DNA of 64,000 bases from contig JAFKFH010000012.1 of the NCBI GenBank assembly GCA_017307375.1, positions 62,001 to 126,000 of the forward strand. The letters run 5' to 3'. Source of the stretch: Alphaproteobacteria bacterium. Its GTDB lineage: Bacteria; Pseudomonadota; Alphaproteobacteria; Ferrovibrionales; Ferrovibrionaceae. Both the position numbers and the translations under genes were made by a program. Below are positions 1-64,000 of the stretch, one piece after another; position 1 is the stretch's first letter; every line of letters begins with the position of its first letter. Below the pieces are notes generated by a model. It did no database searches. It saw only the letters and a program-made list of their open reading frames with translations, and was not told the DNA's origin.

Positions 1-73
1 GCAGGTACTGCACCGTGCGGCGCGCCTTCTCGGCCAGGCGGTAGCGGGTTTGGTGCCGGATCGCAATTCTCAT
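1..73 (-). CDS. Transglutaminase-like protein, N-terminal fragment (partial)
   Basis: Only the first 24 codons are inside the window; the gene continues beyond base 1. The start ATG (71-73) overlaps the TGA of the alpha-E gene as ATGA, so the two are translationally coupled. The visible N-terminus, MRIAIRHQTRYRLAEKARR, resembles the start of the bacterial transglutaminase N-terminal domain, which often reads as a basic R-H-x-T-x-Y strand. Known neighbourhoods place such a protease/transglutaminase directly after ATP-grasp and alpha-E genes, which supports the call. The fragment is too short to show a catalytic Cys-His-Asp triad. Confidence 0.6.
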   Translation of the reverse strand, partial: MRIAIRHQTRYRLAEKARRTVQYL

Positions 74-1023
74 GAAACCACCAGGAACGTGTTCTGGATC
101 TGCGAGGCGATGCGGCCGACCTCGACGGTGAATTCGTCGAGGAAGCGCTTGATGCCGATCCGCATCAGGTCCGCCACCTGGATCGAGCGCAGGCGCTGGC
201 GCAACGCCCGGACGGCGCCGAGCGGCTGTGCCGCCGGGTCGAGACGCCGCAGCAGATCCTCGATCTCGGTCAGCGAGGCCATCAGCGCGCGCGGCATGTC
301 CTCGCGCAGGATGATCAGTTCGGCCAGCTTCGCGAAATCGAGGTTCGAGGCATAGGTCTCGCGATAGCTCTTGTAGGCCGACAAGGCATTGAGCAGCACC
401 GCCGTGCGGTAATAGTCGGGACGGGCCTTGACCCCGTGCGGCAGGTCGCGCTGAACCAGCGTATCCCACTTCACCCGCAGCAGACGGGCCGTCGAATCGG
501 CGCGCTCCACCGCCGTGCCGAGGCTGGCGAAGGAGAAGCCCTCGGCCCGCCGCATCGAACCGTAGAGCGCGCCGCGGAACATGTGCGACCGGTCGCGCAC
601 CCATTCCAGGCGCTCCTGAATGCCGTCCCGCCGCAACTGGTCGTAGTCGAGCTCGGCGATGGCAAGCCAGGTCTGGTTCAGCGTCTCCCACAGGTCGGAC
701 GACAGCAGATGGCGGGTCGCCCGCGCGTTCTCGCGCGCCTGCAGCAGCGACGAGCGGATCGAGGAGAGATTGTCGCGCTCCAGGATCATGTAAGCCAGCA
801 CCCGGCCGGGCGTGACGCTTTCATACCGGCGCATGAAATCGTCGGCGGTGCCGGTCATGAACAGCGGCGTTTCCCACTCGGATAGCTGGCCCGACTGCCC
901 CGATGCCTCGCCGCCGGGCAGCATGCCGATCTGATGGCACGACGCGAGCAGGCGGGCAACGTTCTCGGCCCGCTCGACATAGCGGGCCATCCAGAAGAAA
1001 TTGTCAGCGGCGCGTGCCAGCAT
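70..1023 (-). CDS. Alpha-E domain protein (DUF403)
   Basis: A 317-residue, mostly helical, cytoplasmic protein of the alpha-E (DUF403) family. The opening residues MLARAADNFFWMARYVERAE are the family signature, so I start at ATG 1023 rather than at an in-frame codon 60 bases upstream. It overlaps the ATP-grasp gene by 20 bases and the transglutaminase-like gene by 4, giving an operon in the order ATP-grasp, alpha-E, transglutaminase. Comparative genomics links this trio to a predicted peptide ligation/processing system, but the substrate is not established. The length is normal for the family. Function beyond the family name is inference. Confidence 0.85.
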   Translation of the reverse strand: MLARAADNFFWMARYVERAENVARLLASCHQIGMLPGGEASGQSGQLSEWETPLFMTGTADDFMRRYESVTPGRVLAYMILERDNLSSIRSSLLQARENARATRHLLSSDLWETLNQTWLAIAELDYDQLRRDGIQERLEWVRDRSHMFRGALYGSMRRAEGFSFASLGTAVERADSTARLLRVKWDTLVQRDLPHGVKARPDYYRTAVLLNALSAYKSYRETYASNLDFAKLAELIILREDMPRALMASLTEIEDLLRRLDPAAQPLGAVRALRQRLRSIQVADLMRIGIKRFLDEFTVEVGRIASQIQNTFLVVS

Positions 1024-2452
1024 GGCCGTCCTCCACCACCCAGGTATCCTTGGTGCCGCCACCCTGGCTCGAATTGACGACAAGCGATCCTTCGCGCAGC
1101 GCCACGCGGGTCAGGGCACCCGGCACCACCTGAATGGTGCGGCCGCAGAGCACGTAGGGACGCAGGTCGACATGGCGCGGCGCCACGCCGCTTTCGACAT
1201 AGGTCGGGCAGGTCGAGAGCGCGAGCGTCGGCTGGGCAATGAACCCGGCGGGCGCCGCGATGATCTTGGCCCGGAAGGCCTCGATCTCCGCCTTCGATGC
1301 ACTCGGCCCCACCAGCATGCCGTAGCCGCCGGAGCCGTGGACTTCCTTGACCACGAGGTCCTCGAGATTGTCGAGGACATGGGCCAGGTCGTCAGGCTTG
1401 CGCAGCTGATAGGTCGGTACGTTCTTCAGGATCGGTTCCGCCCCGAGATAGAACCGGATGATGTCGGGCATGTAGGCATAGACCGCCTTGTCGTCGGCGA
1501 CGCCGCCGCCGATGGCGTTGGCGATCGTGACATTGCCCATGCGGTAGGCCGCCAGCAGGCCGGGCACGCCCAGCACCGAGGTCGGGTTGAAGGCGAGCGG
1601 ATCGAGGAAATCGTCGTCGATGCGCCGGTAGATCACATCGACCCGGGCCCGGCCGCGGGTCGTGCGCATGTAGACGAACCCGCCGTCGACGAAAAGGTCC
1701 GCGCCCTGCACCAGCTCGATTCCCATTTCCTGGGCGAGGAAGGCGTGCTCGAAATAGGCCGAATTGTACTGGCCGGGGGTCAGCAGCACGGTGGTCGGGT
1801 TGTCGCCGCCGCGCGGCGGCGCGACCGAGCGCAGCGTTTCGAGCAGCCATTCGTGGTAATGGTTGATCGGCGCGACGCTGTAACGGCTGAACAGGTCGGG
1901 GAACAGGCGCATCATCGCCTGCCGGTTCTCGAGCATGTAGGACACGCCCGACGGCGTCCGGGCATTGTCCTCCAGCACGTAGAAGGTCTCGTCGTCGACA
2001 CGGACGATGTCGACCCCGACGATATGGGCGTAAACCCCACCCGGCACCCGGTGCCCCAGCATTTCCGGGCGGAAGGCCGGATTGGCCAGCACCAGATCGT
2101 CGGGGATGATGCCGGCGCGCAGGATTTCCTGCTCGTTGTAGACATCGTTGAGGAAGGCGTTGATCGCCTCGACCCGCTGGCGCACGCCGCGGTTGATGAC
2201 GTCCCATTCCTTCGATGAAAGAATTCGGGGAACGACGTCGAAGGGGATCAGGCGCTCGACGCCGCCTTCGGCACCGTAGACGTTGAAGGTGATGCCCATG
2301 CGGCGGAAGATCATGTCCGCCTCCTGATGCCTGCGCCCGATATCCTCGATGGGCGTGGCATTCAACCACTCGGCATAGGACGCGTAAGGCGCCCGGATGC
2401 CGTTGCCGGTACCGTTCATCTCGTCGAAGGCGACCGTTTTCCGTTTCGCCAT
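1004..2452 (-). CDS. Circularly permuted ATP-grasp protein (DUF404/DUF407 type)
   Basis: A 482-residue circularly permuted ATP-grasp protein, first gene of the ATP-grasp/alpha-E/transglutaminase operon. Family hallmarks are visible: LEDNARTPSGVSYMLENR near residues 170-187, a GGGVADDKAVYAYMPD segment near 310-325, and a glycine-rich VKEVHGSGGYGM stretch near 375. ATP-grasp enzymes form amide bonds through acyl-phosphate intermediates, so an amide or peptide ligase is expected; the substrate is unknown. A GGGGAG ribosome-binding site precedes the ATG. The length fits the family. Confidence 0.88.
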   Translation of the reverse strand: MAKRKTVAFDEMNGTGNGIRAPYASYAEWLNATPIEDIGRRHQEADMIFRRMGITFNVYGAEGGVERLIPFDVVPRILSSKEWDVINRGVRQRVEAINAFLNDVYNEQEILRAGIIPDDLVLANPAFRPEMLGHRVPGGVYAHIVGVDIVRVDDETFYVLEDNARTPSGVSYMLENRQAMMRLFPDLFSRYSVAPINHYHEWLLETLRSVAPPRGGDNPTTVLLTPGQYNSAYFEHAFLAQEMGIELVQGADLFVDGGFVYMRTTRGRARVDVIYRRIDDDFLDPLAFNPTSVLGVPGLLAAYRMGNVTIANAIGGGVADDKAVYAYMPDIIRFYLGAEPILKNVPTYQLRKPDDLAHVLDNLEDLVVKEVHGSGGYGMLVGPSASKAEIEAFRAKIIAAPAGFIAQPTLALSTCPTYVESGVAPRHVDLRPYVLCGRTIQVVPGALTRVALREGSLVVNSSQGGGTKDTWVVEDGHAGTRR

Positions 2453-2658
2453 GCGTTCTCCCCTGCGGCTTGGGAACTACCCTCGCAAGGGCCGTGCCGG
2501 ACCCGACGAGAGGCACTTCGCCGTGCCGAAACTCTCCCAGAACGCTCACTATGGCAGCATGCCGGTCCGGGTGTCGCCCAAATATGCGGCAACTACCGAC
2601 CGCTTGCAGCCATAAGCAACGTCGGTGTCTGATATAGCCGGAATCGGGGGAGGCGGGA

Positions 2659-3483
2659 ATGCGGCATGCAACTTTGGCAATCATTCTTTTCGCGGCAGGC
2701 CTGTCGGGCGGGCAGGCCCTGGCCGACCAGCCCAGGTTCATCGACGCCCATGTCCACTACAGCCACGACGCCTGGGACCGCCTGCCGCCGGAGGCCGCGA
2801 TCAGGATCCTGCGCGACGCCGGCTTGGCCCAGGTCTTCGTTTCGTCTTCGTCCGACGAGGGGACCCAGCGTCTCTACCAGGCCGCGCCCGACCTGATCGT
2901 CCCGGTCCTGCGCCCCTATCGCAATCGCGGCGAACTTTCGACCTGGTTCCGCGATCCGACGGCGGCCGAGCATGTCGAGGCGCGGCTGAAACAGTATCGC
3001 TATGCCGGGATCGGTGAGTTCCACATCTACGGCGCCGATGCCGACGGCCCGGTGATGCGGCGACTGGTCCAGCTGGCAAAGGAATACAAGCTGTTCCTGC
3101 ACGCCCATGGCGATGCCGAGGCGGTAAGGCGGCTGTTCGCCCAGGATCCGGAGGCGCGAATCCTGTGGGCGCATGCCGGCTTCGTCCCCCCTGCCGAAGT
3201 CAGGGCGATGCTCGCCGCCTACCCGACCCTCTGGGCCGATCTCGCCTTCCGCAACGATCACGCCGCCGACGGCCGCGTCGATCCGGCCTGGCGGGCGCTG
3301 TTCGAGGCCTATCCGGACCGCTTCATGGCCGGAACCGACACCTTCACGCCGGAGCGCTGGTATTACATCGGCGAGCATGCGAGATGGACCCGTGCCTGGC
3401 TCGCCGACCTGCCCGGCCCGCTGGCCGAGAACATCGCCTGGCGCAATGCCGCGACGCTTGCGCGCTGGCAGGCGACACCATGA
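2659..3483 (+). CDS. Exported amidohydrolase-2 family protein
   Basis: A 274-residue protein with an N-terminal signal peptide (hydrophobic residues 4-20, likely cleavage after QALA), then a TIM-barrel metallohydrolase of the amidohydrolase-related (PF04909) type. FIDAHVHY near residue 30 gives the first metal-binding H-x-H, HAHGD near 146 and WAHAGF near 171 give later histidines, and MAGTDTF near 226 the catalytic Asp region. It is short for the superfamily. A GGGGAGGCGG ribosome-binding site lies just upstream. It heads a five-gene operon: its TGA overlaps the next ATG by four bases. Export of this fold is unusual. The substrate is unknown. Confidence 0.78.
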   Translation: MRHATLAIILFAAGLSGGQALADQPRFIDAHVHYSHDAWDRLPPEAAIRILRDAGLAQVFVSSSSDEGTQRLYQAAPDLIVPVLRPYRNRGELSTWFRDPTAAEHVEARLKQYRYAGIGEFHIYGADADGPVMRRLVQLAKEYKLFLHAHGDAEAVRRLFAQDPEARILWAHAGFVPPAEVRAMLAAYPTLWADLAFRNDHAADGRVDPAWRALFEAYPDRFMAGTDTFTPERWYYIGEHARWTRAWLADLPGPLAENIAWRNAATLARWQATP

Positions 3484-3848
3484 AGCTGGCCCTGGCCCTG
3501 GCAGCAGGCCTCGCCGCAACCCCGGCGCTGGCTTGCGGACCGGGCATACCGGTGTCAGCCGACGGGCTCCAGCTTGCCTATCGCATCGAGCCCGCGGCGG
3601 CGGTCGGGCGGATGGTCGCCGTCGAGGTCGCGACCTGCGACGGGCTGGCCCTGGAGGGTTTCGACGCGCGCATGCCGATCCATGGCCATGGCCTGAACTA
3701 CCGGCCGCGGATCGCCGCCACCGGTCCGGGAGCCTATCGGATCGAAGGCGTGCTGTTCCACATGCCCGGGCCGTGGCAGTTCGTCTTCGACGTGCGGGCG
3801 GGTGAAACGACGCGGCGGCTCACCGCCGACCTGACGATCCGCCGATGA
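3480..3848 (+). CDS. Exported YtkA-like domain protein
   Basis: A 122-residue protein starting at the ATG that overlaps the amidohydrolase stop (ATGA). Residues 1-20 form a signal peptide ending ALAC; the Cys could be a lipoprotein site but the lipobox (TPALAC) is imperfect. The mature part is a small beta-sandwich with a DARMPIHGHGLNYRP segment and a C-terminal GPWQFVFDVRAG strand, the pattern of YtkA-like/FixH-like domains (PF13115). Such domains occur beside copper and cytochrome proteins in the periplasm. The His-Gly-His and Met residues could bind metal (inference). Its stop overlaps the peroxidase start. Confidence 0.65.
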   Translation: MKLALALAAGLAATPALACGPGIPVSADGLQLAYRIEPAAAVGRMVAVEVATCDGLALEGFDARMPIHGHGLNYRPRIAATGPGAYRIEGVLFHMPGPWQFVFDVRAGETTRRLTADLTIRR

Positions 3849-4930
3849 AGGTCCTGGCCCTCGCCCTGCTCGCCCTGTTCGTCGCGCACCCGGCGAGGGC
3901 GATCGACGCGGCCGAACGCGAGGCGATCCTGCTGCATGGCCCGTGGCCCCCGGAAGCGACGCCCGATCCGAGCAACCGCGCCTCCGGCGATCCGGCGGCG
4001 ATCGCGCTGGGGCAGAGACTGTTCTTCGACGTCCGCCTGTCGCGCGATCTCGACCGGGCCTGCGCCAGTTGCCACCTGCCCGCCCAGGCCTATGCCGACG
4101 GCCGGCCGCGCGGCGAGGGCCTGCGCCCGCTCGATCGCAACACCATCGCGCTCGCCAATCTGGGCGGCCGCCGGTGGTATGGCTGGGACGGCAGATCCGA
4201 CAGCCTGTGGGCGCAGAGCCTGCATCCGATCGTCGACGAGCGCGAGCTTGCCGCTTCCGGGACCTTGCTCCGCGACCGGCTCGAACGCGAGCACGACGCC
4301 GTGTTCGGTCCGGCCGACGACGACGAGATTTTCCTGGTCGACATCGCCAAGGCGCTCGCGGCATGGCAGGAGACGCTGGTCACGCCGCGCAGCGCCTTCG
4401 ACGATTACCGCGATGCACTCGAGGCCGGCGATGCGGCGGGCATGGCCGCCTATCCGGTCGCCGCGCGCCGCGGGCTAAGCCTGTTCGTCGGCCGCGGCCA
4501 ATGCGCGACCTGCCATTTCGGCCCCTCATTCTCGAACGGCGAGTTCGACAGCGTCGGCATCAACTACTTCCTGGGCCCCGACGGCGTCGATCGCGGCCGG
4601 CATGGCGGCATCGCCGCCCTGCTGGCCAGCCCGTTCAACCTGCTCGGCCGCCACAACGACGATTCGGCGCGAACGACGGCCGCACCGACCACCCATGTCG
4701 CCCTGCTCCACCGCAACTGGGGCGAATTCCGGGTCCCCAGCCTGCGCGGGGTCAAGGCCACCGCCCCCTACATGCACGACGGCAGCCTGGCCACGCTGGC
4801 CGAGGTGGCCAGGCATTACTCCGAGATCGACCTCGACCGGCTGCATCAGGACGGCCAGTTGACGCTGCAGCCGCTGCACCTGACCGAGGCAGAGATCGCT
4901 GACCTCGTGGCGTTCCTAGAAACGCTATGA
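3845..4930 (+). CDS. Di-heme cytochrome c peroxidase / MauG family protein
   Basis: A 361-residue exported protein with a signal peptide (residues 1-19, cleavage near ARA) and two c-type heme sites, C73-ASC-H77 and C220-ATC-H224. This is the bacterial cytochrome c peroxidase/MauG architecture. The PSLRGV...APYMHDGS block near the C-terminus is conserved in the family and supplies a possible axial ligand. Members either reduce H2O2 with cytochrome electrons or use high-valent heme to oxidise protein or small substrates. Location with an exported amidohydrolase and a YtkA-like protein points to a dedicated periplasmic oxidation role (inference). Its stop overlaps the regulator start. Confidence 0.85.
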   Translation: MKVLALALLALFVAHPARAIDAAEREAILLHGPWPPEATPDPSNRASGDPAAIALGQRLFFDVRLSRDLDRACASCHLPAQAYADGRPRGEGLRPLDRNTIALANLGGRRWYGWDGRSDSLWAQSLHPIVDERELAASGTLLRDRLEREHDAVFGPADDDEIFLVDIAKALAAWQETLVTPRSAFDDYRDALEAGDAAGMAAYPVAARRGLSLFVGRGQCATCHFGPSFSNGEFDSVGINYFLGPDGVDRGRHGGIAALLASPFNLLGRHNDDSARTTAAPTTHVALLHRNWGEFRVPSLRGVKATAPYMHDGSLATLAEVARHYSEIDLDRLHQDGQLTLQPLHLTEAEIADLVAFLETL

Positions 4931-5625
4931 ACCGCACGCCGATCCTGGTGGTCGAGGACGAGGCCGAGGTGCGCGAGATGATCGCCGATTATCTCGAGGC
5001 GCATGGTTTTGCCGTGCTCCAGGCCGCCGACGCCGCTGCGGCCGAAGCCAGGCTGAATGAGGCCGAACTGGTGCTGCTGGACGTCAACATGCCCGGCGAA
5101 AGCGGCGTCAGCTTCGCCCGCCGGCTGCAGGCACGAACACCGCGCAAGCCGCTGATCTTCGTCACGGCCATCGGCGACACCATCGACCGCGTGGTCGGCC
5201 TGGAACTCGGGGCCGACGACTATGTCGCCAAGCCGTTCGACCCGCGTGAACTGGTGGCGCGGATCCGCGCCGTGCTGCGACGCGCCGCGACGGCACCGCA
5301 GCCTGCCGCCACCCGATCGGATCTGGTGACGATGGGCCGCTGTCGCCTCGATTTGCCGGCTTGCCGGCTGACCGGGCCGGATGGCGAGCCGGTGCCGCTG
5401 ACCGCGATGGAATTCGACCTGCTGTCGGCCTTCGCCCGCCATCCGAACCGCGCGCTCAGCCGCGACCAGTTGCTCGATCTGGCGCATCGCCGCGAGGCCG
5501 AGCCGTTCGACCGGTCGATCGACATCCGCATCACCCGCCTGCGCCGCAAGATCGAGGCCGATCCGGCCCACCCGCAGGCGATCCGCACGGTGCGCGGCAT
5601 CGGCTACATGTTCGTCCCGGGCTGA
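4927..5625 (+). CDS. OmpR/PhoB-family response regulator
   Basis: A 232-residue two-component regulator. The receiver domain (1-118) has acidic residues DE at 11-12, phosphoacceptor D52 (LLLDVNMPG) and K102 (YVAKPFD). A winged-helix DNA-binding domain occupies about 130-230 (LTAMEFDLLSAF, DIRITRLRRKIE, IRTVRGIGYMF). It is the fourth gene of an operon, starting in the peroxidase stop codon and followed 2 bases later by its kinase. It probably controls this operon or a related redox/solvent response; no binding site was identified. Confidence 0.92.
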   Translation: MNRTPILVVEDEAEVREMIADYLEAHGFAVLQAADAAAAEARLNEAELVLLDVNMPGESGVSFARRLQARTPRKPLIFVTAIGDTIDRVVGLELGADDYVAKPFDPRELVARIRAVLRRAATAPQPAATRSDLVTMGRCRLDLPACRLTGPDGEPVPLTAMEFDLLSAFARHPNRALSRDQLLDLAHRREAEPFDRSIDIRITRLRRKIEADPAHPQAIRTVRGIGYMFVPG

Positions 5626-5627
5626 CC

Positions 5628-7037
5628 ATGGCAGGCGATCCGCTGCTGGACCTGCTGCCGCTGCGCGCTGCCCGGCTCGGCACCGACCGCCGGCACGTCG
5701 CCGTCAACGCCGCCTACGCGCTGCTGCTGGGCCAGCCGGCCGAGGCGATCGTTGGGCGCACGATTGCCGAAATCCTGGGCTACGAGGCCCATCTGCAGCT
5801 CGCGCCGCTGGCCGATCGGGCCGCCGCGGGCGAGACGGCCTACTGGAGCGGCTGGCTGCATTTTCCCGGCGGTGACCGCTATGTCGTCTGGCACCACGCG
5901 CCGGTTCCCGGCACGGCGGATATCTATGCCTTCGTCCAGGACGTGACCGAGCAGGTCGAGAACGAGCGCATGACCTCGGCGTTGATCGAGAAGGCACTCG
6001 ACTGCATCATCGCCATCGACGACGGCGGCCGCGTCGTCGAATTCAATCCGGCGGCCGAGCGCGTCTTCGGTTATCGCCGGCGCGAGGCGCTGGGCCGGCG
6101 CATCGACGACCTGATCGTGCCGATCCATCTGCGCCAGGCCCACCGCCAGGGCTTCGCCCGCTACCTGCGCGAAGGCCGTTCGACGATGATGGGCCGGCGG
6201 GTCGAGATCGAGGCGCGCAGCGCCGACGGCCGGCTGTTCCCGGTCGAACTCACACTTGCCGAAGTGGCGCTGGGCGAGCGTCGGCTGTTCACCGCCTATC
6301 TGCGCGATCTCAGCGGCCAGCGGGCAGCGGCCGCGGAAATCGCCCGCCAGCGCGAAATCCTGCACCGCAACGACAAGCTCGCCACCCTCGGCGCCCTTGT
6401 CACCGGCGTCGCCCACGAACTGAACAACCCGCTTTCGGTGGTTGTCGGTCGCGCCCGTCTGCTCGAGGAGACCGCAGCCGCCGGGCCGCTTCGCATCCAG
6501 GCGGAAAAGATCCGTCTGGCCGCCGAACGATGCGGCAGGATCGTCCGCACCTTCCTGGGCCTTGCCCGGCAGCGTCCGCCGGAGCATCTGCCGCTGGACC
6601 TGAACCGCCTGGTAGAAGCCACGCTGGATCTCGTCGCCGACGAACTGCGCGGCAGCGACATCGTCCTCGACCTGGCGCTGGCCGCCGACCTGCCTCAGAT
6701 CCGCGGCGACGAAGGTCAGCTCGGCCAGATCGTCCTGAATCTCGTTCTCAACGCCCGGTCGGCGCTCGGCGATATCGCCGGCCCGCGCCGGCTGCGAATT
6801 TCCAGCACGACCGATCCGGACCAGGTCACGCTGACCGTCGCCGACAACGGCCCGGGCGTGCCCCCCGACTTGCGTCAGCGCATATTCGAGCCATTCTTCA
6901 CGACCAAGCCGCCAGGGGACGGCAGCGGGGTCGGCCTCGCCGTGGCGGCCGCGATCGCCGAGGCCCATGGCGGCCGCCTGGCACTCATGACGGGCGGCGA
7001 GCCGGGTGCCGCGTTCGTCCTGACGCTGCCGCGCTGA
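5628..7037 (+). CDS. Soluble PAS-domain sensor histidine kinase
   Basis: A 469-residue kinase starting at ATG 5628, 2 bases after the regulator. No membrane segment is visible, so it should be cytoplasmic. Order: PAS-like region (about 15-105), second PAS (about 112-230; IIAIDDGGRVVEFNPAAERVFGY), HisKA dimerisation domain with phospho-His H263 (VAHELNNP), and HATPase with N box near 371, DNGPG at 406-410 and a GDGSGVGL G2 box near 430. The H-E-L-N-N-P form is typical of NtrB/FixL-like kinases, yet the partner regulator is OmpR-type. The signal is unknown; a redox or ligand-binding PAS is plausible. Confidence 0.9.
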   Translation: MAGDPLLDLLPLRAARLGTDRRHVAVNAAYALLLGQPAEAIVGRTIAEILGYEAHLQLAPLADRAAAGETAYWSGWLHFPGGDRYVVWHHAPVPGTADIYAFVQDVTEQVENERMTSALIEKALDCIIAIDDGGRVVEFNPAAERVFGYRRREALGRRIDDLIVPIHLRQAHRQGFARYLREGRSTMMGRRVEIEARSADGRLFPVELTLAEVALGERRLFTAYLRDLSGQRAAAAEIARQREILHRNDKLATLGALVTGVAHELNNPLSVVVGRARLLEETAAAGPLRIQAEKIRLAAERCGRIVRTFLGLARQRPPEHLPLDLNRLVEATLDLVADELRGSDIVLDLALAADLPQIRGDEGQLGQIVLNLVLNARSALGDIAGPRRLRISSTTDPDQVTLTVADNGPGVPPDLRQRIFEPFFTTKPPGDGSGVGLAVAAAIAEAHGGRLALMTGGEPGAAFVLTLPR

Positions 7038-7065
7038 ACGAGAAAGTCCGACAGGCCTTTCCATC

Positions 7066-7086
7066 GGTGTAACCGTCGGCTACACC
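7066..7086. other. Small inverted repeat between operons
   Basis: GGTGTA at 7066-7071 pairs with TACACC at 7081-7086 across a 9-base loop, 29 bases after the kinase stop and 38 bases before the next start. No T-run follows, so it may be a weak processing or operator site rather than an intrinsic terminator. Confidence 0.25.
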
Positions 7087-7123
7087 ACTCACTGTACGAA
7101 TGTTCACGTAAGGTGTGGAGGGC

Positions 7124-8632
7124 ATGAGCGCGACCAGTCGGATCACGGTGGCCGCCATCGAGCAAGCGCCAGGCTGCAGCTCGATCGGGGATTTCTATGC
7201 CTATCCGGCCCGCCGCACGCTATCGCGCCTGTTCAAGAACTACGTCGCGGCGGTCGGCGCCACGCCCGTCGAGACGCTGCATTCCGCCGCCGAAATGAAG
7301 CGGGTGATGGATGCCGGCGACCTCGTCAACACCGCCATCTTCCGCGTCGCCTCGCTGCAGGCCAAGGGCGACCAGAACCGCAGCAAGGAACTGCGCGAGC
7401 GATTGTTCGGCCTGGCCGAGGCGCTGGCCGAGCGCGCCCGCAGGGCCGAGGACAAGATCCTGCCCTCGATCGAGGCGGAGGGCTACGACGCGCTGGTCGC
7501 CGGCGTCGCCGGGGAAACCGACGATCCAGCCGAGCGAAACTTCCTGGTGCGTGCCGGCATCGCCCGCCAGATCACCCGCTCGCGCCTCGGCTGGGACAAG
7601 CTCGAAAGCCTGGTCGGCTGGGCCGAGCAGGCGACCGCTGGCGACATCGCGCCACTCGACGACTTCTTCACCGACCTGCTGTCGGACATCAAGTTCATCG
7701 AACAACTGCCTGGCAATCGCCCGAACCTCGCCGGGTCGCTGCAGTTCCTGGCAAGCCTGGCCCACGGCCAGGCACGCTATGTCCAGGGCCAGGGCGATGC
7801 CGCACAGGGCCGGCTGGTCGAGCGGCTGTCGGCGCTGATCGCGGGCGGCCGGCTGCCGGATACGCAGACCGCGATCGCCGACCGTATCGGCCAGCAGCTT
7901 GCGACCAAGACGCCGCTGTCGAAGAACAAGCCGGCCGACGAGGATCGCGAGTTCTATGGCCTGGCCGAGCGGCTGGTACCGCTCGACCGGCCGATGGTCG
8001 GCGGACAGCTGGTGTCCGAGGGGCTGGTGCGCCGGCTGGCGCTGATGATCAACAAGTCCGGCCCCGGTGGGTTGAAGGAGGCGACCGAACAACTTTGCGC
8101 CGCCTTCGTCGATATCGGCCGCCGCGCCCGCTTCCTCTTGGCCCTGAACGACAGCACCATCCGCGCCGACGTGTCGGAGGTGCTGACCCGGCAATTGCGC
8201 GAGGCGATCAAGGGACTGCGGGCCCTCGACGATCACGATCGCGGCCATGCGGATTTCGAGGAACGGCTGCGCCGGATCACCGGCCTGCACCGGCTGATCC
8301 ACCGGTCCGATCTGCCGACGCTGTCGAAGGTCGAGCTGAATACCCATCTGGAAAACCTGTTGCTCGCCTCGTTCAAGGACGAGGACCTCGCGCGGATCGA
8401 GGGCAAGGGTTCGACCCTGCTCGATCGCGCCACCCGGCTGATCGCGCTGTGCCTGCCCGACGCGCTGCCGCCGGGTTCGAAGGCAGTCGAGCAGGCGCGC
8501 GCCCGCATCCTCGCCCGGCTCAAGCAGCCGAACTTCGAGACCGCGCTGATCTCGCATCTGAGCGACCCCGACGAGATCGCCGCCGCGCATCGCGATTTCT
8601 TCCTGCTGATGAAGCGGGCCGGCTTCCTCTGA
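7124..8632 (+). CDS. Conserved hypothetical helical protein
   Basis: A 502-residue protein that I do not recognise. It is soluble, with no signal peptide or membrane segment, and rich in Leu, Ala and Arg with long predicted amphipathic helices. Recurring L-x3-L-x2-L spacing suggests a helical-repeat scaffold. I start at ATG 7124 (MSATSR), with an AAGG at 7110-7113 as possible ribosome-binding site; an in-frame GTG lies three codons upstream. A small hairpin separates it from the kinase operon. Codon use matches its neighbours, so it looks native. No catalytic motif is evident. Confidence 0.75.
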   Translation: MSATSRITVAAIEQAPGCSSIGDFYAYPARRTLSRLFKNYVAAVGATPVETLHSAAEMKRVMDAGDLVNTAIFRVASLQAKGDQNRSKELRERLFGLAEALAERARRAEDKILPSIEAEGYDALVAGVAGETDDPAERNFLVRAGIARQITRSRLGWDKLESLVGWAEQATAGDIAPLDDFFTDLLSDIKFIEQLPGNRPNLAGSLQFLASLAHGQARYVQGQGDAAQGRLVERLSALIAGGRLPDTQTAIADRIGQQLATKTPLSKNKPADEDREFYGLAERLVPLDRPMVGGQLVSEGLVRRLALMINKSGPGGLKEATEQLCAAFVDIGRRARFLLALNDSTIRADVSEVLTRQLREAIKGLRALDDHDRGHADFEERLRRITGLHRLIHRSDLPTLSKVELNTHLENLLLASFKDEDLARIEGKGSTLLDRATRLIALCLPDALPPGSKAVEQARARILARLKQPNFETALISHLSDPDEIAAAHRDFFLLMKRAGFL

Positions 8633-8719
8633 AACAATTGAAACAGGCGGCGATATCGGACTGAAACGGCGCCCCGGCAGGATCCCCCCGTCAACTCGTT
8701 CCGGATAGGGAGATCCGTC

Positions 8720-9142
8720 ATGACGCCGCAGGACATCGCACTGGTCCAGCAAAGCTTCACCCTGGTCGCACCGAACAAGGAGGCGGTCGCCGCCGCGTTC
8801 TATGCCCGGCTGTTCGAAATCGATCCGGCGCTGCAGCCGCTGTTCCGGGGCGACCTGCGGTCGCAGGGCATCAAGCTGATGGGCGCGCTGACCCTCGTCG
8901 TCACCCAGCTCAATCGCCTGGAGACCATTCTCGACGACGTGAAGTCGCTGGCCCGCCGTCATGTCGGCTATGGCGTCACCGACCAGCACTACGCGACCGT
9001 CGGCCAGGCGCTGCTCGACACCCTCCAGTCCGGACTGGGCGAGGCGTTCACGCCGGAACTGCGCGCCGCCTGGACCCGCGCCTACACCCTGCTCTCCGGC
9101 GCGATGATCGCGGCGGCGGCAGAGGTCGGCGCGGCCGCCTGA
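8720..9142 (+). CDS. Single-domain globin
   Basis: A 140-residue globin related to the heme domain of flavohaemoglobins and Vitreoscilla-type haemoglobin. The proximal histidine is H81 in ARRHVGYGV, followed by the family pattern H-Y-x3-G at 91-95; FYARLF near residue 27 carries the B10 tyrosine and a Gln near 49 fits the distal E7 position. There is no reductase domain, so it needs an external electron donor. Such globins bind O2 and detoxify NO. A GGGAG ribosome-binding site precedes the ATG. It ends 11 bases from the stop of the converging M20 gene. Confidence 0.88.
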   Translation: MTPQDIALVQQSFTLVAPNKEAVAAAFYARLFEIDPALQPLFRGDLRSQGIKLMGALTLVVTQLNRLETILDDVKSLARRHVGYGVTDQHYATVGQALLDTLQSGLGEAFTPELRAAWTRAYTLLSGAMIAAAAEVGAAA

Positions 9143-9153
9143 CGACCGGCGTC

Positions 9154-10542
9154 CTAGCCCGGGATCCCCTGCTCGCCGAGGTCCCAGAACAGGCCGGTCA
9201 TGATCTGCAGGCCTTCACGGACAACCGGGGCCAGCATGTGCTCGTTCGGCGCATGCTGCGAGCAGGCGGGATAGGAATGGGGCACCCACAGCGTCGGCAG
9301 GCCGAGGATTTCGGCAAAGCAGTCATTGGGCAGCGACCCGCCGAGATTGGGCAGCACGGCCGGCGCCTTGCCGGTCGACCGCGTCATCGAATCGACCGCC
9401 CAGCGCACCCAGGGCATGTCGGGATCGAGGCGCGTCGCGCGCATCACCGGCTCGTCGGCCATCACCACCTTGACCTGGCCGAAGCCGTGCCGGTCGAGAT
9501 GGTCGCGCAGGATCACCTCGAGGTTTTCCCAGTCGGTGCCGACGACGAAGCGCAGCTGCATGTGGGCCGACGCCCGCGGCGGGATCGCATTGACCGGGTT
9601 GTCCGGGTTGCCGGTGCGATAGGCCAGCACCTCGAGCGCGTTCCAGCCGAACACCCGCTCGGCCGGGGTCAGGCCCGGCTCGCCCCATGCCGGGTCGATC
9701 GCGGGCCCCGTGGGCTCGCCCGGCTCGATCGGGGCCAGCGCCTGCCGCACCGAATCCGGAATCGGCGGCGGCCGCAGACCGTCGACCAGGATGCGACCGC
9801 GGGCATCGACCATGCTGGCGATGGCATGCGACAGGATGGTACCCGGATTGGCCAGCAAGCCGCCCCAGTTGCCGGAATGATGGCCGCCTTCGCGCAGATC
9901 GACGACGAGATCCCAGTTGACCGCCCCGCGCGAGCCGAGGAACAGCGTCGGCTGCTCGGCCTTCAGCCGCGGGCCGTCGGACGCGATCAGCACGTCGGCC
10001 GCCAGCGCCGCGGCATGGACGCGACAGATTTCGTGCAGGCCGGGCGATCCGGCCTCCTCGCCCATCTCGATCAGCAGCTTGACGTTGAAGCCGAGCCGGC
10101 CCCGCTGCTCGATCACCCGCTCCAGCGCGGCGAGGTTGATCGAATGCTGGCCCTTGTTATCGGCGGTGCCCCGGCCGTACCAGCGGTCGCCCACGACGGT
10201 GACGGCCCAGGGCGACAGCCCGTCCTTCCACTGGGCGTCGTAGCCGCGCACCACGTCGCCGTGGCCGTAGATCAGCACCGTCGGCAGATCGGCGCCCTCG
10301 ATCCTGCGCGCGATCAGAAAGGGGCCGTGCCGCGGATCCGGGTTCGGATGGATATCCCAGGCGAAGCCGAGTTTCTCGATGCTCGGCACGATCTCGTCGG
10401 TCAGGTAGGCGCGAAGGGCCGGGCCGCTCGTCGCCTCCTGGCTTTCGGTGCGGTGGGCAACCCGGCGGCCGAGTTCGACCAGGAAGTGGCCCTGGTCGAA
10501 CCAGCCGGCGGTGGCGGCAAGGGCTGCGGTGCGGCCGTCCAT
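9154..10542 (-). CDS. M20-family metallopeptidase/amidohydrolase
   Basis: A 462-residue cytoplasmic zinc hydrolase of the M20 (ArgE/DapE/CPG2) family. The metal-binding block YGHGDVV near residue 117, RGTADNKGQHS near 147 and the catalytic Glu in EMGEEAGSPG near 180 are all present; HSGNWGG near 240 starts the lid/dimerisation domain. Family members hydrolyse dipeptides, N-acyl amino acids or carbamoyl compounds. It lies 2 bases downstream of acetoacetyl-CoA synthetase and is the last gene of the minus-strand operon from the GntR gene, so it probably acts on the imported substrate or an amide intermediate (inference). Confidence 0.85.
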   Translation of the reverse strand: MDGRTAALAATAGWFDQGHFLVELGRRVAHRTESQEATSGPALRAYLTDEIVPSIEKLGFAWDIHPNPDPRHGPFLIARRIEGADLPTVLIYGHGDVVRGYDAQWKDGLSPWAVTVVGDRWYGRGTADNKGQHSINLAALERVIEQRGRLGFNVKLLIEMGEEAGSPGLHEICRVHAAALAADVLIASDGPRLKAEQPTLFLGSRGAVNWDLVVDLREGGHHSGNWGGLLANPGTILSHAIASMVDARGRILVDGLRPPPIPDSVRQALAPIEPGEPTGPAIDPAWGEPGLTPAERVFGWNALEVLAYRTGNPDNPVNAIPPRASAHMQLRFVVGTDWENLEVILRDHLDRHGFGQVKVVMADEPVMRATRLDPDMPWVRWAVDSMTRSTGKAPAVLPNLGGSLPNDCFAEILGLPTLWVPHSYPACSQHAPNEHMLAPVVREGLQIMTGLFWDLGEQGIPG

Positions 10543-10544
10543 AA

Positions 10545-12521
10545 TCAGCCGTTCAGCCGCAGGGCGTAATCGGCATACCAGGCCAGCGCGCCGGGATTGG
10601 CGAGCGCACCGGGATTGGCGACCTTCTCGGGCGATTGCCCCAGCAGGATCTTCTTGACCGGCACTTCGAGCTTCTTGCCCGACAGCGTCCGCGGCACCTC
10701 GGCCACCTGCAGGATGTCGTTCGGGACGAAGCGGGCGGAAACCGCATTGCGGATCGCGTCATTGATCCGCTGCTTGAGCGCCTCGTCGAGCGTCAGGCCG
10801 GGGCGCAGCACCACGAACAGCGGCATGAAGGAGTCGCGACCGAGATATTCGAGGTCGACCACCATGCTGTCGAGCACTTCGGGCAATTCCTCGACCGCCC
10901 GGTAGATCTCGGCGGTGCCGAGCCTGAGGCCCAGCCGGTTGATCGTGGCATCCGACCGGCCATAGATGATCGCCCCGCCGCGCGGGGTGATGCGCAGCCA
11001 GTCGCCATGCCGCCAGATGCCCGGATACATGTCGAAATAGCTGGTCCGGTAACGCTCGCCGTCGACGTCGTTCCACAGGTACAGCGGCATCGACGGCATC
11101 GGCTCGGTGCAGACCAGTTCGCCGACCTCGTCGACCAGCGGCTTGCCCAGGTCGTCGAATGCCGCGATCGCCGCGCCCAGGCAGCGCACCTGCATCTCGC
11201 CGGCATAGACGGGTTTCAGCACGCTGCCGGCGACGAAGGCGCCGGCGAAATCGGTGCCGCCCGAGATCGGCGCCAGCCAGACATGCGACGGGAACTGGTC
11301 GTAGATCCACTTGTAACTGTCTTCCGACAGCGGTGAACCGGTCGACCCGATCGAGCGGATCGCCGAAAGATCGGCCTGGTCGCGCGGCACGATCCCGGCC
11401 TTCTGGCAGGCGGCGAAGAAGGCGGCACCGCAGCCGAAGAACGTCGCCTTGACCGCGCCGGCGAAGCGCCACAGCACGCCCCAGTCGGGCCAGCCGGGGC
11501 TGCCGTCGTAGATGGCGATGGTGGCACCCGCCAGCAGGCCAGCGATCTGCGCGTTCCACATGATCCAGCCGGTGGACGAGTACCAATGGTACACGTCGGC
11601 GGGCCCGACATCGTTATGCAGGCTGCCCATCTTCATGTTTTCGAGCAGGACGCCGCCGTGGCCGTGCACGATCGGCTTGGGCAGGCCGGTGGTACCCGAC
11701 GAGTAGACGATCCACAGCGGATGGTCGAACGGCACCTTGTCGACCGACAGCGTCGCCGGCCGGGCGACGATCTCGGCCCAGTGCGCCACCTGCAGGCGGC
11801 TCGCCGCCGCCGGTGGCATACCGGGTGCCGGCAGCAGGATCAGGTCGCGCAGGCTCGGCAGGTCGTCGATCAGCGCGGTCAGCATCTCGGTCTTGTCGTG
11901 ATGCTTGCCGCCGTAGTCGCAGGATGCGACCGCGAACAGGGCGACGGGCTCGATCTGGCGGAAACGGTCGAGAACCGCCTGAATCCCCATGTCGGGCGCG
12001 CAGACCGACCAGACCGCGCCGATCGAGGCGACGGCGAGGAAGGCGACGATGGTTTCCGGCACGTTAGGGGCATAGGCGACGACACGATCGCCGCGCTTGA
12101 TCCCCCTCGCCTTCAGATGCGCCGCGACCGCGGCGACCTGCCCCTCGAAATCCGCCCACGACAGGGCCTCGACGCTGCGATTTTCCGACGCATGGAGAAT
12201 GGCGGGCTTGGCGGCCGTGGCATGGCGGAAGACCTGGTCGACGTAGTTCAGCTCGGCCCCGGGGAACCAGACGGCCCCGGGCATGCGGCGTTCTGCCAGC
12301 ACTTTGGTATAGCCGCTGGCCGAGACCACGCCGAAGAAATCCCAGAGTGCGCCCCAGAAGGCGTCGATATCGTCGATCGACCACTGCCACAACGCGTCAT
12401 AGTCAGAAAATTGCAACCCACGGTTGGCCGACAGCCAATCGATGAAGCGCTTGATCTGCGAGCGTTCGATCCGCTCGGCGTCGGGGCGCCACAACAGGGC
12501 GGGCGTCTCGGTCGCGGTCAT
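10545..12521 (-). CDS. Acetoacetyl-CoA synthetase (acetoacetate-CoA ligase)
   Basis: A 658-residue ANL-superfamily AMP-forming ligase. The length and the N-terminal W-R-P-D-x-E-R-I block match acetoacetyl-CoA synthetases. IVYSSGTTGLPKPIVHGHGG near residue 270 is the P-loop signature, YGRSDATINRLGLRLGTAE near 525 the A8 hinge, and TLSGKKLEVPVKKIL near 620 supplies the catalytic Lys. It converts acetoacetate, ATP and CoA to acetoacetyl-CoA, feeding thiolase. In this operon it would capture acetoacetate released by a C-C hydrolase such as the divergent fumarylacetoacetase-family enzyme (inference). Confidence 0.87.
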   Translation of the reverse strand: MTATETPALLWRPDAERIERSQIKRFIDWLSANRGLQFSDYDALWQWSIDDIDAFWGALWDFFGVVSASGYTKVLAERRMPGAVWFPGAELNYVDQVFRHATAAKPAILHASENRSVEALSWADFEGQVAAVAAHLKARGIKRGDRVVAYAPNVPETIVAFLAVASIGAVWSVCAPDMGIQAVLDRFRQIEPVALFAVASCDYGGKHHDKTEMLTALIDDLPSLRDLILLPAPGMPPAAASRLQVAHWAEIVARPATLSVDKVPFDHPLWIVYSSGTTGLPKPIVHGHGGVLLENMKMGSLHNDVGPADVYHWYSSTGWIMWNAQIAGLLAGATIAIYDGSPGWPDWGVLWRFAGAVKATFFGCGAAFFAACQKAGIVPRDQADLSAIRSIGSTGSPLSEDSYKWIYDQFPSHVWLAPISGGTDFAGAFVAGSVLKPVYAGEMQVRCLGAAIAAFDDLGKPLVDEVGELVCTEPMPSMPLYLWNDVDGERYRTSYFDMYPGIWRHGDWLRITPRGGAIIYGRSDATINRLGLRLGTAEIYRAVEELPEVLDSMVVDLEYLGRDSFMPLFVVLRPGLTLDEALKQRINDAIRNAVSARFVPNDILQVAEVPRTLSGKKLEVPVKKILLGQSPEKVANPGALANPGALAWYADYALRLNG

Positions 12522-12538
12522 CTGGGGTACTCCGGGAA

Positions 12539-13108
12539 TCAGGGATGGCTGATCACCGATTTGAGCGCAGGATCAAAGCTGCCGTCCAGCAGAATGAAGG
12601 CCATGCGGGCCACCCGGTCCGAACGATTGGCCCAGGCATGGTCGGTGCCGCGCTGTACGACGATGTCGCCCGGGCCGAGCTTGGTTTCCGAGTCCGTGAG
12701 AACGAGATGGATCTCGCCCTCCAGCACAATTCCGTAGTCGACGGTTTCCGTGCGATGCATCAGCGGATGCGGGCTGGCCTGGTTCCAGGTCGAGTCATGG
12801 GCATTGCCCATCTGGGCGAAGGCGGCGCGTGCCGCCTCGCCCGAGAGGTCGCGGGTGCGGGCGTCCTCCGGCGGGAACTCGACCACGCGAATCACCGAGC
12901 CATGAGGGTGCGGCGCGATCTGGAGCGGCCGTTCCGGGGGCCCCGCGGCATTGTCGACCGGAACCGGCATCGCCTGGGTATTCCACACCTCGAAGAACGA
13001 GACGCCGACGGTCGGGTTGACGATGGGCGGCAGACGCTCGTCCCGCGCGACGACGGAACGGCCGTCGGGCGCATGGCCGGTGACGATGCGGCGCGGTGGC
13101 TGGCTCAT
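12539..13108 (-). CDS. Cupin-domain protein
   Basis: A 189-residue protein with one C-terminal cupin barrel. The metal-binding first motif is visible as HRTETVDYGIVLEGEIHL (about residues 118-135) and the second as PGDIVVQRGTDHAW (about 145-158), giving three His and one Glu ligand candidates. The N-terminal half, with PIVNPTVGVSFFEVWNT, is typical of a cupin subgroup found beside ring-cleavage and FAH-type genes. It lies 17 bases upstream of the acetoacetyl-CoA synthetase gene and 25 bases downstream of the ABC permease. It could be a small dioxygenase, isomerase or sensor; the reaction is unknown. Confidence 0.8.
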   Translation of the reverse strand: MSQPPRRIVTGHAPDGRSVVARDERLPPIVNPTVGVSFFEVWNTQAMPVPVDNAAGPPERPLQIAPHPHGSVIRVVEFPPEDARTRDLSGEAARAAFAQMGNAHDSTWNQASPHPLMHRTETVDYGIVLEGEIHLVLTDSETKLGPGDIVVQRGTDHAWANRSDRVARMAFILLDGSFDPALKSVISHP

Positions 13109-13133
13109 TCTGCTTCCTCCAGTTGTTTTTTGA

Positions 13134-13898
13134 TTAGCGCGTGGCGCGCCAGCGCAGCAGGCGGTGCTCGACCACGGTCAGGATCATCGCGCTGACGAAG
13201 CCGAGCAGCCCCAGCACGATGACACCGGCAAACAGATCGGGGGCCCGGAACGAGCGGGCGGCGAGCAGGATCCACAGGCCGAGCCCGTCGCGGCTGGCCA
13301 GCATCTCGCCGACCACGGCCAGGATCAGCGCGATGGTCAGGCCGAGCCGCATGCCCGACAGGATGTCGGGCAAGGCCGACGGCAGCGCGATCTTCCAGAT
13401 CACCGACCAGCGGCTGAGGCCCAGGGCGCGTGACACTTCGTAGAGGCGCGGCTCGACCGCGGCAAAGCCATGAATGGTCGCCAAGAGCATCGGCCACAAC
13501 GCGCCGAAGGCGATGACGGCGAGTACCATGCCCTCCGACAGCCCGAGCAGCGCGATGGCGACCGGGATGATCGCCGAGGCCGGCAACGGACGCAGGAATT
13601 CGAGCATCGGCGCCAGATAGGCGCGGGCCACGGCCGAGATGCCGATGACGGCACCGAGCGCGATGCCGACCAGCGAGGCGAGCAGCCAGCCATAGACCAT
13701 GCGTTCGACCGTGCCGAACAGCTTTTCCTCGAGCGTGCCGCTGGCAAAGCCGCGGACCAGCGCCGCCCACGCCCGATCAGGACCGGGCAGGAAGACCGGC
13801 GACACCAGCTTGGCATCGGCGATCCATTGCCAGCCCAGGATGATCAGGGCGCCGACGACCAGCGATCCGGCGAACCAGGCAAGACGCGCCACGGTCAT
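13134..13898 (-). CDS. ABC transporter permease, NitT/TauT (SsuC-like) type
   Basis: A 254-residue inner-membrane permease with about six hydrophobic segments and the cytoplasmic EAA loop (about residues 150-168; EVSRALGLSRWSVIWKIALPSALPDI). The start ATG 13898 overlaps the stop of the preceding permease as ATGA, so I reject the longer reading frame that runs through that gene. Two homologous permeases, one ATPase and one binding protein complete a NitT/TauT-family importer, a class that carries sulfonates, pyrimidine precursors, aromatic acids and similar anions. Confidence 0.9.
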   Translation of the reverse strand: MTVARLAWFAGSLVVGALIILGWQWIADAKLVSPVFLPGPDRAWAALVRGFASGTLEEKLFGTVERMVYGWLLASLVGIALGAVIGISAVARAYLAPMLEFLRPLPASAIIPVAIALLGLSEGMVLAVIAFGALWPMLLATIHGFAAVEPRLYEVSRALGLSRWSVIWKIALPSALPDILSGMRLGLTIALILAVVGEMLASRDGLGLWILLAARSFRAPDLFAGVIVLGLLGFVSAMILTVVEHRLLRWRATR

Positions 13899-14656
13899 TG
13901 CGCGGCCTCCACGACGGCGGCACGGCCGAACAGCCGGCCCTGTGCCCAGACCAGGCCCCAGTTCAGGACCCAGCCGATCAGGCCGATCCAGACCAGCAGG
14001 GCAAACATCAGCGCCGGGTCGAGCGATTGCTGCGCGCTCATGATCGCATAGCCGAGACCGAGCGGGTTGGCCGCGATCTCGACGGTGACGGCAACGATCA
14101 GCGCCACGCCCGCCGCCAGGCGGAAAGCCACGAAGATCCGCGGCAGGGCCGCCGGCAGCACGATCTTGAACACACGCGCCAGCAGGCCCAGGCCCAGCAC
14201 GCGCGAGACTTCGAGCAGGCGCGGCTCGATCCCGGCGACGGCGGCGCGGGTCAGGATCAGGATCGGCCACATCGTGCCGAAGGCGACGATCGAGATTTCC
14301 ATGCGGTAGCCGAAACCGAAGACCAGCATCGCGATCGGCAGCAAGGCGACCGACGGGATCGGCCGGAAGGCTTCGACCGAGAATTCCATCAGCTTGTCGG
14401 CGATCGGGAAGATGCCGAGCAGGATGCCGAAGACGAGGCCGATGCCCAGCCCCAGCCCCAGCCCGCCCAGCGCGGTAGCCAGCGTCTGGCCGGTCGCGGC
14501 GAGAATGGTGCCGTTGCCCAGCGCCCGGATGCCGGCAAGCACGATGTCGGTCGGGGCGGCCAGGGTATCGGAGGTCATCTCGCTCGAACGCGCGGCAATC
14601 TCGGCCACCACGACCAGTGCCAGCGGCACGACGAGACCTCGCCAGCGGCCGCTCAC
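13895..14656 (-). CDS. ABC transporter permease, NitT/TauT (SsuC-like) type
   Basis: A 253-residue permease, second of the pair. It has an N-terminal membrane anchor (about residues 8-22) and a conserved EAA-like loop (LEVSRVLGLGLLARVFKIVLPAALPRIF, in parts). Its start overlaps the ATPase stop and its stop overlaps the next permease start, both as ATGA. Having two different permeases instead of one implies a heterodimeric channel, a minority arrangement in this transporter family. Confidence 0.9.
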   Translation of the reverse strand: MSGRWRGLVVPLALVVVAEIAARSSEMTSDTLAAPTDIVLAGIRALGNGTILAATGQTLATALGGLGLGLGIGLVFGILLGIFPIADKLMEFSVEAFRPIPSVALLPIAMLVFGFGYRMEISIVAFGTMWPILILTRAAVAGIEPRLLEVSRVLGLGLLARVFKIVLPAALPRIFVAFRLAAGVALIVAVTVEIAANPLGLGYAIMSAQQSLDPALMFALLVWIGLIGWVLNWGLVWAQGRLFGRAAVVEAAQ

Positions 14657-15462
14657 GCCTCGGCCGCCTTGATGAAGTCGAACAGGACGCGGCGCAGCCG
14701 CAGGAATTCCGGCTCCTCGCGCGTCGCAAGCTGGTCGCGCGGGCGGACCAGCCCGACGGGGAAGCTTTCGGCGACGCGGCCGGGATTGGGCAGCAGACCG
14801 ATGACGCGGTCGCCCAGATAGATGGCTTCCTCGAGGTCGTGGGTGACGAAGAAGACGGTCGCGCCGGATTGCCCGACGATGTCGAGCACCTCGTCCTGCA
14901 GGCCCTGGCGCGTCATCGCGTCCAGCGCGCCGAACGGCTCGTCCATCAGCAGCACGGCGGGCTCCTGCGCCAAGCAGCGCGCGATCTGCAACCGCTGCTG
15001 CATGCCGCCGGAAAGCTGGTTCGGGTATTTGTCGGCATGCTTGGCCAGGCCGACCTTGGCCAGCAGGCCGCCGATACGGTCGCCGTGCTGGGCCTTGGGG
15101 ATGCCAATCGCCTCGAGCGCCAGCGCGACGTTGCCCGAGACGGTGCGCCAGGGCAGCAGGGCCTTGCCGTAATCCTGGAAGACGATCGCGATGTCCTGTC
15201 GCGGCTTGGCGATCGGCTTGCCCTGATAGGTGACGCGGCCGGCCGACGGCTGGAACAGCCCGGCGATCAGCCGCAGCATCGTCGTCTTGCCGCAGCCCGA
15301 CGGGCCGACGACGCAGACGAACTCGCCCTGCCCGATCGTCAGGTCGATCCCTTCCAGGATCTTGCGACCGCCCAAGGTCAGGTCGACGCGGTCGAAGGCG
15401 ATCAGCGGGGTGGTCGAGGGCGCCGAAACCGGCGCCCTCGGGCGGATGTCCACCGCGGTCAT
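14653..15462 (-). CDS. ABC transporter ATP-binding protein (SsuB/TauB-like)
   Basis: A 269-residue ATPase. Walker A GPSGCGKTT near residue 60, the LSGGMQQR signature near 155, Walker B VLLMDEPFGALD near 173 and the switch histidine in FFVTHDLEEA near 210 are all intact. I start at ATG 15462, which overlaps the binding-protein stop as ATGA; the longer open frame only reads through that gene. It powers the two-permease importer encoded directly downstream. Confidence 0.93.
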   Translation of the reverse strand: MTAVDIRPRAPVSAPSTTPLIAFDRVDLTLGGRKILEGIDLTIGQGEFVCVVGPSGCGKTTMLRLIAGLFQPSAGRVTYQGKPIAKPRQDIAIVFQDYGKALLPWRTVSGNVALALEAIGIPKAQHGDRIGGLLAKVGLAKHADKYPNQLSGGMQQRLQIARCLAQEPAVLLMDEPFGALDAMTRQGLQDEVLDIVGQSGATVFFVTHDLEEAIYLGDRVIGLLPNPGRVAESFPVGLVRPRDQLATREEPEFLRLRRVLFDFIKAAEA

Positions 15463-16397
15463 TTCACGATCAGCTTGGCGGGATCGAGCTTGGTCTGCAG
15501 CATTTCCTGCTTCTGCATGACCTCGATCCACCAGGCGAGCTGGGCTTCGGTGACGACCGAGGACGGCTCGGAGATCTGGATCGCCTTCATCACCTCGGGC
15601 GGCAGCTTGATGTACTTGGCGATATGCTCGCGGGTCTTGGCCATGTTCGGATCGGCCTTGATGAAGGTCACCGCCTCGGCCAGCGCGGCCTGGAACCCCT
15701 TGACCGCCGCCGGGTTCTTGGTCGCCCATTCGCGTGTCGAGGCATAGAGGATCGAGGGCTGGCCCTCGGGCAGGTCGGCCAGGAAGTTCGAGATCAGCAC
15801 GCCGACGCCCGACGACAGGATGCGCACCTTGAACGGATCGGCGGTGATCACCGCGTCGACGGTGCCGGCCTTCAGCACGTCGTTCTGCGTCGGAAAGCCG
15901 ACCTCGATGAAGGTGACCTGCTTCGGATCGACGCCATTGGCGATCAGCCACTGGCGGAACAGCACATGCAGGAACGCGCCGAGGCCGGGGGCGCCGACCT
16001 TCTTGCCGACGAAATCCTTCGGCCCCTTGATGTTGGCCTTCGGGTTGCCGACGACGGCGACCGCCGAGGCGGTCGACTTGGCCGTCACCGCCGCCTCGGC
16101 GATGGCGACGAGATCGAGGCCGCCGTCGATCGCCTGCAGCATCACCGACGGGGTCGGCCCGCCCACCTGCAGCGAGCCCGCCATGATCGCGGCGGGGATC
16201 GTCGAATTGAGGCCGATCAGCGTCAGGTCGACATCGAGGCCGTTCTTGGCGAAATAGCCTTCTTCCTTCGCCACGAAGACCGAGGCGAAATCGCTGACGG
16301 CGGTGTAGCCGAGATTGATCTTGGTCTGCGCCGAAGCGCTAAACGCGACGCCGGCCGCCAGCACGGCGACGGCGAGGCCCTTCATCAGGCTTTTCAT
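15459..16397 (-). CDS. ABC transporter substrate-binding protein, SsuA/THI5-like
   Basis: A 312-residue periplasmic protein with a signal peptide (residues 1-23, cleavage after SASA). The mature start, KINLGYTAVSDFASVFVAKEEGYF, is typical of the NMT1/THI5/SsuA family that serves NitT/TauT importers. The ligand is unknown, but the operon partners (cupin, FAH-type hydrolase, cyclase) suggest an aromatic or keto acid (inference). Its GGAGGAGACG ribosome-binding site lies inside the last codons of the GntR gene, with which it shares 59 bases. Confidence 0.9.
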   Translation of the reverse strand: MKSLMKGLAVAVLAAGVAFSASAQTKINLGYTAVSDFASVFVAKEEGYFAKNGLDVDLTLIGLNSTIPAAIMAGSLQVGGPTPSVMLQAIDGGLDLVAIAEAAVTAKSTASAVAVVGNPKANIKGPKDFVGKKVGAPGLGAFLHVLFRQWLIANGVDPKQVTFIEVGFPTQNDVLKAGTVDAVITADPFKVRILSSGVGVLISNFLADLPEGQPSILYASTREWATKNPAAVKGFQAALAEAVTFIKADPNMAKTREHIAKYIKLPPEVMKAIQISEPSSVVTEAQLAWWIEVMQKQEMLQTKLDPAKLIVK

Positions 16398-17151
16398 GGG
16401 TGGTCGTCTCCTCCGGGTTGATCACTTTGTATTTATTGGCATCGGCCAGATCGCTACCCGCCGGGTAGACGATCAGGATGGTCGATGCGAGGTGTTCGGC
16501 CAGCTTGCGGCAGGCCGGCTCGACCTGGCGCTGGAGAACGAGATCGACGAGTTCCTGGTGTTCGTCGTCCAGGGTCGCCGGCAGCTTGAAGCACGTCATC
16601 ATCACGCGGCGATAGCGATAGGCCTGGTCGTAGAGCATCGCGTGCATCTCCAGGAGACGCGGCGAGCCGCAGGCGGCGATCAGCGCGGTATGAAACTGTT
16701 TGTGGACGGCGTCGAACTCGGCCACGCCTTCCGAGAAATCCTGCTGGCTGCGCGCGGTGAAGCGGCGCATCCGATGCAGGCAGGCCACGATCTGCGCCTC
16801 CCACAGGTCGTCGCCGCGCGCCATCGCCAGGCGCAGCGCCTCCAGCTCGATGACGGTGCGGGCGCGGACGATATCCTCGAGATCCTCGCGGCTCATCGGG
16901 GCGACGCGAAAACCGCGCTGGCCCGAGGCCAGGACGAGGCCGTGCGAGACGAGCCGCGACAGCCCCTCGCGCAGCGGCGTCGCACCGATGCCGAACTGCC
17001 GGGCGAGATCGGCGATGCGCAGCCGGGCATCCGGGGCCAGGTCGCCGGCCAGGATCGCCTGCTGCAGCACCGCGGCAGCCCGTTCCGCCAGCGTGTCGGG
17101 CGACAGCGCGGCGGTCGGCGGCAAGGTCGATGAAGGCGTCCCGGCAAGCAT
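16339..17151 (-). CDS. GntR-family (FCD) transcriptional regulator
   Basis: A 270-residue regulator with an N-terminal winged helix (about residues 18-80; IADLARQFGIGATPLREGLSRL) and a C-terminal FCD ligand domain in which D, H and E residues such as EFDAVHKQFHTALI form the usual metal/effector site. I start at ATG 17151 (MLAGTP); the open frame extends to a TTG at 17187. The C-terminus runs 59 bases into the binding-protein gene, so regulator and transporter are coupled. It probably represses both divergent operons from the AT-rich palindrome between them. Confidence 0.85.
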   Translation of the reverse strand: MLAGTPSSTLPPTAALSPDTLAERAAAVLQQAILAGDLAPDARLRIADLARQFGIGATPLREGLSRLVSHGLVLASGQRGFRVAPMSREDLEDIVRARTVIELEALRLAMARGDDLWEAQIVACLHRMRRFTARSQQDFSEGVAEFDAVHKQFHTALIAACGSPRLLEMHAMLYDQAYRYRRVMMTCFKLPATLDDEHQELVDLVLQRQVEPACRKLAEHLASTILIVYPAGSDLADANKYKVINPEETTTHEKPDEGPRRRRAGGRRRV

Positions 17152-17187
17152 GAGCCAGACTGTGCCATGCCGTCGCCGGGTCGGCAA

Positions 17188-17250
17188 ATTCTTTATATAC
17201 GAACCGAAAAAATATATATATTTTGCCCGAACAGATATAACCCGAGGAAA
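17188..17250. promoter_or_regulatory. Divergent AT-rich promoter with 16-bp palindrome
   Basis: This short stretch is strikingly AT-rich in a GC-rich window and separates the GntR-led operon from the FAH-family operon. It contains a perfect palindrome, AAAATATATATATTTT, at 17209-17224, flanked by an outer inverted pair TTATAT (17193-17198) and ATATAA (17235-17240). The position suits an operator for the adjacent GntR regulator. A CGAGGAAAC ribosome-binding site follows for the plus-strand gene. Confidence 0.55.
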
Positions 17251-17255
17251 CGCAC

Positions 17256-18242
17256 ATGAAGCTGGCTAGCTTCCGCGACGGCGATCGCATCCGCATCGGC
17301 GCCGTTCATCACGACGACACGAAGATCTTCGATCTGGCCGCCGCCGCCGATCGCGACGGCCGCGCGGAACCGGCCTTTGCCGCGATGCTGAACCTGATCG
17401 AGGCCGGGCCGGCGGCGCTGGATCGTGCCCGCGACCTGCTGGCGCGGCTGGGCGGCGATGCCGCCCTCAACCGGGCGGTCGCCGACACGGCGCTGCTGTC
17501 GCCGGTGCCGGTGCCCCCGCAGGTCCGCGACTTCTCGGTCTTTTCCGGCCACATCAAGCAATCGCCGGCCGGCATGCAGAAGCTTGCGGCACGCGCCCGC
17601 GGCGACGAGGCCGCGATCCCCGGGATCAAGCCGCTGGCGGAAGTGCCCCCGGTCTATGCCCAGCAGCCGATCTACTACATCACCAACCGCTTCTCGGTCG
17701 TCGGCACCAATACCGAGGTGACCTGGCCGCGCTATTCCAAGGTGATGGATTTCGAACTGGAGTTCGGCATCTTCATCGGCCGGGGCGGCAAGAACATTCC
17801 GGCCGACAAGGCACGCGACCACATCTTCGGCTTTGCCATCATGAACGACTTTTCGGCCCGCGACGCCCAGATGGTCGAAATGCAGGGCATGCTGGGGCCG
17901 GCCAAGGGCAAGTCGTTCGACGCCGGCAATGTCATCGGCCCCTGGATCGTCACTGCGGACGAGATCCCCGATCCCTACAGCCTGAAGATGAAGGCAACGA
18001 TCTCGGGCGAGGTCTGGGCCGAAGGCACGTCCGCCGGCATGCTGCATTCGTTCGAGGACATGATCGCCTTCGTCACCCGCGACGAAACGATCTACCCCGG
18101 CGAATTCTTCGGTTCGGGTACGATGGGCAATGGCTGCGGGCTGGAGCAGGACCGCTTCCTGCGTCACGGCGACGTGGTCGAACTGACCGTCGAGAAAATC
18201 GGCACCCTGCGCAATACCGTCGTCCGTCAGGACGTGGGCTAA
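17256..18242 (+). CDS. Fumarylacetoacetate hydrolase family protein
   Basis: A 328-residue enzyme of the FAH superfamily. The N-terminal lid region is followed by the catalytic beta-roll with metal ligands in MDFELEFGIFIG (about residues 165-176) and FAIMNDFSARDAQ (about 192-204), then GKSFDAGNVIGPW and GSGTMGNGCGLE near 290. Members hydrolyse C-C bonds of acylpyruvates or isomerise and decarboxylate oxo-acids. The genomic link to acetoacetyl-CoA synthetase across the shared promoter suggests that acetoacetate may be a product (inference). It is 21 bases upstream of the cyclase gene. Confidence 0.9.
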   Translation: MKLASFRDGDRIRIGAVHHDDTKIFDLAAAADRDGRAEPAFAAMLNLIEAGPAALDRARDLLARLGGDAALNRAVADTALLSPVPVPPQVRDFSVFSGHIKQSPAGMQKLAARARGDEAAIPGIKPLAEVPPVYAQQPIYYITNRFSVVGTNTEVTWPRYSKVMDFELEFGIFIGRGGKNIPADKARDHIFGFAIMNDFSARDAQMVEMQGMLGPAKGKSFDAGNVIGPWIVTADEIPDPYSLKMKATISGEVWAEGTSAGMLHSFEDMIAFVTRDETIYPGEFFGSGTMGNGCGLEQDRFLRHGDVVELTVEKIGTLRNTVVRQDVG

Positions 18243-18263
18243 GTCATTCGGGAGGAAACAGCC

Positions 18264-19040
18264 ATGCCCCGCCGCCTCGTCGACATTTCGATGCATCTGG
18301 AAAACGACGTCATCTCGGACCCGCCGGGTTTCGGCCCCAAGATCGAGTACCACACCCACAAGAACACGGCGGCCGAGGTCGTCAAGTTCTTCCCCGGCCT
18401 GCAGGAGAACGACCTGCCGGACGCCGAGGGCTGGGCGGTCGAACAGGTGTCGCTCAACACCCATAACGGCACCCATCTCGACGCGCCCTATCACTTCCAT
18501 TCGACGATGAACAAGGGCGAGCGCGCGATCACCATCGACGAAGTGCCGCTCGACTGGTGCCTGCAACCCGGCGTCAAGCTGGACTTCCGCGCCCTGCCCG
18601 ACGGCTATGTCGTGACGCCGGAGGATGTCGAGGCCGAGTTGAAGCGGATCGGGCACGAACTGAAGCCGCTGGAGATCGTCGTGGTCAACACCCGCGCCGG
18701 CTCGGCCTACGCCAAACCCGACTACGTGTCGGCCGGCTGCGGCATGGGCTACGAGGCGACGATGTACCTGCTGGAACGCGGCGTGCGGCTCACCGGCACC
18801 GACGCCTGGTCGTGGGATGCGCCGTTCGTGCATACCGCCAAGAAGTTCGCCGAGAGCCGCGACGCCAAGCTGATCTGGGAAGGCCACAAGGCCGGCCGCG
18901 ACATCGGTTACTGCCATCTGGAAAAGCTGCATAACCTCGAAGCCCTGCCGGGCGACGGCTTCACCATCGCCTGCTTCCCCGTCAAGATCCGCGGCGCCTC
19001 GGCCGGCTGGACCCGCGCCGTCGCGATCTTCGACGAATAA
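18264..19040 (+). CDS. Cyclase family protein (kynurenine formamidase/isatin hydrolase fold)
   Basis: A 258-residue metal-dependent hydrolase. The metal-binding motif THNGTHLDAPYHF (about residues 71-83) is the hallmark of the cyclase family, with later conserved GTDAWSWD near 177. Characterised relatives open isatin or N-formylkynurenine. It is the second gene of the operon begun by the FAH-type enzyme and is followed by a strong terminator. Together with the cupin it may perform ring- or amide-opening steps upstream of the FAH step. A GGGAGGAAA ribosome-binding site precedes the ATG. Confidence 0.88.
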   Translation: MPRRLVDISMHLENDVISDPPGFGPKIEYHTHKNTAAEVVKFFPGLQENDLPDAEGWAVEQVSLNTHNGTHLDAPYHFHSTMNKGERAITIDEVPLDWCLQPGVKLDFRALPDGYVVTPEDVEAELKRIGHELKPLEIVVVNTRAGSAYAKPDYVSAGCGMGYEATMYLLERGVRLTGTDAWSWDAPFVHTAKKFAESRDAKLIWEGHKAGRDIGYCHLEKLHNLEALPGDGFTIACFPVKIRGASAGWTRAVAIFDE

Positions 19041-19062
19041 TCTGTCCGGCGGACTGGCGCAG

Positions 19063-19105
19063 GGGCGGCGGCAGGGGTAAACCTGCCGCCGCCCTTTTTG
19101 TTTTT
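19063..19105 (+). terminator. Rho-independent terminator after the cyclase gene
   Basis: A 13-bp perfect stem (19063-19075 with 19082-19094, GGGCGGCGGCAGG/CCTGCCGCCGCCC) with a 6-base loop is followed by TTTTTGTTTTT (19095-19105). It lies 22 bases after the cyclase stop and just before the Gfo/Idh gene, separating the two catabolic islands. Confidence 0.92.
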
Positions 19106-19117
19106 CGAGGAACCGCC

Positions 19118-20107
19118 ATGGCCCCCGTCTCGCTCAGCATCATCGGCTACGGCATCATGGGCGAGCGGCTGTTGCGCGCCGCCCTCGACCACGACCCCGC
19201 CGTCGTCACCGTCGCCGGCGTCTGGGACCCCTCGCCCACCGCGATGGCGCGGCTGCGGGAAGGCCTGCCCCAGGTCCGGCACTTCGCCACGCCCGACGAG
19301 GCGGTCGCGGCCTGCGACTGCCTTTACGTCGCCTCGCCGCCGTCAAGCCATCTCGATCATGCCGAGCGCGGCTTTGCCGCGGGCAAGGCCGTGTTCTGCG
19401 AAAAGCCGCTGTCGGTCGATGTCGCCGCCGCCCGGTCCTTCGCCGCCGGGGTTGCCGCCCGCAAGGAGCGCGCCGCGGTGAACTTTCCCTTCACCTCGTC
19501 GTTTGCCGTCGACCAGCTGCGCCAGTGGATGACCGACGGCACGGTCGGGACCCCGCAGGCCGTCGATATCGAGATCGCCTTCGCCGGCTGGCCGCGCCCC
19601 TGGCAGGTCGATGCGGCAGCCTGGCTCGATGCCACGCCGCAAGGGGGCTTCACCCGCGAGGTGGTTTCCCACTTCCTGTTTCTGACCGGCCGGCTGCTCG
19701 GCCCCCTCGCCCTCGGCCGGCACGCGGTGTCCTATCCCGAGGCGGGCAAGTCGGAACGCACGATCACGGCCGACCTGACGGCCGCCAGCCTGCCGATCCG
19801 CCTTGCCGGCAGCGTCGGCACCACGGACAAGCCCGACCACAACCTCTGGGTCATCGAGGGATCCGCGGGCGCCGTGCGCCTGCGCGACTGGGCGATCGCC
19901 GAACGGCGCATGCCCGACGGCCGCTGGCAGGAAGCCCCCGACGCCATGCCGAACGAAAAGGCCCGGCCGCTGGTGCTGCGCCGCCAGCTCGACCAGGTCG
20001 TCTCACTGACCCGCGGCGAGCCGCAGAAGCTCGCTTCGATCGGCGAGGCGCTGGCCGTCCAGGAAATCGTCGAGACGATCCTGAAGGGCCAGCACGGCGT
20101 CAGTTGA
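19118..20107 (+). CDS. Gfo/Idh/MocA-family oxidoreductase
   Basis: A 329-residue NAD(P)-dependent sugar dehydrogenase. The Rossmann motif is [12 protein letters not shown] near residue 8, and the CEKPLSVDV block near 93 contains the family Glu-Lys-Pro. The C-terminal alpha/beta domain starts near residue 120. It likely oxidises a sugar or sugar acid feeding the adjacent dehydratase. The gene follows the terminator closely, so its promoter must lie within that short gap or upstream transcription leaks through. Its last 8 bases overlap the 3' end of the converging IlvD/Edd gene. Confidence 0.85.
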
Positions 20108-21824
20108 TCTCGGGTTCCGGCACCGGCTCGGCCGTGCGGTGCAGGAAGTCGAAGTCGCAGCCTTCGTCGGCCTGGGTGACGTGGCTGGCAAACATCTGGC
20201 CATAGCCGCGCGAATAGATCACCGGCGGCTGAACCCAGGCGGCGCGGCGGCGGGCCAGTTCGTCTTCCGGCACCAGCAGGTCGAGGCGCCGGGCCTCGAC
20301 GTCCAGCGAGATCAGGTCGCCGTCCTGGACCAGGGCCAGCGGCCCGCCGACATGGCTTTCGGGCGCGACGTGCAGCACGCAGGTGCCGTAGCTGGTGCCG
20401 CTCATCCGCGCGTCCGAGATGCGCACGAGATCGCGAACGCCCTGCTCCAGCAGCTGCCTGGGCAGCGGCAGCATGCCGCTTTCCGGCATGCCGGGGCCGC
20501 CGAGCGGGCCTGACTGGCGCAGCACCATCACCGTATCCTTGGTGAACGGCAGCGCGGGATCGTCCAGGCGATTCTTCAGGTCCTTGTAGTCGTTGAAGAC
20601 GATGGCCGGTCCGGTATGGCGCAACAGATGCTCGGAGGCCGCCGCATGCTTGATGACGGCACCGTTCGGGGCCAGGCTGCCGCGCAGGATCGCCAGCCCA
20701 CCCTCGGCCTTCACCGGCTTGTCCAGCGGACGGATGACTTCATCCTCGAACACCTCGGCGCCTTCGAGATTCCGGCCGAGCGACCGGCCGTTGACCGTGG
20801 CACAGCCGAGGTCGAGCAGCGGCCCGAGACGGCCGAGCAAGGCACGCGAGCCGCCGGCGTAATAAAGGTCCTCCATCAGATAGCGGCCGGCCGGGCGCAG
20901 ATCGGCGATCAGCGGCGTACCGCGGGCGGCGGCATCGAAACGGTCGAGATCGACCTTGATGCCGAGGCGGCCGGCCATGGCGACCAGATGGATGATCGCG
21001 TTGGTCGACCCGCCGCAGGCCATCAGGGTGACGATGGCGTTCTGGAACGAGGCGTCGGTGACCAGGGTCGACGGCTTGCGGTCCTGCCATACCATCTCGA
21101 CGATCTGACGGCCGGACTCGGTGGCCAGCCGCGAATGCGCGCTGTCGGCCGCCGGAATCGCGGCGGCCCCCGGCAGGGTCATGCCGAGCACCTCGGCGAT
21201 CAGCGCCATCGTCGACGCGGTACCCATCGTCATGCAGGTGCCGAACGAGCGGGCGATCCCGTCCTCGATCTCGCCCCAGGCGGTTTCGTTCAGCGTACCC
21301 GCGCGCTTCTCGGCCCAGTATTTCCACACGTCCGAGCCCGAACCGAGCACGTCCTTGCGCCAATGGCCGCGCAGCATCGGACCGGCAGGCACGAAGATCG
21401 CCGGCAGATCCATGCTGAAGGCACCCATCAGCATGGCCGGCACGGTCTTGTCGCAGCCGCCGAGCAGCACGATGCCGTCGACCGGATTCGAGCGCGCCAG
21501 TTCCTCGACCTCCATGGCCAGGAAATTGCGATAGAGCATCGTCGTCGGCTTCATCAGCGTCTCGCCCAGCGACATCGCCGGGATCTCCATCGGAAAGCCG
21601 CCGGCCTGCCAGACGCCGCGCTTCACCTCCTCGGCACGGGTACGGAAATGCGCATGGCAGGGATTGGCTTCCGACCAGGTGTTGATGATGCCGATCACCG
21701 GCTTGCCGGCATAATCCTCGGCGGCATAGCCCATCTGCTTGGTACGCGAGCGATGGCCGAACGAGCGCAAATCCTCGACGCCGTACCAACGGTGGCTGCG
21801 CAGCGTTTCGGGTCGCTTGGACAT
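20100..21824 (-). CDS. IlvD/Edd-family sugar-acid dehydratase (L-arabinonate dehydratase-like)
   Basis: A 574-residue iron-sulfur dehydratase. Three conserved cysteines that bind the cluster are visible: C56 (NPCHAHF), C124 (LGGCDKT) and C197 (GTCMTMG). The N-terminal block (SHRWYG, then NTWSEANPC) resembles aldonate dehydratases more than branched-chain dihydroxyacid dehydratase. It would remove water from an aldonate or aldarate to give a 2-keto-3-deoxy acid. I start at ATG 21824 with a GGGGAGGAAA ribosome-binding site, 9 codons inside the longest frame. It is divergent from a DHDPS-superfamily gene that could process its product. Confidence 0.85.
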
Positions 21825-21852
21825 TGGGTTTCCTCCCCTCGGGTCACTCATG

Positions 21853-21905
21853 CTGTCTTACAACATTACATTCTGATTGACAAGCTGGCGGCCTGCCCAT
21901 AGTTT
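21853..21905. promoter_or_regulatory. Back-to-back promoters with operator-like site
   Basis: Plus strand: TTGACA (21877-21882), 17-bp spacer, TAGTTT (21900-21905), about 31 bases before the DHDPS-family ATG. Minus strand: TTGTCA (complement of 21878-21883), 17-bp spacer, TAAGAC (complement of 21855-21860), driving the dehydratase. The two -35 boxes overlap. CTGTCTTACAA (21853-21863) overlaps the minus-strand -10 and matches the TTGT-N3-ACAA operator of FCD-type GntR regulators with one mismatch. Confidence 0.6.
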
Positions 21906-21936
21906 CGGCAGCATCAGAGCACGAAGGTCCCCGCCG

Positions 21937-22851
21937 ATGAAGACGTCAGCCGTCACCCCAGCCGATTTCTCCGCCTCCGTCTTCTCGGTGCCGCCGCTGG
22001 CGCGCCGGGCCGACCTGTCGCTCGATTTCGAGGCGAACCGCAAGCTGATCCGCCATATCGAGGCCGGCGGGGTTCACCACCTGCTCTATGGTGGCAACGC
22101 CAATCTCTATCACATCGAGGCGGGCGAATTCGCCGACCTGCTCGGCTTCCTGGCCGAGGCGGCAAGCCCCGACAGCTGGGTGATCCCGGCAATCGGCCCC
22201 GACTACGGCAAGATGCGGGATCAGGCCCGGATCTTGCGCGACCACAAGTTTCCGACCGTTCTGACCCTGCCGATGGGCCAGGCTACCCATGAGGCGGGCG
22301 TGGCCCTCGGCCTCGCCCGCGTCGCCGAGACCTTCGGCCGGCCGCTGATGCTCTACATCAAGGGCGACGGCTATATCGCCCCGGCCGCGGTCGGCCGCCT
22401 GGTGCGAGAGGGCGCGGTCTGCGGCATCAAATACGCCATCGACCGCCGCGACCCGCGCGAGGATGCCTATCTCACGGCGCTGCTCGACCATGTCGACCGC
22501 GGGATCGTGGTCAGCGGCATGGGCGAGCGTCCGGCCGTGGCCCATCTCCAGCATTTCGGCCTCGCCGGCTTCACCTCCGGCCTCGTCTGCATCAGCCCGG
22601 CGGCAGCGCAGAAAATCCTGAAGAGCGCGCAGGCCGGCGACTTCGACGCCGCGGCCGCCCAGGCCGCCAAGTTCAAGCCGCTCGAGGATGCCCGCGAGAA
22701 GCTCGGCTTCATCCGGGTGCTGCAATCGCTGGTGCGGCTGGCCGATGTCGCCGATACCGGCCCGTTGCTGCCCTTCCTGGCCAACCTCTCGCCGGCCGAG
22801 GAAGAAACGCTGAAGCCGCTGCTGGCGACGTTCCTGGAGGCGACGCGGTAA
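21937..22851 (+). CDS. DHDPS-superfamily aldolase/dehydratase (DapA-like)
   Basis: A 304-residue class I Schiff-base TIM-barrel enzyme. K165 (CGIKYAIDR) is in the Schiff-base position and Y140 (LMLYIKG) in the proton-relay position. The usual GTTGE phosphate/carboxylate loop is replaced by GGNANLY (about 52-58), so the substrate probably differs from pyruvate plus semialdehyde. The divergent IlvD/Edd dehydratase suggests it acts on a 2-keto-3-deoxy sugar acid (inference). I start at ATG 21937; an upstream in-frame codon would overlap the promoter. Confidence 0.8.
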   Translation: MKTSAVTPADFSASVFSVPPLARRADLSLDFEANRKLIRHIEAGGVHHLLYGGNANLYHIEAGEFADLLGFLAEAASPDSWVIPAIGPDYGKMRDQARILRDHKFPTVLTLPMGQATHEAGVALGLARVAETFGRPLMLYIKGDGYIAPAAVGRLVREGAVCGIKYAIDRRDPREDAYLTALLDHVDRGIVVSGMGERPAVAHLQHFGLAGFTSGLVCISPAAAQKILKSAQAGDFDAAAAQAAKFKPLEDAREKLGFIRVLQSLVRLADVADTGPLLPFLANLSPAEEETLKPLLATFLEATR

Positions 22852-22884
22852 GACGCCGACCGTCGCCGCCGGGCCGACGATATT

Positions 22885-23005
22885 CCCATGATCGTCAGCC
22901 CGGACTGAGCGAAGCGGCGATCCGGGATCCAGGACCAGCTACGCGCAACGCTCCTCCGGATTCCGGCTTGCGCCGGAATGACGATGGCCTGATGACGATG
23001 GCCTG
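22885..23005. repeat. REP-like intergenic palindromic element with 14-bp tandem duplication
   Basis: The gap between two converging genes carries a hairpin (ATTCCGGC 22960-22967, loop TTGC, GCCGGAAT 22972-22979) of the kind widely dispersed in alphaproteobacterial intergenic regions, whose reverse translation reads as the familiar IPAQAGI string. It is followed by a perfect tandem duplication of ATGACGATGGCCTG (22978-22991 and 22992-23005). Some tools may call a spurious protein here. It probably acts as a transcription end or structural repeat. Confidence 0.6.
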
Positions 23006-23029
23006 CTTGCCTCGGCCCGGGCGAAATGC

Positions 23030-23911
23030 CTAGCCCTTGAAGCGCGGTTCCTCCAGCCCCTGCACGCCGGCATCGACGGCAAACAGGCCGCCGGCCTGGG
23101 GCTGGTTCGACCGGTCGACGCCGTCGCCGATTGAGGTGACGTAGATCGTGCGCAGGTCGGCGCCGCCGAAAGCCGGCATGCTCGGTTTCTGGACCGGTAC
23201 CGCGATGCGCCGATCGATCTTGCCGGCCGGGGTGAACCGGACCAGTTCCCATCCGTCCGCCGCAGCCATCCAGTAGCAACCGTCGGCATCGACCGCCGCG
23301 CCGTCGGGCCGACCCGGCATGCCGTTGGTGTCGACGAAAACCCGGCGGTTGTCGATGCGGCCTTCCGCCAGATCGAAATCGAACGCCCAGATGGTGCGGA
23401 CGGCGACATTGGAATCGGACAGGTAGAGGATCTTGTCGTCCGGCGAGAAGGCCAGGCCGTTCGAGACGATGAGATCGGGCACCATCGCGGTGACCGCGCC
23501 ATCGAGCCCCAGCCGGTAGAGCGTGCCCTCGGCCTGCGGCGGCCGCGGCGGGTCATGCATCGTGCCCGCCCAGAAGCGCCCGGCGCGGTCGCAGCGGCCG
23601 TCGTTCATCCGGTTGCCGGGCTTGCCCACCTCGGCGACGGCAAGCAGCGTCGTCGCCCCGCCATGCCGGTCGAAGCGATAGAACCCGTCGGCCATCGCCA
23701 GCACCACCCCGCCCGCCTCGGTCAGGCCGAGGCAGCCGGGCGGCCCTGGCACCTTCCAGGCCTCGTTGCGGCCCGACGAGGGATCGAAGCGGTTGACCTT
23801 GCGCCCCTTGATGTCGACCCACCACAACACGCGCTCGCGCCCGCACCAGACCGGCGACTCGCCGATCAGGGCCCGGGCGTCCAGGACACATTCGACCTTC
23901 GGATCGGCCAT
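23030..23911 (-). CDS. SMP-30/gluconolactonase family lactonase
   Basis: A 293-residue six-bladed beta-propeller lactonase. A metal-binding Glu is in GESPVW near residue 18, GNRMNDGRCDRAGRFWAGTM (about 94-113) holds conserved Asn/Asp ligands, and SNGLAFSPDDKILYLSDS (about 150-167) the catalytic region. It hydrolyses sugar-acid lactones, which is exactly the product type of the nearby uronate dehydrogenase. It starts 1 base after the stop of the FadR-type regulator gene, so the two are co-transcribed. Confidence 0.87.
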   Translation of the reverse strand: MADPKVECVLDARALIGESPVWCGRERVLWWVDIKGRKVNRFDPSSGRNEAWKVPGPPGCLGLTEAGGVVLAMADGFYRFDRHGGATTLLAVAEVGKPGNRMNDGRCDRAGRFWAGTMHDPPRPPQAEGTLYRLGLDGAVTAMVPDLIVSNGLAFSPDDKILYLSDSNVAVRTIWAFDFDLAEGRIDNRRVFVDTNGMPGRPDGAAVDADGCYWMAAADGWELVRFTPAGKIDRRIAVPVQKPSMPAFGGADLRTIYVTSIGDGVDRSNQPQAGGLFAVDAGVQGLEEPRFKG

Positions 23912-23912
23912 C

Positions 23913-24662
23913 TCAGGGTTCCATGCTGTCGGTCAGCACGCGGGCGCGCGCGTTCTCGATATGGTTGCGCATTGCCGCACGCGCGGCATCGGCATCCTCG
24001 GACTTGATCGCGGCGACGACCTCGTGATGTTCGGCCTGCACCTTGCGCATGCGCGCGATCGACCGCTTCAGCGACAGCGACCGGGCGACATGCATGCCCT
24101 GGATCGCCTGGCCGGCCACGGCGCGCAGGCTGGTCTCGAAGATCTTGTTGCGGGTGGCCTGGGCGATCGCCATGTGGAAGCGGACATCCGCCTCGGAACC
24201 GACCTCGCCCGCCTCGATCACCCGGTCGAGTTCGGCCAGCGCGGCCTCGATGCGCGCGACGTCGTCGTCGGTCCGCCGCAAGGCGGCCAGCGCCGCCGCC
24301 TCGCCCTCCAGCGCGATCCGGAACTCGAAGCAGCGCATCAGGTCGGCGATCGAGCCGACCGGGGCGATCGTCGTCAGGTCCTGGCTGGGCCGGCGCTGGA
24401 CATAGGTACCCGACCCCTGGCGCGATACCACCATGCCGTCGGCCTGCAGCCGCGACAGCGCCTCGCGCACCACCGGTCGCGACACGCCGAACTCCTCGCA
24501 GAGCCGGGCTTCCGACGGCAGACGCTCGCCCTCGGCCAGTTCGCCGGCGACGATGCGATGCAAGATGCGTTCGTAGAGCTGATCGCCGAGGCGCTGCGCG
24601 CGCACGGCGGTCTGCGGCGCGCGCGGGGTAGCTGGGGTTGCCCTGTTCGATGCGGGTTTCAT
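23913..24662 (-). CDS. FadR-subfamily GntR regulator
   Basis: A 249-residue repressor with an N-terminal winged helix (about residues 25-90; LCEEFGVSRPVVREALSRLQADGMV) and a C-terminal FCD domain (about 100-235) with the acidic/His ligand residues (EADVRFHMAIAQATRN). I start at ATG 24662 (MKPASN). It is divergent from uronate dehydrogenase and co-directional with the lactonase, and a TTGT-N3-GCAA site lies in the shared promoter. It probably senses a uronate or aldarate and represses this island (inference). Confidence 0.88.
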   Translation of the reverse strand: MKPASNRATPATPRAPQTAVRAQRLGDQLYERILHRIVAGELAEGERLPSEARLCEEFGVSRPVVREALSRLQADGMVVSRQGSGTYVQRRPSQDLTTIAPVGSIADLMRCFEFRIALEGEAAALAALRRTDDDVARIEAALAELDRVIEAGEVGSEADVRFHMAIAQATRNKIFETSLRAVAGQAIQGMHVARSLSLKRSIARMRKVQAEHHEVVAAIKSEDADAARAAMRNHIENARARVLTDSMEP

Positions 24663-24715
24663 GGCAACCGAATTATAGGCCGCGGCCACCCGCTCCGCAA
24701 AGCAATCTTCTCGAT

Positions 24716-24739
24716 TTGTCTGGCAAGTTTACCTAAGAT
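24716..24739. promoter_or_regulatory. Operator-like site and -10 between regulator and udh
   Basis: TTGTCTGGCAA at 24716-24726 matches the FCD/GntR consensus TTGT-N3-ACAA with one mismatch and is followed by GTTTAC, a context shared with the site before dctP. A TAAGAT -10-like hexamer for the plus strand is at 24734-24739, so a bound repressor would block uronate dehydrogenase transcription. Confidence 0.5.
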
Positions 24740-24782
24740 TGCCGATCAACAATCACCACGCCCGCAGGAGGCATTTCGTCCC

Positions 24783-25583
24783 ATGTCCGATATCAAACCG
24801 CTGCTGCTCACCGGTGCCGCCGGCGCGCTGGGCCGCTGGCTGCGCCCCCGGCTGATCAAGCGCTACGGCCGGCTGATCTCGTCCGACATCGTCGACGGCG
24901 GCCCGGCGCTGAAGAACGAGGAATTCGTCATCTGCGACCTGGCCGACGGCGTGGCGGTCGAGCGGCTGGTCGACAAGGCATCGGCCATCCTGCATTTCGG
25001 CGGCGTCTCGGTCGAGGCGCCGTTCATGAAGATCATGCACGCCAATATCCAGGGGTGCTACAACGTGTTCGAGGCCGCGCGGCTGCAGGGCAAGAAGCGC
25101 ATCGTCTATGCCTCGTCCAACCATGTGATCGGCTTCCACGAAACGACGACGCGGCTCGATGCCAATTCGCCGATGAAACCCGATACCTATTACGGCGTGT
25201 CGAAGGCGTTCGGCGAGAACCTCGCCAGCCTGTATGCCGACAAGCACGGCATGGACATCGCGTCCCTGCGCATCGGCACCTCGATCGCCGAACCGACCGA
25301 TCCGCGCCATCTGTCGACCTGGCTGGCCCGCGAAGATCTGCTCGAGCTGATCGATGCCTGCCTGAAGGCCGACAAGCTCGGCCATACCGTGATGTACGGC
25401 GCTTCGGCCAATACCCGCGGCTGGTGGGACAACGGCCTGGCGCCGCATGTCGATTACAAGCCGAAAAAGAATGCCGAACAGTTCGCCGACAAACTGCTGC
25501 CCAGGGGCGACCGCCGCAACAAGAAGGCGATCGCCGTGCGCTACCAGGGCGGCCCGTTCTGCAGCGACGGCTACGACCGCTGA
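24783..25583 (+). CDS. udh: Uronate dehydrogenase (NAD-dependent epimerase/dehydratase family)
   Basis: A 266-residue extended short-chain dehydrogenase, the normal length of bacterial uronate dehydrogenases. The nucleotide motif is LTGAAGALGRWL near residue 9; the catalytic Tyr and Lys are in YYGVSKA near 136-142. It oxidises galacturonate or glucuronate to the aldarolactone with NAD. A CAGGAGG ribosome-binding site precedes ATG 24783. The context (lactonase, KdgD, TRAP transporter) supports the oxidative uronate pathway. It is followed by a strong hairpin shared with the converging TRAP operon. Confidence 0.85.
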   Translation: MSDIKPLLLTGAAGALGRWLRPRLIKRYGRLISSDIVDGGPALKNEEFVICDLADGVAVERLVDKASAILHFGGVSVEAPFMKIMHANIQGCYNVFEAARLQGKKRIVYASSNHVIGFHETTTRLDANSPMKPDTYYGVSKAFGENLASLYADKHGMDIASLRIGTSIAEPTDPRHLSTWLAREDLLELIDACLKADKLGHTVMYGASANTRGWWDNGLAPHVDYKPKKNAEQFADKLLPRGDRRNKKAIAVRYQGGPFCSDGYDR

Positions 25584-25589
25584 AGGGAC

Positions 25590-25613
25590 GAAGGGCGCCG
25601 GAAGGCGCCCTTC
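25590..25613. terminator. Bidirectional hairpin terminator
   Basis: A perfect 10-bp stem GAAGGGCGCC/GGCGCCCTTC closed by a GGAA tetraloop lies between the udh stop and the dctM stop, 7 and 26 bases away. No long T-run follows, but the tail-to-tail location and stability indicate termination from both sides. Confidence 0.75.
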
Positions 25614-25638
25614 GCTTCTCGTCCGGCGATATCCGCGG

Positions 25639-26925
25639 CTACTTGCCCAGCACGAGATGGGGCAAGGTCAGCGAGAAGGCCGGCACGTAGGTCACCAGCA
25701 TCAGGGCTGCGATCAGCGCCGTGTAGAACGGCCAGATCGTGCGCATGACATGGCCGACCGAGACCTCGCCGATGGCGCAGCCGACGAACTGGGTGGTACC
25801 GACCGGCGGGGTGTTCAAGCCCAGCGCACAATTGATCAGCATCATCATGCCGAACTGCACGGGGTCCATGCCATACTGGGCGCAGATCGGCATGAAGATC
25901 GGCGTGCAGATCAGGATCGTCGGCGCCATGTCGAGGAACGTGCCCAGCACGAACAGGATGATGTTGACCATCAGGAAGATCATCCAGGGCTGGGTCGAGA
26001 TATGCGACAGCGCATTCCCGGTCAGCTCGGCGACGCTGTAGAGGCTGATCAGGTAGCCGAAGGTGGCCGAGATGCCAATCAGCAGCAGGACGATGCCGGT
26101 GGTCTTGGCGGCCTTGGTGGCCGCCTTGAGGAATTTCTCCCAGGTCAGGCTGCGATAGACCAGCGTCGTCAGCAGCAGCGAGTAGATCACCGCGACGGCC
26201 GAGGATTCGGAGGCGGTGAAGACGCCCGAAACGATGCCGGCCAGGATGATGACGACGATGAACAACCCCGGCAGCGACGCCGCGAACGAACGCAGCACGA
26301 TGTCCCAGCCGGGGAAGCTGCCGGCCGGGTAGCCGCGCCTGACCGCGACCAGATAGGCAGCGGCCAGATTGCAGATCGTCAGCAGGATCGCCGGGCCGAG
26401 GCCGGCCAGGATCAGCGACAGGATCGAGACCTTGCCCGAGGCGGCGAGCGCGAAGATGATGATGTTATGGCTGGTCGGCATCAGCGCGCCGACCAGCGAG
26501 GCATGGGTCGTCACGTTGACGGCGTAGTCGGCGTGATACCCCTCCTTCTTCATCATCGGGATCATCACCGCGCCCATCGCCGAGACGTCGGCGACCGGCG
26601 AGCCGGACACGCCGCCGAACAGCGTGCAGGCGACGACGTTCGACATGCCCAGCCCGCCGCGGATATGGCCGACCGCCGACTTGGCGAAATTGACGATGCG
26701 GTCGGCGACGCCGCCATGCAGCATCAGCTCGCCCGAGAAGATGAAGAACGGAATGGCGAGGAACGAGAAGACGCTCATCCCCGCGGTCATCCGCTGGAAC
26801 AGCACCTCCATCGGCAGGCCTTCATAGGCGATCGCGCCCATTGCCGACAGGCCGATCGAGAAGGCGACGGGAACGCCGAGCAGCAGGAAGCCGGCGAAGA
26901 GAATGGTCAGGATGCTCAGCGCCAT
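25639..26925 (-). CDS. dctM: TRAP transporter large permease (DctM)
   Basis: A 428-residue integral membrane protein with about twelve hydrophobic segments, matching the usual size. The GVSGSPVADVSAMGAVMIP block near residue 105 and LNTPPVGTTQFVGCAIG near 375 are typical of DctM subunits. It forms the Na+-coupled channel of a TRAP importer. Its first 10 bases overlap the end of the DctQ gene. The position between udh and kdgD points to uronate or aldarate as substrate. Confidence 0.93.
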   Translation of the reverse strand: MALSILTILFAGFLLLGVPVAFSIGLSAMGAIAYEGLPMEVLFQRMTAGMSVFSFLAIPFFIFSGELMLHGGVADRIVNFAKSAVGHIRGGLGMSNVVACTLFGGVSGSPVADVSAMGAVMIPMMKKEGYHADYAVNVTTHASLVGALMPTSHNIIIFALAASGKVSILSLILAGLGPAILLTICNLAAAYLVAVRRGYPAGSFPGWDIVLRSFAASLPGLFIVVIILAGIVSGVFTASESSAVAVIYSLLLTTLVYRSLTWEKFLKAATKAAKTTGIVLLLIGISATFGYLISLYSVAELTGNALSHISTQPWMIFLMVNIILFVLGTFLDMAPTILICTPIFMPICAQYGMDPVQFGMMMLINCALGLNTPPVGTTQFVGCAIGEVSVGHVMRTIWPFYTALIAALMLVTYVPAFSLTLPHLVLGK

Positions 26926-27458
26926 GTGACTTCAAGCTCCACGCCGGTGAACAGCGCCAGGATGTGGTCGATCGAGAACAGGACGATCAGCGCCCCGGAG
27001 ATGACGGTCGGCAGGTAAGTCAACCCTTCGGATACGCCGAGGATCGGGATGTTGTAGCTGATCACCGACTGGACCAGGCCCCAGCCGAACCACACCATCA
27101 TCGTGCCGAAGAAGCCGATCAGGCCGTGGATCAGCACCTGCAGCCACAGGCGCAGCGCCGACGGCGCCAGTTCCATCAGCGATTCGAAGCCGATATGGCC
27201 GGCATCGCGCACGGCGATGGCCGCGCCGAACATCGTGACCCACAGGATCAGCAGGAGCGCCAGCGATTCCGCCCAGGTCGGGGTATCGTTGAGGATGTAG
27301 CGGCCGAACACCTGGTAGGCCACGGCCAGCACGATGGTCAGCAGACCGACCACCGCGGCAAGCAGGACGATACGTGCCAGCCAGAAGCAGGCACGGGAAT
27401 AGAGTCCCGGCCGCTGGGCGGCCGGGACGGATGCAAGGATCGCGCTGTGTGTGTTCAT
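26916..27458 (-). CDS. dctQ: TRAP transporter small permease (DctQ)
   Basis: A 180-residue membrane protein with four hydrophobic segments, including VGLLTIVLAVAYQVFGRYIL near residues 36-60 and the conserved T-W-A-E-S-L-A block near 60. This is the DctQ pattern. It pairs with DctM, which its end overlaps by 10 bases. An 85-base gap with a large hairpin separates it from the upstream binding-protein gene. Confidence 0.9.
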   Translation of the reverse strand: MNTHSAILASVPAAQRPGLYSRACFWLARIVLLAAVVGLLTIVLAVAYQVFGRYILNDTPTWAESLALLLILWVTMFGAAIAVRDAGHIGFESLMELAPSALRLWLQVLIHGLIGFFGTMMVWFGWGLVQSVISYNIPILGVSEGLTYLPTVISGALIVLFSIDHILALFTGVELEVTWR

Positions 27459-27488
27459 GCGCCGGCTTGTCCAATCGGGGAACAGGGG

Positions 27489-27525
27489 CGGCGGCCGAAT
27501 GCCCCGGTCGGGGCGCCGGCCGCCG
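27489..27525 (-). other. Stable intra-operon hairpin between dctP and dctQ
   Basis: A nested stem (CGGCGGCCG 27489-27497 with CGGCCGCCG 27517-27525, inner CCCCG 27502-27506 with CGGGG 27509-27513) lies between the binding-protein stop and the permease genes. Without a T-run it is more likely an mRNA-stabilising or partial-termination element raising binding protein over permease output. Confidence 0.5.
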
Positions 27526-27543
27526 GGACTGACGGATCAGGCG

Positions 27544-28512
27544 CTATTTGGTCGCCTGAATATCCTCGATCATCTTCTTCAGCTCGGGCTTGTTCGCAAA
27601 CGAGTCGTAGACCGGCTTCATCGCGTCGATGAACGGCTTCTTGTCGGCCAGCGGAATGACCTCGACGCCGGCCTTGCGCACGACCTCCTCCGACTGCTTT
27701 TCGCGGGCCTGCCACAGCTCGCGCATCTTGGGCACGGAATCCTTGGCGGCCTGCTTGATCAGCTTCTGGTCGTCGGGCGACAGCCCGTCCCAGACCTTCT
27801 TGGACATCACGAACAACTCGGGCGACATCGAGTGCTCGGACAGCGTATAGAACTTCGCCACCTCGAAATGCCGGCTGGATTCGAAGCTCGGCCAGTTGTT
27901 CTCGGCGGCGTCGACGACGCCGGTCTTCAGCGCGGTATAGACCTCGCCATAGGGCATCGGCGTCGGGTTGGCGCCCAGCGCCTTGATCATGCCGACGAAC
28001 AGGTCGGACTGCTGGACGCGGATCTTCATGCCCTTGAGGTCTTCGAGCGCCTTCACCGGCTTCTTGACCGTGTAGAACGAGCGGGCGCCCGAGTCATAGA
28101 AGGCCAGGCCGACGAAGCCCTGGGATTCCAGCGATTTCAGGATCTGCTCGCCGATCGGGCCGTCCATCACCTTGTGCATGTGATCGACCGAGCGGAACAG
28201 GAACGGCAGGGTCGGGACCGCGGTCTCGGGCACGATGTTGTTGAACGGCGCCATGTTGATGCGGTTGAAGTCGAGCGCGCCGAGCTTGGTCTGCCCGATC
28301 GTGTCCTTCTCCTCGCCCAGCGTGCCGGAATTGTAGACCTTCAGCGTGTACTTGCCGTTCGAGCGCTGCTTCAGCAGTTCGCCGAAATACTCGACCGCCG
28401 CGACCGTCGGATAGCCCGGCGGATGGATGTCGGCCGACTTGAATTCCTTGGCCGCCACCGGGCCGGCCACGAACGCGGCCAGCGCCGCGGCAATCACTGC
28501 ATTGCGGTGCAT
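27544..28512 (-). CDS. dctP: TRAP transporter substrate-binding protein (DctP family)
   Basis: A 322-residue periplasmic protein with a signal peptide (residues 1-21, cleavage after GPVAA). The mature protein starts KEFKSADIHPPGYPTVAAVEYF, as in DctP proteins; GMKIRVQQSD near 165 holds the conserved Arg that binds the ligand carboxylate. GVVDAAENNWPSFESS near 210 is also typical. It is the first gene of the dctPQM operon, with a candidate promoter and operator just upstream. The ligand is likely a uronate or aldarate (inference from context). Confidence 0.92.
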   Translation of the reverse strand: MHRNAVIAAALAAFVAGPVAAKEFKSADIHPPGYPTVAAVEYFGELLKQRSNGKYTLKVYNSGTLGEEKDTIGQTKLGALDFNRINMAPFNNIVPETAVPTLPFLFRSVDHMHKVMDGPIGEQILKSLESQGFVGLAFYDSGARSFYTVKKPVKALEDLKGMKIRVQQSDLFVGMIKALGANPTPMPYGEVYTALKTGVVDAAENNWPSFESSRHFEVAKFYTLSEHSMSPELFVMSKKVWDGLSPDDQKLIKQAAKDSVPKMRELWQAREKQSEEVVRKAGVEVIPLADKKPFIDAMKPVYDSFANKPELKKMIEDIQATK

Positions 28513-28548
28513 CTGGTTTTCTCCTCCCTAGAGATTCTTTGGGTTAAG

Positions 28549-28587
28549 GGTCTAGCAAGACGTCGGCAATTTGTCAAACAACTTTAC
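28549..28587 (-). promoter_or_regulatory. dctPQM promoter with perfect TTGT-N3-ACAA operator
   Basis: On the minus strand TTGACA (complement of 28572-28577) is followed after 17 bp by TAGACC (complement of 28549-28554), about 37 bases before the dctP start. TTGTCAAACAA at 28571-28581 is an exact match to the FCD/GntR consensus TTGT-N3-ACAA and covers the -35 box. The next bases (CTTTAC) resemble those after the site near udh. Confidence 0.65.
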
Positions 28588-28599
28588 AGGTGATGTGGG

Positions 28600-29511
28600 C
28601 TACGCCGCCTCGGCCCAGGCAATCAGCGGTTTCAGCATGTCATGCTCCTCGGCGGTGCAATCCATCAGCGGCGTGCGCACCGGGCCGGCATCGCGCCCGA
28701 CCAGCCTGGCCCCCGCCTTGATGATCGACACGGCATAACCCGGCCGGCGGTTGCGGATCGCGGCATAAGGCATGAAGAAGCCGTCGAGCAGTCGGCCGAT
28801 GGTCGCGGCATCCTCGGCCGCGACCGCCTCATAGAAGCGCATGGCCATGCGCGGGACAAAATTGAACACCGCCGAGGAATAGACCGGCACGCCGATGGTC
28901 TTGTAGGCCGCGGCGAAGAATTCGGCGGTGGGCAGGCCGCCGAGATAGGCGAAGCGGTCGCCCAGCTTGCGGCGAATCGAGATCATCGGCTCCAGTTCGC
29001 CGATGCCGTCCTTGAAACCGATCAGGTTCGGGCATTCCTCGGCCAGCCGCGCCAGATGATCGGGACCCAGGCGGCAGGGGCCGCGGTTGTAGACGATCGC
29101 GCCGATGCCGACCGACCGGCAGATCGCCCGGACATGGCGGGACACGCCTTCCTGGTCGGTCTCGATCAGGTAGTGCGGCAGAATCAGGATGCCCGCCGCG
29201 CCACGCCGCTCGGCCTCGCGCGCCTGGGTGATGGCGATGCGCGTGCCGCAACCGACCCCGGCGATGATCGGCACCTGACCGGCGCTGCCCGCGACCGCCG
29301 CGCCGATGACCCGGCCATGCTCCTCGGGATCGAGCGAAAACAATTCGCCGGTCCCGCCGGCGGCAAACAGCGCCGAGGCGCCGAACGGCGCCAGCCAGTC
29401 GAGCCGGCGGCGATAGCCGTCCTCGTCGAACTCGCCGTCGGCCGTGAAGTCGGTGACGGGGAAGGACAGCAGGCCGGACGACAGCACGGCCTTCAAGGCA
29501 TTGGGCTCCAT
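28600..29511 (-). CDS. kdgD: 5-dehydro-4-deoxyglucarate dehydratase
   Basis: A 303-residue DHDPS-superfamily enzyme. The N-terminal [12 protein letters not shown] is a KdgD hallmark, GGTGE (52-56) is the family loop, Y141 (YNRG) and the Schiff-base lysine K167 ([10 protein letters not shown]) are in place. It dehydrates and decarboxylates 5-keto-4-deoxyglucarate to 2-oxoglutarate semialdehyde. This is the last committed step of the oxidative uronate/aldarate route before a semialdehyde dehydrogenase. It lies downstream of a FadR-type gene and has its own likely promoter. Confidence 0.9.
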
Positions 29512-29545
29512 GGCACCTCGACTAGTTCAGCGCAAATGACGGCTC

Positions 29546-29574
29546 GTCATATCATGACGTCAGTCATCATACAA
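29546..29574 (-). promoter_or_regulatory. Candidate kdgD promoter with inverted repeats
   Basis: On the minus strand TTGTAT (complement of 29569-29574), 17-bp spacer, TATGAC (complement of 29546-29551), about 35 bases before the kdgD start. The same bases hold overlapping inverted repeats, including GTCAT-ATC-ATGAC at 29546-29558 and a TTGT half-site, which could bind the FadR-type protein encoded directly upstream. Confidence 0.45.
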
Positions 29575-29587
29575 GCTGTGGCGCGTG

Positions 29588-30298
29588 TCACCCTTCGGTG
29601 GCGCGCCGGATCCGCTCGCGGCTGCCGGTGAGGTGCACGCGCATTGCCGCCCGGGCCGAATCGGGATCCTGGTCGGCGATCGCCTGGAAGATCGCGTTGT
29701 GCTCGCCGTTGACGCGGTCGAGATACTGGCGGCGCGAGGCCCCTTCGAGCTGAAAGGTCTGCACCCGCGTGCGCGGAATCAGCAGCGAGCCCAGGTAGTT
29801 GAACAGATGCAGAAAATAGCGGTTGCCGGTCGCTTCGGCGACGGTGCGGTGGAAATCGAGATCCGGGCCGATCGCGTCCTCGCCTGCGGCGATCGACGTC
29901 GCCATCCGCTCCAACGCGTCGCGCATGGTGGCAAGATGCTCCGGGCCGCGCCGCTGGGCGGCCAGGGCGGCGGCCTCCGCCTCGACCGAGATGCGCAGCT
30001 CGAGCACCGCGACCACCTCGTTCAATGCGCCGAGATTGGCCTCGTCGACGCGGAACGCCGGCGCGGCGGCCGGCTGCACGACGAAAGCCCCGACCCCCTG
30101 CTGGGTCGAGACCACGCCCGAGGCGCGCAAGGACGAGATCGCCTCGCGCACCACCGTGCGGCTGACCCCGAATTCGTCGATCAGTTCCTGCTCGCTCGGC
30201 AGTTTCTCGCCCGGCTTGATCTGCCCCTGGGCGATCCGCTCGCCCAGGGCCCTGGTCAGTTGCGAAGTCAGGGTCTCACGGCGGCGCAACGCGACCAC
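29588..30298 (-). CDS. FadR-subfamily GntR regulator
   Basis: A 236-residue repressor with an N-terminal winged helix (about residues 10-72; LIDEFGVSRTVVREAISSLRASGVV) and an FCD domain with DLDFHRTVAEATGNRYF (about 146-162) carrying metal/ligand residues. It shares overall plan with the regulator at 23913-24662 but is clearly a different protein. It is upstream of and co-directional with kdgD. A perfect TTGT-N3-ACAA palindrome lies about 50 bases before its start, consistent with autoregulation and control of the sugar-acid island. Confidence 0.9.
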   Translation of the reverse strand: MVALRRRETLTSQLTRALGERIAQGQIKPGEKLPSEQELIDEFGVSRTVVREAISSLRASGVVSTQQGVGAFVVQPAAAPAFRVDEANLGALNEVVAVLELRISVEAEAAALAAQRRGPEHLATMRDALERMATSIAAGEDAIGPDLDFHRTVAEATGNRYFLHLFNYLGSLLIPRTRVQTFQLEGASRRQYLDRVNGEHNAIFQAIADQDPDSARAAMRVHLTGSRERIRRATEG

Positions 30299-30348
30299 GG
30301 GCGGGCACTCCTCTGGCGAACGATCGCCGACTGGATATCACGCCCCCG

Positions 30349-30361
30349 CTTGTACGACAAG
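30349..30361. promoter_or_regulatory. Perfect FCD/GntR operator CTTGT-ACG-ACAAG
   Basis: CTTGTACGACAAG at 30349-30361 has perfect 5-bp arms around a 3-bp centre. It lies between the end of the upstream binding-protein gene (stop 30379) and the FadR-type start (30298), the expected place for an autoregulatory operator. Confidence 0.6.
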
Positions 30362-30378
30362 GATATGGGTTCTCGCGA

Positions 30379-31926
30379 TCACCCGCGGCCGACACCCCAC
30401 AGCCTGGGCTTGGACGCCACCCACGGCTTGTAGCCCTGCACCCCCTTCGCATAGGGGGCGAAATCGGGAATGTTGTAGAGTACCACCATCGGCACGTCGG
30501 CAATGAACTGGCGGTGCAGCTGGTCGAACAATTGCTGGCGCTGCGCCGGGTCGGCAACTTCCATCGACCGGGCGAGCAGCGCCTGGGCGGCGGGGTTGTC
30601 CCAGACCTTGCGCGGCTCGGTTTCCTTCGGCCCCATCAGCGCATCGAAGCTGAGCGACGGATCGAGCCGGGCGGAATAGGGAAAGGCCATCATCTGGTAC
30701 TTGCCGGCGAGATAACGATCGAGCTGGGTGCCCCACTCGATCACCTCGAGGTCGACCGCGATGCCGACCGCCTGCAGCATCGACTGGGCCAATACGGCTG
30801 TGTCGTAGCAGTCGGGATAGCGCTTGTTGGTGATCAGGGTGATCTTCTCGCCCTTGTAGCCAGCTTCGGCCAGCAGCGCCTTGACCTTGTCGGGTGCGTA
30901 GGTGAAGCCCTGCTTCTCGACCGGGCCGTGGAACGGGCTGGCGGTCGGCACCACCGAATTGTTCGCCGGCGCCTTGCCCTCGGTCGCGGCCTCGGCGATC
31001 GCCCGGGTATCGAGGGCCATGGCGATCGCCTGGCGCATCTTCGGATTGCGCAGCAGCGGGTCCCGCGTCTGCAACAGGAAGGCCTGGATCGACATGGTCG
31101 GTGCCGCCGCGACCACCACCTTCGGGTCCTTCTCCAGTTCCTTGACGTCGGTCGCCGAGGCGTTGGCGATCACGTCGATGGCGCCTGCGCGCAACGCCGC
31201 CCCGGCCGCGGCCGCGTCGGGGATGATCATGTAGCGTACCTCGTCGACCAGCACCTGCTTGCCCCCGGTATAACCGTCCATCGGCCCGGGCAGAGAGGCG
31301 TAGTCCTTGAAGCGTTCGAGCACGATGGCCTCGCCCCGCTTCCATTCCTTCAGGCGGAACGGCCCCGTGCCCACCGGCTCGCGCCAGCTGCCGTCCGCAT
31401 TGACCGACGACCTGTGCACGATGCCGGCACCGCCGCAATCGGTGCGCGCCATGGTGGCCAGCAGCAGCGCCGTCGGGCGATTGACCTTGAACACCACCGT
31501 CTGCGGATCGGGCGCCGTGACGCTCTCGATCTTGATGCGGCCGCGGCCGTCGAGATCGGGCAGGCAGCGCCAGTTGGTCTTGGGATCGAGATAGCGGTGC
31601 CAGCTCCAGACCACGTCCTCGGCCGTCAGGGTCTCGCCGTTATGGAACCTGACGCCGTCGCGCAGGCGGAAGGTGTAGGTCAGCCCGTCGGCCGAAGTCT
31701 CGACCGATTGCGCCAGCAGCGGCGCGATCGAGGCATCCTCGCGATAGGCGACGAGGCCTTCGACCACATGCAGCACGACGCCGTCGGTATTGTCGTCGCG
31801 ATTGACGCCGGGGCTGCTCGACCGGATGTCGGCATTCAGCGAAACCTTCAGCGTCCCGGCCGCCGAGGCAGGCCCGGTCAGCATGGCGGCAGCACAGGCG
31901 GCAGCAAGCAGTCGTTCCCAGCGCAT
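30379..31926 (-). CDS. ABC transporter substrate-binding protein, family 5 (DppA/OppA-like)
   Basis: A 515-residue exported binding protein with a signal peptide (residues 1-22, cleavage after ASA). The SBP_bac_5 pattern is clear: LAQSVETSADGLTYTFRLRDG near residue 70, FHNGETLTAEDVVWSW near 94 and a GTGPFRLKEWKRGEAI block near 190. These proteins bind peptides, nickel chelates or oligosaccharides for a Dpp/Opp importer. No permease or ATPase gene is adjacent, so it is an orphan that must use components encoded elsewhere. It lies between two regulators. Confidence 0.9.
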   Translation of the reverse strand: MRWERLLAAACAAAMLTGPASAAGTLKVSLNADIRSSSPGVNRDDNTDGVVLHVVEGLVAYREDASIAPLLAQSVETSADGLTYTFRLRDGVRFHNGETLTAEDVVWSWHRYLDPKTNWRCLPDLDGRGRIKIESVTAPDPQTVVFKVNRPTALLLATMARTDCGGAGIVHRSSVNADGSWREPVGTGPFRLKEWKRGEAIVLERFKDYASLPGPMDGYTGGKQVLVDEVRYMIIPDAAAAGAALRAGAIDVIANASATDVKELEKDPKVVVAAAPTMSIQAFLLQTRDPLLRNPKMRQAIAMALDTRAIAEAATEGKAPANNSVVPTASPFHGPVEKQGFTYAPDKVKALLAEAGYKGEKITLITNKRYPDCYDTAVLAQSMLQAVGIAVDLEVIEWGTQLDRYLAGKYQMMAFPYSARLDPSLSFDALMGPKETEPRKVWDNPAAQALLARSMEVADPAQRQQLFDQLHRQFIADVPMVVLYNIPDFAPYAKGVQGYKPWVASKPRLWGVGRG

Positions 31927-31970
31927 CGCGATTCCTCTCCCGTTGCAGGCGCTCCAGCATAGTGCGTTTT

Positions 31971-31987
31971 GTGTTTTTAAAAATCAC
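31971..31987. promoter_or_regulatory. AT-rich divergent promoter region
   Basis: GTGTTTTTAAAAATCAC at 31971-31987 is a near-palindrome within an AT-rich patch between the orphan binding protein (start 31926) and the tandem-winged-helix regulator. It is a candidate operator for that regulator. Confidence 0.35.
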
Positions 31988-32041
31988 TAAATTGTCCACA
32001 TAGCAAAACATGAGTGCCTTTTAGCCGCCAAAACATTGGCG

Positions 32042-33016
32042 ATGGCCGAGCATACGGCCTATCCTGGCCGGCCGTGCGAAGGTAGCTGTCGAGGGCTGGA
32101 AGGCGTGGCGGAGCAGGAGCAGAGCGAGGTCAGCCCGCTCCAGATCGATCTGGCGCGCCAGATCCTGGACGAGGCGCGGCGCGAAGGCTGGAAGCTGGGC
32201 GACCGCATCCCGGAACAGCGCCTGGCCAGGCGGTTCGGCGTGTCGCGCTCGCCGGTGCGCGGCGCCCTGCTGCTGCTGGCCGAACGCGGGCTGATGCGGC
32301 TCGAACCGGGGCGCGGCTTTATCCTGGAGGCCGACCCCTCCGACATGGCGGGCGACGACGACCTGGTGCCCCCGTCAACGGCCGAGCAGTTGCACGGCAC
32401 GCTGCTGAGCGATCGCGCCTTGGGCCGCCTGCCGGCCGAGGTTTCGGAAACCGAGCTGACCGAACGCTACGGCGTCTCGCGCGGGGTGGTGCGGCGGGTG
32501 TTCATGCGGCTGGCGGCGGAAGGGCTGGCCGAACGCCAGCGCGGTCACGGCTGGCGTTTCGCCGACTCGCTCGACACCCCCGAGGCGATCGCGGAGAGCT
32601 ATCAGTTCCGGCTGGGCGTCGAATGCGTCGCGCTGCGCGCGCCGACGTTCCGCGCCGAACCCGAACGTCTGGCGCAGTTGCGCGACGCCCATCGGACTGT
32701 GCTCGACCGGCCGCTGGCCGGCATGACGCGCCAGACCTGGTTCGCCCTGAACGCCTCGTTCCACGAGACCCTGGCCGGCTGGTCGCACAACCGCTTCTTC
32801 GTGCAGGCGGTGCGCCAGCAGAACAACCTGCGGCGGATGAAGGAACTGGCGGTCTTCACCAGCCTCGACCCCGACCGCGTCCGCCAATCCTGCGACGAGC
32901 ATCTGGCGATCCTCGCCGCGATCGAGGACGGCGAGCTGGGCTTCGCCGAAGCCCTGCTGCGCCGCCATCTCGAACTGGCCGGCCGCCTCAGCGTCGGCCG
33001 CTACACGCCGGACTGA
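32042..33016 (+). CDS. GntR-family regulator with two winged-helix domains and FCD
   Basis: A 324-residue regulator whose layout is unusual. A first GntR winged helix spans about residues 33-97 (LARRFGVSRSPVRGALLLLAERGLM), and a second, independently recognisable one spans about 115-175 (LTERYGVSRGVVRRVFMRLAAEGLA). An FCD-like helical domain follows (about 180-320). ATG 32042 lacks a clear ribosome-binding site; GTG 32105, preceded by GAGGG, is a good alternative and keeps both winged helices. It is divergent from the orphan binding protein, its likely target. It could bind extended or paired operators (inference). Confidence 0.82.
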   Translation: MAEHTAYPGRPCEGSCRGLEGVAEQEQSEVSPLQIDLARQILDEARREGWKLGDRIPEQRLARRFGVSRSPVRGALLLLAERGLMRLEPGRGFILEADPSDMAGDDDLVPPSTAEQLHGTLLSDRALGRLPAEVSETELTERYGVSRGVVRRVFMRLAAEGLAERQRGHGWRFADSLDTPEAIAESYQFRLGVECVALRAPTFRAEPERLAQLRDAHRTVLDRPLAGMTRQTWFALNASFHETLAGWSHNRFFVQAVRQQNNLRRMKELAVFTSLDPDRVRQSCDEHLAILAAIEDGELGFAEALLRRHLELAGRLSVGRYTPD

Positions 33017-33017
33017 C

Positions 33018-33695
33018 CTACTTGCCCGTCCAGGCAATACCGGACGTGGTCACGAACGACAGGCTGGCGACATGGCGGATGCGATCGTAGGCCTGATCGC
33101 CCTCGCCGCCCTTCACCGTCTCGACATGGACGACCTCGGCGACATAGCGCCCGGCCCAGGGCAGCTCGAAGACGACTTCGCCCTTGTCGTCGGTATGCAA
33201 CTCGCGCGCCCACTTGGGGGGCGCGGCCAGCTTGATCTCGGCCTTGGGCAGCGGCTGGCCGCGCAGCAGCAGCACAAAACGGTTGCCATCAGCGGCCAGT
33301 GGCACCAGTTCGAGGTCGAGCCCCGCCTTGGTGTCGGCCCGGCCCGCCTTGGCGTGGAACATGCCCTTGGTCCGGCCGCCGTTGCGCTTGTCCTCGCGCG
33401 GCTTGATCGTCGCCTCGACCAGACGGACATCGCCGGGGCCGGCGGCCGCGATCTCGAGGCGGTCGGCCCCGCGGGTGATGACGAGCGGCTTCGCGCGGTC
33501 CTCCTGGAAGGCGACCGGGCCGGCGATGACGTCGAGATGGCCGCCCGGACCCGATTTCTCGCGCACATCCTCGTCCCACTCGCCGAAGAAGGCCGCGGCC
33601 GGGCCGGTGCCGTCCCGCTCCAGCCAGACGAAATGGGCCTGCGCCGGCAGGGCAATGACGGTCAGCGCCGCGGCCAGTACGATGTTCCTGAACAT
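33018..33695 (-). CDS. Exported DUF4198 protein
   Basis: A 225-residue protein with a signal peptide (residues 1-20, ending AQAHF). After cleavage it begins HFVWLERDGTG, the characteristic start of DUF4198 proteins, in which an N-terminal His could bind metal. A second beta domain near 140-200 (LRGQPLPKAEIKL, HTDDKGEVVFELPWAGRYV) resembles carboxypeptidase-regulatory-like folds. Family members are found near metal uptake genes. It is alone here; its stop is 2 bases from the converging regulator stop. An AGGGATAG ribosome-binding site is present. Confidence 0.82.
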   Translation of the reverse strand: MFRNIVLAAALTVIALPAQAHFVWLERDGTGPAAAFFGEWDEDVREKSGPGGHLDVIAGPVAFQEDRAKPLVITRGADRLEIAAAGPGDVRLVEATIKPREDKRNGGRTKGMFHAKAGRADTKAGLDLELVPLAADGNRFVLLLRGQPLPKAEIKLAAPPKWARELHTDDKGEVVFELPWAGRYVAEVVHVETVKGGEGDQAYDRIRHVASLSFVTTSGIAWTGK

Positions 33696-33742
33696 GATCT
33701 ATCCCTCGTGTGAACGACGTCCCCGCCATTCCCCTACTAGAT

Positions 33743-33761
33743 ATGATAATGCGTCGCAATT
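33743..33761 (-). promoter_or_regulatory. Candidate -10 and Fur-box-like sequence before DUF4198 gene
   Basis: TGATAATGCGTCGCAATT (33744-33761) starts like a Fur half-site (GATAAT) and its complement includes TATCAT (complement of 33743-33748), a good -10 about 48 bases before the start. The second half matches Fur poorly, so metal regulation is only a suggestion. Confidence 0.3.
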
Positions 33762-33791
33762 TCTGTTTTTGCTCGATGGTTGCCGACGGCC

Positions 33792-34706
33792 CTACGGCCA
33801 GGCCGCAAAGGTCTCGACCTTGCGAGCCTCCTGCGCGGCGCGGCGGAAGGCGGCGGGCGAGAGACCGCTACGCTGCTTGAAGAAGCGGCTGAAATAGGCG
33901 GGGTCGCGGAAACCCAGGTTGAAGCCGATCTGTTCGACCGGCAGGCCGGTCTGGGCCAGCCGTGCCGAGGCCTCCTCGACCAGCCGGCCGTGGATCAGCG
34001 CCAGCGGGCCGCGGCCTGCCCCGCGCGTGCAGGCGGCATGCAGGCGATCCTCGGTCACGCCCAGCGCGCGGGCATAGCGCGAGACCGGCCAGTGTTCGCG
34101 AAAATGCAGCTCGACCAGATGCTGGAAGCGCTGGACGATCTGAGAGCCGGTGCCGCGCAGGCCCGGCGTCTCGACCGCCTGCCCCGCCAGCCGCCACACC
34201 AGGATCAGCAAGGCCCCCATCTGCACCGACAGCATGGCGAAGGCGCCGCGTTCCGGGCTGCGGATTTCCTGTTCGATCATGATGCAGCACAGCGTCAGCG
34301 CCTCGGCCTTCGGCCCCAGCCGGTCGGCCGGGAGGTGGATCAACCGGTCGGCGACCTCACGCAGATGCGGCGCCTCGCTCGAGGCACCGACGACGCGGGC
34401 GATGAAATCCTCGGCCGCGGCAACCAGATGGCCCGATGCGCCGGCCTGCAGACGCACCAGATGCGCAGATCCCGGCGGCAGCCAGATGCAGGCGGGGGCG
34501 ACGAGTTCCAGCCGGCCGGGGCCGACATGAACGTCGGCGCGACCGGCGCCGATCAGGAAGAAATGCGCCCTGCCCCGCCGGGCCGGGGTGTCGAGCACCC
34601 AGTCGCGCGGGGCCAGGGCCGCCACCAGCCTTTCGCCATGGACCACGGCGGCGGGCGGCCGCAGCCGCCCCTCGGAAATATCCAACTTTTCGCCGAAAAT
34701 ATCCAT
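33792..34706 (-). CDS. AraC-family transcriptional regulator
   Basis: A 304-residue regulator with an N-terminal cupin-like ligand domain (about 1-115; HFFLIGAGRADVHVGPG) and a C-terminal double helix-turn-helix (about 200-300; VSRYARALGVTEDRLHAAC and PVEQIGFNLGFRDPAYFSRFFKQRSGLSP, in parts). The LGFRDPAYFSRFFK string is the AraC signature. It resembles the PobR/HpaA type that controls aromatic-acid use. It is divergent from the Liv importer and aldehyde dehydrogenase operon, which it probably activates. Confidence 0.9.
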   Translation of the reverse strand: MDIFGEKLDISEGRLRPPAAVVHGERLVAALAPRDWVLDTPARRGRAHFFLIGAGRADVHVGPGRLELVAPACIWLPPGSAHLVRLQAGASGHLVAAAEDFIARVVGASSEAPHLREVADRLIHLPADRLGPKAEALTLCCIMIEQEIRSPERGAFAMLSVQMGALLILVWRLAGQAVETPGLRGTGSQIVQRFQHLVELHFREHWPVSRYARALGVTEDRLHAACTRGAGRGPLALIHGRLVEEASARLAQTGLPVEQIGFNLGFRDPAYFSRFFKQRSGLSPAAFRRAAQEARKVETFAAWP

Positions 34707-34975
34707 TCCGGTAAAGCTCTACTGGATCTAATCAAATTGTTCAATGACAAACCAAGCTGAAGACCGCCCGGAAAATCGAGGCGGCGCAGCGGGAGGAAAT
34801 ATTCACCGGTAAAACCCGCGACGGTTAAGCGATCCCGCATGTCTTGACGTGACGATCATTGCGGATCTGGACCGCGATCGTGGGAAGGCCACGCTGCATT
34901 GTTTGCGGCGCAGCATAACTGTTGCCGAACGACATGTTCCGTCGGCCGGCAGCGCAAACAGGAGAGGAACCGACC
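34707..34975. promoter_or_regulatory. Intergenic region between araC-type gene and Liv operon
   Basis: The largest gap in the window (269 bp). It is locally AT-rich near the AraC start and holds two direct copies of CCGGTAAA (34708-34715 and 34806-34813), possible AraC-type half-sites. A GGAGAGGAA ribosome-binding site precedes the binding-protein ATG. I see no open reading frame with coding character and no clear -35/-10 pair. Confidence 0.35.
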
Positions 34976-36184
34976 ATGAAACACGGATTGACGGGCCTGC
35001 TGGCCGGGTTGCTTGCCGGCGCCGCGCTGACCGCCCTGCCTGCCCTGGCGCAGGAGTCGGTCAAGATCGGCTGGGCGATTTCCAAGACCGGCCCGAATGC
35101 CGGCGGCGCCACCATCTCGCTGATCCCGAACTACGAGATGTGGGTCAAGGAGATCAATGCGGCCGGCGGGCTCAAGCTCGGCGACAAGCGCCTGCCGATC
35201 ACCGTGGTCGAGTACGACGACCGTTCGTCGTCCGAGGAAGCCGTGCGGGCGGTCGAGCGGCTGATCAACCAGGACAAGGTCGATTTCCTGCTGGCCCCCT
35301 GGGGCACCGGCGTCAATCTCGCGGTCGGCCCGGTTTTCGCCAAGGCGGGCTATCCGCAACTGGCCACCACCGCGGTCAACGAACGCGCGGTCGAACTGGG
35401 CAAGCGCTGGCCCAATTCCTTCTGGTTCCTGGGCCAGGGTTCGGCCGGAGCCGGGGCGCTGGTCGAGGTGCTGACGAACCTGCGCAAGGACGGCAAGATC
35501 GGCAACACCGTGGCGATGGTCTCGGTCGCCGACGGCTTCGGCATCGACCTGTCGTCGGCCGGCCGCCCACTGATCGAGAAGGCCGGCTTCAAGCTGGTCT
35601 ACGACAAGAGCTATCCGGTCGGCACCCAGGACATGGCGCCGATCGTCACCGAGGTGCAGCGCGCCAACCCGGATGTCTTCGTCGCCTTCAGCTATCCGCC
35701 TGACACGCTGGGCCTGACCGAGCAGTCCCGCCTGCTCGGCTTCAATCCGAAGGTGTTCTACACCGGCGTCGGCACCGCCTTTCCGCTGTACAAGCAGCGT
35801 TTCGGGGCCAACGCGCAGGGGGTGATGGGCATCGGCGGCTGGGATGCCAGCCGGCCCGAGCTGCAGGACTATTTCAAGCGCCATGTCGCCTTCGCCAACC
35901 GCGAGCCCGACCGCTGGGCATCGCCGATCACCTATGCCGCGCTGCAGATGCTGCAGCAGGCGATCGAGCGGGTCGGCCGGGTCGACCGCGCCGCCGTCGT
36001 CAAGGAACTCCAGACCGGATCGTTCGAAACCATCGTCGGCACGATGAAGATGAAGGACAATATTCCGACCAACCTGTGGTGGGTCGGCCAGTGGCAGGAT
36101 GGCGAGTTCTACGGTATCGCCCCGACCACGAACCAGGGCGCCAGGGCGCCGCTGTTCCCCAAGCCCGCCTGGGTGGCGCAGTAA
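34976..36184 (+). CDS. Branched-chain amino acid-type ABC binding protein (LivJ/K-like)
   Basis: A 402-residue periplasmic protein with a signal peptide (residues 1-25, cleavage after ALA). The mature start ESVKIGWAISKTGPNAGG is typical of Peripla_BP_6 proteins, with conserved D-D-R-S-S-S-E-E-A near residue 80 and the AVSYP-like hinge near 238. Start ATG 34976 has a strong ribosome-binding site. The ligand class includes amino acids, amides and aromatic acids; the linked AraC regulator and aldehyde dehydrogenase favour an aromatic acid or aldehyde-yielding compound (inference). Confidence 0.9.
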   Translation: MKHGLTGLLAGLLAGAALTALPALAQESVKIGWAISKTGPNAGGATISLIPNYEMWVKEINAAGGLKLGDKRLPITVVEYDDRSSSEEAVRAVERLINQDKVDFLLAPWGTGVNLAVGPVFAKAGYPQLATTAVNERAVELGKRWPNSFWFLGQGSAGAGALVEVLTNLRKDGKIGNTVAMVSVADGFGIDLSSAGRPLIEKAGFKLVYDKSYPVGTQDMAPIVTEVQRANPDVFVAFSYPPDTLGLTEQSRLLGFNPKVFYTGVGTAFPLYKQRFGANAQGVMGIGGWDASRPELQDYFKRHVAFANREPDRWASPITYAALQMLQQAIERVGRVDRAAVVKELQTGSFETIVGTMKMKDNIPTNLWWVGQWQDGEFYGIAPTTNQGARAPLFPKPAWVAQ

Positions 36185-36212
36185 GGCACGCGGCGGCGAC
36201 GGGTCCGACGTC

Positions 36213-37088
36213 ATGATCCTCATCGATGCCCTGCTTTCCGGCGTGACGCTCGGCGGCATGTATGCGCTGATCGCCATGGGGCTGACGCTGCAATACGGCG
36301 TCGCCCGCATCATGAACCTGTCCTATGGCGAATTCCTGATCGCCGCCGCCTTCCTCGCCTTCTGGTTCTTCACCGGCCTCGGGGTCAATCCGCCGGCCGG
36401 GCTGCTGCTGGTGGTGCCGCTGGCCTTTCTCGTCAACTGGGCGATCTACCGTGCCCTGCTGACCTGGCTGGTCGCGCGCGCGAAGACCCGCGCCGCCCTC
36501 GAGGTCGATTCGATCCTGGCCACCTTCGGCCTGCTGTTCGTTATCCAGGGTATCGCGCTGGTCGCCTTCGGCGGCGCCTATTACAGCTACAGCTACCTGG
36601 CGGTGCCGGTTTCGGTGCTGGGGTCGACGATCGCCGCCAACCGGCTGGTGGCGCTGGCCGCGGCCGCCGTGATCGGCGGCGGGCTCTACCTCGTGATGAC
36701 GCGCACGCGGCTCGGCACCGCCTTGCGCGCGGTCGCGGTCGACCCGGTGGCCGCCCAGCTCGTCGCCATCGACATCCGCGCCGCCGCCGCCTTCGCCTTC
36801 GCGCTGGGCGGGGGGCTGGTCGCCGCCGGCGGCGTGCTGGTGTCGATGTTCCTGACCTTCAGCGCCACGATGGGTGTGCTGTTCACCATGAAGGCCCTGA
36901 TCGTCGTCATCATGGGCGGGGTCGGCAACCTGATGGGCTGCCTGGTCGCCGGGCTGCTGCTCGGCCTGGCCGAGACGCTGGTCTCGCGCTTCGTCGACCC
37001 CGGCCTTACCCTGGCGGCCACCTTCACCCTGTTCCTCGGCATCCTGCTCTGGCGTCCGGCCGGGCTGTTCGGCAAGGCCGCGCGATGA
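36213..37088 (+). CDS. Liv-type ABC permease (LivH-like)
   Basis: A 291-residue membrane protein with about eight hydrophobic segments. The N-terminal LLSGVTLGGMYALIAMGLTL and IMNLSYGEF are LivH hallmarks, and GGVGNLMGCLVAGLLLG near residue 240 is the conserved cytoplasmic loop region. I start at ATG 36213, 28 bases after the binding-protein stop. Its stop overlaps the LivM-like start as ATGA. Confidence 0.92.
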   Translation: MILIDALLSGVTLGGMYALIAMGLTLQYGVARIMNLSYGEFLIAAAFLAFWFFTGLGVNPPAGLLLVVPLAFLVNWAIYRALLTWLVARAKTRAALEVDSILATFGLLFVIQGIALVAFGGAYYSYSYLAVPVSVLGSTIAANRLVALAAAAVIGGGLYLVMTRTRLGTALRAVAVDPVAAQLVAIDIRAAAAFAFALGGGLVAAGGVLVSMFLTFSATMGVLFTMKALIVVIMGGVGNLMGCLVAGLLLGLAETLVSRFVDPGLTLAATFTLFLGILLWRPAGLFGKAAR

Positions 37089-37987
37089 CCTTCCTGCCCC
37101 TCATCCCCGCGACGCTGCTGGTGGCGGCGCTGGCCACCCTGCCGCTCTATGCCGACGGCTACTGCCTGTCGCTGTCGCTGAGCCTGCTGAACTACACCGT
37201 CCTCGCCACGGCCTGGGCGATGTTCTCCGGCCCCACCCGCTATGTCTCGCTGGCCACGGTCGCGTTCTTCGGCATCGGCGCCTACTCGGTCGCGGTGCTG
37301 GGCGAAGTGCTGCCCTGGCCGCTGGTTCTGCTGATCGCGGCGGCAGTCGGCGGCGCCGTCGCGCTGCTGGTCGGGCTGTCGACGCTGCGGCTGTCGGGCG
37401 TCTATTTTGTCGTCTTCACCTTCGGGCTGGCCGAACTGATCCGCCAGCTGGTCACCTGGTACGAGGTCAACGTCACCCGGGCGCTCGGGCGCTATGTCTT
37501 CGTCGACGTGACCCAGGCCCAGATCTACTGGCAGATGCTGGCGCTTGCTACCCTGGTCTTCCTGACCGGCTGGCTGGTCGGCCGCTCGAGGCTCGGCTTC
37601 GCCCTGCGCATCATCGGCGACGACGAGACCGTCGCCCCCCATGTCGGCATCGACATCACCATCGTCAAGGTCGCGCTGTTCGCCCTGTCGGCGGTCTTCA
37701 TGACGCTTGCCGGCGCGATCATGGCGCCGCGCTGGACCTATATCGACCCGGCGATCGCCTTCAACCCGATGGTCTCGTTCCAGGTGCTGATCATGGCGCT
37801 GCTCGGCGGCGCGGGCCGGTTGTACGGCCCGCTGCTGGGCGTCATCCCGCTGACCCTGCTGTTCGAATTCCTGATCGCGCGCTTTCCCAACCATTTCTCG
37901 ATCATCCTGGGCCTGGTGTTCCTGGTGATCGTCTATCTCGTGCCCAACGGCGTCGCCGGCCTGACGGCCAGGAGGGCCGCGCGATGA
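37085..37987 (+). CDS. Liv-type ABC permease (LivM-like)
   Basis: A 300-residue membrane protein. The GPTRYVSLATVAFFGIGAY block (about residues 50-68) and MALLGGAGRLYGPLLG (about 237-252) are the LivM signatures. It forms the heteromeric channel with the preceding permease. Start and stop both overlap neighbours by 4 bases. Confidence 0.92.
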   Translation: MTFLPLIPATLLVAALATLPLYADGYCLSLSLSLLNYTVLATAWAMFSGPTRYVSLATVAFFGIGAYSVAVLGEVLPWPLVLLIAAAVGGAVALLVGLSTLRLSGVYFVVFTFGLAELIRQLVTWYEVNVTRALGRYVFVDVTQAQIYWQMLALATLVFLTGWLVGRSRLGFALRIIGDDETVAPHVGIDITIVKVALFALSAVFMTLAGAIMAPRWTYIDPAIAFNPMVSFQVLIMALLGGAGRLYGPLLGVIPLTLLFEFLIARFPNHFSIILGLVFLVIVYLVPNGVAGLTARRAAR

Positions 37988-38712
37988 CCAGGCTGCTGGA
38001 AATCTCCGGCCTGACCCGCCGGTTCGGCGGGCTGGTCGCGGTCGACGGGCTTTCCTTCGGCGTCGCGCAGGGCGAGATCGTCGGATTGCTCGGCCCCAAC
38101 GGCTCGGGCAAGACCACCGCGCTCAACCTCGTCTCCGGCGCGCTGAAGCCGGATGCCGGCACGATCATGCTGGACGGACGACCGATCGCCGGCCTGCGGC
38201 CCGACCGGATCGCCCGGCTGGGCCTGGCCCGCACCTTCCAGCTCGTCCGCGTCCTCGGCTCGATGACCTGCGCCGAGAACGTCGTCGCCGGCCTGGCCTT
38301 TCGCCGGCCGGTTCTATGGGGCGAGGCGGCCGCCAGGCGGGCCGGCGCGCTGCTCGACCGCGTCGGGCTGGGCGGCCGCGGCGCCATGCCGGCCGACGCG
38401 CTGACCTATATCGATCAGAAGCGGCTGGAGCTTGCCCGCGGCCTCGCCCTGTCGCCGCGGATCCTGCTGCTCGACGAATGGCTGGCCGGGCTCAATCCCT
38501 CGGAACTGCAGGAGGGCATCGCGCTGATCCGCAGCCTGCGGGCGGAGGGTACGACGATCGTGATGGTCGAACACGTCATGGATGCGATCCGGTCGCTGTG
38601 CGACCGCTGCGTCGTGATGAATGCCGGCGCGCTGATCGCCGAGGGACCGCCGGCCGCGGTACTGGCCGATCCCGCGGTGATCAGCGCCTATCTCGGGGGC
38701 GACGATGCTTGA
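37984..38712 (+). CDS. Liv-type ABC ATPase (LivG-like)
   Basis: A 242-residue ATPase with Walker A GPNGSGKTT near residue 37, Walker B ILLLDEWLAGLNP near 160 and H-loop MVEHVMDAI near 193. The usual LSGGQ signature is replaced by TYIDQKRLELAR (about 140-151), a variant common in LivG-type proteins. The C-terminus AVISAYLG is typical. It overlaps the next ATPase gene by 8 bases. Confidence 0.92.
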   Translation: MTRLLEISGLTRRFGGLVAVDGLSFGVAQGEIVGLLGPNGSGKTTALNLVSGALKPDAGTIMLDGRPIAGLRPDRIARLGLARTFQLVRVLGSMTCAENVVAGLAFRRPVLWGEAAARRAGALLDRVGLGGRGAMPADALTYIDQKRLELARGLALSPRILLLDEWLAGLNPSELQEGIALIRSLRAEGTTIVMVEHVMDAIRSLCDRCVVMNAGALIAEGPPAAVLADPAVISAYLGGDDA

Positions 38713-39421
38713 CGTCGGCGGTTTGTCGGTCGCCTACGGCAAGCATCGGGCGCTCGACGACGCCGCGCTGTCGATGCGGGCGGGCGAGATCGTCGTCATC
38801 CTCGGCGCCAACGGCGCCGGCAAATCGTCGCTGCTGAAGGCCGTCGCCGGTATCGTGCCGCGCCTGGCCGGCGCCAGGCTGACGCTGTCGGGCCGCGATA
38901 TCGGCGCCCTGCCCGCCCACGAGATCGTCGAGGCCGGGCTGGCCCTGGTGCCGGAAGGGCGCGGCATCTTCGGCGACCTGACGGTGGCCGAGAACCTGAT
39001 GCTCGGCGCCCATGCCCGCAGGGCACGGGCGCAGGAGACCGCCAATCGCAACCGCGTCCTGACGCTGTTCCCACGCCTGGCCGAGCGGCTGTCGCAGACC
39101 GCGCGGACGATGTCGGGCGGGGAACAGCAGATGGTCGCGATCGGCCGCGCCCTGATGTCGGCGCCGGAAATCCTGCTGCTCGACGAACCCTCGCTCGGCC
39201 TGTCGCCGCTGATGGCGCGCGAGCTCTTCGCCGCGCTGGGGCGCATCCGGGCCGACGGCACCGGCATCCTGTTGGTCGAGCAGAACGCCCGCGCCAGCCT
39301 GAGCATCGCCGACCGCGGCTACCTTCTCGCCAACGGCCGGCTGAGCGGGCCGGCCGACGCGGCCGCGCTGCGCGACGACCCGGCGGTCCAGCACGCCTAT
39401 CTCGGCGCCTCCCCTTCCTGA
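38705..39421 (+). CDS. Liv-type ABC ATPase (LivF-like)
   Basis: A 238-residue ATPase: Walker A GANGAGKSS near residue 38, MSGGEQQM signature near 138, Walker B ILLLDEPSLGLSP near 158, and H-loop replaced by a Gln (VEQNA), as is normal in LivF proteins. The C-terminal VQHAYLG is typical. It completes the Liv importer; the aldehyde dehydrogenase follows 16 bases later. Confidence 0.93.
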   Translation: MLDVGGLSVAYGKHRALDDAALSMRAGEIVVILGANGAGKSSLLKAVAGIVPRLAGARLTLSGRDIGALPAHEIVEAGLALVPEGRGIFGDLTVAENLMLGAHARRARAQETANRNRVLTLFPRLAERLSQTARTMSGGEQQMVAIGRALMSAPEILLLDEPSLGLSPLMARELFAALGRIRADGTGILLVEQNARASLSIADRGYLLANGRLSGPADAAALRDDPAVQHAYLGASPS

Positions 39422-39437
39422 CGGAGAATTGAGAACC

Positions 39438-40889
39438 ATGTTCGAGACCAGCCTTCTGCTCAACAACCAGGATATCCCCGCGACCGAAGGGGCGACCTAC
39501 GACCGCCTCAACCCGATCGACGGGCAGGTCGCGACCCGCGCCGCGGCGGCTACGGTCGGCGACGCCATCGCCGCGGCCGATGCCGCGGCGGCAGCCTTCC
39601 CCGCCTGGTCCGCCCTGGGCCCGAACGCCCGGCGCGCCTTGCTGCTGGCCGCGGCCGACAAGCTTGCCGCCCATACCGACGGCTTCATTCAACGAATGAT
39701 GGCCGAGACCGGCTCGACCGCCGGCTGGGCCGGCTTCAACACCCATCTCGCCGCCGGCATGCTGCGCGAGGCGGCGGCGATGACCACCCAGATCACCGGC
39801 GAGGTCATCCCGTCGGACAAGCCGGGCACGGTGGCGATGGCCTTGCGCCAGCCGGTCGGGGTGGTGCTCGGCATCGCCCCGTGGAATGCCCCGGTCATCC
39901 TGGGCGTGCGCGCGCTGGCGATGCCGCTGGCCTGCGGCAACACCGTGATCCTCAAGGCCTCCGAGATCTGCCCGGCGACGCATCGCCTGATCGGCGAGGC
40001 GCTGCGCGAGGCCGGGCTGCCGCCGGGCGTGGTCAATGTCGTCACCAACGCCCCGGCCGATGCGCCGCGGATCGTCGATGCGCTGATCGCCCATCCCGCG
40101 GTCCGCCGTATCAACTTCACCGGCTCGACCCGCGTCGGCCGGATCATCGCCGAGACCGCCGCCCGCCACCTCAAGCCGGTGCTGCTCGAACTCGGCGGCA
40201 AGGCGCCGCTCGTCGTGCTCGACGACGCCGATCTCGACGAGGCGGTCAAGGCCGCCGCCTTCGGCGCGTTCATGAACCAGGGCCAGATCTGCATGTCGAC
40301 CGAAAGGCTGGTCGTCGACGACGCCGTCGCCGACGACTTCGTCCGCCGCTTCGCCGCCAAGGCCCAGTCGCTGCAGGCCGGCGACCCGCGCGAGGGCAAC
40401 GTGGCGCTGGGCTCGGTGATCGGCCGCGAGGCGGTCGAACGCATCGATGCGCTGGTCAAGGACGCCGTGGCCAAGGGTGCCCGGCTGATCGCCGGCGGCC
40501 AGGCCACCGGCACAATCATGCCGGCCATGGTGCTCGACCATGTCACGCCGGCAATGAAGATCTACAACGACGAATCGTTCGGACCCGTCGTCTGCATCGT
40601 CCGGGTTGCGGGCGTCGAGGAAGCGATCCGCGTGGCCAACGACACCGAATACGGCCTGTCGGCGGCGGTCTTCGGCCGCGACATCAGCCGGGCCCTGGAG
40701 GTGGCGCGGCGCATCGAATCGGGCATCTGCCACATCAACGGCCCGACCGTCCATGACGAGGCACAGATGCCGTTCGGCGGCATGAAGGCATCGGGCTACG
40801 GCCGCTTCGGCTCGAAGGCCGCGATCAACGAGTTCACCGAACTGCGCTGGATCACCATCGAGACGGCGGCCGGCCACTACCCGATCTGA
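39438..40889 (+). CDS. NAD-dependent aldehyde dehydrogenase (aromatic/salicylaldehyde type)
   Basis: A 483-residue aldehyde dehydrogenase. The catalytic Glu is in LLELGGKAP near residue 249 and the catalytic Cys in NQGQICMSTER near 283; the NAD-binding FTGSTRVG lies near 226. The Q-I-C-M-S-T-E-R form and PWNAPVILGVRALAMPLACGN region resemble salicylaldehyde and vanillin dehydrogenases. ATG 39438 is chosen because GGAGA lies just upstream. Co-direction with the Liv importer suggests that it oxidises a product of the imported compound. Using it as 2-oxoglutarate semialdehyde dehydrogenase for the sugar-acid island is possible but less likely. Confidence 0.87.
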   Translation: MFETSLLLNNQDIPATEGATYDRLNPIDGQVATRAAAATVGDAIAAADAAAAAFPAWSALGPNARRALLLAAADKLAAHTDGFIQRMMAETGSTAGWAGFNTHLAAGMLREAAAMTTQITGEVIPSDKPGTVAMALRQPVGVVLGIAPWNAPVILGVRALAMPLACGNTVILKASEICPATHRLIGEALREAGLPPGVVNVVTNAPADAPRIVDALIAHPAVRRINFTGSTRVGRIIAETAARHLKPVLLELGGKAPLVVLDDADLDEAVKAAAFGAFMNQGQICMSTERLVVDDAVADDFVRRFAAKAQSLQAGDPREGNVALGSVIGREAVERIDALVKDAVAKGARLIAGGQATGTIMPAMVLDHVTPAMKIYNDESFGPVVCIVRVAGVEEAIRVANDTEYGLSAAVFGRDISRALEVARRIESGICHINGPTVHDEAQMPFGGMKASGYGRFGSKAAINEFTELRWITIETAAGHYPI

Positions 40890-40909
40890 CCGACGGTTCC
40901 GCGGCTGGC

Positions 40910-40927
40910 ACGGCACTGAAGTGCCGT
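40910..40927. terminator. Hairpin between converging genes
   Basis: ACGGCAC (40910-40916), tetraloop TGAA, GTGCCGT (40921-40927) forms a perfect 7-bp stem 20 bases after the aldehyde dehydrogenase stop and 37 bases from the converging stop. It lacks a T-run, so it is probably a bidirectional, Rho-assisted end. Confidence 0.5.
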
Positions 40928-40964
40928 TCCGGCCGCGCCCCGGTCGCGACAGCGGATCGCTGCT

Positions 40965-41426
40965 TCAGTAGCGGCCCCCCAGGCCCGCGATTTCGAGATC
41001 GCTCGGCGGTCGCGGCGCCTCGCCGGCCGCGGCGCGCAGCCGTGCCAGTTCGACTTCCAGCGAACAGATATAGCGCGCCGCATCCCAGCAGATGTCGCGC
41101 CAGCGGTCGGCCTCGCCGGCATTGTGGGCGGCGGCGGCGGCGGCCTCGGTCAGTTGCTGGTGCAAGCCTTCGATCCGCCGGGTCAGTTCCTCGACATCGG
41201 GCCTCGGCGGTTCGGCCTTCGGCTCTTCGGGCTTGGGTTCCGCGGCCTTGGGCGCGGCCGGATCGAAGCGCCGGATGGTCTCGGCCAGGTCGACCATGCC
41301 CAATCCCACGTCGGTCAGCATGCGTTCAGCCTTGCGCAAGGCCGACAACGCCTCGCCGTCACGGTCCGATGACGCCAGGGCCAATACCTTCGCCAGACGA
41401 TCGAGGTTAAGTCGCTGCCAACTCAT
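40965..41426 (-). CDS. DUF2786-like protein with C-terminal coiled coil
   Basis: A 153-residue cytoplasmic protein. The N-terminus (LAKVLALASSDRDGEALSA, then LRKAERML) resembles the DUF2786 module, which recurs in proteins of unknown role. A proline/glutamate-rich linker (about 57-75, alternating PKPEEPKAEPP) follows, then a predicted coiled coil (about 76-135). I start at ATG 41426; the much longer open frame upstream is only antisense to the pentapeptide gene. It is divergent from that gene with a short shared promoter. Confidence 0.65.
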   Translation of the reverse strand: MSWQRLNLDRLAKVLALASSDRDGEALSALRKAERMLTDVGLGMVDLAETIRRFDPAAPKAAEPKPEEPKAEPPRPDVEELTRRIEGLHQQLTEAAAAAAHNAGEADRWRDICWDAARYICSLEVELARLRAAAGEAPRPPSDLEIAGLGGRY

Positions 41427-41597
41427 CTCAAAAACCCGCTCTTGCGCGACCTTACACGTAATAAGTGACGTCCGGCTATGACATTTCTGGCGCCGGCCGT
41501 CGCCTTCCCCCCTAGGCGGATCGCCGTGCCGGCAGTATGTTCGGCCGCAGACGGGTGCCCGTGGGACGGCGCCCTCCCGGCGGGGGAAAGGGGAAAC

Positions 41598-42866
41598 TTG
41601 GTCGCGCCGCACGAGTTGCAGACGCTTTTGGGAAAGCATGCCCTGTGGCTCAAGGGCCGCGGCGGCGCGCGTCTCAACCTGCCGCTCGCCGACCTGCAGG
41701 GCGTCGACCTCAGCGGGGCCGACCTGCGCCAGGCCAATCTGGCCGGCGCCAATCTCAGCAACGCGATCCTGGTCGGGGTCAAGCTCGACGACGCCGACCT
41801 GTTTGCAATCAACCTCGATCGTGCCGATCTGAGCCATGCCCAGCTTGCCAAGGCCGACATGCGCGGTGCTTCGCTGCGCGGCACCAAGCTCGTATCCGCG
41901 GTCCTGCGCGGCGCCGACATGCGCGGCGGCGGCCTGCTGGCCGACAACCAGGGGAAGGGCCTCGGCTTTGCGACCAACCAGTCCGACGCGGCCCAGGCGC
42001 GGCGCAACATGCGGGGCGCCGATCTGGCCAAGGCCAAGCTGAACCACGCCGACTGCACCAATGCCAAGATGGGCGGGGTGAATTTCGCCGGCGCCGACCT
42101 CAGCGGTGCCAATCTCACCGGCGCCCAGCTGGAACGCTGCGACCTGTCGAACGCCAATCTCGACAACTGCAACATGCGGGGCGCCAAGCTGACCCGGGCG
42201 CTGCTCTATCGCGCCACCTTTCGCAATGCCAATCTCGAGGGTGTTGCGCTCGACGAGGTCGACCTGCGCGATGCCGTGGTCGAGGCGGCCAAGACGGTCA
42301 AGGGGCAGGAGATGCTGTCCGCCGACATCCGCGAGGCCTTGCGCGCCCATACCCGCTGGATCCGCTCGGACGGGCGCGAAGGCGCGCGGGCCGAACTGCC
42401 CGGCGCCGATCTCAGCGACTACGACCTGACCGGCTTCAACCTCGGCGCCGCGAACCTGCGCGGCGCCAACCTGTCGGGCGCCGAGCTGACCGGGGTCACC
42501 ATGGTCATGACCGACCTTGCCGGGGCCAATCTCGCCAAGGCCAATCTGACCCGCGCCTATCTCGACGGCGCCAATCTGAGCCGGGCGAATCTTGCCGGTG
42601 CCAAGATGGCCGGTTCGTCACTGACGCCGGTACCGCTGCGCGGCCCCGACGGCAAGCCGACCGGCCGGCTGTGGCCGGCCAACCTGGTTGCGGCCAACCT
42701 CGCCGGCTCGGACCTGACGCGCGCCAACCTGACCGGCGCCAATCTCACCGATGCCGACCTGAGCAAGGCATCGCTGCGCGATGCGGTATTGCGTGAAGCG
42801 CGGATGGACGAGGCGAACCTGACGGGGGCCGATACCACCGGCGCCGAAATGCCCGCGGGCACCTGA
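41598..42866 (+). CDS. Pentapeptide-repeat protein with duplicated module
   Basis: A 422-residue protein made mostly of A(D/N)LxX repeats that build a right-handed quadrilateral beta-helix. It contains two similar modules, each opened by an A/K-H-x2-W-(L/I)-x5-G-x2-A-R helix-plus-cap (about residues 12-28 and again near 250). I start at TTG 41598, which has an AAAGGGGAAA ribosome-binding site and sits at the natural family start; an in-frame ATG at 41478 would add 40 residues with poor coding character. No membrane or signal sequence is seen. The role is unknown; some relatives mimic DNA. Confidence 0.8.
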   Translation: MVAPHELQTLLGKHALWLKGRGGARLNLPLADLQGVDLSGADLRQANLAGANLSNAILVGVKLDDADLFAINLDRADLSHAQLAKADMRGASLRGTKLVSAVLRGADMRGGGLLADNQGKGLGFATNQSDAAQARRNMRGADLAKAKLNHADCTNAKMGGVNFAGADLSGANLTGAQLERCDLSNANLDNCNMRGAKLTRALLYRATFRNANLEGVALDEVDLRDAVVEAAKTVKGQEMLSADIREALRAHTRWIRSDGREGARAELPGADLSDYDLTGFNLGAANLRGANLSGAELTGVTMVMTDLAGANLAKANLTRAYLDGANLSRANLAGAKMAGSSLTPVPLRGPDGKPTGRLWPANLVAANLAGSDLTRANLTGANLTDADLSKASLRDAVLREARMDEANLTGADTTGAEMPAGT

Positions 42867-42894
42867 GCGTCGCGGCCTGCAGGACCGCGGGCCG

Positions 42895-44100
42895 TCACTC
42901 GCGCTGGCGCATCCGTTCGAGCCGCGCGGCCAGCTTGCGCAGGATCCGTTCGCGATAGGCTTCCGGCGCCGCGGCCCCCAGGACATCGATCATCCGTTGG
43001 GTTTCCGCCCATTCGCGCCGGGGTTCGGCCTTGATCAGCGGGCTGCCCGATCCGACCTCGCGCAGGATGCGATCCCAGATCGATTGCTTGGCCCAGATCA
43101 GCCGCCCTTCCCGGATATGCGAGGCGACCTGCCCCCCCATCGCATTGCCGCCCCGCGCCGGCCAGAAGGCGCCATTGCCCAGTTCGGACAGCACCGCCAT
43201 CGCCTCGGCCAGCGACGGCTGGTGGCCGACCAGTTCCATGACGATGCCCGACATGTCGAGGCAACCGGCGACGACTTCGTCCAGCAGGCCGACGGCATCG
43301 GCCTCATGCGCCTGCGGCAGGGCGCGCAGCGCGAGGTCGAGCCGTGCCAGCTGGCTCGGCGCCCCCATCAGTTCGCGTGCCATCACGATGACGGCGAAAT
43401 AGCGGACGTCGTCGCCCTGGAAGCGCTGGGCCAGGCGGGCGAGCAATCCGTCGAGATCGGCATCGGCGAAAGGCGGCAGGCGGCGCTCGGCCATCGCGTC
43501 GCGGGCGCGGCTGATCGCTTTCGCCGTCAGATCCTGCAACTGGCTCATCCGCTCCTTGACCGGGCGGTCGGTCCCTTCCGCCTGACGCTCGGCGATGCCG
43601 CGCAGCCCGGCCTGCAGCAGCATCGACTGCTCCTCCAGACGGCGCAGATGCGGGTAGAAATGGACGAGCTCGATGGCGATCAGGCCGTATTTGTTCAGCA
43701 GGTCGCGATAGACCGTGCCGATCACCCGGCAGGACGGCCGCCGGGTCAGGTCGTCGGGCGTGGCGCAGAGCGGCACATCGCCCTTGTAGGCCTGCGGCAC
43801 CAGCCGCTCGCCCCGCTTGACGGTCGAGACCTGGGAGAAGACTTCCTTGTTGCTCTTGTGGCCGAAGACGCCGGTGGTCTCGCACACGACCTTCACTGCC
43901 TGGAAATCCCCGGTCGCCAGCAGGCTCTTTGCCCGGCTGACCGCGTTCTCCTCGGCCTTCTGGACTTCGCGTGTCGTCGGCTCGCGCCCCAGCCCGTCGA
44001 GTTCGGTGCCCACCGTGGAATCGAGCAGCCAGCGCCCTTCCCGCTGGGTCATGATCTCGAAATGATGCGACGAGGTGCGCTTGCCACCGAAAAGTGCCAT
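42895..44100 (-). CDS. Conserved protein of unknown function
   Basis: A 401-residue soluble protein that I do not recognise. It starts at ATG 44100 (MALFGGKRTSSHHFEIM); the open frame continues upstream without coding character. The first 100 residues look alpha/beta, with a GVFGHKSNKEVFSQ segment, and the rest is helical with no evident active-site motif. It converges on the pentapeptide gene (28 bases between stops) and is divergent from the NTF2-like gene. Codon use matches its neighbours. Confidence 0.72.
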   Translation of the reverse strand: MALFGGKRTSSHHFEIMTQREGRWLLDSTVGTELDGLGREPTTREVQKAEENAVSRAKSLLATGDFQAVKVVCETTGVFGHKSNKEVFSQVSTVKRGERLVPQAYKGDVPLCATPDDLTRRPSCRVIGTVYRDLLNKYGLIAIELVHFYPHLRRLEEQSMLLQAGLRGIAERQAEGTDRPVKERMSQLQDLTAKAISRARDAMAERRLPPFADADLDGLLARLAQRFQGDDVRYFAVIVMARELMGAPSQLARLDLALRALPQAHEADAVGLLDEVVAGCLDMSGIVMELVGHQPSLAEAMAVLSELGNGAFWPARGGNAMGGQVASHIREGRLIWAKQSIWDRILREVGSGSPLIKAEPRREWAETQRMIDVLGAAAPEAYRERILRKLAARLERMRQRE

Positions 44101-44204
44101 CGGCGAAGCATGGCTTAACCCACCCTGCCCGCGCAACGGGAATTGCACCGATGCCCAAGAGACTGCGGGTTCCGCCATGCGGCATTTGCGACTAAGCTTG
44201 GCCC

Positions 44205-44606
44205 ATGCCCGACCGTGCCGCTCTACTCGCCGCGAACGAAGCTTTCTATCGTGCCTTTGCCAGGGCGGACATGGCCGCCATGCTCGATGTCTGGACGGCC
44301 GGCCCGCTGGCCAGTTGCACCCATCCGGGCTGGCCGCCACTGACCGACCGGGACGAAATCGCCGAAAGCTGGCGACGGATCTTCGAGGGCCAGTCGGCGA
44401 TCGCGGTCGCCATCGCCGGGGCGATGGCCTTTGCCCATGGCGAGTGCGGCTATGTCCTGTGCTACGAGCGCATCGGGGACTCGGTCATGGCCGCGACGAA
44501 CATCTTCCGGCGGGAAGGCGGTCGCTGGCGGCTGGTGCACCACCAGGCGGGACCGGTGGCGCAGATGCCCGAACCGCGGGGCGACAGCCCGCGTCGCGTG
44601 CATTGA
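44205..44606 (+). CDS. NTF2-like / SnoaL-like protein
   Basis: A 133-residue single-domain alpha+beta protein. The opening helix LLAANEAFYRAFARADMAAMLDVW and the closing WRLVHHQAG strand are the standard SnoaL/DUF4440 cone fold, here with CTHPGWPPLTDRDEI in the pocket. Such proteins bind or process small hydrophobic ligands; the H-x2-W and D residues could be functional. No operon partner: rlmJ converges on it 6 bases away. Confidence 0.82.
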   Translation: MPDRAALLAANEAFYRAFARADMAAMLDVWTAGPLASCTHPGWPPLTDRDEIAESWRRIFEGQSAIAVAIAGAMAFAHGECGYVLCYERIGDSVMAATNIFRREGGRWRLVHHQAGPVAQMPEPRGDSPRRVH

Positions 44607-44612
44607 ACCGAT

Positions 44613-45458
44613 CTATTCGCCGACCAGCTCGCTGAACGTGCCGACTGCACCCGGCCCGACGCCCAGAATCGGCGCCAGCAACCGCGGCAAGGCTTCCAGC
44701 GCCGGGCGGGCGGCAAAGGGCGGATTGACGATGACGAGGCCATTGCCGTTCAGACGCGCCGGATCGCGCGCGGCCTGGATCATGACCTCGAGCGCCACGA
44801 GACGGCGCAGCCCCGCCTCCTTCAGGGCACGGTGGAAGGCGGCAATCGACTGCGGCGCCTTGATCGGATACCAGCCGACGAAGATGCCGGCGGGGAACCG
44901 GCGGTGGCTGCGGACCAGGGCCCGGGCGAAATGGTCGAACTCATCGCGGATCTCGAACGGCGGGTCGATCAGCACCAGGCCGCGACGCTCGGGCGGCGGC
45001 AGCAGCGCCTCGATGCGCTCGTAGCCGTCCCCCTCGTGCAGATGGACGCGGGGATCGCGGCCCATCGCCCGCCGCAGGGCGGCGGCTTCCTCCGGATGCT
45101 TCTCGACCAGCAGCAGCCGGTCGCCGTCGCGCATCAGCGCCTGGGCGATCAGCGGCGAGCCGGGATAGTGGCGCAGCGCAGGCTCGTCCCGGTTCAGCCG
45201 GCGCACGAGATCGAGATAGGGTTTGAGCGATGCGAGTCTGGTCGGGTCCGCCGCCAGCAGCCTGGCGATGCCGCCGCGGAATTCCGGGCTACGCTGCGCC
45301 TCGTCCGACATGAGATCGTAACCGCCCCGGCCGGCGTGGGTATCGAGCAGCGCGAACGGCTTGTCCTTGGCCTTCAACGCCTCGATCAGGATGGCCAAGG
45401 CACCGTGCTTGAGGACATCGGCAAAATTGCCGGCATGGAACAGATGGCGGTAGTTCAC
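44613..45458 (-). CDS. rlmJ: 23S rRNA (adenine(2030)-N6)-methyltransferase
   Basis: A 281-residue methyltransferase. MNYRHLFHAGNFADVLKH is the RlmJ hallmark start, and LIDPPFE near residue 164 is the catalytic D-P-P-F motif of N6-adenine methyltransferases. The SAM-binding region is near DTHAGRGGY (about 40). It modifies A2030 (E. coli numbering) of 23S rRNA. Its ATG overlaps the response-regulator stop as ATGA, so this housekeeping enzyme is co-transcribed with a signalling operon. Confidence 0.95.
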   Translation of the reverse strand: MNYRHLFHAGNFADVLKHGALAILIEALKAKDKPFALLDTHAGRGGYDLMSDEAQRSPEFRGGIARLLAADPTRLASLKPYLDLVRRLNRDEPALRHYPGSPLIAQALMRDGDRLLLVEKHPEEAAALRRAMGRDPRVHLHEGDGYERIEALLPPPERRGLVLIDPPFEIRDEFDHFARALVRSHRRFPAGIFVGWYPIKAPQSIAAFHRALKEAGLRRLVALEVMIQAARDPARLNGNGLVIVNPPFAARPALEALPRLLAPILGVGPGAVGTFSELVGE

Positions 45459-45877
45459 GACGGATCGGCCGGCAGGATCGGCTTGGGTCCCAGGACGCTG
45501 TCGATCTTGCGCTTGAGCTGGGCCAGCGAGACCGGCTTGACCAGATAGCCGTCGACGGCATGTTCCTTGGCCGTCATTACCGTGTCCGTCTGGGAATCGG
45601 AGGTCAGGAACACCACCGGGGTCCTGGCGATCGCCGGGATCTTGGCTTCACGCAGCGACTTCAGGAACTGCAGCCCGTTGACCGGCTTCATGTGGATGTC
45701 GCACAGCACCAGTTGCGGGCGGACGCGCAGCACTTCCAACAGCCCGGCCTTGCCGTCGGCGGCCTCGTGGAAATGCCGCACACCCAGCTGGTGCAGCAGC
45801 GTGCGGATGATCTTGCGGGTGAATTCCTCGTCTTCGACGACCAGCACCCGGACGGCACCGTAATCGAGCTCAGCCAT
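45455..45877 (-). CDS. Stand-alone response regulator (CheY-like)
   Basis: A 140-residue receiver domain with no output domain. DEE (16-18) forms the acidic pocket, D60 (LCDIHM) is the phosphoacceptor, T92 and K114 (LVKP) complete the site. It lies 20 bases downstream of the hybrid kinase and so is a likely acceptor of phosphate from that kinase's HPt domain. It could act on a motor or enzyme partner elsewhere. Confidence 0.92.
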   Translation of the reverse strand: MAELDYGAVRVLVVEDEEFTRKIIRTLLHQLGVRHFHEAADGKAGLLEVLRVRPQLVLCDIHMKPVNGLQFLKSLREAKIPAIARTPVVFLTSDSQTDTVMTAKEHAVDGYLVKPVSLAQLKRKIDSVLGPKPILPADPS

Positions 45878-45897
45878 CGCTATCCTCGTTCAGGTCT

Positions 45898-48800
45898 TCA
45901 AGCTGCGCCGGCCGGCCCCGCGGTCAGCGGTACCAGCGCAGCGGCCAGTTCATCGTAGGTGGGGGCGAGAACGCTCGCCATCAGTTCGGCGCTGTCGGCA
46001 TCGCCGGCATCCAGCATGTCCTGTACGTCGGCCGCGATCTGGCCCAGCCGTGCCGCCCCGATCGACCGGGCGGAACCCTTCAGCGCGTGGGCGACGTGGC
46101 GGGCCTCGGCCAGATCGCCGGCCTGCAGCGCGGCGTCGAGACTGGCCAGCGTGTCCGGCACCGAGGCCAGGAACTGCTGCAGGAAACCGAGGGATTCGGC
46201 ATCGAGCGCCCCGAAGGTTTCACGGAACCGCTGCAGCTCGAAGATCTCGGGATCGATTTCGGGTTCGTCCGGCTTGGCCGGCGCGGCCGGCGGCACCGGG
46301 GTTGCGGCGGCGATCCGGCGCATGCCGTCGGCGGCCGGCAGGAAGCGGCGCAGCACCTCGACCAACGCCTTCTGGTCGATCGGCTTGGTCAGGTAGTCGT
46401 CCATGCCGGTCTCGATGCACAGCGCCCGTGTGCCCGGCAGGGCATCGGCAGTCAGCGCGACGATCGGCAGGCGCCGCTCGCCGGCCGGATCTTCCCCGGC
46501 CTCGGCCGCCCGGATCGCCCGCGTCAGTTCGAAACCGTCCATCTCGGGCATGTGGAAGTCGGTCAGCAGCAGACCGTAGCGGCCGTCGCGCCACATGCCC
46601 AGGGCCTCGCGCCCGTCAGAGGCCATTTCATGGGCATAGCCGCGACGATCGAGCAATCGGGAAATCACCAGCTGGTTGGTGGCATTATCCTCGGCCACCA
46701 GGATCAGCACGCCGGCCTCGCGCGCTGCCTCGACCGGCGGCGGTGCATACATCACCTCGCCACCAGCCGTGCGCTGATCCAGTTCCGCGCGGCCCAGCGC
46801 CGCGGCGATGGTGCGCCACAGCACGCCGCGCTGCACCGGCAGGGTCACGGTGGCGAACACCCCGGCCTTCCGCGCATTGCCGATGGTCGAGGCGAGCCCG
46901 CGCGGCATCGCCAGGATGAAACGCGCCCGGGCAAAGGCCGGATCGCCGGCCAGCCTGGCCGCCAGCGTCGTCTCCGGCGCCGCCGTCACGGCCGAGAAGA
47001 TCAGGATGATGCTGTCGGGCCGGGCGGCGACGCGGCTGCGCAACACGGCCTCCAGCATGTCGTCGGCATCAAGCCATGTCGGGGTGACGCCGGTCGGCGC
47101 CAGGGCGTGGCCGAGCGCCGCCCAGCGCTCGGTCCCCGCGCCGATGACGACCAGTGCGGCATCGCCGATCGCGGGTTCGGGGCGCGGCGGCCCGGCCTCG
47201 ACATTCAGCGGCAGTTCGAACCAGAAGGTCGATCCTGTCCCTGCCTCCGAGAAGCAGCCGATCGAGCCGCCCATCATCTCGCACAGCTTCAGCGAGATGG
47301 TCAGGCCAAGGCCGGTCCCGCCGAACTTGCGCGAGGTCGAATTGTCGGCCTGCTGGAACGGCTTGAACAACCGCGCCTGCTGCTCGGGCGTCAGGCCGAT
47401 GCCGGTGTCGCGCACCGCGAAATTCAACCGCGGCCCGTGCTCGCCCGGCAAGGTCGTGACGGTGACGACGACCGAGCCGACCTCGGTGAACTTGATGGCG
47501 TTGCCCGCCAGGTTGAGCAGCACCTGCCGCACCCGTGTCGGATCGCCGATCACGCGCGCCGGCAGTTCGGGATCGAGGTCGATGACAAAATCGATGCCGC
47601 GGTCGTCGGCACGCTGGGCGAGCAATTCGCCGACACCCTCGATCGTCTCGACCAGGTCGTAGGAGATCGCCTCGATATCGAGCTTGCCGGCCTCGATCTT
47701 CGAGAAGTCGAGAATATCGTTGATGATGGTCAGCAGCGCGGCCGAAGACGAGCGGATGATGCGCGTCATGCCCCGCTGATCCTCGGTCAGCTCGGTCTGG
47801 TCGAGCATTTCGGCCATGGTCATCACGCCGTTCATCGGCGTGCGGATCTCGTGGCTCATCATCGCCAGGAACGACGACTTGGCCTGGGTCGCGGCTTCGG
47901 CCTTCAGCCGCTCGCCTTCGAGTTCGTGGTTGGTGTCCTCGAGCCACAGGGCCGAAAGTTCGGCCTGCTGCTTGGCGTCTTCGAGTGCCTGGGCCTGTGC
48001 CTTCTTCTCGGTGACGTCGACGAACACGCCGGTGACGACGACGTCGTCGTCCGCGTCGCGGCGGGCCACCGCGCGCATGTTGATCCAGCGCACATGGTCG
48101 GGCCAGACGTCGCGGAACTCGATATCGATCAGACCCGATCCGTCGGCGGCTGCCAGGATCGCATCGCGCACCCGCGGCCAGTCGTCCTCGGCCATCCGCG
48201 TCGCCGCGTCGCCGTCGGTCGCGTCGGCCAGCAGGGCATCGGGATCCAGGCCCCGCACGGTGCGGAACTGGGAAGAAGCGAAGACGAAGCGGATGTCGTC
48301 GCCCTTCAGGTGGAACTGGAACACCGCCGAGGGGACCGCGTCGGTGATGTCGCCGAGTTGCCGGGAAATCCGCTGCGCCTCGGCATTGGCCAGGGCGAGC
48401 GCTTCTTCCTGCAGCTTCTTGTCGGTGACGTCGACGAAAACGCCGCTGATGACGAGGCCGTCGTCCTCGTCCCGGCGGCCGGCGGCGCGCAGGTTCAGCC
48501 AGCGCAGGCCGCGGGCCGGATGCTCGATCCGGAAATCGAGATCGGTCGCCGTCAGGTCGCTGCGGATCGCGCCCAGCGCGCCGTAGAGCGCCGCACGATC
48601 CTGCGGCACGACCAGTGGCAGGGCGGCCTCCGGGCCGGCATCGGCCGAGCGCACCTGGCGGGCGTCGTATCCCCGGATCTCGGCAAAGCGGCCGCTGGCG
48701 AACAGATGATGCATCGAGCCGTCCTCGCGCACCTGCAGCTGGAACACCGCGCCGGGGATCGAGCCGGTGAGGTCGGCGAGGCGCTGGCTGATGGCGCGGC

Positions 48801-49404
48801 GATAGAGGCGGACGCCGAGGAAGATGCCGGCGATCACGGACGCCAGCAGGACGAAGAAGCCGGCGGCGAGCATCTCGACAAGGCCGAGGATGTGGCGACG
48901 CTGGGCTGCCCGCGCCTCGTTGGCGAAATGGGTGGCGGCCAGGCTGAAGTCATGGACGCCGCTCAGCAGCGCGAAACCGCGGCGGGCGATCGTCGTGCCG
49001 GCCCAGGGGGGCGGATTGTCGACGCTGATCAGGCGGTCGACATCGACGAGATAGTCGCGCAGTTCGCCCATCACCTTCGGGTACTGGGGCAATTGCGCCA
49101 GGAAACGGCCCTGGTCACCGGTCTGTGCGCTGTTGACCCGGCTGTAGAAGACATCCGAGCGCTCGCGCAGCTGATCGAGCGGCATCGCCGCGTCGCCGGC
49201 GGCAAAAAGCTGGGCGTCGGCGATGAGCCGCAGCAGGTCGACCTCGACCTGGGCGATGCCCCATAACGTATTGTCGTTGGCGTCGCCGACCTGGTCGACC
49301 AGCAGATTGCGCACCACCAGGAACAGAAGCCCCAGCAGGACGGCGACGAGACCTGCGCCGACCAGCAGACCGATGGCGGCGCGGCGCAGGCTGCGGCGGT
49401 TCAC
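45898..49404 (-). CDS. Membrane hybrid histidine kinase with two PAS, REC and HPt domains
   Basis: A 1168-residue sensor. Membrane segments at about 9-31 and 172-197 enclose a helical periplasmic domain of about 140 residues. Then two PAS domains (about 207-330 and 353-470) so alike that they look duplicated (AVFQ, FASSQF/FASGRF, GVFVDVT). HisKA H518 (MSHEIRTP), HATPase (N box 631-640, DTGIG 666-670, GTGLGLT 696-702), a degenerate receiver-like stretch (about 740-875), a true receiver with D949 and K1007, and an HPt domain with H1106 (HALKGSA). Its start overlaps the stop of an exported small protein gene. Confidence 0.93.
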   Translation of the reverse strand: MNRRSLRRAAIGLLVGAGLVAVLLGLLFLVVRNLLVDQVGDANDNTLWGIAQVEVDLLRLIADAQLFAAGDAAMPLDQLRERSDVFYSRVNSAQTGDQGRFLAQLPQYPKVMGELRDYLVDVDRLISVDNPPPWAGTTIARRGFALLSGVHDFSLAATHFANEARAAQRRHILGLVEMLAAGFFVLLASVIAGIFLGVRLYRRAISQRLADLTGSIPGAVFQLQVREDGSMHHLFASGRFAEIRGYDARQVRSADAGPEAALPLVVPQDRAALYGALGAIRSDLTATDLDFRIEHPARGLRWLNLRAAGRRDEDDGLVISGVFVDVTDKKLQEEALALANAEAQRISRQLGDITDAVPSAVFQFHLKGDDIRFVFASSQFRTVRGLDPDALLADATDGDAATRMAEDDWPRVRDAILAAADGSGLIDIEFRDVWPDHVRWINMRAVARRDADDDVVVTGVFVDVTEKKAQAQALEDAKQQAELSALWLEDTNHELEGERLKAEAATQAKSSFLAMMSHEIRTPMNGVMTMAEMLDQTELTEDQRGMTRIIRSSSAALLTIINDILDFSKIEAGKLDIEAISYDLVETIEGVGELLAQRADDRGIDFVIDLDPELPARVIGDPTRVRQVLLNLAGNAIKFTEVGSVVVTVTTLPGEHGPRLNFAVRDTGIGLTPEQQARLFKPFQQADNSTSRKFGGTGLGLTISLKLCEMMGGSIGCFSEAGTGSTFWFELPLNVEAGPPRPEPAIGDAALVVIGAGTERWAALGHALAPTGVTPTWLDADDMLEAVLRSRVAARPDSIILIFSAVTAAPETTLAARLAGDPAFARARFILAMPRGLASTIGNARKAGVFATVTLPVQRGVLWRTIAAALGRAELDQRTAGGEVMYAPPPVEAAREAGVLILVAEDNATNQLVISRLLDRRGYAHEMASDGREALGMWRDGRYGLLLTDFHMPEMDGFELTRAIRAAEAGEDPAGERRLPIVALTADALPGTRALCIETGMDDYLTKPIDQKALVEVLRRFLPAADGMRRIAAATPVPPAAPAKPDEPEIDPEIFELQRFRETFGALDAESLGFLQQFLASVPDTLASLDAALQAGDLAEARHVAHALKGSARSIGAARLGQIAADVQDMLDAGDADSAELMASVLAPTYDELAAALVPLTAGPAGAA

Positions 49405-49904
49405 TTAATCTCGAGCGACTTGATCTGCCAGACCGAGCGGCCGAAGTAGACTTCCGTCTTCAGATCGGGCTTGGCGTCGAACGGATAGAGCAGCCACAGC
49501 GGCCCCTTGTCGCGCACCGTCAGCCGCTTGCCGTCCGCCGAGAAAGCCAGGAAGGCACCCTTTTCGGTGAGGTCTTCGATCGGCACCTCGGCCTTGTAGT
49601 CGTTGATCGCGGCGGCAACGACCTTCGTGCCCTTGGCGCCCACGGCGGCCAGCAGCTTGGCACCGGCGATGCCTTCGAACTTTGTATGCCCCTCCGTCCA
49701 CGGCGTGGCGGTGGCGATCGTCTCGGCGCCGAGGGCTTGCAGCATCGCCAGGTCGAACTTGGCCGCGCCGGCATCGTTGGTACGGCTGATATTGCCGCGG
49801 ATTTCCAGAATGACCGGGCCCGTCGGCTTGGCCAGATCCTGGGCCGCCGCCATGGCGACCGGAACAAAGGCCAGCATCAGGCCCAGAAGCAGCTTGCGGA
49901 TCAT
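49401..49904 (-). CDS. Exported molybdopterin-oxidoreductase-fold protein
   Basis: A 167-residue protein with a signal peptide (residues 1-21, cleavage after AAA). The rest (ILEIRGNI, LQALGAETIATATPWTEG, LLAAVGAKG, YKAEVPIEDL, KGPLWLLYPFD) follows the sulfite-oxidase/YedY fold family (PF00174) but is very short and has no cofactor-binding Cys in the mature chain. It is more likely a sensory or ligand-binding relative than an enzyme. It is the first gene of the operon with the hybrid kinase (4-bp overlap), so it may present a signal to that kinase's periplasmic domain. Confidence 0.75.
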   Translation of the reverse strand: MIRKLLLGLMLAFVPVAMAAAQDLAKPTGPVILEIRGNISRTNDAGAAKFDLAMLQALGAETIATATPWTEGHTKFEGIAGAKLLAAVGAKGTKVVAAAINDYKAEVPIEDLTEKGAFLAFSADGKRLTVRDKGPLWLLYPFDAKPDLKTEVYFGRSVWQIKSLEIK

Positions 49905-49997
49905 CGCGGCACCCCCAGCATCGTCTCGCCCGGATACTAGCGAATGCCCCCATGCTTTGCTACCGCGATGCGCCGTGAACCCCTGGCGTTTCGTGCC

Positions 49998-51185
49998 TTA
50001 CTTGCCGATTACAGGAACCCCCTGCTGCACGTTCCACAGGGCCGGATAGATCGATGTCTGCACCTGCGACGCGTTGGGCGTGTGCAGGCCGATGACGTTG
50101 CTGGCGTTCATCGCGATCTGGATATTGAAGGCGGGCGGCCCGCCGCCCACCGGCGGCGCCCCCAACGTGCCGCGCAGCACCATCGCGAACGGGCCCGATG
50201 CCGGTTTGCCCGGTTGCGCGGTGCCCTGGTTCGGCGCCAGGTTGTCGAGAAGCGCGATGTCGGCGTTGTTCAACCCGCCGCCATAGGTCGAATAGCTCGA
50301 CGACGAACCGCCCAGATAGGGGCTGGCGACCAGGTTGACGCCGGATGGCGCCGGGCTGGTCAGATTGAAGAAGGCGACGCCGCCCGAATAGATCACCTGC
50401 TGACTGGTGGTCACAGGCGAATTGCCGGACGTGGTGGTCACCGGATTGAAGATCGTGTTGCTCATCATGACCGGCGTGTCGAGCAGGATGTTGGAGCCGA
50501 AGCTCACGCCGATCGCGGCCGATGCCTGAACCGGCGCCGCCGACTTCGTCGTCAGTCCCGGACCGGCCATCACCAGCGTCAGCTGCGCATCCTGGATCAT
50601 CTCGAACGGGCTCGGCAGTCCCGTATAGGTCCCGCCGGTGGACGCGGCCGGCAGATAGGTCAGCTGGATCTGCGAGAACGGCGGCACCACCATGCCGTTC
50701 TGCAGTACGTAGCCCGCGGTCTGCGGGGTGTAGGGCACGTAGGGGTTGGCCGGGTACGGTGCGTCGCTGACCGGGGTCAGCGAACAGGCCCCCCAGAACT
50801 GCTCATAGCCATTGTAGTACTGCGCAAGCGTCGGCCCGCAGAAGCGGTAATAGGGCGATTGCAGATTCTGGGCGCTGGCCTGGGGCGACGGCGACGTCGG
50901 GCCGACGCGGACCGGCGCACTGCCCTGCGCCGGCGGCAGATCGGTCTGATTGCCCTGAAGCGTGAAATAGACCGAATAGGCCGTCGTATTGAAGATATTG
51001 ACCGCCACGAATGTCGCATTTGCCGCGCCGTAGCAGTTGCCGGGGTCATCCGACCGCATCTGCTCCTGATAGTAGAAGTTCGACAGGCAGGTATTGAACG
51101 TCGCCGCCGCGTCCGCCGGCCCGGAGACGAGCCACGGGCAGATGAGGGCGGCGGCAAGGGCGGCAATCCTGATCGGACCCGTCAT
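49998..51185 (-). CDS. Secreted protein of unknown function (second of a pair)
   Basis: A 395-residue protein with a signal peptide (residues 1-27, cleavage near ADA). I do not recognise it. The mature chain is rich in Asn, Thr, Ser, Pro, Gly and Tyr, poor in charge, with four Cys that could form two disulfides. Beta strands are predicted (FVAVNIFNTTAYSVYFTLQG) and low-complexity patches such as SSSSYSTYGGGL occur near 312. This looks like a surface or matrix protein. It lies 26 bases downstream of the partner gene and has an AGGGAGAA ribosome-binding site. Confidence 0.75.
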   Translation of the reverse strand: MTGPIRIAALAAALICPWLVSGPADAAATFNTCLSNFYYQEQMRSDDPGNCYGAANATFVAVNIFNTTAYSVYFTLQGNQTDLPPAQGSAPVRVGPTSPSPQASAQNLQSPYYRFCGPTLAQYYNGYEQFWGACSLTPVSDAPYPANPYVPYTPQTAGYVLQNGMVVPPFSQIQLTYLPAASTGGTYTGLPSPFEMIQDAQLTLVMAGPGLTTKSAAPVQASAAIGVSFGSNILLDTPVMMSNTIFNPVTTTSGNSPVTTSQQVIYSGGVAFFNLTSPAPSGVNLVASPYLGGSSSSYSTYGGGLNNADIALLDNLAPNQGTAQPGKPASGPFAMVLRGTLGAPPVGGGPPAFNIQIAMNASNVIGLHTPNASQVQTSIYPALWNVQQGVPVIGK

Positions 51186-51211
51186 CGTCTTGTTCTCCCT
51201 AACGAAGCCGA

Positions 51212-52555
51212 TCAGTTGAACGGATTGGCCGGCCAGCTCATCTGGCCCAGCGTGCAGCCCCCGGGATCCTGCGCGGTGACGCAGGAGTCGAAATCGACGC
51301 TGTCCCAGATCGTCATCAGCCAGCCCGCCGGGCAGGTCGTCATGCTGGCCGCGGCATTCCCGGTCACCGGATCCGCGATCCCGAGCGCATCGTTGGCCAT
51401 GGTCTGCAGCATCACGGTCGTCGACTGGCCGCTGCCGGGGATCAGCCGGCTGCCCGCCGTCGAGAAGCGCAGCGCGAAGGCGTTCGGCGGCGGGGTCGCC
51501 CCGAACGGCTGGCTGATCCCGGACCCGCCGATCTCGGTACCGGTGGCCTGGTTCGTGAACAGCCCGCCGGCCTTGCTTCCCTGGTTGTTCAGCGCATTGC
51601 CGTCGCGGTCGGCGGCGTAGCTCGAATAGAGCGACATGTAGGTTTGGCCGTAATAGGCGGGCCTGGTCTGCGCCGACATGTTGGTGTTCTTCTGAAAGCT
51701 GCCGGCCCCACCGGCGATCGCCCCGATCATGTCGGCACCGAACTGGACGCCGGCATCGAAGAACCCGGCGACGATCCCGGCTACCATCGTCATCGCGTTC
51801 ATCACGCGCGTGAAGATGCTGACATTGTGGGTATAGGTTATGTACTGCGCATTGTTGGGCGGGTTCGTCACGTTCATCAGCCCGAGCTGCCAGACAGCCG
51901 TCTGCTGGGTCGTCCCCTTCGGACAGGACGTCGTGTTGCTGGCATTGACCCAGGACGGCTGGCCGGTGGCCCGCACCGAGCAGTAGGGAATGCCCAGGAA
52001 CAAATTCGTTCCCAGGGAATAGCCCATGTACTGCTCGTACCCCGTCGCGTTCTGCACGCTCGACTGCGGCGTCGTGCCCTTGTTGAACGTGGTGATCAGC
52101 GGATAGGCGGCGATCGGCAGGGTCTTGGCCGGATCGATGCCCGCGGTCGGATCCGTCGCGACCCCGAACATGTTGGCATAGCCGAACAGGGGATTGGTCT
52201 TGCCGGGCCCCACAGCCAAGGGCAGGCCGGTGTCGGAGGTGATGCCGTCCGGCACCGACATGCCGACCGAACTGGCATTGTTGTCGTTGTAGATGCCGCC
52301 GACCACCTGGGTCTGCCTGTCGGCGTTGACCAGCCCATAGGCCGGCGCGGCGGGGTTGTTGTACATCACCGCCGAGGACAGGTTGATGATCGTCACCATG
52401 CCGGCGCCGGTACAGGACGCGCCCGGCACGACGGCGGCAGTCAGCTGGTTGGTGGTCGGCGGGAAGGCATTCGGATTTCCCTGGCCGTGAGCGGCGCCAG
52501 CCGAAAGCCCGGCGACGATCGCCGCAGTCGCGCCACCGATCCGTACATGCCTCAT
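51212..52555 (-). CDS. Secreted protein of unknown function (first of a pair)
   Basis: A 447-residue protein starting at ATG 52555 (GGGGAG ribosome-binding site), with a signal peptide (residues 1-24, cleavage near AHGQ). I do not recognise it. Like its partner it is Asn/Thr/Gly/Ser-rich and weakly charged, starts with a beta segment (MVTIINLSSAVMYNNP), and has six Cys in the mature chain. One hydrophobic stretch (about 245-290, MTMVAGIVAGFFDAG and ADMIGAIAGGAG) could insert in a membrane. It is divergent from a LysR gene that may control it. Confidence 0.75.
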   Translation of the reverse strand: MRHVRIGGATAAIVAGLSAGAAHGQGNPNAFPPTTNQLTAAVVPGASCTGAGMVTIINLSSAVMYNNPAAPAYGLVNADRQTQVVGGIYNDNNASSVGMSVPDGITSDTGLPLAVGPGKTNPLFGYANMFGVATDPTAGIDPAKTLPIAAYPLITTFNKGTTPQSSVQNATGYEQYMGYSLGTNLFLGIPYCSVRATGQPSWVNASNTTSCPKGTTQQTAVWQLGLMNVTNPPNNAQYITYTHNVSIFTRVMNAMTMVAGIVAGFFDAGVQFGADMIGAIAGGAGSFQKNTNMSAQTRPAYYGQTYMSLYSSYAADRDGNALNNQGSKAGGLFTNQATGTEIGGSGISQPFGATPPPNAFALRFSTAGSRLIPGSGQSTTVMLQTMANDALGIADPVTGNAAASMTTCPAGWLMTIWDSVDFDSCVTAQDPGGCTLGQMSWPANPFN

Positions 52556-52652
52556 CAACGCATTCTCCCCGCCCAAACTGGCTTTTCATAAGAATTGCCA
52601 ATTGACCTGCGGTTATCAAATCGAAGATTTTTATACGGCTATTGGCGAAGCC

Positions 52653-52668
52653 ACTATGCCGGCATAGT
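52653..52668. promoter_or_regulatory. Perfect 16-bp palindrome at LysR start
   Basis: ACTATGCCGGCATAGT at 52653-52668 is a perfect palindrome ending 3 bases before the LysR-type ATG, covering the place where its ribosome-binding site should be. A smaller inverted pair TGGC/GCCA (52643-52653) lies beside it. It is a candidate operator or translational control element. Confidence 0.5.
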
Positions 52669-52671
52669 CCG

Positions 52672-53586
52672 ATGATCGACCTCAAACGCCTGCGCCAGGC
52701 GATGGTACTGGCCGAAACCGGCAGCTTCAGCCGCGCGGCCGAAGCCCTGAACATGTCGCAGCCGTCGCTGAGCCAGAGCATCCGCGAACTGGAACGCCGC
52801 CTGGGGGCGGCGGTGTTCGACCGGGCCGCCCGCACGGTCACACCCACGGCCTTCGGCCTCGCCCTGCTGAAGGAGGGGGCCGACCTGGTCGCCCGCGCGG
52901 AAGCGCTGGAACGTGACCTGCGCCGCCGCCAGGGGCTGGAGACGGGGCGGCTGGCGGTCGGGTTCGGCGTCTACGGCTACCGGCCGACGATACCGGCGGT
53001 TGCCGCCGCCTTCGCCGCCGCCCATCCCGGCGTCGCCCTGCGCCTGATGGCCTGTGGCTGGCGCCAGGCCGAAGACGCGCTGGCCGCACGCACGATCGAT
53101 CTGTTCGTCGGCGAACCGATCGGCTCTCCCTCGGCAGATCTCTATGAACTTCGCGGGCTGCAGCCACGTGCCGGCCGCCTGGTCGTCCGGCCGGACCATC
53201 CGCTGGCGGCGATATCCGAACCCGGCCTCGACGTGGTCGCGCGCTACCCGCTTGCTGGCCCGCGCCTGCCGGCGCGGGTCTTTGCCCATTTTCCTGATGG
53301 CAGCGCGCTTGGCCGGCTCGACCATGCCAGCGCCCAGTTCGTCCCGCATTTCGAGACCGACAGCTGGGCTGTCGTGACCGGCCTTGTTCTGCGTACCGAC
53401 GCCATCGCCTTCGCGCATACCTCAATGCTGACCGGCGAGGCGGCGGGCCTCCGCGTCCTGCCGATCGACACCCCCTGGTTGCATTCGATGCCGGGACTGG
53501 TCTGGCGCCGCGACCGCCCGCCGTCGCCGGAGGCCGCGGCATTCCTGACCCTCGCCGAACGGACCGACGCCGCGATCAGCCCTTGA
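52672..53586 (+). CDS. LysR-family transcriptional regulator
   Basis: A 304-residue LysR regulator starting at ATG 52672 (MIDLKRLRQAM). The winged helix-turn-helix (about 1-60) reads GSFSRAAEALNMSQPSLSQSIRELE, and a two-lobed periplasmic-binding-like effector domain spans about 90-295. It is divergent from the secreted-protein pair. Its 3' end overlaps the S-formylglutathione hydrolase gene by 11 bases, tail to tail. The effector is unknown. Confidence 0.92.
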   Translation: MIDLKRLRQAMVLAETGSFSRAAEALNMSQPSLSQSIRELERRLGAAVFDRAARTVTPTAFGLALLKEGADLVARAEALERDLRRRQGLETGRLAVGFGVYGYRPTIPAVAAAFAAAHPGVALRLMACGWRQAEDALAARTIDLFVGEPIGSPSADLYELRGLQPRAGRLVVRPDHPLAAISEPGLDVVARYPLAGPRLPARVFAHFPDGSALGRLDHASAQFVPHFETDSWAVVTGLVLRTDAIAFAHTSMLTGEAAGLRVLPIDTPWLHSMPGLVWRRDRPPSPEAAAFLTLAERTDAAISP

Positions 53587-54418
53587 GGATGGCCGCGTGG
53601 TGGGCGATGTGGTCGGCCATGAAGGTCTGGATGAACCAGTAGCTGTGGTCATAGCCGGCATGCCGCCGCAAGGTCAGCATCTGTCCCGATGCGGCAGCCG
53701 CCTCGGCCAGCGCATCCGGGTGCAACTGGCCGGCCAGAAACTGGTCATCCTCGCCCTGGTCGACCAGGATCGGGCCGGCATAGGCGGCCTTGCGCATCAG
53801 CAGCGAGGCATCCCATTCGGCCCAGGCCGCCTGGTCGGGACCCAGATAATGCGTGAACGCCTTTTGCCCCCAGGGCACGGCGACCGGGTTGGCAATCGGC
53901 GCGAAGGCCGAGACCGAGGCCCAGTCGGCCGGATGGCGCAGCGCCGACACCAGCGCGCCGTGGCCGCCCATCGAATGGCCGAAGATGCCGCGCCGCCCGG
54001 ACACGACCGGGAACAGCGCCTCGACCAGCTTGGGCAATTCGTCGTTGACGTAGGAGCCCATGCGGTAGTTGGCCGACCAGGGCGCGTTGGTGGCGTCGAG
54101 GTAGAAGCCGGCGCCGGTCCCGAAATCCCAGTCGTCGTCCTCGCCCGGATTGCCGATGCCGCGCGGGCTGGTATCGCAGGCGACCAGGGCGATGCCATGC
54201 TCGGCCGCCAGGCGCTGGGCGCCCGCCTTGATCATGAAGGTTTCTTCGGTGCAGGTCAGCCCGGCCAGATAGTACAGGGCCGGCACCGCGTCGTCCTCGG
54301 CCTGCGGCGGCAGATAGACCGAGAACTTCATGTCGCAGCCCGTGACGGCGGAAGGATGGGTATAGAAGCCCATCCAGCCGCCGAAGCAGCGCTGCCGGCT
54401 GCGGGTGACGAGGTTCAT
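53576..54418 (-). CDS. fghA: S-formylglutathione hydrolase
   Basis: A 280-residue alpha/beta hydrolase of the esterase-D family. The catalytic Ser is in GHSMGGHGAL near residue 147, the Asp in DQGEDDQFL near 225 and the His in GYDHSYWF near 258. YYLAGLTCTEETF near 50 is diagnostic. It hydrolyses S-formylglutathione to formate and glutathione. Start ATG 54418 lies 2 bases after the stop of the preceding dehydrogenase gene. Confidence 0.94.
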   Translation of the reverse strand: MNLVTRSRQRCFGGWMGFYTHPSAVTGCDMKFSVYLPPQAEDDAVPALYYLAGLTCTEETFMIKAGAQRLAAEHGIALVACDTSPRGIGNPGEDDDWDFGTGAGFYLDATNAPWSANYRMGSYVNDELPKLVEALFPVVSGRRGIFGHSMGGHGALVSALRHPADWASVSAFAPIANPVAVPWGQKAFTHYLGPDQAAWAEWDASLLMRKAAYAGPILVDQGEDDQFLAGQLHPDALAEAAAASGQMLTLRRHAGYDHSYWFIQTFMADHIAHHAAILKG

Positions 54419-54420
54419 CG

Positions 54421-55663
<1,243 letters not shown>

Positions 55664-55713
55664 TTGTGATAGAGCATTGGATGCCAAGTAGCGGCCGATA
55701 GCTGGTACCCTGC

Positions 55714-57882
55714 TCAGCCCATCGCCGCCTTCAACCGTTCGGCGGTGAGCGGGACGCTGCGCAACCGCACGCCGACCGCATCGAAGATCGCGTTGGCCAG
55801 CGCGGCACCGACCGGGGCGGCAGCAGCCTCGCCGGCGCCCAGCGGCGGATCGTTCGGCCGGTCGACGAGGTCGATCAGCAGTTTCGGCACGTCGGGGAAG
55901 GTCAGGATCGGATAGCTCGACCAGTCCAGGCTGGTCACCCGCGACCGGTCGAAGGTGACTTCCTCGAACAAGCTGCGGCTCAGCGTCTGCAGGATATTGC
56001 CCTCGACCTGGGCGCGCACCGCATCAGGGTTGATCATCAACCCGCAGTCGTGGGCGCAGGCAATGCGCTGCACCTTGACCGCGCCGCTGACGCGGTCGAC
56101 CGCGACCTCCATGCCGATCGCCACGTAGGTTTCGTTGAACTTGTAGTGGACATAGGCCATGCCGCGCCCGACACCGCCCGGTCCGGGCGACGGCCGCGAC
56201 TGCCAGTCCATCAGCCTGGCGGCGCGCTTCACCACGTCGATGCCCCGCGGATCGCTCAACCCGGCCAGACGGAACTCGACGGCATCGCGCCCCGCCGCGG
56301 CGGCCAGTTCGTCGACGAAGCTTTCGACGGCGAAGCTGTTGGCGATCTTGCCCGGGGCACGGATGTTGGACGGCCGCAACGGCGCATCCTTCAACCAATG
56401 GACCTCCACCTCGACATGCGGGCAGGCATAGGGCGGCGAGGCATTCTGGCTGATCAGCCCGGTCGACAGGCCGGGCGTCTGCACGATGCCCGCAGCCTGC
56501 GGCCCGATCAGCGGAATGTTCGGCAGGTTGGCGGTGGCCTTGGGCAGCCACATCTCGGTCCGCCAGGCCCCGATGTTGCCGCGGTCGTCCAGCGCCGCGG
56601 TCAGCGACAGCAATTGCGGCGGCCCCTTCGGATCCCAGCCATGTTCATCCTGCCGCGTCCACTGGACCCGCACCGGACGGCCGACGGCGCGCGAGATCAG
56701 GGCGGCATCGGCCGCCGCATCGTCATGGCCGTTCATGCCGTAGCAGCCGGCCCCGTCGAGATAGATCACCCGCACGGCCTGGACCGGCAGGCCGAGGACG
56801 CGGGCGCAGGTCTCGCGGAAGCGATGGGTCGATTGCGACGCCGACCAGATCGTCGCCCTCTCCGACGTCACATCGGCCACTGCACAGGACGGCCCCATCG
56901 AACCGTGGGTCTGCATCGGCCAATAGAACGTGCCGGTCAGGACCTTGGCGGCGGCCAGCACCGGGCCGGGATCCCCCTTCCGGACCACCACCTCGTCACC
57001 CTCGAAGGGACCGGCACGCATCGCCTCCGGCACCGTCTCGTGCCCGGTCAGGGTCCTGCTGTCCGACCAGGTCGCCTTCAGCGTGCCCAGCGCCTTGACC
57101 ACCGTCCATTCGTCCTCGGCCACCAGGGCCAGGAAATCCTTGATACGGACGATACGCGCGCCGCCGGCAGTGGCTTCGTCGACCGCCAGCAGGCTGGCCC
57201 CGATCGCCGGCGGGTGAACGACGCGGGCATGCAGCATGCCGGGCAGCACAAAATCGTGCACATAGGGGTGCCGGCCGGTCACCTTGGCCGGCACGTCCGG
57301 CCGCGCCAGCGACCTGCCGACCAGGCGATAGTCGGCGACAGGCCTGATCGGCGCCTTCGGATCGACCTTCAGCCCGAAGCGCCGGTCGCCGACCAGCGCC
57401 CCGAATCCGATCCCCGTGCCACCGCCGATGGGCCGAACCTCGCCGTCGACGGCCTCCAGTTCCGATGCGGGCCGGGCAAGCTTCTCGGCCGCCATGCCGA
57501 TCAGCGCCGCGCGCGCCGTGGCCGCGGCCTGGCGGATCTCGATCCCGCCGCGGGCAATGCCGGTCGAACCGGCGGTCGGGCCCTGGTTGGGCGTCAGCGC
57601 GGTGTCCCCTTCGATCAGCCGGATGCGGTCGGAAGCCAGCCCGAGTTCCTCGGCCGCGATCTGGCGATAGGCGATGCGCAGCCCGGTGCCGAGGTCGACC
57701 TTGCCGGAATAGAGCGTCGCCGTCCCGTCGGCATGGATCGCCAGGAAACTGTCCAACTCGGTCAGGGCCAGCGGCTTGCCGAGCGCCTTGTCGCCGTCGG
57801 CCAGCACCTGAGCGGCCGCCGGGGCCGACAGGGCCACGACCAGCGCGCCGCCAGCCTGCAGCAGGGAACGGCGCGAGATCAT
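55714..57882 (-). CDS. Molybdopterin-binding subunit of an IorB-type aldehyde/isoquinoline oxidoreductase
   Basis: A 722-residue xanthine-dehydrogenase-family large subunit. The twin-arginine signal (MISRRSLLQAGGALVV) sends it to the periplasm, as in IorB-type enzymes. Two molybdopterin domains follow, with GTGLRIAYRQIAAEELGL near 65, MQTHGSMGPSCAVAD near 328 and the catalytic Glu in PLGAGEAA near 690. It hydroxylates aldehydes or N-heterocycles using water. I start at ATG 57882, overlapping the iron-sulfur subunit stop as ATGA. The c-type cytochrome subunit often found with such enzymes is not encoded here. Confidence 0.9.
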   Translation of the reverse strand: MISRRSLLQAGGALVVALSAPAAAQVLADGDKALGKPLALTELDSFLAIHADGTATLYSGKVDLGTGLRIAYRQIAAEELGLASDRIRLIEGDTALTPNQGPTAGSTGIARGGIEIRQAAATARAALIGMAAEKLARPASELEAVDGEVRPIGGGTGIGFGALVGDRRFGLKVDPKAPIRPVADYRLVGRSLARPDVPAKVTGRHPYVHDFVLPGMLHARVVHPPAIGASLLAVDEATAGGARIVRIKDFLALVAEDEWTVVKALGTLKATWSDSRTLTGHETVPEAMRAGPFEGDEVVVRKGDPGPVLAAAKVLTGTFYWPMQTHGSMGPSCAVADVTSERATIWSASQSTHRFRETCARVLGLPVQAVRVIYLDGAGCYGMNGHDDAAADAALISRAVGRPVRVQWTRQDEHGWDPKGPPQLLSLTAALDDRGNIGAWRTEMWLPKATANLPNIPLIGPQAAGIVQTPGLSTGLISQNASPPYACPHVEVEVHWLKDAPLRPSNIRAPGKIANSFAVESFVDELAAAAGRDAVEFRLAGLSDPRGIDVVKRAARLMDWQSRPSPGPGGVGRGMAYVHYKFNETYVAIGMEVAVDRVSGAVKVQRIACAHDCGLMINPDAVRAQVEGNILQTLSRSLFEEVTFDRSRVTSLDWSSYPILTFPDVPKLLIDLVDRPNDPPLGAGEAAAAPVGAALANAIFDAVGVRLRSVPLTAERLKAAMG

Positions 57883-58346
57883 GGCGCAGCCCTCCCCGCC
57901 GCGCGGCTTACCGCCTGCAGGATCCGCTGATGCGTGCCGCAGCGACAGAGATTGCCGGCCAGCGCCTCCTTGATCTGGCCGAGATCCGGCGACGGCGTCT
58001 GCGCGAGCAGCGCAACCGAGGTCATCACCATGCCGTTGATGCAGTAGCCGCACTGCGCCGCCTGCTCGGCGATGAACGCGGCCTGGACAGGATGCGGCTT
58101 TTCAGACGTGCCGAGGCCTTCGAGCGTCGTGACCTTGGTCCCTTCGACCGCCGATATCGGCGTCGAGCAGGACCGCACCGCCTGGCCGTCGACGATGACG
58201 GTGCAGGCGCCGCACTGGCCAAGGCCGCAACCGAACTTGGCGGCAGTCAATCCGAGAGTGTTGCGAAGCGCATAGAGCAGCGGCATCTCGGCCTCGGCCT
58301 CGACCGTCCGCATCATGCCGTTGACCGAGAAACTGTAGGCGGTCAT
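57879..58346 (-). CDS. (2Fe-2S)-binding small subunit (IorA/CoxS-like)
   Basis: A 155-residue ferredoxin-type subunit with two 2Fe-2S clusters. The N-terminal plant-type cluster is CGLGQCGACTVIVDG with a further Cys in VRSC; the second is QCGYCINGMVM and NLCRCGTHQRI. It has no signal peptide, so it would be carried out folded with the Tat-dependent large subunit. It is the first gene of this two-gene operon. Confidence 0.94.
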   Translation of the reverse strand: MTAYSFSVNGMMRTVEAEAEMPLLYALRNTLGLTAAKFGCGLGQCGACTVIVDGQAVRSCSTPISAVEGTKVTTLEGLGTSEKPHPVQAAFIAEQAAQCGYCINGMVMTSVALLAQTPSPDLGQIKEALAGNLCRCGTHQRILQAVSRAAGRAAP

Positions 58347-58462
58347 CGCTTGCCCTCCCAGGCTGGCCGGCTGGATCCGGATGCGGCGATGAACGGCTGC
58401 CCACCCTCCGAAAGGCCTAGATCCCCGCCATTATCGCGATCTCCACCGGCCGGGCAAGCTAC

Positions 58463-58489
58463 GCCGGCTTCACATGGACGTCAGCCGGC
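58463..58489. other. Inverted repeat at the end of the hydrolase/Liv operon
   Basis: GCCGGCT (58463-58469) and AGCCGGC (58483-58489) can form a 7-bp stem that includes the hydrolase stop codon. No T-run follows. The rest of the 134-bp gap before the iron-sulfur subunit shows no gene or clear promoter. Confidence 0.3.
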
Positions 58490-59278
58490 CGCCTTCAGCA
58501 GGAAGCCCAGGACGGCCTCGTTGAACGCCTGCGGCGCCTCGATATTGCTGAGATGGCCGGCGCCCGGAATGATCGTCAGGGCGGAACCGGGCAGGTCGCG
58601 GTGCATCGCCTCGCTCAGATGCGGCGGCGTCAGGCGGTCTTCCGCGCCGACGACAAAATGCGTCGGCATGGTGATGCCCGTCAGGTCGCCGACCAGATCC
58701 TGGTTGACCGTCGCCTCGAGCGACTTCAGATAGGAATCCTTGTGCAGCGCACCGATGCTGTCGACCAGCCGGGCCAGCACCTGCGGCGGGGCCGCCTCGC
58801 TCATCAGCGACCGGGCAACCCGCTCGGCGATGTCCTTCGGCTCCTTGCCGGCCAGCAGCGGATCGCGGCGGCTGGCCACGAACTCGGCGCGCTTCTCCGC
58901 CGACAGGGTCGAGAAACCGCGATCGGTATCGACCAGGGTCAGGGTGGCGACACGCTGCGGATAAAGCAGCGCGAAGCGCATCGAAATGCGGCCACCCATC
59001 GAGAGGCCGACCAGATGCGCCCGGGCGGTGCCGAAATGATCGAGCACCCGGGCCAAGTCATGGGCAAAATCGTCGAACGCCAGCGGGCCGTCGTAATCGT
59101 CGCTGTCGCCATAGCCGCGGGCATCCCAGGCGACCGCCTGGAAATGCCGGGCGAAGACCGGCAGCTGGTCGGCCCAGTTGGTGCGGTTGCCGCCGATGCC
59201 ATGGAGGAACACGACCAGTTCGCCCGTCCCCATGACGTCGACCGCCAGCCGCGGGGCGGGACCGATATGCATGACCAT
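58481..59278 (-). CDS. Alpha/beta-fold hydrolase (3-oxoadipate enol-lactonase-like)
   Basis: A 265-residue cytoplasmic hydrolase. The oxyanion region HGIGGNR near residue 25, the nucleophile in GLSMGG near 92-97, an Asp in GAEDRLTPP near 213 and His in GAGHLSN near 241 form a complete triad. It resembles enol-lactonases and C-C bond hydrolases. It is the last gene of the second Liv importer operon, 11 bases after the LivF-like gene, so it probably acts on the imported compound. Confidence 0.85.
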   Translation of the reverse strand: MVMHIGPAPRLAVDVMGTGELVVFLHGIGGNRTNWADQLPVFARHFQAVAWDARGYGDSDDYDGPLAFDDFAHDLARVLDHFGTARAHLVGLSMGGRISMRFALLYPQRVATLTLVDTDRGFSTLSAEKRAEFVASRRDPLLAGKEPKDIAERVARSLMSEAAPPQVLARLVDSIGALHKDSYLKSLEATVNQDLVGDLTGITMPTHFVVGAEDRLTPPHLSEAMHRDLPGSALTIIPGAGHLSNIEAPQAFNEAVLGFLLKAAG

Positions 59279-59289
59279 GGAATGCTCCT

Positions 59290-60006
59290 TCAAAGGCCGA
59301 GATAGGCTTCGCGGACACGCTCGTCGGCCGCGAGCGAGGTGCCCGGCCCCGACAGGACGACGTCGCCGTTCTCGACCACATGGCCGTGGTCGGCGACGGC
59401 AAGGGTCTGGCGCACGTCCTGCTCGGCAATCAGCACGGTCAGCCCCCTGGCACGCAGGTCGCGGACGATGGCGAAGATCTCGTTGGCCATCACCGGGGCC
59501 AGGCCGAGCGTGGGTTCGTCCAGCAGGATCATCGTCGGGTCGGCCATCAGCCCGCGGCCGATCGCCAGCATCTGCTGCTCGCCACCCGACATCGTCCCGG
59601 CACGCTGGTCGCGACGTTCGCGCAGGCGCGGGAACATGTCGTAGATCTCGTCGCGTCGTGTGCGTGCCGAACCGCGGGCGCGCCGGGCGATGGCACCCAG
59701 GCGCAGGTTTTCCTCGACGGTCATAGTCGGAAAGACCAGCCGTCCCTCCGGCACCAGCACCAGACCCGCGTCGACCCGGCGATGGGCCGGCCAGGCCGTG
59801 ATATCCTGCCCGCCAAACAGCAGCCTGCCGGCCTGTGCGCCGATGGCACCGGCAATGGTGCGCATCACGGTCGTCTTGCCGGCACCGTTGCCGCCGATCA
59901 GCGCGGTCACCGCGCCGGGCGCGACAGACAGAGACAGCGCGCGGAGGATCCGGACCTGGCCATAGCCGGCGGCGACATTCTCCAGGGTCAGCAATGCGTC
60001 GGTCAT
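59290..60006 (-). CDS. Liv-type ABC ATPase (LivF-like), second importer
   Basis: A 238-residue ATPase: Walker A GGNGAGKTT near residue 37, MSGGEQQM near 138, Walker B ILLDEPTLGLAP near 159 and the LivF-typical Gln in the H-loop (AEQDV). The C-terminal VREAYLG is standard. It overlaps the LivG-like gene by 4 bases. Confidence 0.93.
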   Translation of the reverse strand: MTDALLTLENVAAGYGQVRILRALSLSVAPGAVTALIGGNGAGKTTVMRTIAGAIGAQAGRLLFGGQDITAWPAHRRVDAGLVLVPEGRLVFPTMTVEENLRLGAIARRARGSARTRRDEIYDMFPRLRERRDQRAGTMSGGEQQMLAIGRGLMADPTMILLDEPTLGLAPVMANEIFAIVRDLRARGLTVLIAEQDVRQTLAVADHGHVVENGDVVLSGPGTSLAADERVREAYLGL

Positions 60007-60731
60007 GCACCCTCGCCGTAATAGACGCGCAGCACCGTGGGGTCGCGCGCGATCTCGGCCGGCGCGCCGGTGGCGATCAGTTCGCCGTGATGCAGCACCA
60101 GGATGCGGTCGGACAACTGCATCAGGGCCTTCATCACATGCTCGATCACCATCAGCGTCAGGCGATGGCGGCGCCGCACCGCGTCGAGCAGCCCCAGCAT
60201 CTCGGCCACCTCGGGCGGGGTCAGCCCGGCCATCACCTCGTCGAGCAGCAGGAAGCGCGCGCCGGTGGCGATGGCGCGCGCGACTTCGAGCCGCTTCTGG
60301 CCGGACAGCGTCAGGGTTTCGGCCAGGCCATCGGCGCGATCGGCGAGGCCGACGGCGGTCAGTGCCGCCAGTCCGCGGGCCTCGGCGTCACGCTGGCTCG
60401 GCCGGTCGGCATTGCCGTAGAGCGCGGCGACGACGACGTTGTCGAGGACGGTCAGACCGCCGAACGGCTTGACGATCTGGAACGTGCGCGCGATGCCCAG
60501 GCGGCAGATGCGGTCCGGCGACAGGCCGAGCAGCGAGCGTTCGCCAAGCCGGATATCACCCTCGGTCGGGCGGCCATGGCCGGCGATCAGGCTGAACAGC
60601 GTCGTCTTGCCGGCGCCGTTCGCGCCCATGATGCCGACGGTCTCGCCTTCCGCAACGGTGAAGGTCACGTCCGACAGGGCACGCAAGCCCCCGAACGACT
60701 TCGACACCCCCTCGACGCTGAGCGCGGTCAT
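60003..60731 (-). CDS. Liv-type ABC ATPase (LivG-like), second importer
   Basis: A 242-residue ATPase: Walker A GANGAGKTT near residue 38, LSGQKRLEVAR variant signature near 140 (LivG-type), Walker B LLLDEVMAGLTP near 163 and H-loop IEHVMKAL near 197. I start at ATG 60731, overlapping the LivM-like stop as ATGA. The C-terminus VLRVYYGEG is typical. Confidence 0.93.
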   Translation of the reverse strand: MTALSVEGVSKSFGGLRALSDVTFTVAEGETVGIMGANGAGKTTLFSLIAGHGRPTEGDIRLGERSLLGLSPDRICRLGIARTFQIVKPFGGLTVLDNVVVAALYGNADRPSQRDAEARGLAALTAVGLADRADGLAETLTLSGQKRLEVARAIATGARFLLLDEVMAGLTPPEVAEMLGLLDAVRRRHRLTLMVIEHVMKALMQLSDRILVLHHGELIATGAPAEIARDPTVLRVYYGEGA

Positions 60732-61630
60732 GCGGCCTTCCCCGGCCGGCCGGCGAAGATGCCGGCGAGGCCACGCGGAATGAACAGGACGAACAGGATC
60801 AGCAGAAGGCCCAGCACCACCATGTAGACCTGGGGCAGCCGCGCCCACAGCACTTCCGACAGGATGGTGAAGAAGGCCGCCCCGAGCAGCGGGCCGCGCG
60901 CATCGTCCGAGCCGCCGACGACGGCCATGGTGACGATGGTGAACGACACTGTCGGATCGAAGGCCTGCATCGGTTCGAAATAGGTCGTGCGCATCGCCGC
61001 CAGCCCGCCGACCACGCCCGGGATCACGGCCGACAAGGCGAAGGCGACCAGCTTCAACCGCACGACCGGCACGCCGACGGTCTCGGCAGCTTCCTCGTTC
61101 TCGCGCAGGGCGAGCAGGCCGCGGCCCAGCCGCGAGCGGCGGATCAAAAGGGCGCCGGCGGTGGCGATGGCGGCAAGCGCGAAGGCGATCGCGTAGAGCA
61201 CGCCGAGATCCGGTGCGCCGAACATCAGCCGGCTGAACGAGCCGAGCTCGGATTCCAGGATGATGACGAGATACTTGACCAGTTCGGCCAGGCCGAAGGT
61301 CAGGATGACGAAATACGGCCCGCGCACGCGCAGCACCGGCATGCCGACCAGCAGCGCGAACACGCCGGCGACGCCCCCGGCCAGCAGCAGGCCGACTGGC
61401 ATCGGCAGCGCGCCCCAGGACAGCGCGACGACATAGGCGCCGAGGCCGTAGAAGACGGCATGGCCGAGCGAGACATAGCCGGTCATCGCCGACAGCACCG
61501 TCCAGCTCTGCACCAGGGCGATCGAGCAGCATAGGGCGAAGCCGACACCGATCAGATAGCTGGAGCCGGTGAACGGCAGGACGAGACCGGCAAGGCCGAA
61601 CAGGATAGGCAAAGCAAGGCTGCGGATCAT
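60728..61630 (-). CDS. Liv-type ABC permease (LivM-like), second importer
   Basis: A 300-residue membrane protein with about nine hydrophobic segments. SAMTGYVSLGHAVFYGLGAY (about 48-67) and VVGGSDDARGPLLGAAFF near 240 are LivM features. Its start overlaps the LivH-like stop by 4 bases. Confidence 0.92.
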   Translation of the reverse strand: MIRSLALPILFGLAGLVLPFTGSSYLIGVGFALCCSIALVQSWTVLSAMTGYVSLGHAVFYGLGAYVVALSWGALPMPVGLLLAGGVAGVFALLVGMPVLRVRGPYFVILTFGLAELVKYLVIILESELGSFSRLMFGAPDLGVLYAIAFALAAIATAGALLIRRSRLGRGLLALRENEEAAETVGVPVVRLKLVAFALSAVIPGVVGGLAAMRTTYFEPMQAFDPTVSFTIVTMAVVGGSDDARGPLLGAAFFTILSEVLWARLPQVYMVVLGLLLILFVLFIPRGLAGIFAGRPGKAA

Positions 61631-62517
61631 CGCACGACGCTCCCCCGGCCGAGCAGGCCTTGCGGCCGGACCAGCAGGATCGCGATGAACACGCCGTAGA
61701 TCAGGACCGAGCGATAGGCGGCCGAGGTCAGCGCGACGCCGTAGACCTCGAGGACGCCGAGCAGCAGCCCGGCGACCAGCCCGGCGCTGATATTGCCAAG
61801 GCCGCCCAGAATGATCACGACGAACGCCGAGATGGTGAAGGGAAAGCCCATGAAGGGCGAGATCTGCTCGGTGGTCGAGACCAGGACGCCGGCGATGGCG
61901 GCGATGGCAAAGCCCAGGCAGATTGCGGCAAGCTGGACACGATCGATGTCGACGCCGACGATCAGCGCGGCATCGCGCCGCTCGATCAATGCCTTGATCG
62001 CCAGGCCGAAGACGTGAAAGCGCAGCAGCAGGTAGACGGCGGCGCAGATCGCCACGGCCACGACCAGCACGAAGATGCGGTTGCCGGTCAGCGCCACGTC
62101 GCCGAAACGGTAGACCTGATCCATGAACTGGTAGCCGCGCGCCGAGGCGGTGAAGGCGAGCGAGGCGAGGTTCTGCAGGATCACCGAGATGCCGAAGAAC
62201 AGGAGCAGCGAGTTGCCCTCCAGCCGCCGCATCAGCTGCGGCGAGGCGAGCAGGCGCCGGAACAGGCCGAGATAGGTCAGCCAGCCGAGCAAGGCGCCGG
62301 CCGCGGCGGCCAGTACCAGCCCGACGACCGGGGACAGGCCGAACAGGGTCAGGCCCCAGAAGGCGACATAGGCGCCGATCATCACCAGGTCGCCATGCGC
62401 CACGTTGAGCAGGCGCATGGTGCCATAGACCAGGTTCAGGCCGAGGGCGATGAGGGCGTAGAGCGCGCCGGTGATCAGGGCGGCAAACAGCAATTGTCCG
62501 GACAACAGCACGTCCAC
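61627..62517 (-). CDS. Liv-type ABC permease (LivH-like), second importer
   Basis: A 296-residue membrane protein. The N-terminal ITGALYALIALGLNLVYGTMRLLNVAHGDL is LivH-like (visible in parts), and GGLGNISAGLVAGLLLG near 234 is the conserved loop region. It lies 37 bases after the binding-protein stop. Confidence 0.92.
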   Translation of the reverse strand: MDVLLSGQLLFAALITGALYALIALGLNLVYGTMRLLNVAHGDLVMIGAYVAFWGLTLFGLSPVVGLVLAAAAGALLGWLTYLGLFRRLLASPQLMRRLEGNSLLLFFGISVILQNLASLAFTASARGYQFMDQVYRFGDVALTGNRIFVLVVAVAICAAVYLLLRFHVFGLAIKALIERRDAALIVGVDIDRVQLAAICLGFAIAAIAGVLVSTTEQISPFMGFPFTISAFVVIILGGLGNISAGLVAGLLLGVLEVYGVALTSAAYRSVLIYGVFIAILLVRPQGLLGRGSVVR

Positions 62518-62554
62518 GTCCTATCCCTCCCCCTCGGCCCTGGAATCCTGCCGG

Positions 62555-63739
62555 TTACCAGCTCGTCTTCGGGCGGTAGGCCGCGGTGGCGATCGAGGCC
62601 GGCCAGACCAGCTCGATCTTGTCGCCCTGGACCTGCAGGAAGGCGGTCGGGGTGGCGACGTTCTCGACGCCCTGGAACTTCACCGGCCCGTTGATCGTGT
62701 CGAAGGTGGTGGTCGAGATGACCTCGCGCAGCTTTTCCTTGTCGAGGCCGGCCTTGGCCACCGCCTGCTGCAGGATCTCGCAGGAGATGTAGGCCAGCGC
62801 GCTGTCGAGATGGTCGGGGATCTCGTTGAACTTCTTGACATAGGCGTCATAGAACGGCTTCGCCTTGGTCCAGTCGGCGCGATAGGGCGACCAGTGCCCG
62901 ACCGTGACGATGTTGTTCGCCGAGGCCCCGACGACCTTCTGGTAGAAATCCATCGTCGGCCCGACCAGCACGAAGTCGAACTGGGATTCGATGCCGATCT
63001 CCTTGGCCTGCTTGGCGAACAGGACCGAGTCGGAGGGATAGGACAAGGCGATCGTCGCGTCGGGCTTCGCCTTCTTGACCGCGGTCAGCATCGCGGTCAT
63101 GTCCTTGGTGGTCGGCGGATACTCCTCGTTGACCTTGACCTCGATGCCTTCCTTCTTCAGGGCCGGCAGCAGGAACGTCTTGATCTCCTTGGAGAACGGC
63201 AGGACGCTCGAGAGGATCGCGACCGAGGTGACCTTGTTGGCCTTCATCATCGCGACCAGTTCGGGCGCGATCTTGTCCGGGATGGCCGAGGTCGGGAACC
63301 AGATATAGCCCGGCTTGATGTCGCGCAGCTGGGCCGAGGCGGCCGAGTTGCCGACCATCGGGAACTTGTACTTCTCCAGGACCGGCGCCAGCGCGAAATG
63401 ATGCGGCGTGCCCCAGGGGGCGAGGATCAGGTCGACCTTGTCGTCGGTGATCAGCTTTTCATAGATGCGAACGGCCTGGCCCGGGTTGGACTGGTCGTCG
63501 TACTGCACGAACTCGACCGGCCGCTTGGTGCCGGCGACGTCCAGGCCGCCGGCCGCGTTGACCTGCTCGCGCCACAGTTCGTAGGCGTTCAGCTGCGAAG
63601 GCGCCGCATCGGCGAACAGCCCGGTCTTGGCGATCGAGAAGCCGATCCTGACCGGATCGGCAGCCCAGGCGGCACCGCCGCCGAGGCCGAAGGACGCTGC
63701 TGCCAGCACCGCGCCGGCAATAAGGTGACGCCTGTTCAT
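62555..63739 (-). CDS. Branched-chain amino acid-type ABC binding protein, second importer
   Basis: A 394-residue periplasmic protein with a signal peptide that includes two Arg near the N-terminus (MNRRHLIAGAVLAAASFG), ending AAWA. The mature start ADPVRIGFSIAKTG and YDDQSNPGQAV near 75 are Peripla_BP_6 features. It is clearly related in plan to the binding protein at 34976-36184 (APWGT, KTG blocks). A GGGAGG ribosome-binding site precedes the ATG. The ligand is unknown; flanking hydrolases suggest an ester, lactone or amide. Confidence 0.92.
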   Translation of the reverse strand: MNRRHLIAGAVLAAASFGLGGGAAWAADPVRIGFSIAKTGLFADAAPSQLNAYELWREQVNAAGGLDVAGTKRPVEFVQYDDQSNPGQAVRIYEKLITDDKVDLILAPWGTPHHFALAPVLEKYKFPMVGNSAASAQLRDIKPGYIWFPTSAIPDKIAPELVAMMKANKVTSVAILSSVLPFSKEIKTFLLPALKKEGIEVKVNEEYPPTTKDMTAMLTAVKKAKPDATIALSYPSDSVLFAKQAKEIGIESQFDFVLVGPTMDFYQKVVGASANNIVTVGHWSPYRADWTKAKPFYDAYVKKFNEIPDHLDSALAYISCEILQQAVAKAGLDKEKLREVISTTTFDTINGPVKFQGVENVATPTAFLQVQGDKIELVWPASIATAAYRPKTSW

Positions 63740-63758
63740 GCAAACCTCCCGTTATGGA

Positions 63759-64000
63759 TTACTGGCGATACTGGTCGACGAAAGCCTTGGCGGCGGGTAG
63801 CCATATGCCCGCGGGGTCGCCCGCGTGATAGCTGGCGCCGAAATGGTCGCAATCGGGCAGGACGAGGCGGTCCACCGCAATGCCGCGGGTGCGCAGCGCC
63901 CCCTCCATCTCGGCCGCCTGGGTCATCAGATGGGGAAAGTCGCGGTCGCCATGGGCGATCAGGAAGGGCGTGCGGTCGGTGATGGTCAGGACCGGGCTGG
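63759..64000 (-). CDS. Alpha/beta hydrolase, C-terminal part (partial)
   Basis: The last 80 residues of a gene that continues past the window. The stop TAA is at 63759-63761, 19 bases before the binding-protein start, so it is likely the first known gene of this operon. TPFLIAHGDRDFPHL gives the acid residue region of an alpha/beta hydrolase and LPDCDHFGASYH near the end supplies the catalytic His. The pattern fits the BD-FAE/arylformamidase or prolyl-oligopeptidase-like group. The nucleophile is outside the window. Confidence 0.7.
   Translation of the reverse strand, partial: SPVLTITDRTPFLIAHGDRDFPHLMTQAAEMEGALRTRGIAVDRLVLPDCDHFGASYHAGDPAGIWLPAAKAFVDQYRQ

Follow-up and report, generated by a model that had tools for sequence, protein, structure and literature searches.

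Two paralogous FCD-type GntR regulators and two related candidate operator types at a sugar-acid island of an alphaproteobacterium

RESULTS

Gene content of the island and its two regulators

The sugar-acid island lies in a 64,000-nt stretch of DNA from an alphaproteobacterium of the Ferrovibrionaceae (assembly GCA_017307375.1, contig JAFKFH010000012.1, positions 62,001 to 126,000), which was analysed as a whole and is called the window. Its genes, in window coordinates, are as follows:

20100..21824, minus strand: IlvD/EDD sugar-acid dehydratase (L-arabinonate dehydratase model, 946.7 bits, cut-off 882)
21937..22851, plus strand: DHDPS-like protein, a divergent member (PF00701, 30.7 bits)
23030..23911, minus strand: SMP-30/gluconolactonase-type lactonase (PF08450, 290.9 bits), immediately 3' of gntR-A
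23913..24689, minus strand: GntR-A, FCD/FadR-type regulator (Pfam GntR + FCD; start GTG 24689 or ATG 24662)
24783..25583, plus strand: NAD-dependent epimerase/dehydratase-family enzyme (PF01370)
25639..28512, minus strand: TRAP transporter genes dctM, dctQ and dctP
28600..29511, minus strand: kdgD, 5-dehydro-4-deoxyglucarate dehydratase (TIGR03249, 406.9 bits, cut-off 373.95)
29588..30298, minus strand: GntR-B, FCD/FadR-type regulator (Pfam GntR + FCD)

The gene at 24783..25583 was matched by no NCBIfam model above its own cut-off; named from its context, it is probably uronate dehydrogenase (udh). With this probable udh, a lactonase, kdgD and a TRAP transporter, the island resembles the oxidative hexuronate pathway, which leads from udh through lactone opening to kdgD (PMC6353982). 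It differs from that pathway in that none of the gli, gci, garD and gudD models was found among the island genes scanned, and an IlvD/EDD enzyme is present.

GntR-A (Pfam GntR 84.5 bits, FCD 94.4 bits) and GntR-B (75.2 and 98.0 bits) both have the FadR/FCD domain arrangement, with an N-terminal GntR wHTH and a C-terminal FCD domain. Neither reached the curated cut-off of the NCBIfam models for UxuR, ExuR, LldR, PdhR, NanR or GlcC, the best named models being LldR for GntR-A (129.5 vs a cut-off of 311) and NanR for GntR-B (126.3 vs 260). The two proteins are 38% identical and formed separate clades in the tree (support 100/100). HTH position 39, which PMC4494728 connects with the central bases of the operator, was Thr in 23/23 GntR-B rows; the 23 GntR-A rows have Pro (19 rows) or Ala (4 rows). 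The regulators also occur apart, so each can work alone: at E ≤ 1e-60 in 385 genomes each, GntR-B was found without GntR-A in 10 genomes and the reverse in 8, these 8 GntR-A matches being 47–53% identical to GntR-A and perhaps not true orthologues.

Operator-like sites ahead of the transcription units

The preliminary description had picked out four TTGT-N3-ACAA-like sequences and a TTGT half-site before kdgD. All four sequences were confirmed in intergenic DNA, each ahead of a different transcription unit, with the core exact at 28571 and 30350 and one mismatch at 21853 and 24716. What had been taken for a half-site is complete and belongs to another type of operator. The five candidate sites are listed below:

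21853..21863, no strand assigned: putative GntR-A-type operator CTGTCTTACAA (+CATTAC), dehydratase / DHDPS-like divergon
24716..24726, no strand assigned: putative GntR-A-type operator TTGTCTGGCAA (+GTTTAC), gntR-A-lactonase / udh divergon
28571..28581, no strand assigned: putative GntR-A-type operator TTGTCAAACAA (+CTTTAC), 5' of the TRAP operon
29564..29574, minus strand: putative GntR-B-type operator TTGTATGATGA, 52 bp ahead of kdgD
30350..30360, plus strand: putative GntR-B-type operator TTGTACGACAA, 51 bp ahead of gntR-B

The idea that kdgD is preceded by only half a site was discarded: the full pattern is rare in this genome (TTGTAYGAYRA, 4 copies in 7.54 Mb, reversed control 19, 2 of the copies in the island) and is kept before kdgD in relatives. 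The 3' flank GTTTAC/CTTTAC, described earlier for two sites, was confirmed and extended to a third (CTGTCTTACAACATTAC, TTGTCTGGCAAGTTTAC, TTGTCAAACAACTTTAC); inspection of site 30350 showed no such flank. Site 28571 departs from the GntR-B consensus at a single position and is the only exact match to GTWAAGTWGTNNGACAA in the genome. The FadR/FCD operator TKGT-N3-ACMA is present at each regulator's own promoter, at 24716 for GntR-A (one mismatch) and at 30350 for GntR-B (exact).

Every site falls within a promoter region, as would be expected if the sites were chance occurrences or resembled -35/-10 elements of AT-rich promoter DNA. However, a sigma-70-like promoter scan of the region gave no match. 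The 955 bases of island intergenic DNA (8 stretches by our own gene calls, two of which overlap the starts of gntR-A and dctQ) hold 4 sites at ≤ 1 mismatch; the rest of the window's intergenic DNA (2,794 bases) holds none. In 3000 first-order Markov resamplings of the island intergenic DNA, the mean was 0.146 sites and 4 sites were reached in 0/3000, a result on which a chance origin was rejected. In 7.54 Mb, the exact core was counted only 20 times (79 for the reversed-letter control), and the island holds 2 of these copies (Poisson P ~2.5e-4, with the caveat that the interval was selected for its sites). The pattern TTGTCNNRCAANNTTAC occurs twice in the genome without mismatch, both times in the island, and five times at exactly one mismatch, one of these being 21853, while at ≤ 2 mismatches it showed no genome-wide enrichment (76 matches vs control 119); because the pattern was derived from the island sites themselves, the counts show rarity only. 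The looser TNGT-N3-ACNA was found 9 times in the 64 kb vs 3.6 expected, some copies lying within genes. The TTGT-N3-ACAA-like sites are thus real and far above chance, and with footprints conserved across families, as described below, the artefact explanation is extremely improbable.

The shared core does not define a single regulon

TKGT-N3-ACMA is the operator core of the whole FadR subfamily (Suvorova et al. 2015, PMC4494728), and in this genome two further FCD genes also have the core nearby; the core therefore cannot alone tie genes to one protein. Outside the island, 9 of the 18 core copies are within called genes and 9 are intergenic. The enrichment at uronate/aldarate genes anticipated in the preliminary description was weak: among the four of the nine intergenic copies whose neighbours were annotated (L148, L149, L150 and L158), one lies by sugar-acid-type genes (an RraA-like gene and an enolase-superfamily dehydratase, on C13) and the other three do not. 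Where several FCD-GntR paralogues coexist in a genome, a shared core is insufficient to call one regulon.

Two operator types in orthologues of the regulators

In relatives, the promoter of gntR-B itself carries TTGTAYGACAA, and TTGTAYGATGA is found at kdgD or the TRAP genes; the window has both. TTGTAYGACAA (≤ 1 mismatch, ≤ 450 bp from gntR-B) was present in 16/22 orthologue loci; at ≤ 2 mismatches, four of the 22 (L111, L114, L115 and L122) had no site in the vicinity of gntR-B. The gntR-B/dctP gap has two invariant boxes, TGTATGA.AA and TTGTATGAT, in nine genomes of one sister genus. A TTGTAYGATGA-type box precedes kdgD in the window and in L100, L102, L116, L120 (Azospirillum sp. B510) and L121 (Phyllobacterium zundukense), and reads TTGTACGATGT in L102 and L116. 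A close kdgD was found in 14/365 genomes of the class. Where GntR-B was also present, exact TTGTAYGAYRN lay ≤ 1.5 kb upstream in 7/7 genomes, which include the window and most of which helped to define the pattern; in kdgD genomes without a GntR-B match, exact TTGTAYGAYRA was found ≤ 1.5 kb upstream in 0/7 and exact TTGTAYGAYRN ≤ 250 bp upstream in 0/7. The GntR-B pattern is not specific everywhere: just one of six matches in G180 and one of seven in G354 are at the gntR-B locus, and in G354 three matches are upstream of two other FCD genes.

GntR-A orthologues have a related operator with a centre differing from the GntR-B type, to which the proteobacterial ones add a G..A[AT][GC] flank. In four Betaproteobacterial loci the promoter of the regulator gene contains GTWAAG-TAGT-N3-ACAA (for example, GTAAAGTAGTCAGACAA in L064 vs GTAAACTTGCCAGACAA in the window), TAGT being one mismatch to the core described at first. 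Acidobacterial orthologues (4 loci in 3 genomes) stand ahead of an island-type dehydratase 63–65% identical to that of the island (80% across a contig-end fragment in L069), and the core upstream is exact in three loci and has one mismatch in L069. The G..A[AT][GC] flank is present in 7/7 proteobacterial and 0/6 Acidobacterial matrix sites; its absence from Acidobacteria was contrary to expectation. An operator-like site also lies 5' of the DHDPS-like gene in Elstera and G180, both of which are within matrix A (below). Among more distant A-like loci (L103–L107, L118 and L119), a core site precedes the regulator in 1/7 (L103). GntR-A was found in 1/398 genomes of a phylum sample, namely this genome, and, in a 399-genome sample of the order to which one Betaproteobacterial genome belongs, only in two already known. 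Plasmid matches were all < 60% identical (best 54%), and those inspected (3 of 317 records) adjoin other pathways and were left out of matrix A.

The same core ahead of several units and the sites at both regulator genes would also fit one protein running the whole island through one operator, with unrelated targets for the other. However, each own promoter has the operator type of its regulator's orthologues, and the types differ, which makes this arrangement quite unlikely.

Scoring of the island sites with outside matrices

Matrices A and B were built from other organisms' sites only. Matrix A comprised 13 hand-picked sites from 11 loci, leaving out the more distant A-like loci; matrix B comprised 27 distinct sites from 17/22 GntR-B loci, without the four that have no site near gntR-B and L100, which has none at ≤ 1 mismatch. 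The scores in bits were:

21853: A 21.1, B 16.0, A minus B +5.1
24716: A 23.0, B 7.6, A minus B +15.4
28571: A 28.4, B 16.1, A minus B +12.3
29564: A 15.6, B 26.3, A minus B -10.7
30350: A 6.9, B 16.1, A minus B -9.2

The matrices thus divided the five sites 3:2, and the split held with the sister genus removed. A single operator class was rejected on these preferences of 5–15 bits. The outside sites had been picked by core match, so the independent test is that of centre and flank only. A/B separation is good but not clean: own class scored best for 11/13 A sites on leave-one-out and for 22/27 B sites, with one tie, on leave-out by genus. With matrix B, 30350 merely equals 28571 and 21853 and falls below an unrelated C13 site (17.6), and on the core alone it is nearly even (A 17.8, B 19.2). 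Dyad counting recovered motif pieces in both sets, in set B among equally scoring GC-rich dyads.

A predicted division of labour

The preliminary description had one or both FadR-type proteins controlling the dehydratase, udh, TRAP and their own genes as one regulon. Position and conservation support an FCD-GntR operator, autoregulation and control of these genes; the single regulon is not well supported, given the differing conserved operators of the two groups of orthologues and the 3:2 split. We consider it probable, on this comparative evidence, that the two paralogous regulators share the island through two related, distinguishable operators. GntR-A would bind 21853, 24716 and 28571 and control the dehydratase/DHDPS-like, gntR-A-lactonase/udh and TRAP units; GntR-B would bind 29564 and 30350 and control kdgD and its own gene. 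Each would occupy its sites as a repressor until an acid of the pathway releases it; for GntR-A this may be a uronate, a lactone or a pentonate, and for GntR-B an aldarate or the keto-deoxy product formed from it. Control of this kind would be ordinary for bacteria, the division of labour being the interesting part. The two types amount to predicted operator codes for both uncharacterised regulators of what is probably an oxidative route of uronate/aldarate breakdown.

Alternatively, the two regulators may overlap on all five sites or on most of them, binding as homo- or heterodimers in one doubly controlled regulon comparable to that of ExuR and UxuR in E. coli. The near-identical cores, the imperfect matrix separation and the fit of 28571 to both matrices favour such overlap. 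Against it, the conserved centre (AYG vs NNG) and flanks differ between the orthologue groups, and each regulator is found without the other, with the above caveat on the 8 GntR-A genomes; we regard it as unlikely. Within the two-operator arrangement some cross-binding may still occur, the TRAP site 28571 being the likeliest place.

ExuR and UxuR are a paralogous GntR-family pair that divides and cross-regulates the hexuronate genes, exuR having arisen through uxuR duplication (PMC9369180). They serve the Ashwell pathway, whereas the island resembles the oxidative pathway, and unlike that duplicated pair GntR-A and GntR-B occur apart in other genomes. GguR of Halomonas is a GntR-family regulator of galactarate/glucarate genes, with a regulon in one strain that includes udh-gli-gci and a UxuPQM TRAP transporter (PMC5507952); the island differs in its two regulators, SMP-30-type lactonase and IlvD/EDD dehydratase. 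Among the FadR/FCD groups in the examined parts of the main text of PMC4494728, none has an AYG centre together with a TTGTAYGATGA variant. Within the literature searches made, no open text gave the motif of GguR or described an operator for a GntR regulator ahead of kdgD.

A possible change of regulator at the TRAP operon

We tentatively suggest, as a possibility with the odds somewhat against it, that control of the TRAP operon passed to GntR-A once this regulator had become part of the island, through a site readable by both regulators. If true, this would be a compact natural case of near-identical operators letting a catabolic operon switch regulators. Where gntR-B is beside TRAP genes and there is no close GntR-A, exact TTGTAYGAYRN precedes dctP in 11/11 genomes examined. 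G369 has both regulators, with no TRAP genes in the stretches examined. In this genome and G180, which also have both, a single mismatch separates the dctP site from that consensus, and the site scores higher with matrix A than with B (28.4 vs 16.1 and 16.1 vs 10.7, respectively), and kdgD retains an exact GntR-B box.

Operator sites in the sugar-acid island

The gene content of the island was established by reading the window sequence together with family models. The two FCD-type regulators, GntR-A and GntR-B, fall below the cut-off of every named NCBIfam model among those listed.

Genes of the sugar-acid island (window positions, strand, product)
20100-21824, minus, IlvD/EDD dehydratase
21937-22851, plus, DHDPS-like protein
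23030-23911, minus, SMP-30-type lactonase, directly downstream of GntR-A
23913-24689, minus, GntR-A (GntR wHTH and FCD domain)
24783-25583, plus, dehydrogenase, probably udh
25639-28512, minus, TRAP transporter genes dctM, dctQ and dctP
28600-29511, minus, kdgD
29588-30298, minus, GntR-B (GntR wHTH and FCD domain)

The PF00701 match of the DHDPS-like protein (21937-22851) is weak (30.7 bits); homologues at 56-62% identity adjoin gntR-A in Elstera and the genomes G180 and G369.

The preliminary description joined the island into one regulon through four TTGT-N3-ACAA sites, whose coordinates were correct and all intergenic. Site 21853 lies 29 bp ahead of the dehydratase ATG and 73 bp ahead of the DHDPS-like ATG, 24716 lies 56 bp upstream of udh and 26 bp (GTG start) or 53 bp (ATG start) upstream of gntR-A, and 28571 and 30350 lie 58 bp upstream of dctP and 51 bp upstream of gntR-B, respectively. 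The 3' flank that had been noticed at two sites is common to three. The 955 bases of island intergenic DNA contain four core sites at ≤ 1 mismatch, against a mean of 0.146 in resampled DNA (0/3000 resamplings attained four), and none turned up in the 2,794 intergenic bases elsewhere in the window. Exact core copies number 20 in the organism's own genome (7.54 Mb) vs 79 for the reversed-letter control; two of the 20 are in the island. Judged by sequence, the operator signal of the island is real.

A TATAAT was seen by eye ~10 bp ahead of a second possible gntR-A start, ATG 24662 (window 24662-24689), so the gntR-A mRNA may be leaderless if this ATG is used; the TATAAT was not in the output of the promoter scan.

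Two operator types

The single regulon was only partly right: matrices built from sites of other organisms only divide the sites between two operator types, and the split is sharper when the sister genus is left out of matrix B.

Site scores in bits (matrix A; matrix B; matrix B without the sister genus)
21853: 21.1; 16.0; 10.8
24716: 23.0; 7.6; 9.6
28571: 28.4; 16.1; 11.1
29564: 15.6; 26.3; 22.5
30350: 6.9; 16.1; 19.7

Sites were ranked in 297 kb of own-genome DNA that included every exact core copy. With matrix A, the three A sites came 1st, 3rd and 4th, the 2nd being a site before an RraA-like gene (C13); with matrix B, 29564 came 1st, but 30350 was 3rd, scoring no better than 28571 and 21853 and lower than the C13 site. 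Leave-one-out favoured A for 11/13 A sites, and leave-out by genus favoured B for 22/27 B sites, with one tie; 28571 is one mismatch off the B consensus. Because of this overlap and the level ranking, the predicted assignment of 30350 to GntR-B leans on conserved position and the AYG centre more than on score.

A tree of 46 rows placed GntR-A and GntR-B in two clades (support 100/100). Position 39 (FadR residue minus 7, numbered as in the available part of PMC4494728) is Thr in 23/23 B rows, and Pro in 19/23 and Ala in 4/23 A rows, the latter being the Acidobacteria. That part of the source links this residue with the bases in the operator centre, Thr going with A/T in a trend short of significance; the Thr fits the conserved A of the B-operator centre, which is suggestive only.

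The putative GntR-A operator

Close GntR-A orthologues are rare (11/385 class genomes at E ≤ 1e-60, eight of them at 47-53% identity); a GntR-A search returned 16 loci, nine at 53-70% identity. In Elstera and G180, gntR-A and the DHDPS-like gene are convergent, and TTGTAAGACAA or TTGTAAGACCA lies upstream of the latter; G369 has the pair in divergent orientation, with TTGTAAGACGA in between. Three acidobacterial genomes contribute four loci at which gntR-A is followed by the dehydratase of the island, with an exact core upstream in 3/4 and one mismatch in the fourth (L069); locus L068 has sites in the intergenic stretch leading to an MFS-type transporter gene and ahead of a TonB-receptor-like gene, names that were given to both genes from their translations. 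Four betaproteobacterial loci carry GTWAAG-TAGT-N3-ACAA sites at the regulator's own promoter and, where annotated, adjoin other pathways. Seven more distant A-like loci yielded a core site upstream of the regulator only once, at L103. The pattern GTWAAGTWGTNNGACAA, composed after both site sets had been inspected, occurs at ≤ 2 mismatches in nine places of the own genome vs 42 for the reversed control; three of the nine are island sites, and the sole exact one is 28571.

At the betaproteobacterial locus L065, a short UGSC-family stretch (8797-9093) lies downstream of the GntR-A orthologue, near genes for a tripartite tricarboxylate receptor and an FAD oxidoreductase; GntR-A relatives therefore seem to serve another pathway there.

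The putative GntR-B operator and kdgD

Across nine genomes of the sister genus, the otherwise mostly variable gntR-B/dctP gap retains a box at each gene: TTGTATGAYAA next to gntR-B (in one genome CTGTATGACAA) and TTGTATGATRN next to dctP. Two genomes of another family share this dctP box and have ATGTATGACAA next to gntR-B. TTGTAYGACAA at ≤ 1 mismatch was found ≤ 450 bp from gntR-B at 16/22 orthologue loci; 4/22 have no such site near gntR-B even at ≤ 2 mismatches. The second B form, TTGTAYGATGA, precedes kdgD in the window (29564, previously taken as a half-site), G180, Azospirillum sp. B510 and Phyllobacterium zundukense; G369 and G292 have it there as TTGTACGATGT.

kdgD was detected at E ≤ 1e-90 in 14 of 365 class genomes. 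In the seven with GntR-B, whose loci were partly used to define the pattern, TTGTAYGAYRN occurs without mismatch ≤ 1.5 kb upstream in 7/7, and ≤ 100 bp from kdgD in four. The other seven, with no GntR-B match (sample membership presumed from handles), have no exact TTGTAYGAYRA ≤ 1.5 kb upstream and no exact TTGTAYGAYRN ≤ 250 bp upstream; two carry one-mismatch sites, one of these also having ATGTTTGACAA 67 bp upstream of kdgD.

TTGTAYGAYRA has four copies in the own genome, two of them in the island; of the remaining two, one falls within a called gene and the other precedes a class-III aminotransferase gene. The shares at the gntR-B locus in relatives are 2/2 (G014), 2/4 (G011), 1/6 (G180) and 1/7 (G354, with three matches upstream of two other FCD genes). 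Since some of these shares are low, the predicted B pattern is not specific for the gntR-B locus everywhere. These two G354 FCD-GntR genes (L216 and L220, C24) have TTGTATGATAA sites upstream; the AYG centre is therefore not confined to a single FCD group.

Proposed divided control of the island

An exact TTGTAYGAYRN lies ≤ 250 bp before dctP in 11/11 genomes where gntR-B adjoins TRAP and GntR-A is absent at E ≤ 1e-60. The window and G180 have both regulators; there, the sole site of this kind deviates by one mismatch and gets its higher score from matrix A. The regulator at the TRAP operon has possibly changed, because the box is exact without GntR-A and A-favouring where both are present. 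In the proposed scheme, GntR-A would repress entry and early steps (TRAP, udh and lactonase) and the dehydratase/DHDPS-like pair, and GntR-B would repress kdgD, the step common to aldarate breakdown, and its own gene. The gntR-B and kdgD genes of Azospirillum sp. B510 are followed by an MFS transporter gene and garD, which fits an aldarate role of GntR-B; for both regulators we infer the effectors. Such a split would let kdgD respond to aldarates even without uronates.

The island's control is of an ordinary class. ExuR/UxuR, in the available part of PMC9369180, are likewise two GntR paralogues dividing a hexuronate pathway, the island split being predicted; the GguR regulon, in that of PMC5507952, resembles the island by gene content. 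New relative to the preliminary description are a second operator type, the site at kdgD and the possible regulator change at the TRAP operon.

The core and other FCD regulators

TKGT-N3-ACMA is given as the operator of the whole FadR subfamily in the available part of PMC4494728. The 18 exact core copies outside the island comprise nine within called genes and nine intergenic ones; neighbours were annotated for four of the latter, and two of these four lie near another FCD gene. The C13 copy precedes the RraA-like gene, separated from the FCD gene by an enolase-superfamily dehydratase gene, and this FCD gene has its own one-mismatch core site upstream; the C16 copy has an FCD gene on one side and a nitroreductase gene on the other. 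Given the subfamily-wide motif and these copies, a shared core does not imply one regulon.

The C13 locus (L148, 4767-8827) combines its FCD-GntR, RraA-like and dehydratase genes with an ABC binding protein gene; the dehydratase matches a galactonate-dehydratase model below cut-off, and two operator-like sites, GTATATTTGTCTTACAA and GTATACTTGTCTGTCAA, share a GTATAY flank. In the window, a third FCD-GntR gene (16339-17255), CsiR-like below cut-off, and a fumarylacetoacetate-hydrolase-like gene are transcribed divergently; the sequence between them contains AT-rich stretches (TATATA) and lacks TTGT-N3-ACAA. A fourth FCD-GntR (32036-33016) has a double-headed arrangement of two GntR wHTH stretches followed by one FCD domain.
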